A stretch of 64,000 nucleotides of DNA from Panopea generosa (Eukaryota; Mollusca; Bivalvia; Adapedonta; Hiatellidae): assembly GCA_029582155.1 (NCBI GenBank), contig CM055902.1:17239011-17303010 (forward strand). The letters run 5' to 3'. Of the stretch, positions 1-64,000 are shown piece after piece (the first letter of the stretch is position 1; each line of letters starts with the position of its first letter). The position numbers were made by a program, and so were the translations under genes. Under the pieces are notes generated by a model, which was not told the origin of the DNA, searched no databases, and saw only the letters and a program-made list of their open reading frames with translations.

Positions 1-47
1 CTGGAAATTGTATCAAAATGTCATTTTAATATAATCAATTGTACTTC

Positions 48-235
48 AAGTGGGGGCGGTAGTGTGATGGATAGTGTTGACCCCTCACTCCAGAGGTTGC
101 CGGTTCGATCCCAAGCTTGACCAGATGCCTTTCATAAAACAACTCTTAGTACTGGTACTACCCAGGAAGCGGACTCGAGGATGGTCTGTATAAGCTTTGA
201 GCTTTCATCGCAATCGAGCTAAAAAAAATAAGTAT
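48..235 (+). mobile_element. SINE family 2 copy
   Basis: A tRNA-like head (GGTAGTGTGATGGATAG; B-box-like GGTTCGATCCC) is followed by a body with ACTACCCAGGAAGCGGACT and a short AAATAAGTATAAACTA tail. It matches 4297-4492. Confidence 0.6.
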
Positions 236-520
236 AAACTACTTGATATGAAAACTTTTAAAAGATATTGAACATTCAAGATTTCACCTAACACAATCTT
301 ACGCTAACAGAGCTTTGAAAAACTCGGCAATTATTTGTTTATTTTGACATTGGCCAATTAGAACTGAATATTACCGCATATTTGGATATTATAATAGCTA
401 ATTCTACATAAATGATTTAAGGTTGATAAGTGAATGGACGCATGTTTAAGGTTTTATTTACCCTCGGGTTAGTTTGATGGGCAAATAAGTGATAAGTGAA
501 TGGAATTCCATAGTTCCACA

Positions 521-1532
521 TATATATGAGGGGGGATCAGAAAGTTTGTAGACTTTTGCCATAACTTTTTTATTTATCATTGTATTCTAATAATTCTCAG
601 GGAGCCTGTGCTGCTATATATTTGCAGTAATTTTGCAAAAAATTTATAATTTTTTATCATTAGTTTATATTCCATAGTAACTATGGAATCATTGATTTAC
701 GTAGTCGGGGCAGTTTTTGCTTTTTTCCTATCTCTACTATTCAAACAAGCTTAGCATTGCTAAAAACATGTTTTATTTTTAAATAAAAAATATGAATGTG
801 TGCTGTATTGAATGCTTGTTTACATCCTTTAAAAAAATGGCACCAATTATGCGCATCTCGTAATGACATCAATATTATGATATTACTGTATGCCATTTTG
901 TTTGAAACAAAATGACATCAGGGCACTTGAAAAATGAATTACCATGCGAAATACTGCAGTTCAGTAAAGTTCTGCTCCATGTAAGGCAATATACCTGCTC
1001 AAAGAGAGAAACAGAAGTATGTACGGTGAATCTTATATTTCAAGGTCTCTAGTGTTTAAATGTCACAAAATTATTGTTTTTGAGATGGCCGGGAATCAGT
1101 CATTAAAAAAGAGCAAATTGGAAGTCGATTTGAAGACATATTGGAATCAAATCATGTTTTACAGAATTTTGTGTCCAGTATACCATCTTCTGATTTTGTT
1201 CACTGAATGGTGTAAATGACGGCAAAAACGTATAGACCATGAAGGAGAGTATTTTGAGAAGGAGTGACTCAGTAAATTTGATACAAAAGCACCTGTTTAA
1301 AATACTGACGTCAGTTTTTGTTGAATATATCATCATTTTGCCCCGACATATGTAACTGCAATGCTTTGAATAGCGCCTTATTTTCTTAATAGTTGACGTA
1401 TCATGCTGAAACTTTCAAAATATGTCCCATATACATTTACTTCAAATACAATAACACTATTGTGCATGTATAATTGATATAAATAAGTTATGGCAAAAGT
1501 CTACAAACTTTCTGATCACCCCTCATATATAT
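521..1532. mobile_element. Tc1/mariner-like non-autonomous element, about 1.0 kb, terminal inverted repeats
   Basis: The left end (525-569, GAGGGGGGATCAGAAAGTTT and onward through GTAGACTTTTGCCATAACTT) is nearly the exact reverse complement of 1487-1530. Both ends abut TA-rich flanks (TATATA), fitting a TA target site. No transposase is recognisable; the two short open frames inside do not match a DDE domain I know. It lies downstream of ABCG exon 2, within that gene's next intron. Confidence 0.7.
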
Positions 1533-1752
1533 ACTTTCACTCAAACTTTTCATTTGGGAACTTCATAGCATTTTCTATAAATGTACATATTTTGTCATTT
1601 ACAATAATACAGGACACAAACTTCTGACAACTGAATGCCTCACACCCCTTTGCAAAATACATCACCCCAGACGGCATTTATATGGTGGGTATACTGTACA
1701 CATAACACAAACTTAAAACATGTACATCATATATATACACATTTACACTTAC

Positions 1753-1919
1753 AGCCAATGTCTCTCTCAGAGTCAAATTACCAAAGAAGGCTTCCTGTTG
1801 TAGAACATAACAAATCTTTCTCTTTAGTAACTTGTTCAGCCTTCCTCCATCAAGGGTTATCTCCCCTGTATAGGGCATCCTTCCTGACAGTGTGTTTAAC
1901 AGTGTTGATTTACCAGCTC
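1753..1919 (-). CDS. ABCG gene, coding exon 2
   Basis: 167 nt between acceptor ACAATTTTAG (1920) and donor GTAAGTGT (1752). The first two bases complete a Gly codon with exon 1, giving GAGKST. The exon ends in phase 0 after RETLA. Both splice sites are near consensus. Confidence 0.88.
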
Positions 1920-4687
1920 CTAAAATTGTAAAACAAAAGTAGAAAGTTTTTTCCCATCTTTTGAGTATGTCAAGAGTCAGAAGCAAAGACATGGACCATT
2001 TCAATCAAATAAATAAAAAAAAATAACAGTGGTTAGCGCGTCTGACTATCAATCCAGGAGTCATGAGTTTGAATTCCCGCCCAGCCACAATCTCCATAAT
2101 GGTTGATATACAACATTGAGTCTCATTATTATTCGTCTCTCACTGCTGATTTAAGTGGGAAAGTTATCAGTTACTTGCGGAGATGGGGTGTGCTCGAGTA
2201 CTGGTTAATCTTCCAGGATTCCAGGAAACAGTGGTTAGGTTAACTGATCGTCTGTTAGCCCTTGATGTCATAAAAATGATGCTAAATATTCAATCAATCA
2301 AATATTGGGGTAAGGATCAATAACAGCCCCACCCACCTGTCTGATTTTTCTACTATTGTACTAAATGAAAATCACAACTGAGGAATGAACTGATAGTATG
2401 ACAACTGCACATATATGTGCTTTAAAAACAAATTATTGATGGTGTTATGCAGTTAAAATTAGAACTATTTATTTATTTCATTTCTTTACTTCATTAATAA
2501 TAGCAAAGACCCTGACTTGAGTAAATACATTGAAACTAATATTAGTATTCCCCATTCATCAGCCACACCAGTTCAGTCATACAGATAGGTAAGCTTTAGG
2601 TCTCAAGGGGTACTACAATTTCAGGTGAATCTAACAAAGCAAACCTTTACGGAAAATGTTGTCATTTAGAAGTATTTCCAAATCCCAGTATTGATCTTGA
2701 CCCCCCCCCCCCCCCCCTACCCCAACCTTCCCACCTCCCCACTCTGGATGCACAACTGCAAGTTTACATTTTTTAAAATAATATAAATGTCATCATCCAT
2801 TCAATTTCAACATAAATGCAAGCCAGACTGTCAAAAATACTATAGATTAACTGTGTGTATATTAACGTATATATAAAATTATGTGTAAAATATACAATGT
2901 ATTTATTTACATGTATCAATAATGCAGAATTACCCTAAAATGACATATAAGTTAGTAAGTTACATATGAATAGTTACAGTAAATGATAAACCTAAATGGT
3001 GTCAGTGTTTAACCTCATTTGACAACCAAAGGAATCGCTTCTCAAAATTCTGTTGTTCTTATTTGTTAAAACAGCCTACAAAATAATTTAATTATTAAAT
3101 TTGTTCGTACTTATTAAGAAGTTCGTCATCACTGCGCAAGCATGAATAGCATTGCACAGTCTCTGTACTTGATTCAATTCTGAACGAGTCATGTACAAAC
3201 TACAAAGTCACGCAACTATGCTTAGAAACGGACTTAGCAAACATCAACTTTAAAACGTCAGTCATCTCAGTTTTCATCGTAGCTCTGCCCGGAGTCAGTC
3301 AAATGATGTTAACACTAAGCCAGTTGGCATTCATTTAGTAAAAATGTAACAATTAAGAAAAGTTTTACTAAATGAACACTAACTATTACTAAGTGCCAAT
3401 TCTTGTATTTTTAACGTATAGAGATATTCGGTAGCTGTAAAAACCAGTTTTACTCCTATTTTATCCTTTACTTCAAGGACTTGTATAAAAGGATAGGAAA
3501 CTTGCATCTCCTGACTAAATGTTGATTAAATAGCACACAAAAGATTCATAATTTGCAAATCAATCATTCTTAATTCACAGGCAGCTTCTGGTAATTTCTT
3601 GTACATAAACTGTAAGTTGTATGCAATCTTTGAAGGAAAATTTATCCTATTTTGTCATTATTTCAGCTGCTGTATACAAATTGTGTAATCACAAGTACAT
3701 CAATAATTTAAAACACAATTTTCTGGGAATGGTGTTGTTTTGATGACAAATTCATTCTGCAATGTAAGAATTTTGATTTGAATTCCTGAGATGAATGGAA
3801 GTTAAGATAATTGAAAACGAGATATTGCGAGATTTTGCGTGAATATGTGAGTGTCGCAAAATCTCAGTTAGTTGCCTTTCCTTCTCTATATAATTCCTTG
3901 TTCATTTCTAGAGAAAATTGGAATGAATTCAGCAAATATAATACTTTGGATAAAATATTAAGCCCTCAAACTTTCTTTTTTAATCAAAGTTTGAATATTG
4001 TATTACATAAAAAAAGAAAGCTTTTGAAACAGATAAATTAGTAAAAATTTGGATGAATGCATTAGGTATGATTCAAGACCATTAAAGATAAACACTGAGT
4101 TGTAGACCTATCAGAATGTAGAGGTGTGTCAATTATTGATCATTGATTGTTTAATAACTTCTGATGATATCATGTCAAAATTATGAATTCTAAATATTCT
4201 ACAAATAATTATGACATGTCATTATTTAAGTGGTAGGTAATTATTTATATATATAACATATATATGAAATCTTGCAATAAGGGAAGTTGAGTAAGCTGGT
4301 GGTAGTACGATGGACAGAGTATTGGTCACTCATGCCAGAAGTCTTAGTTGCAGGTTCGATCCTACAATCAACTCAATGGCCTCACAAAATCAAATCTCAG
4401 CTCTACCCAGAAAATGGACTTAAGAGCAATTCATATATTTAAGGTCTGAGCCTACTTTACAACCAAGCTTAAATAAATTAATATAAACTAATTAAGGGAT
4501 ATTTCATAATGTATGATAATGAAACCTTGCACATTTAAAGGGAAGTTGAATTTTTTTTTTAATGTAAAAAATTACCACTTGGCCCCATGATGCTAAGAAG
4601 TTCTCCTGTCTTTGCAGCACCAGTAACTGTAGACAGTATCTGCCTGCCTTCCACTTCCACACACACATCTGTGAAATAAAAAGCCAT
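1753..4687 (-). CDS. ABCG-type ABC half-transporter, 5' part (two coding exons; gene continues off left edge)
   Basis: Two minus-strand exons join to give the first 93 residues of an ABC nucleotide-binding domain. The start is the ATG at 4687..4685 ([14 protein letters not shown]): it follows an in-frame TGA by four codons and has G at -3 and +4. Residues 31-44 read [14 protein letters not shown], the Walker A loop, and the exon junction falls inside it (GPS-G/AGKST). The second exon carries the stretch ending in the Q-loop ([22 protein letters not shown]). The order NBD first, with [10 protein letters not shown] and LTLRETL, is typical of the ABCG (white) subfamily, whose half-transporters dimerise in membranes to export lipids or small molecules. 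The ABC signature, Walker B and six membrane helices must lie beyond the left edge. The roughly 12-residue N-terminus is short for the family. The substrate cannot be told. A SINE and a poly-C run sit in the intron, and a Tc1-like element lies downstream. Confidence 0.85.
2028..2303 (+). mobile_element. SINE family 1 copy
   Basis: tRNA-like head partly lost (GGTTAGCGCGTCTGACTATC...), a body with GTGTGCTCGAGTACTGGTTA, and a 3' tail GCTAAATATTCAATCAATCA. It lies within the ABCG intron. Confidence 0.8.
2701..2717. repeat. Poly-C run
   Basis: Seventeen or so C in a row; its length is likely unstable or uncertain. Inside the ABCG intron. Confidence 0.8.
4297..4492 (+). mobile_element. SINE family 2 copy
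   Basis: Same order as 48-235: GGTAGTACGATGGACAGAG, GGTTCGATCC, CTACCCAGAAAATGGACTT, and a TAAATTAATATAAACTA tail. It lies in the intron between ABCG coding exons 1 and 2. Confidence 0.6.
4576..4687 (-). CDS. ABCG gene, coding exon 1
   Basis: 112 nt, 37 codons plus one base, ending CCA AGT G before donor GTAAT (4575). It encodes residues 1-37 up to MGPS of Walker A. Upstream sequence back to an acceptor-like TTTTGCAG near 4752 is probably 5' UTR of the same exon, because it holds an in-frame stop. Confidence 0.85.
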
Positions 4688-4752
4688 CTCGACAAAATTT
4701 CAACTGCTTTCGTAGTGTACCATTAGCTGGTAACTGGTCACGCTTTAAACTC
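4688..4752 (-). other. Putative 5' UTR of the ABCG gene
   Basis: Lies between an acceptor-like TTTTGCAG and the start codon. All three frames were considered; only the frame starting at 4687 continues into the ABC domain, and it is stopped by TGA just upstream of the ATG. An acceptor-like TTTATTTCACAG at about 4669 overlaps codons 4-6 and would remove the ATG if used. Confidence 0.45.
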
Positions 4753-4894
4753 TGCAAAATAACAATATGTCACATAGTAAAAAATCTGGTACATAAAATT
4801 CAGTAATGCATTTTACACTAGAAATGTTAAAAATTAGTTTTCTTCTTGTGGCACAAATAAACATGTATCTCTACATATGTCATAGTAAAGCACA

Positions 4895-5285
4895 CACACA
4901 CACACAGTCTGGTTTACCTATCTTACTGAGGTTTTCCTATATAAACTATACCTCACTTTCTTACTGAGGTTTTCCTGTATAAACTATACCTCACTTTGTA
5001 TGCAGTAACACCTACAAAATTACCAAGATATACCTAGGTATGGCAATCAAGCCCTCTTACAACCCTCTGACAACCATAATCCTAACCCAAAATGGAATGA
5101 ATCCTAACCCTAACCCTAAATAATCCTAATTTGGACCCTAACCCTAAAAATTGTCACCAATTTCGCACCCCTAAAAATACCACACAAGGTTAGATAAACC
5201 AACTCACATACATGCACGAACACACACACATGCAAGCACATGCATGCACACGCACACATGCGCACACACACACACACACACACAC
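4895..5285. repeat. Low-complexity cluster: (CA)n, 37-bp doublet, CCCTAA-like and (CACACG)n
   Basis: (CA)n at 4895-4909 and 5219-5285; ACTGAGGTTTTCCTRTATAA repeated at 4925 and 4962; scattered CCCTAA units at 5085-5155 resemble telomere repeat but are too few and degenerate to be one. Confidence 0.65.
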
Positions 5286-6277
5286 AAATTCATATCTTCA
5301 CTTGCTAAATTGAACTTAATGTAAAATATATGTATAGACGTTTACTTTGACCTCTATTCTGATTGCTACACTCCAATGTTTATTGAATGCACAAAGCAGT
5401 TCAGTTTTAGAGAAGTTTTAATGAATTTAATGTTTATAATGCTGGTGACTGAATATGCATTTATAATAGTTTGAATGTGTTGTTATAAAAAAAAAGTTTC
5501 CCCTTTCTTTGATTAATAACAAGAATACAAAATTTTATTTAATGTGAAACATGCAAGAATTATCTTTCTGTTCAGTTTTAATGAAATATATGCCAGATAA
5601 ATTAGATCTTTGAAAACTTAATGCAATAGCCAAACAGGATAATTTCTGTCTGAGTCTTTTATTGATTAAAAAAATGGGCTAATTTCCACTCATATTACAA
5701 TATCAATATTATCAAAGATTTTGACCAAACTTATTATGTAGTTATGTTATTGTAAAGCCATAAGCTTCATATCAAAGATATTTTTAAAACAAACTGGACT
5801 TGAACTTTGTATTTTAAAAGTTTGGATTATGTTCTTTGAAATATTTGCTTTATGCTTTACAAACTACATTCTTCAATAGATTTTTATCACACAATTTCTA
5901 TATTATCAAAAGGTGTCAGAACTGGAAAAATAAGATAATTACTGATTGAGTTAAGGTCCCTGAGTAACACCAAAATTGCACTATTTCAACGCTAGCATCC
6001 AAACTTTTCATAGGGCAAAGCTTGAACATAAAATTTTGAACTTCACTATTACTTAGATAATTCATGTTTAAGCTTTGGTCTTTGGATCATTAAAAAGTGT
6101 TAAATTTGCCTATGTGTAAATCTCGCAAACTTTGTAATAAGCTTGGAAAAGTTTTATGTCTGAATGATGGCACTCAGATGAGTACATATAAATAGCTTTA
6201 TTTTTACACCTGGACTATGCTAAGTTCCATTAAACAGCAAATACATTTGCTGCCTGGTTCTCTAAATTTATTGCAGT

Positions 6278-6535
6278 TGAATATTTAATTTAGCATCCAT
6301 CATTTTATTTCATCAAATGCTTACACTCATTCCTTGGATCCTGGAAGGTTAACCAGTACTTGAGCACACCCATCTCTGTAAGTAACTTATAACTGTCCTA
6401 TTTTAATCAGCAATGAGAGATGAACTACAATGAGACCGTCAAACGCAATGTCGTATATATCATAATCTAATTTAATCATCACAGAGACTGTAACTGATTG
6501 ATAGTCAGATGCATTACGGAGTGAGCGAGCCTCGC
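6278..6535 (-). mobile_element. SINE family 1 copy, diverged
   Basis: Reverse-strand version of the family with the same landmarks (GGTTAACCAGTACTTGAGCA, GATTGATAGTCAGA) but many changes, so probably old. Confidence 0.65.
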
Positions 6536-6768
6536 TTAATAAAAATATCATTATGTGTCCTGAATATGAGATTGAACCAGTGTCAAAGAAAATAAGTTTG
6601 TTTGATAATGTTAGCTCACTGTTACTGGACTAAGCTCATGTTAGCTTGTATGGTTAAACAGTCAATGATGCTGTCCCTTCATTCTTCTTCATGTGATATA
6701 ACAAGTTGTTCAAATTTAGCAGTCACCTATCCAAATACTATAGTCTAATCATGTACTTTGTTGCTTAA

Positions 6769-7017
6769 CCCTTTACTCCATAGATACGCGATTTCCCGTG
6801 CCAATCGCAGGAGGCCTTTGAAAACAGTGCAGGAAGAGTTCAGATTGCTCGTAACGAGTTCAGATTGCACTGCTTTCCACTCTGTCAGTTAATATAAACA
6901 TAATTCACCCAATAATTCAAAAGACTTCTATATAAGGTGTCCAAAGGCGTCTATATTAGAGGTGTCCAAAGGCGTCTATATTAGAGGTGTCCAAAGGCGT
7001 CTATATGAAGTAAAGGG
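6769..7017. mobile_element. TTAA-flanked MITE (piggyBac-type ends), copy 1
   Basis: TTAA at 6765-6768 and 7018-7021 flank an element starting CCCTTTACTCCATAGATACG and ending CTATATGAAGTAAAGGG. TTAA targets with CCC...GGG ends are the mark of piggyBac-type transposition. It includes three tandem 25-bp units with GTGTCCAAAGGCGTCTATAT and a small internal palindrome. No coding capacity. Confidence 0.75.
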
Positions 7018-8127
7018 TTAATTAACTTCCAATACAGTCAGTCCACTTCAGGTTAGGCTGTTGTACGTGACTTATGTACATGCATTATAAATGTGAGCTA
7101 ATATGCTAACATTTAACTGTATGTTTCCTGTTGCTTACTGTTTCACTCATGACAGAAATGGATCAAAATATCTTTCATATCCGAATATTTCGATTATCCG
7201 ATTTATTATCCATTACAACATTCATCTGTGACAATTGCTTATTTCGCTAAAATGTTCTTAGGAGAAAAAAAAAATAACATTATCTTCACAACGATTCTAC
7301 ACAATAGTTTACTTATCTATAACTTACTGCAAAACAAGTTTGTATAAAGACGAGTCCCAACTGTGTGCAAATATATGCACTGGCACGGACAACGGCTAAT
7401 TTGTTTACATTTACTTCGCACATAGGTTGTTTCGCCTAAAATAAATTTAACTAGCAAATAACTCTTCTCTCGCAATGGTATTAAATCCACCACTTAATAT
7501 TAATGAATATGTTATATAATATCGTATAAATACGACAATGAAAACGAAATAAACTCCTATATTCAATATTTCATCCACCACAATACTGTTTAAGGGTTTG
7601 AATTCTCGAGGCGAAATTGGATGACGGAAACTCTTCAACTGTGAAGGTAAAAAAATACTCATTTCCAAAAAAGGAAAACAACAGCAAAGAAAGAGATTTA
7701 ATGATTACACTATTGCCGGTAAAACTACTGTTTAAGGCCTTTATATGATCAAATATGCCATACGAAATGCATGTTTATATTTTTACACAATTTGGACCGC
7801 TTGTGCCCTTACAAGTGTCCTTTGCTGAAGAAAATTGCACATGAGTCGGGGCTGTCCATCATTCATAATATTTAATACAAAATATGGCCCAAAAATAATA
7901 ATATTTCATTTTCATTGTTGAAATAGAGTATTTGGTCAAGTATCGGTAAGGAAAAACGAGTTGTGGTGGTCTAGGGATTATCATGCATGATCCAAGACTG
8001 TTGCGTACCTTACAACGCAACGCCAAATCGTGTAGATTATTTCCACACAAAAAATACATCAGAAACGATGATAATGAAATCTATATATCATGCTTATTTT
8101 GGGGTATGACTTAACACCTGAAAGGGC

Positions 8128-8570
8128 CCCTTTCTGCAGAAAGAGTTTTTTTACATGGAAAGGGCCTACAAAACACACCTTTTTCGTGCAAAGCACATGA
8201 AATTAACATTTAATCATTTAGAAACATGTTTTATGATATATCTGGGAGTTTTATAAATTTAAGTTGTATTTTAAAGATTTTATAGCAATAAAACTAATTA
8301 TGACTGAAGATGGCTCTGCAACAAGGGCTTTTCTACACTGAAAGAGCCTACTAAACACACATTTTTCATGCAAATCACATAAAATCGATATTTAATCGTT
8401 TAGAAACATGTTTAAGGATATATCTGGGAGTTTTTATAAGTTTAAATTGTATTTTAAAGATTTTGTAGCAATAAAACTAATTATGACTCAAAACAGCTCT
8501 GTGGGAAGGGCATTTTCATCACAAAAAGGGCCTACTAAACACTCATTTTTTGTGCAAATCACATATTATT
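8128..8570. repeat. Tandem repeat, unit about 184 bp, 2.5 copies
   Basis: AAGGGCCTAC or its variant recurs near 8160, 8342 and 8526, each followed by the same order of AAACATGTTT, ATATCTGGGAGTTTT and AGCAATAAAACTAATTATGAC. Confidence 0.75.
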
Positions 8571-10110
8571 GACTCTTAATCTTTGTGATTTTGTAATTTG
8601 TTATGTTATTGTATATAAGTGCATTGCTTATATTTTATGATTTATTTTCCTGATCAATCAATATATTGTTTCATTTATGCTACAAAAAGTTCAATCACTA
8701 ATTATATAGAGGTTAAATTTGGTTACAGTGCATTTTAGAGATTGATGGGATAAATTAATTAAACACGCCTGAAATTTCAGGTGGCACCTTATTTCTTTGA
8801 TAACTCTTTTGAACTTTTGTCGGAACTTAATAATATTTGAACCCAAGTATAACCAATAGAAATGTTGACCATTTCTAATATTTATCGATCATTTACGGTA
8901 CTACTTTTCTTATGAATTAAAGATGAAAAAAATGTTGAAATTTTAAAGAAAGATTTATTTTTTTTAACCAAAAAGGTAGTATACTTGTTTGAACAATGAA
9001 CGAATGCATTTCAACTACAAATTATCAATTTTATGTAGAAAGATTAAGAAGTATCCATGTGCTACAGAAGTTTTATATTGATTTTTAAAGAAGTTTTTCT
9101 TAATTCTTACTTTAAAAATTGGCTAAAAATTATCACAAAAAATAACAGTGAACGAGAAAGTGTGATATATATATATACAGACAAATTTAACTCCCTATAC
9201 CCTCAGTTCCCACAAAAAAGTGAATATATTAAGGCTAAAAATAAATGTGTGTTTCAGGTTACGCTCTTAAAAAATATAGTGGAGGTTACTTATTTAAAGG
9301 TGGCTTTTTGTTTTCAATTTTTATTATTAATAATGAGTTGGGTTCTTGACTTCACTGGTTCTAGTTAAATGTGGTACAAAAAAAATAGCTGAATTAGTAG
9401 CCTAGGCACCAAAAAGTTGGAGTAGGTAGGGTAAACTGAAACACTCGTGGATTTGATTTTGTAATACTGTAAAATATTGTATATGTAACAGATATTTTTG
9501 TCAAACAAACTCACCAAATACATTCTTTAAAAATAAATCTTTAGGAGTATGCCTAAGGACCCTTTACCAATTTGGGCATAGATTTTACTCCAGTTACATC
9601 ACTGCCTGAGACAGTGGTTTTTCAATCTTCTTCGGGAAAGGTTCTTTAAAAATAAACTGTCATTCCAAGGAGATGTTCAGCCATCAATCCTGTGTGAAAG
9701 GAGAGCAATAAACAGAGTAAATAAATGATCTCCCTGAACAATATAAAATGCTGATAAACCTTCTTCAGAATCGAGGCAGAGTGGATTGACCCTAAATTTA
9801 TAGTCTTTGTTCACCCATAATAAATGTAATGAGGAAATTGTCAACAATACAATAAATCAAAGGAGATACTGGGTATTAAATTTTGCAATAAGTACTGGGT
9901 AAGCAGATTTTTAACAATAACTAAAAAACTGCATGTTCACCATGCTTGATAATGATGAAGTGAAAATATAATTTTAACTCAGTCTCTGTTGAGATGGCAG
10001 TCACATGGTGACACAATGTATGAAATAGATTCCTGACCACTATATCAATTATGTAGTCTAAGTATTTTCATGAAATTGTTTAAATACTATTTATATGTAT
10101 ATTTCAGTGC

Positions 10111-10224
10111 ATGAGTACTAAAGCAATTAACAATGGCGTATCAAAAGGTATACATGAATCAGATACACTCCAGTTCCCTCCTGGGTCAGTTGTCGCAGAT
10201 GTGGAAGAGAGACATACTGTGTGA
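10111..10224 (+). promoter_or_regulatory. Upstream ORF overlapping the BTB start codon
   Basis: An ATG 22 nt before the BTB start opens a 37-codon frame ending at TGA 10222-10224, inside coding exon 1 and out of frame with it. If the mRNA begins upstream of 10111, scanning ribosomes meet this ATG first, which would lower BTB translation. The effect is inferred from general knowledge of overlapping uORFs. Confidence 0.4.
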
Positions 10225-10258
10225 TGCTGTCATATGTACAGGCTCAGTTACCACCAAG
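10133..10258 (+). CDS. BTB gene, coding exon 1
   Basis: 42 complete codons from ATG (MAYQKVYMNQ) to donor AAG/GTATTT. The exon probably starts at 10108 after acceptor TATATTTCAG, which leaves 25 nt of 5' UTR here and implies an upstream non-coding exon. It encodes the first strand and helix of the BTB fold, including the DILCDAVI motif. An overlapping out-of-frame upstream ORF starts at 10111. Confidence 0.85.
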
Positions 10259-13200
10259 GTATTTCTATGGTTTATATTCAAATAATAAAAAATAATTTAA
10301 AAAACAACAGTTTCTATGTAAATGTTTATTCAGATTTTTGTTACCTATATGTGATAGGCTTCTCCACTGACCATTTACGCTCAGGGGCACCCCAACACTT
10401 GATTATCAGAAATGGTTTTCCCTTAGCGCTTGAATTATTTAACAAAATTTTGCAAAAGCTTACTTTCCACTAAATCATTCTATTTTTTTGCATATCTTTT
10501 CTCATTTTAATGCCTCAAATGAAACATACTAAATACAATGACTATAACTGATTAATGCAAGTTTAGTGCCTTACATAGCACTTGAAAATGTGTTTTGCAT
10601 TCCTTCCTGTGGAGAACTTTGGTTTATATTCAAATAAAAAATAATTAAAAAAACAACAGTTTCTATGTAAATGTATATTCAGTTTCTTTTTAGACAAGAT
10701 TTTTGTTACCTATATGTAATAGACAGTGGAGAGGTGGAGTGTCTGACCCTGTGTTTATGAGGTTTAACTTCCAAACAATGACCATGCATTGTATCCTTGG
10801 CAAGGTACTAAATGTCCATTTGTTAAAGTGGTACTCCAGAAAACATTAAGCATGGTTTGTATAAGGTGTAAGAATGTGTTACACTAGCAATATGGTGGTG
10901 TGGGTGGCAGTCTTTTTTGTAACTTTAGTCAGTAGTTTGTTTGATAAAAAATAATGCTTTAACCCTTTACTTCATATAGACGCATTTGGACGCCTCTAAT
11001 ATAAACGCCTTTGGACACCTTATATAGAAGGCTTTTGAATTATTGGGTGAATTATGTTTATATTAACTGACAGAGTGGAAAACAGTGCAGGAAGTGTTCA
11101 GATTGCTCGTTACGAGCAATTTGAACTCTTCCTGCACTGTTTTCAAAGGCCTTCTGTGATTGGTGCGGGAAAACGTGTATCTATGGAGTAAAGGGTTAAT
11201 AAGCTTTTGCAGCTTTATTTATAAGTATTCTGATTAAATTTTAGTATGTGTCACATGTTTCTGATTTAAATACCAAAGATGATGTTCACACTAGATATTG
11301 TTTTCTTATTCGCAGGCTCACAGGATAGTGTTAGTAGCAGCATGTCCAATGTTACAAAGTATGGATGGAGCAGCAGTTGGTAATAGACTGGAAGTTAAAC
11401 TATCCCCTGATATTCATCAGGAGTCGGTCAGCTCATTTCTACAGTACTTGTATGATGGATTTATGATGTTAACTGAAGACAATGTAAGAGATGTGGAGAA
11501 AATTGCTCGTATGTTACAAGTGGACAGCGTTACAAAGTGTTGCTCTGATTTCTACAAAGTTTTACACAATGAAGCTGGACAAACATTAGGTCATGATTCA
11601 AAGTTCAGTTTCCATGCCGACGAAGCAGAATTTAGGCATGTGCGAGCCTCTGAGCTACTGAGATCAATGAACAATGGCACTGAAAAGCGTTCTTTGGACA
11701 GTGAAGAGGGAATGGGAAGGAAAAAAGCAAAAGGGCATAGACAATATCCAGTTATTTCTAAACATTCGACTGAAGATAATTTTGAATATGTTCAAGTGGA
11801 GAATGATGTAACATTGGGAGTGTCAAGACCCATGACTCAGCAGAGTGTTTCCGTCTCCAGCAGAACTGATGGTGTATCCCAGGATGTCCAAGTGTTAAAT
11901 ATAGCTGACAGTAATGACTATAGTGGAACACATTATAACTCTGGCATTCGTCAGCTACACTCACCCTACCAGCTGACCACTGCCAGTAGTAAATCAGTGA
12001 ACAGTGATTCATCAGCGAGCAGGAGTAGTCCTAGTCTACAAAAACAAAAATCATATACTCCAACACTGCGGACACCAGGTGGTGTCAAACCCAGACTTTC
12101 CAACCCTGTTTCTGCCACCTCAGCCAGCTATCAACAAATGGCAACATTTCATCCGGACTCGCTATCATCACCTGTCAATCCAACGCTGAAGCCGCATGTT
12201 AAATCTGCAGCAGGTCAGGCAACCACTGAGCAAGATGGGGAGCAGATTGTAATTCAGCCAATGGATGTTGAGAAGCACAGGTTATCCCCCCATCTGAACA
12301 TGAGTGTTCCAAGTCCAAATTTGCCTCCAACATTAGAGAGTGATATACAGGGCAGCTCATTATCAGAAAAAGGAGATAGCACAGCATTAAATGCAGACAG
12401 GTTTGTTAGACTTTTCATCAATCCGATTGATTGTTTATAAATTAAGCCATCCTTAAAAAAATATTTGTTTGCTGTGCTCTGATCCAGTATTTTTCTTCTT
12501 TTTTTTTGTAATTTTAAAGAAAAAATGGACAGAAATCATAAAAAAATTAAATGTGTTGAAAGTCAATAAAAAGTTGATGCAATTTTGAGTGAGTAGGTAG
12601 GAGCACAGCAAACAATATATTTTTTAAGCATGCCCTTTTTACATATAAATATTTTCTTTTATCATCAGCAGAGAACAGGTAGTACATTAATGTTTACTTA
12701 ATGATCCCGTGAATCCAGTGTTTTTTTGTGTTTTTTGGGGGAATGGGGCCAGAGTTTCTCCAATAGATGAAAATAGTGTTGTAAAGATGAAATTTGTGAA
12801 GAAAAGAAAGGTAGTAGGTATGTTTACAGTGTATAGGTCAACATCCCAGTTCTTCATTGTTTTAAAGAATTTTAAAAAATAGTATAAACTCCATTCAAAT
12901 AACAGTTGAAAGTTTCTTACTCTAAGGAATTAACATTTTTGGTGAGGGGAATAGGGAAAAGAAACAGTGGCATGGTTCTCCACAGGAAGGAATGCAAGTG
13001 CAGGGGTAAGAGCGCGTTAACACCTTTAAAACATTTTCAAGCGCTGTGTAAGGCACTCATTGAATTATATTTCACAAGTTGTATTAATCAGTTAAAATCA
13101 TCATATTTAGTATGTTTCATTTTAGACATTAAAATGAGAAAAAGATATGCAAAGAAAAATGATGATTTAGAGGAAAGTATGTTTTTGTTTTTGCAAAATT

Positions 13201-16200
13201 TTGTTAAAGAATTCAAGTGCTCGGGGAATACCATTTCTGATAGTCTAGTGCTGGGGTGCCCACTGTGCTTAAATGGCCTGTGGAGAAGCCTGAGTAGTGA
13301 CTGAGAGGTCAGTAAAATATACATGTAAATTTCAATCATTTGTTAGTCGTTATATATGTTTTTTTTAAATGGAGTTTCAAAACATATCCAGTTTGATTGG
13401 GCCGGGCCCAATAAGCACAGTCGGTTACGTGTCTGGCTATCAATCCAGGGGTCATGAGTTTGAATCCCCCGCCCGGCAACAGTCTCTGTGATGATTGATA
13501 TACGACATTGTGTCTCATTATTATTCATCTCTCGCCACTGATTCAAGTGGGAAAGTTATCAGTTACTTGCTGAGAAGGGGTGTGCTCGAGTACTGGTTAA
13601 TCCCAGGAAACAGTGGTTAGGTTAACTGATAGTCTGTTAGCCCTCGATGGCATAAAAATGACGCTAAATATTCAATCAAATCAATCAATCAGTTTAATTG
13701 GTGAAGAAAGACCTCAAAATGAATCTGAGTAGAACCATCATCCTTCTGCAAGTAACTGGCAAACTTTCTCATACAGAGTTTTTTGACTTCAGTAAGATTT
13801 GAACATTGACCCTAGCAATGAGAGGAATGAGATCGTTAAACAACAGGACCCCCTTCTTAGCCTTTAAAGGACTGGAAGAAGTTATCTTTATATTTGGAAA
13901 TTTACATTGATAACCTTTAGCAGTGTTTGAAAATATTTAGTAACCATGTAATTATATCAATTGAAAGTTGATGATATGAGAACCTGTACACATGTAGCAT
14001 GCATATCACCTGTTTTCAACCTTTCTTATATACATGTGCATTTCTTTTCCAGCATGCAAGACTATGCAGACAACAGTTGTCCGTCATCAGGACCAGACAT
14101 GTCTATTGTTAAAGTGGAGAAAACGGACTATGATGACTCTTATATGGTACACTGCAGTTTGCTCTAAATATTACTGTAAAAGCATTACTATCCTTTATGA
14201 ATCAAACCATTTCTTTAAAAAAAAAATATAAAAAGTCAATATGTACCAGTTACTGAACTGTGTCAACTCATCTGCCTGTTATTACCGGTATGCAAATTTA
14301 AGTGTTGTTTTTCCATACAGTCTGGATTTGAAATTTTAACATTGAACTGACAGTGCTCAAAGAAAAGTCATTGAAACAGTCTCAATGATGAACTGTTGTG
14401 CATGAAGATAAGTTGTGATAATTGATTGATTGTTTGATTGATTGATCGAATATTAAGCTTCATTTTTATGCCATCTAGGGCTAACAGACTATCAGTTAAC
14501 CTAACCACTGTTTCCTGGAGGGTTAAACAGTACTCGAGCACAACCCATCTCCGCAATTAACTGATAACTTTCTCACTTAAACCAGCGGCGAGAGACGAAT
14601 GATAATGAGACGAAATGTTGTGTATCAACCATCACTGAGACTGTGGCCGGGGATTGAAACTCATGACCCCTTGATTGATAGTCCGACGTGCTAACATCTG
14701 CGCTAATCAGGCCTGGCAAGTTGTGGTTAAATCTTCTATAGGGGTTGTGTTCAATTATGCAAAAGAACTGAGAGCAGTTTTAGATACAAACTGCGAATCA
14801 GGCGGGAAACTGGATACTTCACTGTGAGTGTAGTCACATGATTACACACAAGCAGTGGTCACTTTTAGCTCAGTGGTCAAATACTCTGCCTCAAGACGAG
14901 CTTACTTATCGCTATGGTTATGATTGGAATCGTGAAAAAATGCAAGCTAACATTCATTTTGTAAAGCATATATAGGTAACCTGACTCTGTAAATATTATT
15001 TGTATTTTAATATATCGTTGACTGTCTGGTAAAGATATGTAATAGTTTATAAATACTGTATACTGGTTGGGATTGCCATTTATTTTTTACTGTAGACTAG
15101 TAATGCTTTAAGGTAGTAGGGATATCAGATTTTGTGCTGTAGACTGGTGGGGATAAAAGTTTATTTTGTATCAGACAGGCAGGTATAGAAGTTTATTTTA
15201 TTCTGTAGACTGGTAACCCGGGGGATGACTACAATGCTGCGGAGGAAGGGGACGAAGACTGCAGCGATACAGAGCTGTATAATTACGGGGACATAAGCAA
15301 CATGTCCACCAGTGCTGATGATCCTGCCTCGTCCTGGTACACACAAACATTTAAAGGTGAGTAGTTCTTAACTACTATAATATTTAATTTTTTGTACCAG
15401 AGTTGTGTTCAAAGCCTCAAACCCAAAACTGGACTGGTAGCATATATTTTCTACCTCAAACCACAACAGAAACAAAGCTGGACTGGTAGCATATATTTTT
15501 TTACCTCAAATCACAATAGAAACAAAGCTGGACTGGTAGCATATATTTTCTATCTCAAACCACAACAGAAACAAAGCTGGACTGATAGCATATATTTCCT
15601 GCCTCAAACCACAATAGAAACAAAGTTGGACTGGTAGCATATATTTTTACCTCAAATTACAACAGAAACAAAGCTGGACTGGTAACATATATTTTCTACC
15701 TCAAACCACAACAGAAACAAAGCTGAACTGGTAGCATATATTTTTTACCTCAAATCACAATAGAAACAAAACTGGACTGGTAGCATATATTTTTCTACCT
15801 CAAACCACAACAGAAACAAAACTGGACTGGTAGCATATATTTTTTACCTCAAATCATAATAGAAACAAAGCTGGACTGGTAGCATATATTTTCTGCCTCA
15901 AACCACAAGACACAAAGCTGTACTGGTAGCAATATTTTCTACCTCTAACCAAAACAAGAAACAAAGCTGGACTGGTAGCATATATTTTCTACCTACAGGT
16001 AGTTTGAAATCTTGTTCATGAAGCAAAACACTTTGCCTTGTTGAAAATTCTGTAAAGCAATTATTTTACAGTTGTCTATTATATTAAGTTAAGTGCAGTT
16101 TAAAATACACAGTTGCTGGTTTTTTTTGTACAGTCCTAAAGGATATCTCTTGTTCATAAATGAATATTACTTTCTCATGCCCAAGTTGATTAGTTTTCAT

Positions 16201-19200
16201 GTACCACACTAGTACAATTTCTTCTGCATGGTTCAAAAGCAGTTTTCATGATCCCCAATTACAAAAAAAAGTAATTTTCATGTATTTGATTAAAAAAACA
16301 TTTTCAACTTGTTCTCTTGTTTCTCAGTAACATATCTAACAACTTTATTTCAAATGAAGGGAACTATATTGACCATTAAATATTGTATACTTGTAAATTT
16401 TTTCTTCCATTTTCTTGAATATTAACTTGATATTAATTTTATGAAGCATGTTATATTGAATGTTGGCTGGTTATAGATGCATGACTGTACGTCCTCTTTT
16501 TGTGAGATAGGATACATGATACCCAGGATAATGGGTGGTGTGCAGTCTTATATATAGTTAAAAAACAGCTCTGATTCAGGTGCTTGTATTCAACAGATAT
16601 GTATACACAGAGATAAGTAACTGCAGGTTCTTTCTAATTTACATAATTCCGCATGATCGAACCAACAGTTTTTTGTGATTTTGGTATCAAAAGAAAGGGC
16701 TTGTTTGTAATTTTGGGTTTAAAACTCTTCTTTTATTCTAGGTTTAAAGAAACGAAACAATTATTTTTTTGCAATAATATTTTATTTTTTAGCCCTTTTC
16801 TAAAGTATGAAATTAGAAAAAAATTCTTCTTTTATGTATAATTTACTTGTTTATCTTTATACATAAAAAAATTATTGCTATGATGTCAAGTTAAAGCATT
16901 TTTGTAAAAACTAGTTAACTACTTTTATTGTTAATATATACATTTTGTATATAATTTAATATATATACATTGTGTATACAAAAAAAATGTGTATAAACAT
17001 TTTTCGTAAAACATTTTTTATAGCCATTAATAGGTTTAATTCAGAAGAATAGTATTTATAATTGATGATTTTTATCAGCTATACTTTGGTACCAATCATT
17101 CTTATTTCTGACAAAGTGCCACCCGAAAGTCCAACCTTGTATATTGAGTTGATATTATATAAGTCTGCCAATCTCTGTAATCAAGTCACTGGATACATGT
17201 ATTTGCATTAGAAATTCGTTTGTCATTTCATTATTTCTTGACCAATTTTTGATAACTGGTAAATTCAAATCATTTGCCCACACACTCTGTATGGTTTATA
17301 AATTAAAACTGGTCAATACATGTATTAATGGAATGGCAAACATGTTTCTTACCTGCTCTACAACTGTGTACTTATAATTTCATCACTGAAAGTCTTTTGG
17401 CTCCCACCTTTCTAATTATGCATATTCCTTCCTAAAGCTCCAATGCATGTTTGTCATTATGCGGAACATAAGTATTTACTCAGCGTCTTTTGCATGCTGC
17501 ATTACTGATCTCCTGTATAACATGTACTTGTATGTGACTGGTACCTCTCTTATCATTACTGAGCTCTCCCATATAACATGTACTTGTATGTGACTGGTAC
17601 CCCTCTTATCATTACTGAGCTCTCCCGTATAACATGTACTTGTATGTGACTGGTACCCCTCTTATCATTACTGAGCTCTCCCATGTAACATGTACTTGTA
17701 TGTGACTGGTACCCCTCTTATCATTACTGAACTTTCCCGTATAACATGTACTTGTATGTGACTGGTACCCCTCTTATCATTACTGAGCTCTCCCATGTAA
17801 CATGTACTTGTATGTGACTGGTACCCCTCTTATCATTACTGAACTCTCCCGTATAACATGTACTTATATGTGACTGGTACCCCTCTAATCATTTGTGTGT
17901 TTTGTTTGTTTATACCTTACATCTATTCTTTTCAATAAAAACATGAAAAATGTAGAGAAAAAAATGTAGCAGTTTTAACTCCAAAATTTATTCGCTTTAT
18001 TTTTATGTTTTAATTTTATGAATGCTCAGCATGCATGTGTTTATACTTATATGAGTAACTTACCAAAACAGATTTTTTAACTAATTTCTGGAATTTTACA
18101 TTTTACTGCTATCATTTTTGTCGGCCATTTTGGATTTTTGGAAACTCTTCATAATAGTGCATTAAGAAGATAAGAAAGTAATGCCAGGTTCTATAAAAAG
18201 GTGAGTGGCATGTATATATGTAAGGTTTGAAGAATAGATGTAGGGTTGTATGTATTATGTTTGATTAAATGTCCTGTACACATACACAACATGACATAGG
18301 GCATGTAGTTATTGATATGTATATAGCCATTCACCTAAACAACATGACATAGGGCACATAGTATTTGGTTTGATATTGCTTAACACGTATACTCAACATG
18401 ACATAGTGCATATAATATTTGGTATGTATGTTGCTATGCACATACTCAACTCGACATAAGGCATAAAGTATTTGAATGTATGTTGATGTACATACAAAAT
18501 ATGTGAAATACAATGCAGAGTAACTATTTATTATGAACAATATACACGGACAACCCATTGAAATGTCTTTATAAACATAAAAAGACGTTCATATATAACC
18601 TTGTCAGTATTTATTTTCCTTTTTATGCACCCGCAATAAATGGGTGGGAGTCCATAAGTTAATTCTTGTCCCTCCATCCAAGCTAACCAGAGGTTGTACA
18701 TAAAAAAGTTGAAGTTTAATGGTATAGTGATCACCCATTGTATGTATGTAACAATCTCCTGCAGTACCTTATTAATCCTGTATAGTTTCCTATAATCATC
18801 ATGTTTGCGTTTCACAGATGATGGCCGTATGGATGAGGCTGGTACAGACAAGGGGTACCCTACAACACAAGATCCCAGTAACCTAGCAGACTATGCCAGC
18901 TATGCAAACTATGTAATTATTGATAATATTTATACCATGTTACTTAATGTGATTCTATCTTAACCAAACTATGTATGTGTTTTTATATGACCTGTTACAA
19001 CATGGAGATATTGCCTCAAAAATGAAAACTAGTCGGGGTAGGATTTGGCTGGATGTATATATACTGTAGAAATTTGATTGTTCAACATCATAACATACAT
19101 GTACACGTACATATATATACATTGAAATAGGATTTAGGCTGGGACCAGATAAGCGGTTTGAGCTATATATGGTGTTCCGGCCTTCTGTGTTCGATCCAAA

Positions 19201-22200
19201 GAAGTTCAACTGTATTCTCTATTTTCGTTCTATTGCAAAGTAAGCTCAGTGCTTGTATGAATCACTGTCAAGTCCGTTTCCTGGGTAGAACCAGTACATT
19301 ATGATGTTGGTATAATTTTTTAGCTCTACTGGCTTGTACGATGTTGTGTCATCTGGCAACATATGTATGCAACAATCTCTCTCAAACCACTAGGTCAGTA
19401 AACTGTCATATCCAAACTCTCTCATGTTTGTGAGATTATTCACAAGATTGCCTTTTTTTGTCTAAAATTGAAGATGGCAACTAAAAAAAATAAAAATCAT
19501 CTTTTCAAAATATGCCAATAAGGAAATTTGAAAAAAAATTAGATAGTTACGATCCCTTTATATAGTTTATTATATTTGTACAATTTGTGTCCGTCAGTTT
19601 AAAAATGTCCCCGTCCTTATAACGCAACAATTTAGGGACACATGTTCTTGTTTCTTTTAAAAATGAAATTTATTCTGCCTTAATTTTCACAGAAGCATTT
19701 TTGTACAAGTAAATTCAGATTTGTTAAAATGATTGGGTTCCAAAGGGACAGGAGTGAGTCGAAATGGGTTATTGAGAGTTTTCGAAAAAAACATTTACTC
19801 AATAACTAGTCTGGCAAATTTGTTAATATTTGACATGAATTAACTATATGGGTAGGGGATTGAAGTTTATATAAATCAAGGGTCTTGCATTTATATTTTC
19901 TCTGTAAAGGGATTTTGAGATCTGAATTATTCTCTTAGCAAATAAGATTTGGTTCAATAAGGAGGATTGAATTTCCATAATGGGCTAGAAGGGATCTAAC
20001 AATCTTCATCCCAATAACTGGTCAGTCAATTTTTATCATATTTAATAAAATATAGGTCATAATAAAGCCCAGACCAAGATATCTGAAAAAATGTACCTAA
20101 CTGGTCCAGTAAGACATTTTAAGAAACAAAAACCTTTAGAGATCTTCAAGTGTGTATACATGAAACATACATACAGCAAGCTGCAATGTAAATTTCAATA
20201 CTTAAAAATGTATAAATCTTATAGTAGATATAGAATTGATGAAACATGTTGGTATCTTTGTTGTGCACAACGTAACATACAAGTTGAAATGAAGTAAATA
20301 TCCAGATATAGGTTAGTTACTAAAAATAGAAATAAAGAATCAATTTTTATATTTATCTTAATGTTTTTGCAAAAATAAATATTACACCGTCTTAAATTTC
20401 TTGTAGTATCCTAAACATGGACGTTTTCTACAAGCTGGCTCCCAAAAAAGTGCAAACTTCAAGATTGGGAGCCAACCAGTTTTAACCCTAAAACAAAAAA
20501 TAGTGCGGGCCTTGTCACAGATGAAATCACCAATAGTGTTCCTACGCCCTCTTCAGAGAAAGATCAACAGTGTGAAGAGTGATGACCTTAAAGGTGAACT
20601 TATTTTCTCATCTCATTGGTCAAAATGTTTTCTTGGTATTTATTGTAGACTCAAAGGTACAATCAAAGCTGTCTTAAGCAACCAGTCAAGGGAAGGACCA
20701 AAAGTGGCCTTTTAAGACAGGTTGTTGATTAATGCAGGTTAATTTGCTCTGAAAACATATTAATGGAAAATAACTAATGTGGCTGCTTAAGACAAATGGC
20801 TTTTTAAGAAAAGTGGCTGTTAACATAAATTTGGCTGTACATAATTTCCAATTAGCATCAATTTCATGCACCTGTGGATCTTGTTTGTGGGATTACATAA
20901 CATTTCAATAAGCCATTTACTAATAAGTCCGCTCTTCTCCATAAATCATGATTCAGTTATCTGTTTCAAATATCTAAAACGAATTTCATCAAACTTTCCA
21001 GAAATATATTGTTCAGTAAGAATCTACATCACATGTAAAAATTTAAGGTTAGAAGTTTCAATATCTGTCAGTTATTTGTCAAATATTTTGTAAGTAACAC
21101 ATTGTGTCTCTGTTATAACTTCAATATTAATGAAAACAATTCATTGAAGCTTCACGCAAGTAATCTCGACAATGAAGAGTGTTGTTTATAGAATTCATTT
21201 AGGAATGTCAAAGAGGAAAGTCATCCTTGAAGGTTAAAAGTTTTTTCTTAAATTACTGTTACTGCCGAAACTATAAATATTTAATTGAGTTTCATCAAAG
21301 TTCACATCAGTATAAGGAACAGTGAAAAGGTTGTTGTTAGCAAAGTTGAAGATCACATACATATGCTTAGGTCAAAGTCATCTTTATGTTGCAAAATCCA
21401 TCTTCATGATGAGCCGGGCCCGATTAGCTCAGTCGGGTATGCATCTGACTATCAAACCAGGGGTCATGAGTTCGAATCCCTTCCCGGCAACAGTCTCCTT
21501 GATGATTGATATACAACATTGTGTCTCATTATCATTCGTCTCTCAACACTGATTCAAGTGGGAAAGTTGTCAGTTACTTGCGGAGATAGGGTGTGCTCGA
21601 GTACTGGTTAATCCAAGGAAACAGTGGTTAGGTTAACTGATCGTCTGTTAGCCCTCGATGGCATAAAAATGACGCTAAATATTCAATCAATCAAACAATC
21701 TTCATGAGCTTGTGTTTACAGTGCTCCAAGAATAGGATAGCCCGATGCCCGGGGCTTGTCAAATCTGGATCCGGGCATGTGCCTTTTTCAAAGTTACTTG
21801 CCCGTCGGGCTTGTCTTAAAAAATCGGACAAGCTAGTTTTCACAATACATAGGTCTGCAAATATCTCTATTCGAAACGACACAGGTCAAACTGTTGTTTA
21901 AAGACCGTAACTAATCAGTATAAACAATTGACCCCTGCGGTGTTTATCATACCACATGCCCGATAATGCGACTTTGGTAAACCTCTCATGCATATTCATT
22001 TATCTATTTTAATTCCTCTAATGTGATTGGTGGATAGCTTTGAATATTAAGTAATCTATTTTTAATAACCGCTCTGATTGGTCGGATATCTACGCCCAAG
22101 GTAAACACGTTTCTTACCACCTACCGCAGCAAAGACTAAAAAAAAAGACGATGACGTAATTCGCGGGTGTTTCTCAAATTCTCCATTATGAAGAGTATAA

Positions 22201-25200
22201 AATTACCTCCCTTTGCCAAAATGGTAACGATTTCTAAAGTCTGGTAATGTTTTTGCAGATAATTAGCGATCGATCGCGTTATGTAAAATGTCAGCGTTAG
22301 GTTTTGGTAATTTTATAAATATTTCGTAGATTTACAATAATTGGAACGGTATGTATATAAATTTTCTTCTGTGAAAACGTTTGAGTTGATATTGAAATTG
22401 TGTTTACGGTAAAGAAAAATGTGGGTGGGGTATTATAGTAATAAACATTGCTTTTTGGTTGTGTAGTTTCAGCGTATATTTTCTTGGCATGATTTAAATG
22501 AAGTATTGAAAACAACAATTAAGATGAATTATGTGGGTTTTTTTTTAATATTTGAAATATAGTTGACTAGTTGCACTTTCTAGATATTTGAAGGCTATCA
22601 TAGACTGCATTCATTTATCATATTGCCAAGTTCTCTTGGATAGATTGAATAGCTATGTAGGATTGGCATTGCCATTATTGTATGTTGTGACAGCAATAAT
22701 TAGAAAACAAGAGAAAGATATTTAAAATAATGTTTTAAATATACTCCTGCTCCCACACTGCCACTGAATCGACAGAACAGAAATGATAGTCACTAAAGAA
22801 CAATTGATTGATTGATTGATTGAATATTTAGCATCTTTTTATGCTAATAAAGAACAAGGATTAAATACAACATACTGATAGAGACATAGTCAGTACTCCC
22901 GAAATTCTCTCACTTCTCCCGGTCTTATTCAAACTCTAAAACTTGTGATTTAGACATGCATAATGTTATTGGGAGCTTACCCTACATAAAATGAATACAT
23001 TTAAATCTATGTTTACATATTTCATATTATACTGCAAGGTGTATTAGTAATAAAAATCTGGGCATGTGAACCGTTGATCAGGGCAAGTTATTTTTCAGTC
23101 AGGGCAAGTAGATTTTTTCAATCTACTTGCCCTGGGCTAGTCCCAAATTTTCTTTTTCTTGGAGCACTGGTTTAAGAAAAACGCAATGCTGGTCTATTGA
23201 TAGAGTGTCTGCATCGCATTGAGGTTTTAGGTTCAATCCGTTTAATTGATTGATTGAATATTTGTGTAATTTTTATACCATCGAGGGCTAACAGATGATC
23301 AGTTGACCTAACCACTTGTTTCCTGGGATCCTGAAAGGTTAACCAGGACTGAAGCATAAGTAACTGATAACTTTCCCACTTGAATCAGCAGTAAGAGACG
23401 AATGATAATGAGACACAATGTCATATATCATTAATCACGGAGACAGTTGCCAGGCAGGGATTCGAACTTACAACCTTTGGATTGATAGTCAGACACATAA
23501 CTGAATGAGCTTATCAGGCTTGGCCCTGTTTCAGTCCATACCAAAAACTTTAAAAATGGTAGTTGAATCTTTCTCGCTGGGTGCTCAGCACTTAAAGGAT
23601 AGTTTAAGGTCTGGTCGGCCTGGTGTTAGTATAAACTGACTGGGTAGGGTAACATACGATGTGCCTACAGCATGATGGCATCATGCTCCAGTGTAACAGC
23701 ACTCAGAATATTGTCTGAAGAAGGCACTGCCGTGATATGATTGAAAAATTGTTAAGTGACACTAAGCACCAACTGATTTAAGAATTTCATTAATGAATTC
23801 AATAAGACAGAAGTCTCTGTAAGATAAACCAGAATATGAGTTTGGAAATTTCTACACAATTCAATTTTTACTGAACATTGATTAAATTTAATTGGAGTAT
23901 CTAACAGTCTTTGTAATATATGCAAACAGAAAAGTGAAACTATTGTTTCACTCATTCTTTAGCTGCAAAATTATAAAACCTGTTTTAGTGAACTTTGAGA
24001 TTATACTTAATAAAGTAATTGATATATTAGATATAGGCATGCGCAATTTGCTAACATTCTACTTGGTTATTACAAAGTCCCAAAAAACTGAAAAATGTTA
24101 AAAACTATTGTATTTGAATTGAAATGGAATACACGGAAGTACAGGAATAGCTGTAAATTTGATTAAAAAATTAAATTTTTCGGACACATTATTTATTAAT
24201 AAAAAAACAGATTGTAAATTTTTACCCTTTACTCCATAGATACTCGTTTTCCCGCACCAATCACAGAAGGCCTTTGAAAACAGTGCAGGATGAGTTCAGA
24301 TTCAGAGTAATCTGAACACTTCCTGCACTGTTTTCCACTCTGTCAGTTAATATAAACTTAATTCAACCAATAATTCAAAAGCCTTCTATATTAGTTGTCC
24401 AAAGGCGTCTATATTAGAGGTGTCCAAAGGTGTCTATATGAAGTAAAGGGTTAAATCAAGGAAAGAAAACATTGCCACTATAAATTTCTTAGTGAGAATT
24501 AGCACAAACAATTTTTGATTTGTTGATTATTGCATTCTTTAAAGCAACACATCCACGTTTGAACTTTTAAAAAAAAAAATTTAATTGAGTTATGAGCACA
24601 TTTCCCATACAAACATATGATCAATTAGCTGTATATGAGCATATAAACACAATCCCGAACAAAATGATGCCCAAATTATAATGCGTGACTAACACTTTAT
24701 AAAACAAGCGTGTAACTCACCCGAGTAAAAAAAAATTGTCAAAATGACTTTCAAGGCAGGTAAAGTACACTACGCACTAAAACGTGAAGTTTTTTAATAT
24801 GACTCGCATAATTCAACTTGAAGCCAAGTTGGAATCCTCGGCAATTTAAAAATAATTTATAAAGCGTTTGTCACGCTTTATAATTTGGACATCTTTTTGT
24901 ATAATTCTAAAGCGTTCTGGATAGTGTTTGTTAGCACATATACAGCTCACTGACCATATATTTATGTATGGGAAATGTGCTCACAACTCAATTGAAAAAC
25001 TTTTTAAAAAAGTTTAAACGTGGATGTGTTGCTTTAAAAAATCATCTCTTGATATATAGCTTAAGTCTTCTGTTTTGATTCATAAAGATTGCTATGCTAA
25101 TGAGAGGCCTGTGCAAACCATATCTAGATATAGGTTGCTTATCAGGTTATAGTTGTTCGCTCTTTAGACGAGTTCGGTAACGAACCTGCTATGGTATCAC

Positions 25201-27093
25201 CCGAGCGAGAAGTGTGTGTTTCAAAAAGATCTTGACAACCTTTGACCCATATGTTACCTCGGTATTGTTATTCAAAATAAAATATAGCTAAACAATCTTG
25301 TCTCAACAAAATTATTGTAATAATTATATTAAAATAATAAAACTTTTTTTAAAAATGAAAAAAAAATGTCAGATCATTTTGGGTCAATTTTAGCCAAAGA
25401 CCATGGTAAATTGTCCGTGGTTTGTCCATGTACCGTTTTAGCACTGCATTGCATGGTGGTCTCCAAAAAGATTTGTTAAAGAGAAACTTATGAAAAAGGT
25501 TTCCTTTGAAATATTTATCTGTCCATTTGTTACCTGTAGGGCGATTCAGGCCCTTGTGGGCTTCTTGTTTAATAATAAAAAGATTGATAACAAGTCCCAT
25601 TAGCAAACTGTGTCTGGCATTTAATCCACATACTGTGTAGAGTGCATCTGTAGCTTGGATGCATTTTGTGTCTCAGACTAATTTCAATTTAAAATAAAAA
25701 TGTCATTGATTCTTGTTTGGTAATGGCAGTGATATATAGAATTTAATCACAATTGTTTAAAATATGGGAAATAATTCCCAAAGGAGAAACATTCCTTCAA
25801 GATAATGAGTCCACTAGTTCCTATGTAGGTGAATGACTCTCAAGAGGGCAGTACAAATATGCAAAATTGTTTGTAGGAATAACTGAGGAATATTCCTCTC
25901 TTTTATCATAAACCTCCAAACTTTGAGCTTGGTTACACACTTCAGTTCATTTTAAAGGTAGTATCTCAGGAAAATTGCTATAAATATCTAAGAAAATAAA
26001 ATTATTTTGATAGGGAATACTTTAGTATCTCATTATTTATGAATAAAATACAAATTATTTAGTTTTTCAAATTCAGCAAAAAGAGACAAAATATTTTTTA
26101 TTTGGAGTCGGTGGTAAAATTGAAATCACATGCACACTGATTGACAGGCTAACCCAAGGGGGTGCTAAGACCAAGTTATAAAATCACGTTTCATTAGGTT
26201 CTACTCAGATTCATTCTGAGGTCTTCTTCCACCAGTAAAACTGTATATGCCATATACAACCTGAAATATATTGAAAATGGCCTTAAACCCCATCCAAAAA
26301 AACATTTTTTTAAAAAAATCCTCATATACATCCTTTAAAAGCAGCTTTAAAAAAATCTACATTACAAGTACATGTAAGTTTTACTAAACTTCAGAGACAA
26401 TATCTACAGATCTACTTTCACACCATGTTAGAATTTTTATTTTTGCAATATGTGTTTGTGAAGCAACAGGATATCACTAATTCTTCTGCGGAAACTTCTG
26501 CTAGGTCATTTTAAATTTATTCCATGTTCCATCAACTGTTATATTTACCCTTATTTCATATTTTTTATTCAGCGGCATGTACAAGTCTAACACAAGATGG
26601 GTTTGGTCTGTTTGAACTGAAACATAATTCCAATGTGCTGCAACGTGATGCCTACTTTAAACCTGCCCCAGAGACTCTCCACCCGAACGACACCATCCTG
26701 ATGAACAGTAAGGTCAAATACCAAACATATGTTGAAAATTTTAACGATGTTTCTCAACTTAATGAAGAGGAGCTAAACATTATATGTGTCGCCCACCCAC
26801 ATAAGGCCTATGTGCAGAAACTCTGTAGAAATATAGTAGATGTGAATAAAACTGAGCAGCTTGTAATGCAAAAGGCTGCTACGAAAGAACTTTTACGTGC
26901 TAAGGAGCATTTCGGAGGTACAAGGCCATCTGTGCCGACCTCGGAAGAATTTAGAATGTTGTTATCAAACTCATCGATGTATCAGCAATATTTTGAAAAA
27001 GAAAACGAAGATGAAGGTGTGACTGGAGACAATGTCATGGTAAACTCAGATCATTCTGTAAAGTCAGAATCTAGATATGATCATAATATATAA
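10133..27093 (+). CDS. BTB/POZ-domain protein, seven coding exons, 751 aa
   Basis: Exons 10133-10258, 11316-12400, 14053-14146, 15209-15356, 18818-18912, 20407-20593 and 26573-27093 sum to 2256 nt, exactly 752 codons with the TAA, and all six junction phases agree. Residues about 8-125 form a BTB/POZ fold: WKRDILCDAVICTGS, then AHRIVLVAACPMLQSM, then SSFLQYLYDGFM and NVRDVEKIARMLQV. BTB domains mediate dimerisation and often recruit cullin-3 or corepressors. Residues about 177-184 (GRKKAKGHR) resemble a nuclear localisation signal. A Ser/Thr/Pro-rich linker follows, with SUMO-type sites (IVKVEK in exon 3, VKSE near the C-terminus), then acidic exons 4-5. There is no Kelch, BACK or C2H2 zinc finger. 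The C-terminal exon domain is unrecognised. Best guess is a nuclear BTB regulator. Splicing and isoforms are inferred. Confidence 0.82.
10361..10618 (-). mobile_element. Inverted-repeat family copy in BTB intron 1
   Basis: CTTCTCCACTGACCATTTAC to CCTTCCTGTGGAGAACT. It matches the reverse complement of 12974-13294 along its length (for example the AGGGGCACCCCAACACTTGA block). A direct duplication of about 95 bp flanks it (10266-10361, 10617-10723). Confidence 0.65.
10963..11195. mobile_element. TTAA-flanked MITE, copy 2 (inverted), in BTB intron 1
   Basis: TTAA at 10959-10962 and 11196-11199. The sequence is the reverse complement of copy 1, with the central palindrome GATTGCTCGTTACGAGCAAT intact. 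It lies 120 bp before BTB exon 2. Confidence 0.78.
11316..12400 (+). CDS. BTB gene, coding exon 2 (large)
   Basis: 1085 nt from acceptor TTCTTATTCGCAG to donor ACAG/GTTTGT, phase 0 to phase 2. It encodes the rest of the BTB domain (residues 43 to about 125), a charged hinge with the basic GRKKAKGHR stretch, and a long Ser/Thr/Gln/Pro-rich disordered region. It is flanked by inverted copies of one repeat (10361-10618 and 12974-13294). Confidence 0.9.
12447..12632. mobile_element. Small MITE in BTB intron 2
   Basis: TTTGTTTGCTGTGCTCTG near 12465 and GGAGCACAGCAAACAATATA near 12599 are inverted copies inside A/T-rich ends. The element begins about 45 bp after the exon 2 donor. Confidence 0.55.
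12974..13294 (+). mobile_element. Inverted-repeat family copy in BTB intron 2
   Basis: GGTTCTCCACAGGAAGGAAT to GGCCTGTGGAGAAGCC. Opposite orientation to 10361-10618. Its open frames are by-products. Confidence 0.65.
13401..13691 (+). mobile_element. SINE family 1 copy, full length
   Basis: Full architecture: GGGCCCAATAAGCACAGTCGG (A-box region), GAGTTTGAATCCCCC (B box), body, and a CAATCAAATCAATCAATC tail. Intron 2 of the BTB gene, upstream of exon 3. Confidence 0.85.
14053..14146 (+). CDS. BTB gene, coding exon 3
   Basis: 94 nt after acceptor TTTCTTTTCCAG. One base completes Ser, then 31 codons (MQDYADNSCPSSGP...) hold the SUMO-type motif IVKVEK. The donor ATG/GTACAC is weak, but phase 0 is what exon 4 needs. 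Skipping this exon would shift the frame. Inverted SINE copies lie on either side (13401-13691 plus, 14421-14717 minus). Confidence 0.75.
14421..14717 (-). mobile_element. SINE family 1 copy, full length
   Basis: Opposite orientation to the copy at 13401. It starts (genome left) with ATTGATTGATTG and ends with CTAATCAGGCCTGGC. Intron 3 of the BTB gene, so it forms an inverted pair around exon 3. Confidence 0.85.
15209..15356 (+). CDS. BTB gene, coding exon 4
   Basis: 148 nt from acceptor TTATTCTGTAG to donor AAAG/GTGAGT, phase 0 to 1. It encodes an acidic segment (EEGDEDCSDTELYNYGD) rich in Asp, Glu, Ser and Tyr, with no recognised domain. A 50-bp minisatellite begins about 65 bp downstream in the intron. 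Confidence 0.82.
15422..15996. repeat. Minisatellite, unit about 50 bp, about 11 copies (BTB intron 4)
   Basis: CTGGACTGGTAGCATATATT plus CTACCTCAAACCACAACAGA recur at 49-51 bp spacing. Open frames through it are by-products. Confidence 0.88.
16001..17500. other. BTB intron 4, plain AT-rich part
   Basis: Very AT-rich with short TATATA runs near 16935-16985. No exon with matched splice sites and no repeat seen. Confidence 0.5.
17504..17888. repeat. Minisatellite, unit 56 bp, about 7 copies (BTB intron 4)
   Basis: TAACATGTACTTGTATGTGA and GGTACCCCTCTTATCATTAC recur every 56 bp with few differences. Confidence 0.88.
18281..18500. repeat. Degenerate tandem repeat, unit about 60 bp, 4 copies
   Basis: CAACATGACATAGGGCA or close variants recur near 18288, 18350, 18393 and 18447, about 320 bp before BTB exon 5. 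Confidence 0.65.
18818..18912 (+). CDS. BTB gene, coding exon 5
   Basis: 95 nt after acceptor GCGTTTCACAG to donor TAT/GTAATT, phase 1 to 0. It encodes DDGRMDEAGTDKGYPTTQ followed by a Tyr/Ala-rich tail (ADYASYANY). No domain is recognised, and its role as a coding exon rests on phase agreement with exons 4 and 6. Confidence 0.75.
18913..20406. other. BTB intron 5
   Basis: A decayed tRNA-like fragment may lie at 19150-19330 (GTGTTCGATCC, TCCTGGGTAGAACCAGTAC). Otherwise no feature. Confidence 0.4.
20407..20593 (+). CDS. BTB gene, coding exon 6
   Basis: 187 nt after acceptor AAATTTCTTGTAG to donor AAAG/GTGAAC, phase 0 to 1. It encodes a basic 62-residue segment (YPKHGRFLQAGSQKS... QMKSPIVFLRPLQRKI). 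It does not match a family I recognise. Its phase-1 end fits both exon 7 at 26573 and the Crypton-domain exon at 37840, so it is the likely branch point for alternative 3' ends. Confidence 0.75.
20657..20842. mobile_element. Dispersed repeat near BTB exon 6
   Basis: GTACAATCAAAGCTGTCTTA to TTGGCTGTAC, with inner blocks CTTAAGACA repeated both ways. A related copy lies at 42589-42760 in the opposite orientation. Confidence 0.5.
21413..21700 (+). mobile_element. SINE family 1 copy, full length
   Basis: The best-preserved head: GCCGGGCCCGATTAGCTCAG and GAGTTCGAATCCC match Pol III A and B boxes. The tail ATTCAATCAATCAAACAATC ends just before the hAT-like element at 21719. Confidence 0.88.
22020..22215 (+). 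promoter_or_regulatory. Promoter-like cluster inside the hAT-like element
   Basis: Two GATTGGT boxes (reverse CCAAT) near 22025 and 22077, a CRE-like TGACGTAA near 22154 and TATAAAA near 22197 fall in order within 200 bp of higher CpG content. No coding sequence follows in frame. Confidence 0.3.
22803..22846 (-). mobile_element. SINE family 1, 3' tail stub
   Basis: Only the 3' terminal piece remains (GATTGATTGATTGATTGAAT then TTTAGCATC). Strong 5' truncation, nested inside the hAT-like element. Confidence 0.5.
23244..23525 (-). mobile_element. SINE family 1 copy
   Basis: Nearly full length on the minus strand, from ATTGATTGATTGAATATT to GAGCTTATCAGGCTTGGCC. It lies immediately right of the hAT-like element and left of SINE family 3. 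Confidence 0.82.
23570..23748 (+). mobile_element. SINE family 3 copy
   Basis: Shares the order GTGCTCAGC, GGTGTTAGTATAAACTGACT, GGGTAGGGTAACATACGATG, ATGCTCCAGTGTAACAGC with the reverse complement of 34604-34790. No clear Pol III boxes are left. SINE status is inferred from size and tail. Confidence 0.5.
24225..24450. mobile_element. TTAA-flanked MITE, copy 3
   Basis: Same orientation as copy 1 (CCCTTTACTCCATAGATACT to AAGTAAAGGG). The left target copy is decayed to TTTA; the right TTAA is intact. The flanking 90 bp to the right is duplicated at 34511-34599. Confidence 0.75.
24543..25033. mobile_element. MITE B, 491 bp, with long inverted repeats and TTAA target
   Basis: The left end AGCAACACATCCACGTTTGA continues about 70 bp as an inverted repeat of the right end (TTTAAACGTGGATGTGTTGCT). 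TTAA flanks both ends. The paralogous locus at 34595-34598 shows a single TTAA without the element, an empty site. Confidence 0.72.
25035..26572. other. BTB intron 6, right part
   Basis: No repeat structure or exon that I can support. AT-rich. Confidence 0.4.
26573..27093 (+). CDS. BTB gene, terminal coding exon 7 (isoform A)
   Basis: 521 nt from acceptor TTTTTATTCAG to TAA. It encodes 172 residues plus a split Ala: a compact-looking segment (LTQDGFGLFELKHN, ELNIICVAHPHKAYVQKLCR) followed by a charged tail ending VKSESRYDHNI. The composition is coding-like and the open frame spans the whole exon, but I do not recognise the domain. An AATAAA lies at 27211, and a 56-bp minisatellite fills the downstream sequence. 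Confidence 0.82.
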
Positions 27094-27179
27094 ATAGTGA
27101 GAAAAAAAAAGCATCCTGTATATAATGACTTTTCGGAAAGCAGCTGCATAAATAAGAAAGATTATTTGAATCTAAATAT

Positions 27180-28745
27180 AGTGGGATATTGAGGAAATGG
27201 CTGTATATGAAATAAAAGTGATTTGATTGAAACAGCTGTGATACTGGAAAAACAGTTGTGTAAAAAAGAAAGGTGATTTGAAGGAAACAGCTGTTGGTAT
27301 AAAGTGATATTGGAAAAACAATTGCGTAAAAAAGAAAGGTGATTTGTAAGAAACAACTGTGTATATAAAGTGATATTGGAAAAACAATTGTGTAAAAAAG
27401 AAAGGTGATTTGAAGGAAACAGCAGTAAAAATGACATTTTGCAAAAGCATTTGCATGTAAATAGGTGATTTGGATGAAACAGATGTAAATATAAAGTGAT
27501 ATTGGGGTAACAACTATGTAGAAGAGAAAAGTGATTTGAAGGAAAAAGCAGTGGATATGGAGGTGATTTGGGGTGAGTGCAGTGGGGACAACTGTGTATA
27601 AAAAAGGTGATTTGGGATGAGTGCTGTGGGGACAACTGTGTATGAAAAAGGTGATTTGGGGTGAGTGCAGTGGGGTCATCTGTGATTAAAAAAGGTGATT
27701 TGAAAGAAACACCAATAAATTGAAGTGATGCTTGGTAAACAGTGATGTAAGGAAAAAGATGATTTGAAGAAAATGGGTGCAGAAATAGTGATGTTTGGAA
27801 AATGGCTGTCTATAAAAGAATTGTGATTTGAAGTGCAGATATAGTGATGCTTAGCAAACAGCTGTATGTAAAAGAAAGGTTTTTGAAGTGCAGAAATAGT
27901 GATGTTTGGGAAACCGCTGTCTGTCAAAGAAAGGTGATATGAAGTGCAGAAATAGTGATATTTGGGAAACCGCTGTCTGTAAAAGAAAGGTGATTTGAAT
28001 TGCAGAAATAGTGATGTTTAGGACACCGCTGTCTGTAAATGAAAGGTGATATAAAGTGCAGAAATAGTGATATTTGGGAAACCGCTGTCTGTAAAAGAAA
28101 GGTGATTTGAATTGCAGAAATAGTGATGTTTAGGAAACCACTGTCTGTCAAAGAAAGGTTTTTGAAGTGCAGAAATAGTGATGTTTGGGAAACCGCTGTC
28201 TGTCAAAGAAAGGTGATATGAAGTGCAGAAATAGTGATATTTGGGAAACCGCTGTCTGTAAAAGAAAGGTGATTTGAATTGCAGAAATAGTGATGTTTAG
28301 GAAACCGCTGTCTGTAAAAGAAAGGTGATTTGAATTGCAGAAATAGTGATGTTTGGGAAACCGCTGTCTGTAAAAGAAAGGTGATTTGAATTGCAGAAAT
28401 AGTGATGTTTGGGAAACCGCTGTCTGTAAAAGAAAGGTGATTTGAAATGCAGAAATAGTAATATTTGGGAAACCGCTGTCTGTAAAAGAAAGGTGATTTG
28501 AATTGCAGAAATAGTGATGTTTGGGAAACTGCTGTCTGTAAAAGAAAGATGATATGAAGTGCAGAAAAAAGTGATGTTGGGGAAACCGCTGTCTGTAAAA
28601 GAAAGGTGATATGAAGTTCAGATATAGTGATGTTTGGGAAACCGCTGTCTGTAAATGAAAGGTGATTTGAAATGCAGAAATAGTGATGTTTGGGAAACTG
28701 CTGTCTGGAAAATAAAGGTGATATGAAGAAAATAGCTGTAAAAAG
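27180..28745. repeat. Minisatellite, unit about 56 bp, directly downstream of the BTB stop
   Basis: GAAACCGCTGTCTGTAAAAG, then AAAGGTGATTTGAATTGCAG, then AAATAGTGATGTTTGGG recur every 56 bp from about 27,780; a more diverged version of the same theme fills 27,180-27,780. Minus-strand open frames of up to 202 codons here are by-products. Confidence 0.88.
27211..27216 (+). terminator. Candidate polyadenylation signal for BTB isoform A
   Basis: AATAAA 118 nt after the TAA. It is the first canonical signal on the plus strand after the stop. Confidence 0.35.
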
Positions 28746-30310
28746 GGAGGATATTTGTGGGGGAAAAAACAATTTTTGTGCTTAGATGATATTTGGAAAA
28801 CAAATGTGTATTGAAAGTTTTGTGTAGGAAAGAGCTTTGAATAGAAATTGAAATATGATGGATGTCTGATAATCAGGAAATAACTTTAAAGTGATATTTG
28901 GAAAACAGCTTTGTATTAGATATTAATTTTCTTGGTAAGGCGGGTTTCTCTTTGACATTTTTGCTAAGACAGAGTTTTCTTTGATGCATTAGTTAGACTG
29001 TTTCTATGTGACATTTTGGTAAAGCAGATTTCCCTTTGATGCAGTCAGCAAGAAATATTTCCCTGTGACATCTTTGTAAGACACATTTTGAGATTTTGAG
29101 GCATTAGTAAGATAAGATTCCTGTGATGTTCTGGTAAGATATATATGTTACAGTTTAAAGAAATGAAATGCAGCATATTTCCTTTAGCATAATACATTTT
29201 ATATGTTTGTCATTTATAGGTCCACTTATAATACTCTAATTTAAGGAAGAAACTGTTTTTTGATGGTTGGAATTCTGGAACCTCTTGATTGGAGCGCTGT
29301 GTGCATTTAAAGGAAATATGTCAGGATTTTTCAAAATTTTAATAGATAAATTATTTTTTTCAATATATCATGCCTGTATATATACTGAATAACTCTGTGT
29401 TGCCATAAGGACATATTATGTTTAAACATATCGAAAACGGATTTCCTAACAGGTTGGACTAAAATAGATTTCCCGCTAGAATTTCAACATATTTTGTGAC
29501 TTATCAAATGAGTTGCATGATTTCATTTTGATATTGATTTGATCCATCATACTGGGCGGGTTACATATTGTAGAATCTGTTTCATCTTAGAAAGAGTTTG
29601 AATGATGATGTGAAGGTTGTCAAGTAGTAATCTGATTAAAATGTAATATTTGTCACGTTTTGTTGATGTGATATCTTAAACCATTTGGATTTTATTCATT
29701 TATGATAATGAGGTTCTGGCAGACTGCATATCTTGTATAGCATTTATCATGAATTTTATGGCAGGTAATGGTGCATAATTGGATAAATTTATAATTGAGT
29801 ATGTATTATATTAATTATTTAATTTGATGTATCTGCAGAATCATGCTATGGTGCTAGCTGAAGCAGTTTATATTTATTGATACACTGATTCATTTTTTGT
29901 CTCGCCTTTTCGAAGAAAAAAGAGACAGGTGTTACTTTTCCGTCAGCGTTGGTATCAACAATTCAACGTTAGATATATGTGTTTAGCTCCATTCATCAGA
30001 AACTGTTTGGCAGAGTCGCCAAATCTGGTCAATAAATGTATTATGGGTGGTACTGCTCAATCGTGTACAAATCATTTATTTGGGTTACTTGACCTATGAG
30101 GATGAATAAAAAATTGGCTTGCACAATGTTATGTTTTTATTAAGGTCTGTTGGTTTGGAGTCACCAAATTTGGTCCATAGTTTTCTTATGGATTATACTA
30201 CGCAACACTAATGGTCCATGCAGTATTTAGGGTGACCTTGACTTCAGACTTTGTGGATGGATAACTCGGCTTACACACTGTTTAGTTTTTGTGTTACGCT
30301 GTGATGTCAC
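28746..30310. other. Downstream of BTB isoform A
   Basis: 28920-29110 holds four decayed copies of a roughly 60-bp motif (TTTCTYTTTGATGCATTAGT and similar). 29900-30250 includes GTCTCGCCTTTTCGAAGAAA with GAGACAGGTGTTA, a dispersed-repeat look. No gene. Confidence 0.4.
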
Positions 30311-30500
30311 TTTCACTAAACATCTCAACTTGAGAATTTCCTCAACTCAAATCTTTGAAAGGTTAGAACTTCATTTACATTGAGAAAATGCGTATCTATG
30401 GAGTAAAGGGTTAATGTGTAATGAGATAAAAGTAATCATTCAAAGAAATTGAAATTTCTGAGTTCTGAGAAAATCTCTCAACTTGAGATGTTTAGTGAAA
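30311..30500. mobile_element. Short inverted-repeat element, 190 bp
   Basis: TTTCACTAAACATCTCAACT at the left is the reverse complement of the right end (AGTTGAGATGTTTAGTGAAA read in reverse). The middle holds a TTAA-MITE tip. Confidence 0.55.
30386..30413. mobile_element. TTAA MITE terminal fragment
   Basis: GCGTATCTATGGAGTAAAGG GTTAA is an isolated end of the family sitting inside another inverted-repeat element. Confidence 0.55.
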
Positions 30501-30529
30501 CTGGCCCCAGTGTCTCAAATAGCAGTTTG

Positions 30530-30788
30530 ATCTAGATTAACTTGGCTTACAAAATGTTAACTTGGCCTACAAAATGTTAACTTGGTTTACAAAATGTTAA
30601 CTTGGCCTACAAATTATTAACTTGGCCTACAAAATGTTAGCTTGATCTACAAAATGTTAACTTGGCCTACACAATGTTAACTTGGCCTTCAAATAATAAA
30701 CTTGGCCTACAAAATGTTAACTTGGCCTACAAAATGTTACATTTAACTTGGTCTATAAAATGTTAACTTAGCCTACAAAATGTTAAGT
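30530..30788. repeat. Tandem repeat, unit 19-20 bp, about 13 copies
   Basis: TTAACTTGGCCTACAAAATG repeated with single-base variants. Confidence 0.85.
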
Positions 30789-31639
30789 GTAAAGCTTCAT
30801 TTCTTTGAAACTGTTTGTCCAAAAAACACCAGAGTGTGTTCATAGTCTCACTTTGTGATGAGGTGTTGTAGGAGACATTTAAATCCATAGACTTCTCTTG
30901 TTGTATAGGGCATTATTTATAATAGAAGGGAAGACAGTTTTATTTATTGCTTATATTACATTATGTTTTATGTCTCTGACAGAGATTATTGGTAGACTAT
31001 TAATTTAATTATTTTTAAAAATAGAGTCTGATGTTACAAAATAACAGAATAATTTAATGTGTTTTATTTAAAAGCACCAAAATGATTTCATTAGAACCGT
31101 AACAAAACTGTAAGATTGTCATTTACATCAATATATTTCTGTGTGGTATGTAGAATTGAGATGTAAAGAAAAAAAACAAACCTGCTTTTAATGACAGGTT
31201 TGTGACATTTTCTCTATTATTATGTACATGCATGTATGAATTTTTAATTTTTCTTTTAATATATTGTATTCATGGTAAACAATAAAAAATACCAAAGTTT
31301 ACAGTTTGCTTTATTTTGTCTGTATTATTTCATCCATGTTTTTCATGAAATGGCCAAGTATTTGTTTGTCAAAAAGATGTGTAAATTAAACTATAGTTCA
31401 ATAAATATGCATTACATTTCAAACAATTCAAAACTTCTGTTTCCGGTTTTTAGCTCTACCACTCAAAGACTGGATGAGCTTAACATTTTGGTAACTCTGT
31501 CTGATATCTGATGACGAGTAGCTGCACATTCTCTGAAAACATCAGATAAATTATTATTGTTCCCCGCTGGGTGTATCTTGAAGTAAGAAATATTATTTCA
31601 GTCTGAAACTTATCACAATTTTTTTTTCATAACTTGACA

Positions 31640-31790
31640 AGTCGTGCTGAAAGTGTTCCTGGGAAACAAGTGCAGAGCATATGTAGATAAAGTGTCTTAC
31701 TCAAGGACACCACACATGGCTATGACCCTTAAGTTAACCCTCCAACCAGTGACCCTCTGACCCTAGGTCCAATGCTCTACCAAAAGATCA
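31640..31790 (-). mobile_element. SINE family 4 copy
   Basis: Contains CTCAAGGACACCACACATGG and CTCTACCAAAAGA, the reverse complement of a tRNA-like head with a TGGTAGAG A-box and the GTGTCCTTGAGCAAG body. Confidence 0.5.
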
Positions 31791-31819
31791 ATTTCTTCAC
31801 ATTTAGAAACAACCATGCC

Positions 31820-32415
31820 TTTACCTCATTTTATGTTTTTTCTTCATTCCATGCTTTTCGTTCATTACATATTTTTTCTCCATTCCATGCTTTTCTTTCA
31901 TTACATGTATTTTCTTCAGTTCATGCTTTTTCTTCATTACATGTATTTTCTTCATTACATGCTTTTTCTTCATTACATGTATTTTCTTCATTTCATGCTT
32001 TTTCTTCATTACATGTATTTTCATCATTTCATGCTTTTTCTTCATTACATGTATTTTCTTCATTACATGCTTTTTCTTCATTACATGTATTTTCATCATT
32101 TCATGCTTTTTCTTCATTACATGTATTTTCTTCATTACATGCTTTTTCTTCATTACATGCTATTTTCTCCTTCCATGCTATTTCTTCAATCCCTGTGTTT
32201 CTTGATTCCATGCTGTTTTCTCCTTCCATATATTTTCTTCATTCCATGTTTTTTCTCCATTCACTGCTTTTTCTTCATTATATGCTTTTTCTCAATTACA
32301 TGCTATTTTCTTCTTCCATTCTTTTTTCTTCATTACATGCTTTTTTTGTCATTCCATGCTTTTTCATCATTCCATGCTGTTTCCTCATTCCATGTTTTTT
32401 TCTTCATTACATGGC
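31820..32415. repeat. Tandem repeat, unit 18/36 bp, pyrimidine-rich
   Basis: TTCTTCATTACATGTATT alternates with TTCTTCATTACATGCTTT. The 18-bp unit is a multiple of three, so open frames of up to 272 codons arise in several frames on both strands; none is a gene. Confidence 0.88.
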
Positions 32416-32464
32416 CTTTACAGATTTTAAATTGATCAAGAAAATGAAACAACAAATCATTGGA

Positions 32465-32690
32465 ATCGAAGCTTTGTGGGCATATAATGGTAAAGCATCA
32501 TACTCACTATCAGAGGTTGATGGGTTCAGTCCCCCCCCACCCCACCCCACCCCACCCCACAACTACCGCAGCCATGTGTGGTGTCCTTGAGCAAGACATC
32601 CAATCCACATAGCCCTTAGTACTGGTCAGGAAGACATCCAGCAAGATTTGTAAAAGTTGTATAAAGATTTTGTCAAAATAAATTATAAGA
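32465..32690 (+). mobile_element. SINE family 4 copy with C-rich expansion
   Basis: Head AATGGTAAAGCATCATACTC, a (CCCCA)n run at 32531-32561, then GTGTGGTGTCCTTGAGCAAG and a T-rich end. The C-rich repeat expands where the B box should be. Confidence 0.5.
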
Positions 32691-32782
32691 AATGTTACGG
32701 TTTAAATTATTTACAATGTAATTTTAGAGAGACTGCTCATAAATACAGTAAATGTCATGTGCCCAGCAGTGAAATCATTATG

Positions 32783-32960
32783 GAATGTGTGGTCCAGTGG
32801 TAGAGTATCAGACCAAGGATCCGAGGGTCATGATTTCGATCCTCCGCCGCGGCCATGTCTTGTGTTCTTGAGCAAGACACTTTATCCTTATACTGGTTCA
32901 AACCAGGAAGATTTCGAGCGTGATTTGTCTTTTAAAACTGTAATAATTTGCTTCACAATC
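32783..32960 (+). mobile_element. SINE family 4 copy
   Basis: tRNA-like head GTGGTCCAGTGGTAGAGTAT, B-box-like GATTTCGATCCTCC, body GTGTTCTTGAGCAAGACACT. No functional tRNA: the acceptor stem does not pair. Confidence 0.6.
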
Positions 32961-34192
32961 AGAGTAAAATTAATAAGTTTGAATTAAGTGAAATCAAGTT
33001 AAATTCATAATCTCTCATGTTTCCCTCTTGACAGTAGGGTATAAATTGTTCCATACAAAAAAAATAAACAAGACATTAAACTCTTAGAATATCGAGAAAG
33101 CGATATAGAAATACATCATATGTAACAGATTTAATGCCATATTGAAATAATCTGAAGGACATATTAACGGCAAACAATGAAACTCTCACAAAACATGCAA
33201 ACAGTTTTCTTTGTATTTCATTTAATACACACTAATTATTTCCAACGGGAGAATTTGTAAATCATTGATACAGTGAGATTATAATTTGTTTCACTTTAAC
33301 AAAGGACTTAATAATTCCTTGTTTTAATATAGTATATGTTTGTAATATGATATTTTTGCTATGATAATATTTGTCATTATTTTTACAAGATTTTGAACAA
33401 AAATGTTAATAAATGATATATAAGTTCTCATTTTATGATAAATGGCTTCATTTGAATCCGATCCATATCTGTTAAATTACTGTGTTTCCAAGGAGTTCCT
33501 TCTAAAATGACCAATAATCAGTTGAAAATTGACACTATTTGTGTGAAATATGTTAGAAATAACACGATACATGGATTCCTTTGTGCTGCATGTACTTTTA
33601 TTATAGACATTTGCTTGCAAAACTCATACAAGAACCAATCTGTATGAATATCTGCCCATCATTCGCGAACCTTTGAATGTGCTTGGTACTTCTTAAAAAC
33701 TAGCAGTTGGAGTATCATATGAAGTCACATGATTGTTTCACTTATAGCATGGACATTGAAAACATTTAAGTTGGTATAAAATCAAAATTATGAAATCTGA
33801 AAAAAAACTGCAACTATAACATTTGGATAAACCGGTCTTGCACAAAGAGATTCAGTAGATTCATTTTGTGTAAAGTTTCAAAGTTGAGATATATTGCATT
33901 ATAATGAAAGGGAAATCATTATTATTTGAGATAAAACATTAAAAAAATATTTGTTTCCTTTATGATGCCATGTTTATAAATTGGTTCAAAATTTCTGCTC
34001 AATAAGTTATGGTGCACATGGTCTAGTATCGGGGGATCAGACCCAGGATCACGGGGTCAACTTTTGGTGGTGTGCACACCCACAGACTTGCTGTTTGAAA
34101 ACATGATAAAAAGAAACACTCAGAATTAACTATAAACCATAGCAATCTTACTTACAGCACATCAGCCGAGTTCATCCTCTTCTTTTTCATCC
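32961..34192. other. Plain AT-rich sequence
   Basis: No gene, exon or repeat supported apart from a possible decayed tRNA-like fragment near 34010-34075. Confidence 0.4.
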
Positions 34193-34360
34193 GCCGGGCC
34201 CGATAAGCTCAGTTGGTTACACGTCTAACTATCAATCCAGCGGTCGTGAGTTTGAATCCCAGCCCGACAACAGTCTCCATGATGATTGAAATACGAAATT
34301 GTGTCTCATTATTATTCGTCTCTCACTGCTGATTTAAGTGGAAAAGTTATCAGTTATCAG
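34193..34360 (+). mobile_element. SINE family 1 copy, 3' end replaced
   Basis: Intact head (GCCGGGCCCGATAAGCTCAG) and body to CAGTTATCAG, then an abrupt switch to the interior of the TTAA MITE family at about 34361. The LINE-type tail is missing. Confidence 0.8.
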
Positions 34361-34506
34361 GAGCAATCTGAACACTTCCTGCACTGTTTTCCACTCTGTC
34401 AGTTGATATAAACATAATTCACCCAATAATTCAAAAGCCTTCTATATTAGGTGTCCAAAGGCGTCTATATTAGAGGTGTCCAAAGGTGTTTATATGAAGT
34501 AAAGGG
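34361..34506. mobile_element. TTAA MITE, copy 4, left-truncated
   Basis: The right half of the family joined directly to a SINE family 1 body. It ends AAGTAAAGGG/TTAA and is collinear with copy 3 plus its right flank. Confidence 0.72.
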
Positions 34507-34599
34507 TTAAATCAAGGAAAGAAAACATTGCCACTATAAATTTCTTAGTGAGAATTAGCACAAACAATTTTTGATTTGTTGATTATTGCATTCTTTAAA
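34365..34599. repeat. Paralogous segment shared with 24309-24543
   Basis: About 235 bp are collinear and nearly identical at an offset of 10,056 bp: the MITE right half plus 90 bp of flank (for example GAAAACATTGCCACTATAAA). The match ends at the TTAA where MITE B is inserted in the other copy. Confidence 0.75.
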
Positions 34600-34603
34600 A
34601 AAT

Positions 34604-34790
34604 TGGTTGATTGATTTTGATTGATTGATTGTTTGAATCTTTAATGTCATTTAAGCGCTGCCACACTGGAGTATCAAGCCGCAGACGCATGGTACAATAT
34701 CCCCACCCAGTCGCATTATACCGACACCGGGTAGACTAGACCCAGAACTATTGTCTTAACGCTGAGCACCAAGTAAGGAACCCATGACTT
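34604..34790 (-). mobile_element. SINE family 3 copy
   Basis: Reverse-strand copy with GATTGATTGATTGTTTGAAT at its left (3') end. The body matches 23570-23748 at scattered blocks. Its CAAT tail resembles SINE family 1, suggesting the same LINE partner. Confidence 0.5.
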
Positions 34791-35112
34791 AACGCATTTT
34801 TTTTTTGAAGCTTTAAACAACAAAGAACAATATTACATGAAAAGAACGAAAGCGTAGGTTACATTATTATAAACTGAAATGTTTTGTATTTAAATAAAGG
34901 CACGGAAAATACCTGACATTTAAAGTTTGGAGTTGTTTTAGTGGGTTTTTTTTAATGATAGTCTCCGAGAACAGATAGATAGATACGTGATTGCGTGCTG
35001 TTAATTTTCCTTCATCAGTTGCCATTTAAATGTCGTGGCGTGGTCTTGAATACATAACCACCTCAGATATTTTATGATTAATATGTTAGAGAGATGAATT
35101 CACGTTTACTTA

Positions 35113-35408
35113 ACCGGGCCTGATTAGCGCAGTCGGTTACGCGCCTGACTATCAATCCAGAGGTCGTGAGTTCGAATCCCCGTCCGGCATCAGTCTCCGT
35201 GATGATTGATATACGACATTGTGTCTCATTATCATTCGTCTCTCACCGCATATTCAAGTGGGTAAAGTTATCAGCTACTTGCGGAGATAGGGTGTGCTCG
35301 AGTACTGGTTAGCCTTTCAGGATCCCAGGAAACCGTGGTTAGGTTAACTGATCGTCTATTATCCCTTGGCGGCATAAAAATGACGCTAAATATACAGTCA
35401 ACCAATCA
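35113..35408 (+). mobile_element. SINE family 1 copy, full length
   Basis: Head CCGGGCCTGATTAGCGCAGT, B box GAGTTCGAATCCCC, full body, tail CTAAATATACAGTCAACCAA. Confidence 0.86.
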
Positions 35409-35577
35409 CGTTTACTTGCATCTAATCAATCGTGACACCAATGAACATAAAATAGGAAGATATTAATCGCTTACTATCATATCGCTTTTTAAAAACTTCG
35501 TAGATCGAAATACTTTAATACTTCAACACTTGAATAATTTGCAACAGATATGTTTCAAACAAACTGCACTCCAGTTA

Positions 35578-35735
35578 TGAAAACGTAGCACAGGAAGAGA
35601 TATGAAAACGCAACAAAGGAAGATATATGAAAACGCAACACATGAAGAGATATGAAAACGTAACAAAGGAAGAGATATGAAAACTTAATATAAGAAGTGA
35701 TATGAAAACGCAACACAGGAAGAGATATTAAAGTC
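35578..35735. repeat. Tandem repeat, unit about 24 bp, about 7 copies
   Basis: GAAGAGATATGAAAACGCAA with CACAGGAAG or close variants repeats. Confidence 0.82.
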
Positions 35736-35819
35736 TAACATAGTTAGGCCGAGTGGATACATCCATATCCTACAGTAATTATTGTCTGCTGATTTTATTG
35801 GTTGTTTATTTGAGATGTT

Positions 35820-36020
35820 AACGAATGATTTGGTACCTCCTGCATTGGTGTCACAGTTTAGCTCGCCGGGACGAATGTCCAGGAGAGCTATTGCCATGAC
35901 CCCGGTGTCGTCGTCGGCGTCGTCTGTAGACATCTTTTGCGTTTAGTTGCGTTTAAGTTTTGGTATTTGCCTCCAGTCTCAATTTTTGCATTGGTGGTGG
36001 GTTTTATCCCATAGGCGAGG
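35820..36020. repeat. GTCGTCGTC-containing dispersed repeat
   Basis: AGCTCGCCGGGACGAATGTC with ATGACCCCGGTGTCGTCGTC resembles a repeat type I associate with molluscan genomes. The reverse-strand open frame of 82 codons here is not considered a gene. Confidence 0.35.
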
Positions 36021-36528
36021 TTTGTTTTCTTTTGACAATTCTTGTTGCATTTCTTAGTAAGTCAACTCTAAGCACTACGTTTTCATACCCGTTGATACAA
36101 CTACAGTATGAGTAATTAAGCACATCTTATACCTGAATACTTTAGAGAACAAAAAACGCCATAGGCTATATATATATATTGAAACTAGCAAGGTTTTATA
36201 ACGTTTTTATTGACATACAATACGCACGATACAAAACAAAACTATAGATAAACAACTCGTCTAGATGGGCAAAACATAGGAGTCTTTTTGTCATTCCATG
36301 TCGTCTGCTATTACGTGACAACTGTTAAGCGCTTAGAATGACGGTTTGATTTAAAAATGTATCAAATGAGATTTTTACGTTACTAGCAGCACGGTCTGAT
36401 ATACTCTATTAACAGTTAATATTTTCAAATCCTTTCAAATCTTAATTTTAACTAACATTTATCTGAACTTAGTTTCGATATATCTGTACATAATTGACCA
36501 TACCATTAAGTCCCTCAATGGCTATTCC

Positions 36529-36531
<3 letters not shown>

Positions 36532-36577
<46 letters not shown>
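36532..36577. repeat. (CT)n microsatellite
   Basis: Pure CT run of about 46 bp. Confidence 0.95.
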
Positions 36578-36581
<4 letters not shown>

Positions 36582-36680
36582 GTTACAATATGCAAAGTTT
36601 CTTGACATATTCTATTAAAAAATTTATATCTCTATATATAATATGTAGGAACATCTACAGATCCTTATACTATCATTCAT

Positions 36681-36681
<1 letters not shown>

Positions 36682-36713
<32 letters not shown>
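36682..36713. repeat. (TA)n microsatellite
   Basis: Pure TA run of about 32 bp. Confidence 0.95.
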
Positions 36714-36716
<3 letters not shown>

Positions 36717-37059
36717 GTAATACTGTCACATATTTAATAGATTGATTTTGGGAGACAGATTCACAAAAGCTGTAAGCTTGAAATCTTCTGAATCCCTTTC
36801 ATAATTGTATACACATGTGTTAACTAATATGTGATATTTTCAATGTAATTGTATACTATTTGTGAATAAAATATGTTTAAACTAACTTCTTAATAATTAA
36901 GATCGAACTTATTTAAGTTATTTTGTAGGCTGTTTTAACAAATCAGTAAGAGCGACACAAACTCGACATAGTCGCCAATCACACTTGCAGTTCGGTGTGC
37001 GTGCTTCCTTTCTGTAGGATCTTGTAAAGACTATAACTTTCTCATCTAGAGAGGGATTT

Positions 37060-37330
37060 TGAAATAACATGGCACAAATGTTCTCCATAATCAGACGATG
37101 TGTTGTGCACAGGACCCAGGTCCCTGATCAGAGGTAAAGGTCACACTTTTGAAGATTGAAGGTCAGAAATAGATACATAATTTCGTGTCCGCTCCATATT
37201 TTCTAAACCACTTGACAGAAATAGCATGGCACAAATGTCTACCATAATCAAACAATGTGTTTTGACGAGACCCAGGTCCGTGGCTTAAAGGTTACAGTCA
37301 CATTTAAAGGTTCAACGTTATATATAGGTA
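37060..37330. repeat. Diverged tandem pair, unit about 160 bp
   Basis: ACATGGCACAAATGTTCTCC and GCATGGCACAAATGTCTACC both precede ATAATCA.ACGATGTGTT and a GACCCAGGTCC block. It lies 500 bp before the Crypton-domain exon. Confidence 0.6.
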
Positions 37331-37839
37331 AAACATTTCGTGAAGTAGTCAAAAACAGTCAAATGACGTCAAACTGTCAGTCAAATGACGTTTAACACTA
37401 AGCCAATTAGCGCTCATTAGGTAAACAGTTATCAATTATGAAACTCTGATCGCCCTCTGCGGTCGCTCTCTTTGGATTTCTAAATTGTTATATTTATATA
37501 AATATTTACTTGATGATCACTAACTATTACTTAGAGAGACTTGGATGTTTTTTTTTCTTGGAAATAGAAACGTGCTGCATGGTAACTGTATAGCTAGCTA
37601 GTTGTCATTCCTGATTATTAACCATAATATATTAGTAATACAATATCTTCCTCCTTTTTTAATATATATATGAACTTTTGAATTTAGTGAAAAAATGCAT
37701 TAACATGCATGCGTGTTGTAATATTAGTACATGTATACGCCGTTGTCATTCAGATACTAAGTACGTTCGATAAACATAGATCTTGTAAGGTGAGAATGTA
37801 TGTTAACTAAATTGTTTTATTTGTTTCAATTATTTGCAG

Positions 37840-38636
37840 ATTTCCTTCAACAAAACAACGAAATTGCAGACTTTGAAGGTTTTGCTCCTGCCGAACTTGA
37901 TGAAGCATTGACGCGGTTTTATCAGACAGCAATTATATCTCCACAGAAGCTGAAACATTTTCCCGCAAAAATTTCCCGCCATCTCAATTCGGCACCATTT
38001 CACAGAAACATAAACATTGAATCGGACCCAACATTCGATACCTCAAATAAAATAATATCACAGACTTGTGCGAACGTTCAGAATGACGAATTTAGACGTA
38101 AAAAGCCAATGACTCAAGAAGACCTGAACAAGTTGTATGATTCTGGTGTCCTCAGCAACGACAATCCGACCAGTCTGCAGAATAAAGTGTGGGTGGAGTT
38201 GATGATTTATGTGGGTGGACTGGCCCGGCAGGATCTCAGGAACTTGGAGAAGGATCATTTTGTGTTTGAGAAAGATGACGATGGACGTCTGTATTTCCGG
38301 CTGGATGCGCAATGGATGACAGACGCCAAGAAGCAAATACACGTATATGAGCAACCAGATAATCTGAACTGTCCCGTGCGGAGTCTTTGGTTATACCTGT
38401 CAAAACTTAATCCCAAATCCTTAGTATTCTTTCAGCAGCCTTTCAAAGAGCCAATCAGTACGGACGAGGCGATCTGGTACTCTTTTAGACCAATAGGAAA
38501 GAACGCACACAGCACGTGGTTAGCTAATATATGCAAAGAGGCGGGTGTAAGTACAGAATATAGGAATCAGGCTCTGTACTGTCGAGCAGCACCTTTCAAG
38601 TCTGAAAAAGCTGGATCAGTCATCTCCAAAAAATAG
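37840..38636 (+). CDS. Crypton-derived DUF3504 domain exon (QRICH1/ZMYM/KIAA1958-like), possible alternative 3' exon of the BTB gene
   Basis: 797 nt from acceptor TTTCAATTATTTGCAG to TAG, one base needed from upstream (phase 1). The 265-residue product begins FLQQNNEIADFEGFAPAELD, like the SAM-like N-terminal part of vertebrate KIAA1958/QRICH1/ZMYM C-terminal domains, which descend from Crypton tyrosine recombinases. TSLQNKVWVELMIYVGGLAR and CPVRSLWLYLSKLNP match the catalytic-core fold. The region that normally holds the H-x-x-R and Tyr residues is altered (YRNQALYCRAAPF where the family has a YTNH-x-x-R-type motif) and the protein stops soon after, so recombinase activity is unlikely; a DNA- or protein-binding role is inferred. 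It joins BTB exon 6 or 4 in frame, giving 843 aa with exon 6. It could equally belong to a separate gene with unseen upstream exons or be a decaying copy. Confidence 0.75.
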
Positions 38637-38993
38637 ACACTTCATGTATAGTCTGTAGTACGGACCCAGCAATAGAAATGTTGGGAAAGCCACATTCGGG
38701 AACGTTGATTGGTCAGTTGCGTCAACTGAATTTTTTAATGACGTCACAGTTTAGTCAGCGTTCAATTGCTATGAATTGTGGGACACGCATAGAATTCCCT
38801 GCTATTTTCATTGGTGGCTAATAGACCTGATTCGGGAAATATCAGGTTCTGGGATAGACTACTTCATGAGACTGGTCACAATGTTCTATGTTTTTGAAAA
38901 CGCATATCAAGAAATCGAGGGGAACACAACCATGTTGATATCGATGTTACATTCACGCTTGAAACAATCTATCTTTATATCTATATATGATTT
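38637..38993. other. 3' flank of the Crypton-domain exon with a dispersed repeat
   Basis: 38770-38880 (GCTATGAATTGTGGGACA, ATAGACCTGATTCGGGAAAT) matches 62170-62270 in order. No AATAAA close to the TAG. Confidence 0.45.
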
Positions 38994-39212
38994 ATGCGTC
39001 TGACTCTCAATCCAAGGGTCGTGAATTCGAATCCCTGTCCGGCAACAGTCTCCGTGATGATTGATATACGACCTTGTGTCTCATTATCATTCGTCTCAAC
39101 ACCGCTGATTCAAGTGGGGAAGTTATCAGCTACTTGCGGAGATGGAGTGTGCTCGAGTTCTAGTCAACCTTTCAGGATCCCAGGAAACAGTGGTTAGGTT
39201 AACTGATCGTCT
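38994..39212 (+). mobile_element. SINE family 1 copy, truncated at both ends
   Basis: Begins inside the tRNA-like head (GCGTCTGACTCTCAATCC) and ends at GTTAACTGATCGTCTTG, without the CAAT tail. Confidence 0.75.
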
Positions 39213-39709
39213 TGTTTTACAAATTAAACACTTGCTGACGTATTGCGGTATTTGAACTTCATAATTGCATCATGTAACTACGTAATGTTCCAAAAAAGCG
39301 TATGGTGAAATGTATCAAGTTGTCATGTGTACTATTATATAAATAGCGCGGCCTTAGATATCACTCATACAGTTCAGTAAAAACTGTAGTCCTGCGTATT
39401 AAATACTCTGGGCGGCTGTGATCTGGAAGTTTAATTGTAGTCAGACACGTTTATGTGTTACAGTTGATCTCAAGTTTATTTATTGTCCTACAATATAGTG
39501 CGTCTTTCTTATTTTTTAGATCTATATACAATGAAGCAACGTTTGACGTATTCTTTTTGATCATACTGGAATAGGAAACACTTTTATATATCTGTACTTG
39601 TTTCAGATGTGAAACTTTAATCTGGAAGTCAGCTCGAGTTTCTAAGAAAAGGGCAGCTATTGTACTCCGCGGCAGCATTTTTTTAGCGAGTTCTTATCTA
39701 AATAAGTAC

Positions 39710-40750
39710 GTTACATGTGTGTTCACTACTATAAAGGGGACGCAATGACTAAGCGAGATAACTCTATTTGATTTAAAGCAGAATTATGGTCCCTTTTATT
39801 CTAAGAAAATTTGGATTTGGGTGTTTCAAGCTTTTTAGCAAACTCATGAATGTATCTTGGTAACACGTAGACATACGTCAATGATACGTCAAATATGTCG
39901 TCACTACTATACAGGCGACTTTTTCATATTTAGAAAATTTGGTTACTTTTTCAGCAAGCTCGTCTCAGTAACTATACAAATTCATTAATGAAATATTTTA
40001 TTTCACTATCATAGGACCAGTGGGATTGGGATACAAAGTGGGAAAACTTTTTATTTTAGGCAGAATAATGGCTCCGTTTATATTTGAAAAAAAATGTGGT
40101 TATTTAAAGTTTGTTTTACAAGCTCAGTTACTACAGCCAGCCTTACATCAATGGAACTTAACTTATGTGTTTACTACTATAAAGGGGACACCATGGGATA
40201 AGTGGACAAGCGGGATAACTATGTTGTTATATTAAGCGGAATTATGGTCCCATTTTTTACAAAATTTACTATTTTTAACAAGCTCATATCCACAGTAACT
40301 ACTAGCCACGCGTCAATTGAACTTTACCTGACTTTTTATTTCCGATAACGCAAGTTGACAAGTGAAATGAATGTTTAGATTTCAGCAAGAGTTATGGTCC
40401 TTTTGCCAGAGCAATGGTTTCCCTTGATATTTGGTAAATGTTGTGAAAACTTTTTAAGAAACTCATATCTCAATTTATTTTTAGCCGTACGTCAATGAAC
40501 CCTCACATGTGTCTTTTCCATGGAATACCTCGGGGGGGGGGGGGGGAAATCTTGGTTTTGATTACTGGCATAGCTATGGCTCCTTTTATGTTAAACAAGT
40601 ATCTAAACTAGTGTTACATCTCAGCAACTGCTAGTCATACATCATTGAAATATCACAATTGTCTCCACTACCATTAAGGACACAAGGGTGATAACGTTTT
40701 AGGCAGAGTTTTGTAATGAGCACCTTTTATGAAAATGGTTGAGAAGGCTC
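39710..40750. repeat. Diverged tandem repeat, unit about 200-300 bp, 4-5 copies
   Basis: CTACTATAAAGGGGAC, AAGCGRGATAACT and GAATTATGGTCCCTTTT recur in the same order near 39728, 40170 and, more decayed, to 40710. A G run lies at 40531-40545. Confidence 0.65.
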
Positions 40751-40880
40751 ATATAATAGAAACCGCTATTGGAATTTATTTGATGTGTTCAGTAGTAAAA
40801 TAAGAAACTCCTATGGAGAAGTGACATAAAAATTACTTGGATTCTGTTAGAATTATTTTCTTTTGTGTACTTAGAAAATT

Positions 40881-41185
40881 GGTTTGATTGAATATCTAGC
40901 GTCATTGTTTTGCCATCGAGGGCTAACAGACGATCAGTTAACCTAACCACTGTTTCCTGGGATCCTGATAGGTTAACCAGTATTCGAGCAGACTCCATCT
41001 CCGCAAGTAACTGATAACTTCTCAACTTGAATCAGTGGTGAGAGACGGATGATAATGAGACCTAATGTTGTATAACAATCATCGCGAAGACTCTTGCCGT
41101 GAGAGTGTGTTGAGGTGAGTGGGGATTGGATCTCACGGTCCCTGGATAGATAGTCAGACGCGTAACCGACTGAGCTAATCAAGCT
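40881..41185 (-). mobile_element. SINE family 1 copy
   Basis: Reverse orientation, from TTTGATTGAATATCTAGC to CTGAGCTAATCAAGCT. About 20 bp of extra sequence interrupts the head (GTGTTGAGGTGAGTGGGGAT). Confidence 0.78.
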
Positions 41186-41289
41186 AATTTATATCTGATC
41201 TCATTAACTATACTAGTCATTACTGCATTGGTGGTTTTAAACTTAATTATCTTAATTCGATTGTTAAACAAGTTATAACAACTTATACA

Positions 41290-41450
41290 ACTCACGCTGG
41301 AAGCCTTCCCCGGGTAGAACCAGTACTAAGCATATGCGAAAAGTGCCTTGCTCAAGGACACCACACATAGCCGTGGGGGAGGATGAACCACACGACCCTC
41401 TGATCCGGGGTTCGATGCTCTACCACTGGACCGTGCACTCCATTGAAATT
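41290..41450 (-). mobile_element. SINE family 4 copy
   Basis: CTCAAGGACACCACACATAG and GGGGTTCGATGCTCTACCAC are the reverse complement of the same body and head. It begins about 100 bp after a minus-strand SINE family 1 copy. Confidence 0.6.
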
Positions 41451-42588
41451 TTGAGACCGGTTTCATATCATTTTCCTATGCTCTGTCGCCCGACAGGACG
41501 AACGATGTACCTTCTGACATCTTGTACACGTCCGTTTCTCACAGATGTTTCATTTCTGCATTTATTTATTTTTGTGTAAGTCGATAGAACGATTATGTAA
41601 ATATACGGTTACATTTGTTATATACCATACAAGGAAGCCATTGATGTGAGAAGTTTTTATCACACTCATTCATTTGACTTGTTCAAAAAATTTTATTGCA
41701 AAATAATAGAAACCGCTTTAGCCATTATTCCCTCCGCCCTTTTTATTTGAAATTCAGTCTGAAAACATCGTCAAACGTGTCATAAAAATATCTGTTATCA
41801 GACTTAATGGTTTGGTAACTTTGACAGTGAACGAAACTGTCCTTAAAATTTTCTGCCAAGGTTTGAAAAAAAGTCCTATAAAATTCTTCTTTTTTTTTTG
41901 TGCAATATTTTGTATCATTGTGACATTTTAACAAAATCAGATGTGAAAGATACAAATTAGGATGTAGTATATACAAAATTTCTGATAAAACATTTCCATA
42001 TTTGTAAATTAAGAGGCAAACTTTCCAGGTTCTTTAGTAAATTTATTAACTCTGAGTTTATTTGTTTTTATATTTTGTTATAAGTATCAAATACCGGTAA
42101 GTTATACAATAACTGTACAAACCAATGGGTTTTAGTTTGTAACGGTAAGTGTAACTTACTATTCATTAACTGCATTTTCAGGGAAACAATCAGTGAAAAT
42201 TTCTTTAAAACAATCACCGAACAGATGCATAAAAGTATACCTTATTGACGCCGTACATGATTAATACATTGTATATACGTTGTGAACTCATGAAACAATA
42301 CAATTGAATTGATAAATATTATCTTTCAGTGACCGAAGACAATACAAAGAACTTGGATTATATCTTTCCCATTTCAAATCAAATATTTTTTTGTACATTC
42401 AACGTATCTGGAAATGTGTAATACGATCGGTTGCCATTTTGTTACTGTATTCGTGCATACGCTCACAAAAGTGTATGTGTATATATGTTTATGTGTTTTT
42501 TGTCTGTCTGTTTTATGAAATAAAGATTGTCAAACATCGTTTTTAGTGTCAGTTAAATGGTTTTTTTTAATAGCACATGTACAGTCGA
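41451..42588. other. Intergenic, no feature
   Basis: AT-rich; nothing supported. Confidence 0.4.
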
Positions 42589-42760
42589 ACTTGTTTTAGC
42601 GGTCACCTCTGTTGGATAGCCACTTGTCTCAAACAGCCATATTTGCTATTTCCCATTTCTTTGCTTTCAGAGAAAATTAAACTGTAATAAGCAACAACCT
42701 GTCTTAAAATACCATTTTACTCTTTCGCTTGATTGGCTGCTTAAGACAGATTTGATTGTA
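42589..42760. mobile_element. Dispersed repeat related to 20657-20842
   Basis: Starts GTACAGTCGAACTTG and ends GGCTGCTTAAGACAGATTTG ATTGTA, the reverse of the other copy's order. Confidence 0.45.
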
Positions 42761-43044
42761 TATGCTTGTTATGTATACACATTGCCGTAATTGATTATGT
42801 TGTCTGAAACCTGCATGGGTCAGTGTCGGGATTATTTCTCCTTTGTATCTCAGTTTCAAATATTTCCTTTCCAAATGTTGTTAAATGCTTAACAGCGGCT
42901 CTCAATAATGTTGATACATGGTGTGTAGCTACTCGCATGTCTATCAATGCAGCGAAACCAAAAGTAATCTATATTTATTCCAAAAGCAAAGTAAACCGCA
43001 TATGTAATGACTCCTACCTAATTCATTACAAAGGTGAATGAATT

Positions 43045-43470
43045 AATGAATAAGGTTTTACGGTGTACCAACACATTGTAGGTTATTCGACGCCAACAGG
43101 AAGGAAGATTCCAGGTTCACTTTACATGTACAAAAACAACAAATTAACATACAGATTTAAACAAAAATACACAAACAAATGAATATGCAGAATGAACCTA
43201 GAACCTTGATACCTGCAGAACTGCAGAGTTTCAGCAAATTCTATGGTATTACTCAATTTGTTGCTTCTTACGACATGCATGAGCCACAGTGGTCCTATTC
43301 TTGCCATCACTCATATGGCTCCCTGAAACCACACAGGGGTTGATAATTTAACCACTATAGTGAACTTGACAAAAAAATGATAAAATGAACCTGATACCCA
43401 TTCGGAGGATTCCTACCCCTCTGCAGAGATCGGCAGTGATACTATTCTTAGCCAGAAGCACACGGGCTTT
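43045..43470. mobile_element. Unclassified insertion within the LINE
   Basis: Non-homologous sequence between two collinear LINE blocks. It has no long open frame and no clear terminal repeats. Insertion is inferred from the interruption. Confidence 0.45.
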
Positions 43471-43689
43471 ACAAAGATGAAGCTATTGATATAAGTATAC
43501 ATGAAAAATTACTTCGAGTTATGATTGGCAATATGCTGTCTTGGCATACGCAAGTCGACAATGTTTTAAAGAAATGCAATTCATTACTCTATCTTCTATC
43601 TCGCATCAAAGTATTTCTTTCTGTACCAATGCGTAAGTTCATTTTAGTGCTTACACTTTACCCCATTTAGAGTTCTGTTGTGTTTTTTG

Positions 43690-43712
43690 GGGGGGGGGGG
43701 GGGGGGGGGGGG
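43690..43712. repeat. Poly-G run inside the LINE
   Basis: Twenty or more G replace a few codons of the RT C-terminal region; length is likely unreliable. Confidence 0.75.
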
Positions 43713-44282
43713 ATTGTAATGTTTCACTTGCAGATAAAATTGTTAGGTTTCGAAAGAGAGCTGCTAGACTTATTCTCGATAAGAATTACGATGTTCCTTC
43801 TACAGAATTATTCGTTAAGCTTAAATGGATGACGTTTCAGAAAAAGTTAATTTCAAATAGTAGTATTCATGTATGTATTTCATAAAATGACCAGGGCTCC
43901 TTCATATTTCAAAGATTTATTTACTCTGACAATTGATGTTCATACGCGCACATTACGGCCATCCTCTAATTTACAGTTATATTCTCCTAAGCCATATTCT
44001 GAAATGTTTCGAAATTCGTTTGCTTATTCAGGCTCTTGTTTGTGGAACTCTATTCCGTCTTATATAAAAATGCAAAATTCTATTAATCAGTTCAAAGCTT
44101 TATATTGAAACTGGAGTCTCTCACCACTGATTCAAGTGGGAAAGTTATCAGTTACTTGCGGAGATGGGGTGTGCTTGAGTACTGGTTAATCCCAGGAAAC
44201 AGTGGTTAGGTTAACTGATCGTCTGTTAGCCCTCGATGGCATAAAATGACGCTAAATATTCAATCAATCAATCAATCAATCT

Positions 44283-45974
44283 TCTTTTTATTATTAACAA
44301 TTATTTCACAGTAGTTATAGAACCATGTTATCTAGGACAATATAATAAAGACTTTGTGTCCTTTCAATTTTCAAAATCATTATCGCTTGGACGTTCTGTG
44401 TGGTCTTGCATTCCGTATTTGCACTCTGCATGTATTTTAAACAGTTATGTCAGTTATTATGATGATGGTCAGCGAACCGTATCACCATTTCTTGTGTCTG
44501 CTGGATGATTAATCTGTACTAGGTACATATTATATCAGCAGGTCACTGGAAAATTTATACTTACATATTGCCGAACTTATTTATTCATAACATATTGGAA
44601 TCGTTTAAGATGGTCCAATCGGATACTCACTGTCGGAACAATGCTCTGTGAGCTGTCCAACATTGCTATAGTTGACACTATGTGCGCTTTTCATTTGACT
44701 TACATAGACGTTATCATCATAAGTTCTTTAACACGTTTTCGAATTGATCGAACTGGGCCATTAATTTAGTTACATAACTTAGTTATTGCCCTTGTTTTAT
44801 TTGACATTGTGTCTTCTCTTTCACACGTTTCATCATTAGATCTTGCACAAACTTTCACACTATTTATGCTGTCATAATATGTCTCAAATATTTTCTTGAA
44901 CAAAGTAATTTGTCGATTTATGCCTGAGTTACGGCCATTGGTTTAATTTAGAAGTCTTGTATTAAGATGGTTCTAACCTTATTGCTTTCTATTAGTTTAT
45001 TTTTAACAGCATCTCTCATTAATCATGAAAGAAAGGAGATTTGATATCAACAATGTACATGTTTTATGCCTTTCATGAAGATGTTATTCTTTGTCCTAAA
45101 TGTATTGTTATATTCAATATGCCTAGGGGTGAATGCGAAAAAGTGCATATGAATAAAGGAGCACTTAGACCGTTTTCGCTCTCACCCCTCGATGCATTCA
45201 CGATGGATATTTTAACTTTTTATACTGTTGTGTGTTTAACGGGCTTTGAATTACAGAGAGTAAATGCTCTGCCTTTATTGTCACACCCTGCCAATGCCGC
45301 TTTCATATATCTGATTACAGTTGATGAGTCTATCCTTGTCTTGTCTGCTGGAGTAAACGAGCTTAAAGAAGTGTCAGTTGATGGTATTGCGAGTTTGCCG
45401 CTTTCGTACACGTCGTTTTAATATAATTTGTTATTCTCAAAGGTGCCTTGTTGTTTTTTTAAATAAGAAAAACCTGTATGGTCCTGGTGGAGAATTGAAA
45501 TCACGATATACTCCTCACTACAAAGTTGCTCCCCTTTTTGCCACGGTTACATGATTTTTGCTCTTATATTAAGTCCTAATTTGGTTGGACATTTTTTCAA
45601 AATGGGTCATTGATTCTGTGATTTCTTTCTGGAGATGAGTAGAACAAAAGCTGGCATAGCATGTACTGCAATAGGAAATCACTGGTGTTAAAGGAGACTT
45701 TTATGGGATTTTAACAGATGGATGTACATGTATTTATGAGCATTTGACGACTTTTTAAAAACAGAACGGGGAAAGGGCTTCACTGTCTTTAAAAAAAAAC
45801 TGGTCAATCTACCAGCCATTGTGCTTTTTTATGTGCGGATACAGTCCTGCTATGGAAACATTATATGTGGACTTTCATTTTTACCGTGGAAATAGGACAG
45901 AGAACAAAATTCAACTGCGTAGTGAGACCTATACCGAACCTGGCTCCGATTTGTTATAACTGACACAATTATGC
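44283..45974. other. Intergenic, one unassigned open frame
   Basis: Apart from the 126-codon frame at 45041 nothing is supported. Confidence 0.4.
45041..45421 (+). other. Unassigned 126-codon open frame
   Basis: An isolated frame with a mixed, coding-like composition in its second half (LPLLSHPANAAFIYLITVDE). A 63-codon frame overlaps on the other strand (45220-45411). No splice context, no family match from memory, no start context of note. Could be chance or a decayed retroelement piece. Confidence 0.15.
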
Positions 45975-46258
45975 TGGGCATAAACTGGGTTTATACATTT
46001 ACATATAACACACACTCTGTTTTTCAATTCCAACTGGGTTGATACATTTACATATAACATACTCTGTTATTGAATGCCAACTAGGTTTATACATTTACAT
46101 ATAACACACATTCTGTTTTCAATGCCAACTGGGTTTATACATTTACACATAACACACATTCTGTTTTTCAATGCCAACTGGGTTTATACATTTACATATA
46201 ACACACACTCTGTTTTTTGAATGCCAACTAGGTTTATACATTTACATATAACAAACGC
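45975..46258. repeat. Minisatellite, unit about 50 bp, 5-6 copies
   Basis: TGGGTTTATACATTTACATA then TAACACACACTCTGTTTTT recur. Confidence 0.85.
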
Positions 46259-47370
46259 GCTGTTATCTGCTGTAATGTCGATTTTATTGATTTTCACTAT
46301 ACGTGTCATTTCGAAAGGGCGATACACTTAAATGTCTTATGTGGTCTACCTTGTCATCATCAAACATCTGTTTTAGGTGTATGTAAATAGTTTTGCTTAA
46401 CCGATTTTTCAAAATTGAGATTTTTTTTATTTATTTCTAAATAACAGATCTCAATATACATAAAGCACATAAAAAAGCGAAAACAACAACAACAATAATG
46501 ACAACAGGAACGTTTTACAGAAACAGTGAATAAGAACTTCACATCAATCTTCTTTTTTTTCTAAATTAAAACTTTTTAACATAGCTGTTGTAAAGTCATC
46601 ATCAATTAAACAACACATTCTTCAATAATCGTCAGGAGAATGGCGTGCGATCGTTTGTTTAATCTTGACATGCTATCGCTGTTACTAAGTTATTTGTCGC
46701 GATTGTCGATTCTGAAGGGCCATGTACGGTTTTATGTGTGTTTAGATGGTATCCGCCATTTTGTGATCATTTTGTTGAGCTTTCCTGTACATGTTTAAGT
46801 TGTCGTTCTTGAATTATTGCCACGGAACGCCAGTTGTTATCGTTAATGCAAATATTCATTAATTGACGAAGATTGTTTTCAATTATTACATTATTTTCCC
46901 TCTGCACATTTAAAAGAACTGTGCAAATATTTGTTGGGGTAACCGTGCAATAAAATTGAAATGTGAAAATTGTTCCTGCAAAGATGCTTTGGTTTTATGA
47001 TCAGTTACTGAAATGAGAGGCAGAATAACATGAACATCGTTATATACTGTTTTGTAAGAGTTAGAGGGCATTCACATGTTATTTATTGGAGGTATATTGG
47101 GATACATGCACATGTTAAAGTATGATTAGAAATATAAATGTAAGTTATAGTTTCAGTAACGAATACATAACAATGCAAAACATTCATAAATATGCAAAAA
47201 CTCGTTTGAATTCATTGATCATTCCACAAGGTCCCCAACAAAAGTACAGTTAACGTATTCGTCGAATGTGTTTGCGCTTTTGAGAGTATTCTACATGTGT
47301 ATGATTTGGTGGACTGCACGCGTAGGTCTGTAATAGTTGCCTGAAAACTCTTTCATTGTGTCATTTTCAG
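46259..47370. other. Intergenic, no feature
   Basis: No exon, repeat or RNA gene seen. Confidence 0.4.
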
Positions 47371-47623
47371 GGGTTATATTCACCAAACATTCCTAAGAAT
47401 ATTCTTAAGACTTGAGTTTGAAAATCCAAATTTCAACCTTAGATATATAGTTTACCATGACAGATAGAATTATTTATTGCGAGAGTTTATTTGACTATAT
47501 ATTAGGGGTCCCTACATTCTTGCAAATTTTGGCCCCATGAAATAGTCTCTAAGGTAGTTTTTCAAAATCCATTCGTGAGCTCAAGTCTAAGAATATTCTT
47601 AAGAATGGTTGGTGAATATCACC
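47371..47623. mobile_element. MITE, 250 bp, with 45-bp inverted repeats
   Basis: GGGTTATATTCACCAAACAT with CTAAGAATATTCTTAAGACT at the left, mirrored at the right by TCTAAGAATATTCTTAAGAA and GGTTGGTGAATATCACCC. The ends contain a self-complementary AAGAATATTCTT. Confidence 0.65.
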
Positions 47624-48005
47624 CTTGATGTTTTGTACTTTGTGAAGAACAAATATACCGCAACGCATGACTTATTGTAAATCCTGTTTTGTTGCGATTT
47701 TTCTGTCATATAATTGTATTATATATCGACATGACTGAATTTAAATATTTGATATATTTGATTATACAGAAAACATTATTTCCTCTCGCCGTTGTAAAGA
47801 TTTCGTTTGACATATATTGGATTGAATTCTGGTTTTAAGTTTTGGGAACAGTAAATTCAATTGGAATTTTGCCAAGTACATATTGTCGATTGCCTCTGTC
47901 GTGATGATATCGGACATGGTATCAGTAATCGGTTACATATATTTGCATATGTGATTAAATGGTTATTGTTATACGTTTGTTCGTCAAATGTTTTTTCTAT
48001 AAAAC

Positions 48006-48529
48006 CAGGCCCGTAGTCACACTGAGGCAAACGGAAGCACTTGCCTCCTGTAGAATATGTATAGGTTCACATTTTTATTAGTGTTTTTGTTACAAAATAT
48101 AAATATCCCCAAAATAGGCTACTCTTGTAACAAAATCACTCCCAATATATCATAATAAAAAAACAATATTCTTATTAGACATGTTAGATCTAGATTTACT
48201 AAGAGTTGATATGTACAATAACGTCAGGTTTAAAAGGTTACCAATGTGTATTCAATATAATGGTGCAAATCCAGTGACTTAATACTTATGGACAGGTCAC
48301 TTGTTAATCATAGGCAACTGTATAAAATGTAGTTGATTTTATCGATTTGAAATGCTTAAAATGTATCTCGGATTGCAGCAAAACACAGACATGCATTCTA
48401 TGAGCTAAGAGTTTCTTTTTTTTTTTTTTTTTTTTTTTTGGGGGGGGGGGGGGGGGGCATGCCCCCGGACAACATTAGCATGATTTGATCTGTGGCTCCT
48501 GTAAAATCAAGCTTTGGCTACGGCCCTGA
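48006..48529. mobile_element. hAT-like MITE with poly-T/poly-G core
   Basis: Left end CAGGCCCGTAGTCACACTGA and right end GGCTACGGCCCTG are imperfect inverted repeats. AAAAC(C) is repeated at the flanks. A run of T (48417-48438) is followed by a run of G (48439-48457), which may be an assembly weak point. It ends just before the satellite array. Confidence 0.5.
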
Positions 48530-50619
48530 AAACCAATAGTGAAGTGAAGTAGGGTGCCAAATGAGTAAACTGCAGATCAAGTGTAAGTGTGTAGAATCTT
48601 GTTGGTGACAGATGCTACAAATGTAAGTGTGTATAGTATTTTGTTGGTGACAAATGCTTCAAATGTAAGTGTATAGGATGTTGTTGGTGACATATGCTAC
48701 TAATGTAAGTGTGTGTAGGATCTTGTTGGTGACAGACGCTACAAATGTTAGTGTGTGTAGGATTTTGTTAGTGACAGATGCTACAAATGTAAGTGTGTAT
48801 AGTATTTTGTTGGTGACAGATGCTACAAATGTAAGTTTGTATAGTATTTTGTTGGTGACATATGCTACAAATGTTAGTGTATAGTATTTTGTTGGTGACA
48901 AACGCTACAAATGTTAGTGTATGTAGGATTTTGTTGGTGACAGACGCTACAAATGTAAGTGTGTTTAGGATCTTGTTGGTGACAGACGCTACAAATGTAA
49001 GTGTGTGTAGGATCTTGTTGGCGACAGACGCTACAAATGTAAGTGCGTAGGATCTTATTGGTGACAGACGCTACAAATGTAAGTTTGTGTAGGATGTTGT
49101 TAGTGACAGACGCTACAAATGTCAGTGTGTAGGATCTTGTTGGTGACAGACGCTACAAATGTTAGTGTGTGTAGGATCTTTTAATATCTTGTTGGTGACA
49201 GACACTACAAATGTAAGTGTGTAGGATCTTGTTGGCGACAGACGTTACAAATGTAAGTTTGTGTAGGATCTTGTTGGTGACAAACGCTACAAATGTAAGT
49301 GTGTAGGATCTTGTTGGCGACAAACGCTACAAATGTAAGTGTGTGTAGGATCTTGTTTGTGACAGACGATAGAAATGTAAGTGTGTAGGATCTTGTTGGC
49401 GACAGACGCTTCAAATGTAAGTGTGTACGATCTTGTTGGCGACAAACGCTACAAATGTAAGTGTGTGTAGGATCTTGTTGGTGCAAACGCAACAAATGTA
49501 AGTGTGTAGGATCTTGTTGGCGACTGATGCAACAAATGCAAGTGTGTACGATCTTGTTGGCGACAGACGCTACAAATGAAAGTGTGTGTAGGATCTTGTT
49601 GGTGACAGACGCTACAAATGTAAGTGTGTAGGATCTTGTTGGTGACAGACGCTACAAATGTAAGTGTGTGTAGGATCTTGTTGGCGATAGATGCTACAAA
49701 TGTAAGTGTGTGTAGGATCTTGTTGGTGACAGATGCTACAAATGTAAGTGTGTAGGATCTTGTTCGTGACAGATGCTACAAATGTAAGTGTGTTTAAGAT
49801 CTTGTTAGTGACAGACGCTACAAATGTAAGTGTGTGTAGGATCTTGTTGGTGACAGATGCTACAAATGTAAGTGCGTAGGATCTTATTGGTGACAGACGC
49901 TACAAATGTAAGTTTGTGTAGGATCTTGTTAGTGACAGACGCTACAAATGTCAGTGTATAGGATCTTGTTGGTGACAGACGCTACAAATGCTAGTGTGTG
50001 TAGGATCTTGTTGACGACAGACACTACAAATGTAAGTGTGTAAGATCTTGTTGGCGACAGATGCTACAAATGTAAGTGTGTAGGATCTTGTAGGCGACAT
50101 ACGCTACAAATGTAAGTTTGTGTAGGATCTTGTTGGTGCAAACGCTACAAATGTAAGTGTGTAGGATCTTGTTGGTGACAAACGCTACAAATGTAAGTTT
50201 GTGTAGGATCTTGTTGGTGCAAACGCTACAAATGTAAGTGTGTAAGATCTTGTTGGTGACAAACGCTACAAATGTAAGTGTGTAGGATCTTGTTGGCGAC
50301 TGATGCTACAAATGTAAGTGTGTAGGATCTTGTTGGCGACAAACGCTACAAATGTAAGTGTGTGTAGGATATTGCTTGTGACAGACGCTAGAAATGTAAG
50401 TGTGTAGGATCTTGTTGGCGACAGACGCTTCAAATGTTAGTGTGTACGATCTTGTTGGCGACAAACGCTACAAATGTAAGTGTGTGTAGGATCTTGTTGG
50501 TGCAAACGCTACAAATGTAAGTGTGTAGGATCTTGTTGGCGACTGATGCAACAAATGTAAGTGTGTACGATCTTGTTGGCGACAGACGCTACAAATCTAA
50601 GTGTGTGTAGGATCTTGTT

Positions 50620-53537
50620 GGTGACAGACGCTACAAATGTAAGTGTGTAGGGTATATGATCTTGTTGGCGACAGACACTACAAATGTAAGTGTGTAGGAT
50701 CTTGTTGGCGACAAACGCTACAAATGTAAGTGTGTGTAGGATCTTGTTGGTGACAAACGCTTCAAATGTAAGTGTGTAGGATCTTGTTGGTGACAGACGC
50801 TACAAATGTAAGTGTATGTAGGATCTTGTTGGTGACAGACGCTGCAAATGTAAGTGCTTAGGATCTTGTTGGTGACAGACGCTACAAATGTAAGTGTGTA
50901 GGATCTTGTTGGCGATAGATGCTACAAATGTAAGTGTGTGTAGGATCTTGTTAGCGACAGACGCTACAAATGTAAGTGTGTGTAAGATCTTGTTGGTGAC
51001 AAACGCTACAAATGTAAGTGTGTGTAGGATCTTGTTGGCGACAAACGCTACAAATGTAAGTGTGTAGGATCTTTTTGGCGACAGACGCTACAAATGTAAG
51101 TTTGTGTAGGATCTTGTTGGCGGCAGACGCTACAAATGTAAGTGTGTAGGATCTTGTTGGTGACAAACGCCACAAATGTAAGTGTGTAGGATCTTGTTGG
51201 CGATAGACGCTACAAATGTAAGTGTGTAGGATCTTGTTGGTGACAAACGCTACAAATGTAAGTGTGTAGGATCTTGTTGGTGACAGACGCTATCAATGTA
51301 AGTGTGTTTAGGACCTTGTTGGCGACATACGCTACAAATACAAGTGTGTAGGATCTTGTTGGCGACAGACGCTACACATGTAAGTTTGTGTACGATCTTG
51401 TTAGTGACAGACGCTACAAATGTAAGTGTGTAGAATCTTGTTGGCGACAGACGCTACAAATGTAAGTTTGTGTAAGATCTTGTTGGTGACAGACGCTACA
51501 AATGTAAGTTTGTGTAGGATCTTGTTGGCGACAGACGCTACAAATGTAAGTGTGTAGGATCTTGCTGGCGACAGACGCTACAAATGTAAGTGTGTAGGAT
51601 CTTGTTGGTGACAAACGCTACAAATGTAAGTTTGTAGGATCTTGTTGGTGACAGACGCTATCAATGTAAGTGTGTTTAGGATCTTGTTGGCGACATACGC
51701 TACAAATGTAAGTGTGTAAGATCTTGTTGGCGACAGATGCCACAAATGTAAATTTGTGTAAGATCTTGTTAGTGACAGACGCTACAATTGTAAGTGTGTA
51801 GAGTCTTGTTGGTGACAGACGCTATCAATGTAAGTGTGTAGGATCTTGTTGGCGACAAACGCTACAAATGTAAGTGTGTAGGATCTTGTTGGCGACAGAC
51901 GCTACACATGTAAGTTTGTGTAGGATCTTGTTGGCGACAGACGCTACAAATGTAAGTTTGTGTAAGATCTTGTTAGTGACAGACGCTACAAATGTAAGTG
52001 TGTAGGATATTGTTGGCGGCAGACGCTACAAATGTAAGTTTGTGTAGGATCTTGTTGGTGACAGACGCTACAAATGTAAGTGTGTAGAATCTTGTTGGCG
52101 ACAGACTCTACAAATGTAAGTGTGTGTAAGATCTTGTTGGCGACAGACGCTGCAAATGTAAGTGTGTGTAGGATCTTGTTGGCGACAGACGCTACAAATG
52201 TAAGTTTGTGTAAGATCTTGTTAGTGACAGACGCTACAAATGTAAGTGTGTAAGGTCTTGTTGGCGACAGACGCTACGAATGTAAGTGTTTAGGATCTTG
52301 TTGGCGACAGACGCTACAAATGTAAGTGTGTAGGATCTTGTTGGTGACAAACGCTACAAATGTAAGTGTGTAGGATCTTGTTGGCGACAAACGCTACAAA
52401 TGTAAGTGTCTGTAGGATCTTGTTTGTGACAGACGCTACAAAGGTAAGTGTGTAGCGTCTTGTTGGCGACAGACGCTTCAAATGTAAGTGTGTAGGATCT
52501 TGTTGGCGACAAACGCTACAAATGTAAGATCTTGTTGGATCTTGTTGGTGCAAACGCTACAAATGTAAGTGTGTAGGATCTTTTTGGCGACAGATGCTAC
52601 AAATGTAAGTGTGTACGATCTTGTTGGCGACAAACGCTACAAATGTAAGTGTGTGTAGGATCTTGTTGGCGACAAACGCTACAAATGTAAGTGTGTGTAG
52701 GATCTTGTTGATGACAGACGCTACAAATGTAAGTGTGTAGGTCGCAGGATCTTGTTGGCGACAGACGCTACAAATGTAAGTGTGTAGGATCTTGTTGGCG
52801 ACAAACGCTACAAATGTAAGTGTGTGTATGATCTTGTTGGTGACAAACGCTTCAAATGTAAGTGTGTAGGATCTTGTTGGTGACAGACGCTATCAATGTA
52901 AGTGTGTGTAAGATCTTGTTGGCGACAGACGCTGCAAATGTAAGTGTATGTAGGATCTTGTTGGTGACAGACACTACAAATGTAAGTGTATGTAGGATCT
53001 TGTTGGTGACAGACGCTACACATTAAGTGTGTAGGATCTTGTTGGCGATAGACCCTACAAATGTAAGTGTGTGTAGGATCTTGTTGGCGACAGACCCTAC
53101 AAATGTAAGTGTGTAGGATCTTGTTGGTGACAAACGCTACAAATGTAAGTGTGTAGGATCTTGTTGGTGACAGACGCTATCAATGTAAGTGTGTGTAAGA
53201 TCTTGTTGGCGACAGACGCTGCAAATGTAAGTGTGGTTAGGATCTTGTTGGCAACAGACGCTATAAATGTAAGTGTGTTTAGGGTCTTGTTGGCGACAGA
53301 AGCTGGAAATGTAGGTTTGTGTAAGATATTGTTAGTGACAGACACTACAAATGTAAGTGTGTAGGATCTTGTTGGCGACAGACGCTACACATGTAAGTGT
53401 GTAGGATCTTGTTGGCGACAGATGCTACACATGTAAGTGTGTAGGATCTTGTTGGCGAGAGACGCTAAACATGTAAATTTGTGTAGGATCTTGTTGGCGA
53501 CATACGCTACACATGTAAGTTTGTGTAGGATCTTGTT
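50620..53537. repeat. 2,918-bp block of the satellite, first copy
   Basis: Rare landmarks such as GGGTATATGATCTTG (50651), TAGGTCGCAGGATC (52738) and AGATCTTGTTGGATCTTG (52528) recur exactly 2,918 bp later. Confidence 0.88.
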
Positions 53538-56456
53538 GGTGACAGACGCTACAAATGTAAGTGTGTAGGGTATATGATCTTGTTGGCGACAGACACTACA
53601 AATGTAAGTGTGTAGGATCTTGTTGGCGACAAACGCTACAAATGTAAGTGTGTGTAGGATCTTGTTGGTGACAAACGCTTCAAATGTAAGTGTGTAGGAT
53701 CTTGTTGGTGACAGACGCTACAAATGTAAGTGTATGTAGGATCTTGTTGGTGACAGACGCTGCAAATGTAAGTGCTTAGGATCTTGTTGGTGACAGACGC
53801 TACAAATGTAAGTGTGTAGGATCTTGTTGGCGATAGATGCTACAAATGTAAGTGTGTGTAGGATCTTGTTAGCGACAGACGCTACAAATGTAAGTGTGTG
53901 TAAGATCTTGTTGGTGACAAACGCTACAAATGTAAGTGTGTGTAGGATCTTGTTGGCGACAAACGCTACAAATGTAAGTGTGTAGGATCTTTTTGGCGAC
54001 AGACGCTACAAATGTAAGTTTGTGTAGGATCTTGTTGGCGGCAGACGCTACAAATGTAAGTGTGTAGGATCTTGTTGGTGACAAACGCCACAAATGTAAG
54101 TGTGTAGGATCTTGTTGGCGATAGACGCTACAAATGTAAGTGTGTAGGATCTTGTTGGTGACAAACGCTACAAATGTAAGTGTGTAGGATCTTGTTGGTG
54201 ACAGACGCTATCAATGTAAGTGTGTTTAGGACCTTGTTGGCGACATACGCTACAAATACAAGTGTGTAGGATCTTGTTGGCGACAGACGCTACACATGTA
54301 AGTTTGTGTACGATCTTGTTAGTGACAGACGCTACAAATGTAAGTGTGTAGAATCTTGTTGGCGACAGACGCTACAAATGTAAGTTTGTGTAAGATCTTG
54401 TTGGTGACAGACGCTACAAATGTAAGTTTGTGTAGGATCTTGTTGGCGACAGACGCTACAAATGTAAGTGTGTAGGATCTTGCTGGCGACAGACGCTACA
54501 AATGTAAGTGTGTAGGATCTTGTTGGTGACAAACGCTACAAATGTAAGTTTGTAGGATCTTGTTGGTGACAGACGCTATCAATGTAAGTGTGTTTAGGAT
54601 CTTGTTGGCGACATACGCTACAAATGTAAGTGTGTAAGATCTTGTTGGCGACAGATGCCACAAATGTAAATTTGTGTAAGATCTTGTTAGTGACAGACGC
54701 TACAATTGTAAGTGTGTAGAGTCTTGTTGGTGACAGACGCTATCAATGTAAGTGTGTAGGATCTTGTTGGCGACAAACGCTACAAATGTAAGTGTGTAGG
54801 ATCTTGTTGGCGACAGACGCTACACATGTAAGTTTGTGTAGGATCTTGTTGGCGACAGACGCTACAAATGTAAGTTTGTGTAAGATCTTGTTAGTGACAG
54901 ACGCTACAAATGTAAGTGTGTAGGATATTGTTGGCGGCAGACGCTACAAATGTAAGTTTGTGTAGGATCTTGTTGGTGACAGACGCTACAAATGTAAGTG
55001 TGTAGAATCTTGTTGGCGACAGACTCTACAAATGTAAGTGTGTGTAAGATCTTGTTGGCGACAGACGCTGCAAATGTAAGTGTGTGTAGGATCTTGTTGG
55101 CGACAGACGCTACAAATGTAAGTTTGTGTAAGATCTTGTTAGTGACAGACGCTACAAATGTAAGTGTGTAAGGTCTTGTTGGCGACAGACGCTACGAATG
55201 TAAGTGTTTAGGATCTTGTTGGCGACAGACGCTACAAATGTAAGTGTGTAGGATCTTGTTGGTGACAAACGCTACAAATGTAAGTGTGTAGGATCTTGTT
55301 GGCGACAAACGCTACAAATGTAAGTGTCTGTAGGATCTTGTTTGTGACAGACGCTACAAAGGTAAGTGTGTAGCGTCTTGTTGGCGACAGACGCTTCAAA
55401 TGTAAGTGTGTAGGATCTTGTTGGCGACAAACGCTACAAATGTAAGATCTTGTTGGATCTTGTTGGTGCAAACGCTACAAATGTAAGTGTGTAGGATCTT
55501 TTTGGCGACTGATGCTACAAATGTAAGTGTGTACGATCTTGTTGGCGACAAACGCTACAAATGTAAGTGTGTGTAGGATCTTGTTGGCGACAAACGCTAC
55601 AAATGTAAGTGTGTGTAGGATCTTGTTGATGACAGACGCTACAAATGTAAGTGTGTAGGTCGCAGGATCTTGTTGGCGACAGACGCTACAAATGTAAGTG
55701 TGTAGGATCTTGTTGGCGACAAACGCTACAAATGTAAGTGTGTGTATGATCTTGTTGGTGACAAACGCTTCAAATGTAAGTGTGTAGGATCTTGTTGGTG
55801 ACAGACGCTATCAATGTAAGTGTGTGTAAGATCTTGTTGGCGACAGACGCTGCAAATGTAAGTGTATGTAGGATCTTGTTGGTGACAGACACTACAAATG
55901 TAAGTGTATGTAGGATCTTGTTGGTGACAGACGCTACACATTAAGTGTGTAGGATCTTGTTGGCGATAGACCCTACAAATGTAAGTGTGTGTAGGATCTT
56001 GTTGGCGACAGACCCTACAAATGTAAGTGTGTAGGATCTTGTTGGTGACAAACGCTACAAATGTAAGTGTGTAGGATCTTGTTGGTGACAGACGCTATCA
56101 ATGTAAGTGTGTGTAAGATCTTGTTGGCGACAGACGCTGCAAATGTAAGTGTGGTTAGGATCTTGTTGGCAACAGACGCTATAAATGTAAGTGTGTTTAG
56201 GGTCTTGTTGGCGACAGAAGCTGGAAATGTAGGTTTGTGTAAGATATTGTTAGTGACAGACACTACAAATGTAAGTGTGTAGGATCTTGTTGGCGACAGA
56301 CGCTACACATGTAAGTGTGTAGGATCTTGTTGGCGACAGATGCTACACATGTAAGTGTGTAGGATCTTGTTGGCGAGAGACGCTAAACATGTAAATTTGT
56401 GTAGGATCTTGTTGGCGACATACGCTACACATGTAAGTTTGTGTAGGATCTTGTTG
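53538..56456. repeat. 2,918-bp block of the satellite, second copy
   Basis: Near-identical to 50620-53537. At least one difference is visible (GGCGACAGATGC at 52586 against GGCGACTGATGC at 55504). Identity ends near 56456, where GGT changes to GGC. Confidence 0.88.
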
Positions 56457-58926
56457 GCGACAGACGCTACAAATGTAAGTTTGTGTAGGATCTTGTTGGC
56501 GACATACGCTACACGTGTAAGTGTGTGTAGGATCTTGTTGGTGACAGACGCTACAAATGTAAGTGTGTAGGATCTTGTTGGCGACATAAGCTACAAATGT
56601 AAGTTTGTGTAAGATCTTGTTGGTGACAGACGCTACAAATATAAGTGTGTAGGATCTTGTTGGCGACAGACGCTACAAATGTAAGTTTTTGTAGGATCTT
56701 GTTGGCGACAAACGCTACACATGTAAGTTTGTTTAGGATCTTGTTGGCGACAGACGCTACAAATGTAAGTTTGTGTAGGATCTTGTTGGCGACATAAGCT
56801 ACAAATGTAAGTTTGTGTAAGATCTTGTTAGTGACAAACGCTACAAATGTAAGTGTGTAGGATCTTGTTGGCGACAGACGCTACAAATGTAAGTGTCTGT
56901 AGGATCTTGTTGGCGACAGACGCTACACATGTAAGTGTGTGTAGGATCTTGTTGGCGACAGACTCTACACATGTAAGTGTGTAGAATCTTATTGGCGACA
57001 GACGCTACATATGTAAGTGTGTAGGATCTTGTTGGTGACAGACGCTACAAATGTAAGTGTGTGTAAGATCTCGTTGGTGACAAACGCTACAAATGTAAGT
57101 GTGTGTAGGATCTTGTTGGCGACAGACGCTACAAATGTAAGTGTGTAGGATCTTGTTGGCGACAGACGCTACACATGTAAATGTGTTGAATCTTGTTGGT
57201 GACAGACGCTACAAATGTAAGTGTGTGTAGGATCTTGTTGGCGACAGACGCTATAAATGTAAGTGTGTAGGATCTTGTTGGTGACAGACGCTACAAATGT
57301 AAGTGTGTGTAAGATCTTGTTGGTGACAAACGCTACAAATGTAAGTGTGTGTAGGATCTTGTTGGCGACAGACGCTACAAATGTAAGTGTGTAGGATCTT
57401 GTTGGCAACAGACGCTACAAATGTAAGTGTGTAGGATCTTGTTGGTGACAGACGCTACAAATGTAAGTGTGTGTAGGATCTTGTTGGTGACAAACGCTAC
57501 AAATGTAAGTGTGTGTAGGATCTTGTTGGCGACAGACGCTACAAATGTAAGTGTGTAGGATCTTGTTGGCGACAGACGCTACAAATGTAAGTGTGTGTAG
57601 GATCTTGTTGGCGACAGACGCTACAAATGTAAGTGTGTAGGATCTTGTTGGTGACAGACGCTACAAATGTAAGTGTGTGTAGGATCTTGTTGGTGACAGA
57701 CGCTTCAAATTTAAGTGTGTAGGATTTTGTTGGAGACAGACGCTACAAATGTAAGTGTGTAGGATCTTGTTGGCGACAGACGCTACAAATTTAAGTTTGT
57801 AGGATCTTGTTGGCGACAGACGCTACAAATGTAAGTTTGTGTAGGATATTGTTGGCGACAAACGCTACAAATGTAAGTGTGTAGGATCTTGTTGGTGACA
57901 GATGCTACAAATGTAAGTGTGTGTAGGATCTTGTTGGCGACAAACGCTACAAATGTAAGTGTGTAGGATCTTGTTGGAAACAGACGCTACAAATGTAAGT
58001 GTGTAGGATCTTGTTGGCGACAGACGCTACAAATGTAAGTGTATAATCTTGTTGGCGACAGACGCTACAAATGTAAGTGTGTAGGATCTTGTTGGTGACA
58101 GACGCTGCAAATGTAAGTGTGTGTAGGATTTTGTTGGTGACAAACGCTACAAATGTAAGTTCGTGTAGGATCTTGTTGGCGACAGACGCTGCAACTGTAA
58201 GTGTGTAGGATCTTGTTGGCGACAGACGCTACAAATGTAACTGTGTAGGATCTTGTTGGTGACAGACGCTACAAATGTAAGTTTGTGTAAGATCTTGTTA
58301 GTGACAGACGCTACAAATGTAAGTGTGTAGGATATTGTTGGAGACAGATGCTACAAATGTAAGTGTGTAGGATCTTGTTGGCGACAGACGCTACAAATAT
58401 AAGTGTGTAGGATCTTGTTGGTGACAGACCCTACAAATGTAAGTGTGTATAGGATCTTGTTGGTGACAAACGCTACACATGTAAATTTGTGTAAGATCTT
58501 GTTAGTGACAGACGCTACAAATGTAAGTGTGTAGGATATTGTTGGAGACAGATGCTACAAATGTAAGTGTGTAGGATCTTGTTGGCGACAGACGCTACAA
58601 ATGTAAGTGTGTAGGATCTTGTTGGTGACAGACCCTACAAATGTAAGTGTGTGTAGGATCTTGTTGGTGACAAACGTTACAAATGTAAGTTTGTGTAAGA
58701 TCTTGTTAGTGACAGACGCTACAAATGTAAGTGTGTAGGATATTGTTGGAGACAGACGCTACAAATGTAAGTGTGTAGGATCTTGTTGGCGACAGACGCT
58801 ACAAATGTAATTGTGTAGGATCTTGTTGGTGACAGACGCTACAAATGTAAGTGTGTGTAGGATTTTGTTGGCGACAGGCGCTACAAATGTAAGTGTGTGT
58901 AGGATCTTGTTGGCGACAGACGCTAA

Positions 58927-60347
58927 AACATGTTTATTTTATTAGACAAGACTAATTTTCTGTTAAAAAAATCTTGTTTTGAATAGCTAATTTCTACAAG
59001 AACATTTAGTGAACATATTTTCATTTTAAAATTATTAATGTACCATTTAGTATCGAACACGATTCTATTCTAAAATAGTTCACGCTTTAGGTAAGAATAT
59101 GCTAAATAACATCGTTCTTAATTGCAAACGGATTATGCCAAAACAAAATTACTCCAAGAGAATGAGTGCGTTTCGTGGCATTCATAGTCGTTCAGATATA
59201 TGAAGTAATGTCCCAAATACTTTCATCGACCATTTCAACTGAGAGGGATTGGTATCATTCGCAAACTTGACAGAAGTTCAATTAATGGAAGAATTTTGGA
59301 AAATACTAAAAATATATGGATGAATATCTCTGCCGTGGATAACAGTTATTTTCTCATCCTGGGGTTATCACATGGTTACCAAAAATCACGTGGATTTGGC
59401 ACTCTGTCTAAATAGTTTTACTAGAACTGATATTATTTACCTCCCTTTCAAAGACGTTTGCCGGCATTTGATAGCCACATTGATAAAACTTAAATTAAAG
59501 AAACTAATAGGTAGAAACTCACAGGCGGATTCAGTTAGGGGATCCAAAGTGTATCATGAACAAATCTTAGAGGGGATTTCCAAATTTTGAGGGTATCCAT
59601 ATTCATGAAATCTCAAGGGACGATCCCTTTCTTAATCCGCTAGTGGCATTTGAGTAATTTCGTCTAAAAATAGTATTTAACAGCATTGAATATAACATGA
59701 ATTCATTTTGACCATCTCCTCGCTCTAGTATGAAATATGTTTGTTGTGCATTCGTTCAATTCAACTAAGTTTTGTAAATTTTAATAACCTTCTAATATTT
59801 ACTTATTCATGCATATATTCATTTTGTAAGTTATATGTTTGGTACTCAAATGTAATGATTGCCGATGAATGACGAACATAGACAAGATTTTATACAAAAA
59901 AGATATTTCAAAGAAAACGGTAAAGGAACTTTAAATGGGAATAAAAAACTCCAAGAAGTATACGCATCTTTTAATATTGTATTCCAGATTACTGAGTACA
60001 TATCATAAAATTGTCCAGAAATATGTTAACGGCATTTTGGTGAATATTTCAGTTGATACCTTCCAATACAGTGTTGTAGAAACCAAAGCACAAAATTCCT
60101 TAGGACATTGCTATACTTTTGCATATGTATGGCTTTACAAAGTTGAAACATATTACATATACTTCAATGTTGAAGTTTAGTTTACTTTTATATATATATT
60201 CATAAGCGTCCTTAACGTATCGATCATTTTAACCATATTTATGTAAATTGACTGGCTGGACATTGGAGATATTCTTTTAAAACAATGCCCAGATTCACTG
60301 TGTTTACAATGACATGACAAATAATCAGCTGTTTACTATGCTTTAAA
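58927..60347. other. Between the satellite and the micro-exon gene
   Basis: Two frames of 72 and 81 codons (59372, 59935) lack splice context or family features and are probably chance. Nothing else seen. Confidence 0.4.
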
Positions 60348-60353
60348 TTTATT
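60348..60353 (-). terminator. Candidate polyadenylation signal of the micro-exon gene
   Basis: AATAAA on the minus strand about 210 nt downstream of the TGA. Confidence 0.4.
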
Positions 60354-60559
60354 TTTATTTCATTAAAAACTGGTGAGCTATCATTTTTATAGTTTCTTTT
60401 GATAGTTTACATGAATGTCCTTGATGTTTTATAACAATGTTTTAGTTTCAAAGAAAACAAACGTAAATGACGGACACGCACGTTGGGCAGTTCTCCATTT
60501 CGAATATCAAGTTAAAATTTATATCACTTTACGCTGAACGTTAAGATTTTCGTACAATG

Positions 60560-61093
60560 TCATCTGTGCCCACCATAGTCGTATATATCGAGGTCATCAT
60601 TTGGGTTAAACGTATCCACATCAGCTTTTGATTCTTCGGGGTCGTTGTAATCGTTAAGAAAGTCGGTCCACAAATCATACAATGTTCCAGCATTAGTTTG
60701 CACAGGCAGTTTTCTCGGAGACTCCTTTGTAGATTTTAGGTAGTCGTAGTTACTTTTTAGAATCTGGTTTCTTGATTTATCATTTTTCATACTCTCGCTG
60801 GCACTGCCTTCTTTATGATAGGCGGCCAACGTTCTGTCCTTGTTGCTCGAAAGGATTTTGTGTGGATCTTTCATTTTGTAATTGCGGGGTAAATCGAACA
60901 ATAAACTGTTAAGAATTTCAATATCATGGACTAATTTTTCGGATTTCTTTGTTTCAGCATTGTAGTCGTACTCGGGATCAAATATGTCGTCATCATTTTG
61001 GTAGAGAGTGTCAGCGTTCGGATCGTCTTCGTGTTTATCTGCACGTTTAAGCACTTGTAGATCATAAAGGTCATCTGATGACTGCGAGGAAGG
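60560..61093 (-). CDS. Terminal exon of the micro-exon gene
   Basis: 534 nt from acceptor TTGTCTTCCAG to TGA. It encodes 177 residues, strongly acidic at both ends (DDDIFDPEYDYNAE; ESKADVDTFNPNDDLDIYDY) with a basic middle and several Lys-Arg, Arg-Lys and Lys-Lys pairs. No cysteine, no membrane segment and no known domain is seen. The open frame over the whole exon and its composition support coding. Confidence 0.75.
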   Translation of the reverse strand, partial: PSSQSSDDLYDLQVLKRADKHEDDPNADTLYQNDDDIFDPEYDYNAETKKSEKLVHDIEILNSLLFDLPRNYKMKDPHKILSSNKDRTLAAYHKEGSASESMKNDKSRNQILKSNYDYLKSTKESPRKLPVQTNAGTLYDLWTDFLNDYNDPEESKADVDTFNPNDDLDIYDYGGHR

Positions 61094-63871
61094 CTGGAAG
61101 ACAAATTAAAACATTTTTTTTCAGTACATTATAAGCTTATTATACAATCGGTTGATAATTCTGTGCGGAACTATTCATTTTTATTATCTTCATTTTGTTA
61201 GGTATAATAAGGTAATATATTATTAGTTTTATTTCACAGAAATCAGATATATTCGTGAGCATGTGTGACGTGTTTTCGTCTAAGCCGAACTTCAACTGTT
61301 TGAGAATTACTACTCCAATTTCCAATAATTAAGATCCAATTAACATTAATTAAACAACCAAGCTGATATTTTTTTTGAAGAACCGAACATTTTAAAAATA
61401 ATTTAACAAAAAATATAAGAAAAGTTTTAACACATTCCCATAATTGTATATTTATAATTTTTAAAATATTTCATTTTTAAGTCTAAATCGATTACACAGT
61501 CTTAAAAGCGTGACGAATTTGAACCCTGGACTTCAATTTAATTCACGAGCATATATCTACAAAGTGTTATTTTTTTCAAAGTTTCAGATAACCAAATTGC
61601 AGATCTGTTTGATGGCATGTCGAATCTACTCCCGTTCATATATATATATATATACCGACTGTTTTAATGTATTTTCAATAATACAAAAATGCAACAAAAT
61701 AAACGGAAAGTCAAGACGCACTTACTTCACCAGGTATTCTTTTGTGAAACTGAAAAATAAACAAATTAAATAAAATGTAACTACTATGGATTCATATTAA
61801 TCAAGAACTTTCACATTAAACCAACAGAAAACAAGAGTTTTTCTTTTACATAACGAAAAAAGTCAATACAACATGCTTTTAAACATTAAAAAAAAAAAAA
61901 AAATGACGTACCCAGAATATAGGGTTGAATGGTTATCAAATTGCTTGTTAGAAATATCTGGATTTCATGAACATAACAATTTAAAATTGATCAAGCAATT
62001 GAAAAGAATATATTTAATGAACTATATGATATTTTTCAAAGAATAAGGAAATGCTCAGTTTTTATATCAGTTTGTGAAACCAGTCCCCGCTCCCGTCACC
62101 GTGCGATGATAATTGGTCAGGTACTTCACAGGAAGGCGATCCATGTGTTAATATGGTAAAAGCAGCAGTGCGCTATGAATTGTGGGACAGAAGGGAATTC
62201 CATGTTTTTACATTTAGGTATAACAGACTTGATTCGGGAGGTGTCAGGTATTGGGGCAGACTATTGTATAGCAGTGTGCCCAGATGCAATATTTATGCAA
62301 TATTTGCATAGAATACATTAAAATGTATCATTATTTTACATTATGAGAAACTATTAATAGATTGGAAAACCCCTTTTTTATTTTAAATTAGTTCAATTTC
62401 TTAACCTATGACCAAATAAGTAAAGTATGTTAACGGGGGTTAAAACGATACGTAATCTCGTACGGATTTTTAAAATAAGATTTCCATATTAATACAATCG
62501 AAATGTACCCATAACACAGAGCTATCTACAAACATGTGCTTTTTATATTTTGAGTGTAAACTGTTTCACTAGCAATGGAATGTACTATTATTGTATTTTG
62601 TTTTATTATATATCCATAGCAATATATTAAATTAAGAAACTGCACAGTATCTTAGTATTTGGTGAAGTGTGAATCTTTTTCTATTGCGCAACACAATTGA
62701 TTCTATCAACTAAATCCACAGGAGCTGTTTCTAGCTACAAAGCATAATAAAACAGGACTTACACCTCCTCTGCAGTTCCTTGGATGTAACTGAAGAAAAT
62801 AACAACACAATTAAGATTATTTATTATAAAATTTATTATAAAATGGTGTTTGCATTATTATATTGTATACGTGCATCAGGTGGGAAGTAAAACCGTCTGG
62901 GAAACTGTTTTCTATAGTCCTCGTAGCGAGGAAAACTCGTTTGTTCTTTTATTGATGTCTTATGACGACATACGTTTTGCTAAATTGCTACCTTGAACTT
63001 TTTGTACTGTTGTAGATGATTTGATTGCCAGTGTTACGATGTGTCCACATTGTGATTAAAAGTTATTGTACAATCTTTTTTTCTAAAATTATAGCGAATG
63101 TACAAACTGTGCGTCGTTTCTAAATGAAACTTGATATATATTAAATAAGCTGTTCTGTTCTATATTAAGCACTCCGACTCATTTTTGTCAGAGTACAGTT
63201 TGGCTGCGGATATTGCCATCTTTTAACTTTCATTGGTTAAAACAAGCAATATTGCATAAAGGCGATGTGTTAATTTCAGTAATAACAGTATAATTTTAAC
63301 ATGATTATACTAAGTTTGTGAAATTTTATACATGTATAGCGTAAATGTATAAATACAGTTTCTTTAATGAGTATTTAATTTATTAAACGGGTTGTCAAAA
63401 GTATAACATGCGCGGCTCTTTCCGAGTATAATACACTTTTGCCAACGAGCTTAATAAATTTAATATTGCATAGGAATGAATGTAAGATCATTTTATCATA
63501 CAGAAAGTGTTCAAGAAATGATACATTTATCATTTAGTTTTCATGTCATGCTATACGGACAACATCAGATGGCGAATTAGTACTGCTATTGCACTTGGTT
63601 AATATGAAAATATCTGATGTGTATAATACACCTGCTCCGTAAATTATATGATACTTTATAGCATTATACGTTTTTTAACTGATTTATAGCAACAGGTGAA
63701 CTGTTGTTTTGATATAAATTGATGCTGTTTACCAACTAATTTACCATGAGCAATTTGCTAGTTTATATAGACTTAGTCATTATGTTACAGTCATACAATT
63801 ATCTCATGTAGACTTCTCGAATTCGACGCTTGGAATAAATGAAAAATGAAAATAATACTTACGAAGCACAT
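60560..63871 (-). CDS. Micro-exon, acidic secreted/prohormone-like gene, 3' part (continues off right edge)
   Basis: Four minus-strand exons are read: 63863-63871 (9 nt), 62763-62789 (27 nt), 61726-61749 (24 nt) and 60560-61093 (534 nt with TGA). All lengths are multiples of three and all junctions are phase 0; three small exons have GTAAGT donors and pyrimidine-rich CAG acceptors. The joined peptide is MCF, LHPRNCRGG, FHKRIPGE, then a 177-residue Asp/Lys/Tyr-rich tail. It has Cys-x6-Cys followed by a Lys-Arg, and further dibasic pairs (LKRADKHEDD). Such architecture is seen in neuropeptide precursors and in secreted matrix or saliva-type proteins. No signal peptide is visible; it would lie beyond the right edge. 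I do not recognise the family. The 9-nt exon is the least secure. Confidence 0.6.
61726..61749 (-). CDS. Micro-exon C (24 nt)
   Basis: Acceptor TTTATTTTTCAG, donor GAA/GTAAGT. Eight codons, FHKRIPGE, phase 0 to 0, with a Lys-Arg pair that would be a prohormone convertase site in a secreted precursor. Confidence 0.62.
62160..62280. repeat. Dispersed repeat matching 38770-38880
   Basis: GCTATGAATTGTGGGACAGA, then TAACAGACTTGATTCGGGAG, then a GTCAGGT/TGGG/AGACTA order shared with the copy downstream of the Crypton exon. Lies in an intron of the micro-exon gene. Confidence 0.5.
62763..62789 (-). CDS. Micro-exon B (27 nt)
   Basis: Acceptor TTATTTTCTTCAG, donor GGT/GTAAGT. Nine codons, LHPRNCRGG, phase 0 to 0. 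A competing donor two bases earlier (GAG/GTGTAA) would break the frame. Confidence 0.6.
63863..63871 (-). CDS. Micro-exon A (9 nt)
   Basis: Nine bases (Met-Cys-Phe in the phase 0 of the chain) lie between acceptor TTTTCCCACCACAG and perfect donor GTAAGTAT. Both signals are strong, but an exon this short needs transcript support. The reading supplies the first cysteine of the Cys-x6-Cys pair. Confidence 0.45.
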
Positions 63872-64000
63872 CTGTGGTGGGAAAATAAATAAATTCAAAA
63901 AATTTAATATTTTATTCAATTCACGATATCAAACTTTAAATATAATTTAATGCCAACTGTAAACTTTGTTATATATACTTTAAATTTTAACCGATCTATT

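Follow-up and report, generated by a model that had tools for sequence, protein, structure and literature searches.

In a 64,000 bp stretch of Panopea generosa DNA (C9:17239011-17303010; here, the window), an exon encoding a putative DUF3504 domain lies 17 kb downstream of a BTB gene, on the same strand. The initial annotation proposed it as one of two alternative 3' ends of that gene, which raises the question of whether a BTB domain and a recombinase-derived fold could be joined in one protein at this locus.

The BTB gene and its candidate 3' exons

The predicted features, all on the forward strand, are:

10133..10258, forward strand: BTB exon 1, coding part from the ATG, residues 1-42; open frame, donor AAG/GTATTT
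11316..12400, forward strand: BTB exon 2, remaining BTB domain and Ser-rich linker; Pfam BTB 1.7e-9
14053..14146, forward strand: BTB exon 3, open in phase; weak donor, 2.1 bits
15209..15356, forward strand: BTB exon 4, phase 1 end; strong donor AAG/GTGAGT
18818..18912, forward strand: BTB exon 5, joins in phase
20407..20593, forward strand: BTB exon 6, phase 1 end (AAAG/GTGAAC); last exon common to all readings
26573..27093, forward strand: open phase 1 exon, 173 codons to the stop; terminal in a 751 aa form, internal if the donor at 27016 is used
27014..27022, forward strand: phase 1 donor AAG/GTGTGA (last exon base 27016), 7.9 bits, inside the supposed terminal exon
37840..38636, forward strand: putative DUF3504 exon (Crypton-derived tyrosine-recombinase fold), phase 1 acceptor, 265 codons, catalytic tetrad apparently lost, ending ...SKK and a stop

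Joined, exons 1 to 6 (10133-20593) read without a stop through 578 residues plus one base, which confirms the phase 1 ending previously assigned to exon 6. Every intron boundary of the rebuilt gene is GT/AG; donor scores range from 2.1 to 12.3 bits, with ATG/GTACAC at 14146 the weakest (2.1 bits) and exon 6 at 6.8 bits. Exon 2 alone covers positions 24-106 of the BTB profile. When exons 1 and 2 were joined the full domain was recovered (E 1.8e-13, profile positions 2-106 of 110), and because joining completes the domain, the splice between them is supported. The best matches of this domain among solved structures were ZBTB17-BCL6, BACH1 and BCL6, and from its sequence the gene appears nearest to the BCL6/BACH/ZBTB class, which we take to be found in transcription factors. 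Downstream of the domain is a linker that, by eye, is rich in Ser and acidic residues. No further match was found in the genome to exon 2 at E ≤ 0.001 or to exon 6 at E ≤ 10.

Both downstream exons accept phase 1 and run to a stop, as had been proposed. Exons 1 to 6 plus 26573-27093 give 751 aa, and exons 1 to 6 plus 37840-38636 give 843 aa, with the first 578 residues in common. The proposal that the two are alternatives stands in so far as both are open and phase 1, but their mutual exclusivity is not supported, since the 26573 exon contains an in-phase donor at 27016 and could therefore be internal. Of the 28 GT sites listed for this exon it scores highest (7.9 bits versus 6.8 bits for exon 6); the next in-phase donors are at 26707 (5.8 bits) and 26917 (3.3 bits). 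Its use would give a third, linear product of 991 aa (exon 6 to 26573-27016 to 37840), and because the 27016 donor is in phase and outscores that of exon 6, such a chain fits as well. The 25 open codons past 27016 have a chance probability of 16%, and thus need not be coding. When the 26573 exon was used to search the genome, no further match was returned at E ≤ 0.01, and no Pfam family scored above its cut-off.

The expectation for such frames was estimated from 100 first-order Markov resamples of 20594-60000, using the same acceptor criteria. None of the 100 contained a phase 1 frame of at least 170 aa, the longest being 133 aa. The real sequence contains five: the 26573 and 37840 exons, and frames entered from acceptors at 31767, 31807 and 31920. 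These last three open into simple-repeat frames, one of which is the longest of all (274 aa). As the resamples yield no frames of this length, the 26573 and 37840 exons are more than chance. Between them, on the forward strand of 27093-37794, the open reading frames of at least 90 aa were confined to simple-repeat frames and 32706-32987.

Proximity was rejected as evidence for a fusion. At least 86 DUF3504 and at least 150 BTB matches are present in 1.474 Gb, the BTB figure coming from a scan that scored 150 of 352 candidates and did not return the window's own BTB domain. By our own arithmetic about 0.5 BTB-DUF3504 pairs are then expected within 27 kb on either strand. One other close pair was spotted by eye in the two lists, on C16 (19779517/19788422, 9 kb apart). 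It was put down to chance, since the DUF3504 member is a frame-broken L024/L027-type copy and the adjacent BTB frame has its own ATG.

A diverged DUF3504 exon and its intron site

The match of the 37840 exon to DUF3504 (Pfam PF12012) is close to threshold, with E 1.3e-6 and 29.0 bits against a gathering score of 29.7; it was listed at 29.7 bits, over the cut-off of 29.7, in the genome scan, and scored 25.9 bits within the 843 aa join. In the alignment the R-H-R-Y tetrad is incomplete: the first R is replaced (GGLA versus GMRG), NHxxR is replaced by YRNQALYC, and the chain stops before the Tyr. The exon therefore appears to encode a diverged, catalytically dead, Crypton-derived DUF3504. Its best match among solved structures was QRICH1 (9hjt), with E 1.1e-14 using alignment A1 and 2.6e-4 using the window and C7 sequences alone. 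An AlphaFold2 prediction of the exon product made without an alignment was useless (mean pLDDT 33.9).

The closest relative in the genome is C7:39828496-39829313 (33% identity, E 6.6e-22). The two exons are reciprocal best matches, and the C7 chain ends early in the same short way. With its best non-self match only 33% identical, the 37840 exon is of low copy number and not a mobile repeat. Third-position differences between the window and C7 exons exceed the mean of the other two positions by 0.227, compared with 0.114 ± 0.037 in codon shuffles, none of which (0/200) reached 0.227 although the largest came close at 0.224. Through at least some of its history, namely the part that it has in common with C7, the 37840 exon therefore evolved as coding sequence. 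Its 265 codons without a stop have a chance probability of 3e-9 at the local composition. The loss of the tetrad, the lack of a close genomic copy and the coding-type divergence from C7 all favour the earlier suggestion of a domesticated Crypton-derived domain.

Of at least 86 DUF3504 matches, the first 30 include sets of mutually similar Crypton-type copies; HxxR and the later domain region are retained in some of these copies. The window exon lies outside these sets. A tree of 14 sequences placed the window, C7, C17, C16 and C2 copies together (support 97/95) and the remaining nine outside. Branch order within this group was poorly supported, and with such long branches the grouping may be less certain than 97/95 indicates. 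Elsewhere, near-identical DUF3504 pairs lie 0.4-1 Mb apart on the same contig (C5 20.92/21.85, C17 28.49/29.48 and C18 42.91/43.36 Mb), either through segmental duplication or because both haplotypes were assembled one after the other.

The C7 exon begins at 39828496 after TTTTTATTCACATTTTACAG, two bases ahead of TGG. A decayed C2 copy with three stops begins at 21915587 after ttttccttttcttacag, again two bases ahead of TGG, and the window exon begins two bases ahead of TTC, at the same aligned residue as both. The C17 copy is contiguous at this site and C16 is ambiguous; L058, a relative outside the tree, is also contiguous. A phase 1 intron is thus found at one residue in three of the five group members. 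It follows that the 37840 exon inherited its phase, which was not fitted to the BTB gene. As the acceptor phase is common to C7 and C2, its agreement with exon 6 remains a 1 in 3 coincidence, which bears out the caution, voiced when the locus was annotated, that a phase match alone is weak. An acceptor whose residue and phase match those in C7 and C2 also means that the 37840 exon needs an upstream exon. It probably arrived as, or is left from, one exon of a DUF3504 gene that had introns; with the intron site common to relatives elsewhere in the genome, a fresh transposon insertion is improbable.

The missing partner and the competing explanations

In relatives without the intron, a conserved segment directly precedes the DUF3504 domain. 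A 14-residue profile of this segment was built from eight copies in six families, and later extended with C7 to nine copies in seven families. On C7, the first of 156 candidates (donor at least 3 bits) ranked with the eight-copy profile was an exon ending at 39808152, NAKRQMNWAVSVFT, with a score of 9.33. This predicted exon end lies 20 kb before the C7 DUF3504 exon. In the window, none of the 402 in-phase open candidates in 20594-37800 scored above 1.0 on the nine-copy profile. When one family was left out at a time, the nine relatives scored 1.75 to 12.67 and eight of the nine known segments outscored the best window candidate, the exception being L004; the eight detectable ones scored 5.2 to 12.7. 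A wider scan of 50-37809 gave a best of 871 candidates of 5.86 at 14394, inside the BTB gene; the opposite-strand control reached a higher best score, 6.86.

Joining exon 6 to 37840 did not restore the preceding segment: the end of exon 6 scored -6.1 (rank 115/871), and on a shorter 8-residue profile its score is equalled or exceeded by 34% of 8-mers drawn from two proteins. With exon 6 unlike the relatives' segment, a direct fusion would have no normal first helix. The 27016 end was worse still, at -10.4 (rank 340/871). The exon end at the 26917 donor, AATKELLRAKEHFG, ranked 17/871 on the preceding-segment profile. We rejected it as an exon end because the 58 further open codons are a 1.4% chance event and several donors were tried. 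On sequence grounds, then, the 37840 exon stands without a recognisable cognate partner, which counts against a well-formed fusion and an ordinary separate gene alike.

The end of a giant C7 exon at 39800984 (phase 1, ...FIILK) was rejected as the C7 partner (-2.0 versus 9.33 at 39808152); on the 8-residue score it is equalled by 6.8% of random 8-mers. The 'LK' before the junction was dropped as a link between the window and C7, as 39808152 scored far better. The giant open frame itself, of 1525 codons (C7:39796577-39801151), lies upstream of the C7 DUF3504 exon (L051, C7:39820001-39830000) and of the 52-residue frame ahead of it. Its 1469 residues up to the donor matched no Pfam family over the cut-off.

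We put the probability that the DUF3504 exon is used as a 3' end of the BTB gene in some form at about 0.5. It would be reached either straight from exon 6 (843 aa) or via 26573-27016 (991 aa), and a 751 aa form ending at 27093 would be without DUF3504. For such use, phase and strand fit, both joins are open to a stop, and 265 open codons have been kept at 33% identity to the nearest relative. The lack of any likeness to the C7 upstream exon in the window is also what would be expected had another gene taken up the DUF3504 exon by itself. KCTD1b and KIAA1958 (PMC3212892) offer precedents. Against it are the score of exon 6 on the segment profile, a single phase match that occurs one time in three, and the commonness of BTB and DUF3504 matches. 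The direct join of exon 6 to 37840 is put forward only tentatively. In a gene that is simply linear, with the 26573 exon internal and 27016 spliced to 37840, there would be one 991 aa BTB-DUF3504 protein and the 751 aa form would reflect intron read-through. This arrangement, whose probability is part of that given above and not additional to it, seems unlikely to us. It would use the best donor in its exon, and open codons past that donor are no rarity by chance (16%), but its junction peptide is worse than that of exon 6 and, with BTB gene donors spanning 2.1 to 12.3 bits, the advantage in donor score is not decisive.

Outside the BTB gene, the 37840 exon could be the last exon of a DUF3504 gene of its own, with upstream exons in the 27-37.8 kb region or a short first exon there. 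The C7 exon, predicted to follow a cognate exon at a distance of 20 kb, provides a precedent, and short first exons escape a test of ORF length, ten weak in-phase candidates being present. However, no candidate in 20594-37800 resembles a cognate exon (best 1.0, with eight of nine test segments higher), and the best of the wider scan falls inside the BTB gene and below its control; we rate a separate gene as rather doubtful. The same lack of a recognisable cognate exon in the window would suit a now unused remnant of a DUF3504 gene whose 5' part has been lost, as would the decay of the C2 relative, which has the same intron site and three stops. No AATAAA was found in the 2.8 kb scanned past the stop, though ATTAAA is present at 39223 and 39398. 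The long open frame and the coding-type divergence from C7 speak against an old relic but not against a recently orphaned one, which we consider an unlikely outcome. A gene without introns, with its start at the ATG of 37800 and translation continuing through the acceptor, is very improbable. Although no stop interrupts the frame from 37794 onward, what precedes the acceptor is the translation of a pyrimidine-rich tract that does not match the tract found in C7, and the acceptor is present in C2 too. On the sequence evidence the DUF3504 exon seems to be a terminal exon that has been orphaned, either captured by the BTB gene or left behind.

If it was captured, chains would be paired through the BTB domain, with the recombinase-derived fold as a DNA- or protein-binding end that does no cutting, making the product a likely BTB-paired adaptor. 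We infer this function, as we do the splicing of the exon to the BTB gene and the route taken. More speculatively, and in our view rather doubtfully, a dead Crypton-derived exon with a fixed phase 1 acceptor may be a portable 3' module, with copies in the window (C9), C7 and C2, taken up by the BTB gene without its cognate exon and in the reverse of the KCTD1 order.

Known systems and the surroundings of the locus

A BTB-DUF3504 protein here would not be the first, as KCTD1 isoform b of jawed vertebrates is described as combining BTB/POZ with a Crypton-derived DUF3504 in a single chain; one exon encodes the DUF3504, which is present in only one of two isoforms (PMC3212892). In KCTD1 isoform b the DUF3504 is N-terminal and comes from upstream, the reverse of the order in the candidate product here. 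The KCTD1 BTB domain is of the KCTD class, whereas that in the window is nearest to the BCL6/BACH/ZBTB class. If both parts belong to one protein, BTB and DUF3504 would have been joined here independently, in the order opposite to vertebrate KCTD1, which would point to a repeated usefulness of combining a dimerisation domain with a dead recombinase fold. Such a protein would also mean that a transposon-derived domain was captured by the movement of an intron-bounded exon and not by fresh insertion. Within the open-licence literature, as far as our search extended into it, no description of a gene with BTB followed by DUF3504 was found.

QRICH1, ZMYM2-4 and WOC also contain a DUF3504 that has lost its catalytic residues, as in the window exon, and to our knowledge none has a BTB domain. 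The QRICH1 chain likewise ends 18 residues past the match, with DUF3504 near its C-terminus, though its sequence similarity to the window exon is weak. Crypton-type copies in the same genome (L007, L008, L024 and L027) belong to the same fold family, with 22-27% identity to the window exon. They differ in having several similar copies, in keeping HxxR and the later Tyr region, and in forming a separate clade; at the position where the window exon begins, L007, L008 and L027 read on uninterrupted by an intron. KIAA1958 isoforms a and b are described as coming from one gene with separate exons for alternative DUF3504 domains (PMC3212892). There DUF3504 is in both alternatives, with no mention of BTB, whereas here DUF3504 is in one only. 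ZBTB11 and other BTB proteins are described as joining BTB to a domain derived from a mobile element or virus, in the ZBTB11 type an integrase zinc-binding domain with zinc fingers and not DUF3504 (PMC12062965).

Repeats are abundant in the window. The largest is a 10.4 kb minisatellite (48578-58933) of about 252 copies of a 40-base unit; identical ORFs recur 2918 bases apart (e.g. 50800-51087 and 53718-54005), which suggests that a larger segment was duplicated internally. Further tandem arrays are found at 15424-15994 (unit 49), 17500-17893 (unit 56), 31813-32413 (18-36 bases) and 27238-28728 (units 44-66), the last starting about 150 bases past the stop of the 26573 exon. A short repeat that by eye resembles a tRNA-derived SINE (...ggttaggttaactgat...) occurs in both orientations at 13400-13650, 14480-14720 and 39000-39215, one copy lying about 400 bases past the DUF3504 stop. 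On the minus strand, an acidic 181 aa open frame at 60560-61105, which matches no Pfam family at E ≤ 1, is perhaps an exon of another gene. At the other end of the window, 1681-2004 on the minus strand is an ABC transporter nucleotide-binding exon (PF00005, 2.1e-8) of an opposite-strand neighbour gene.
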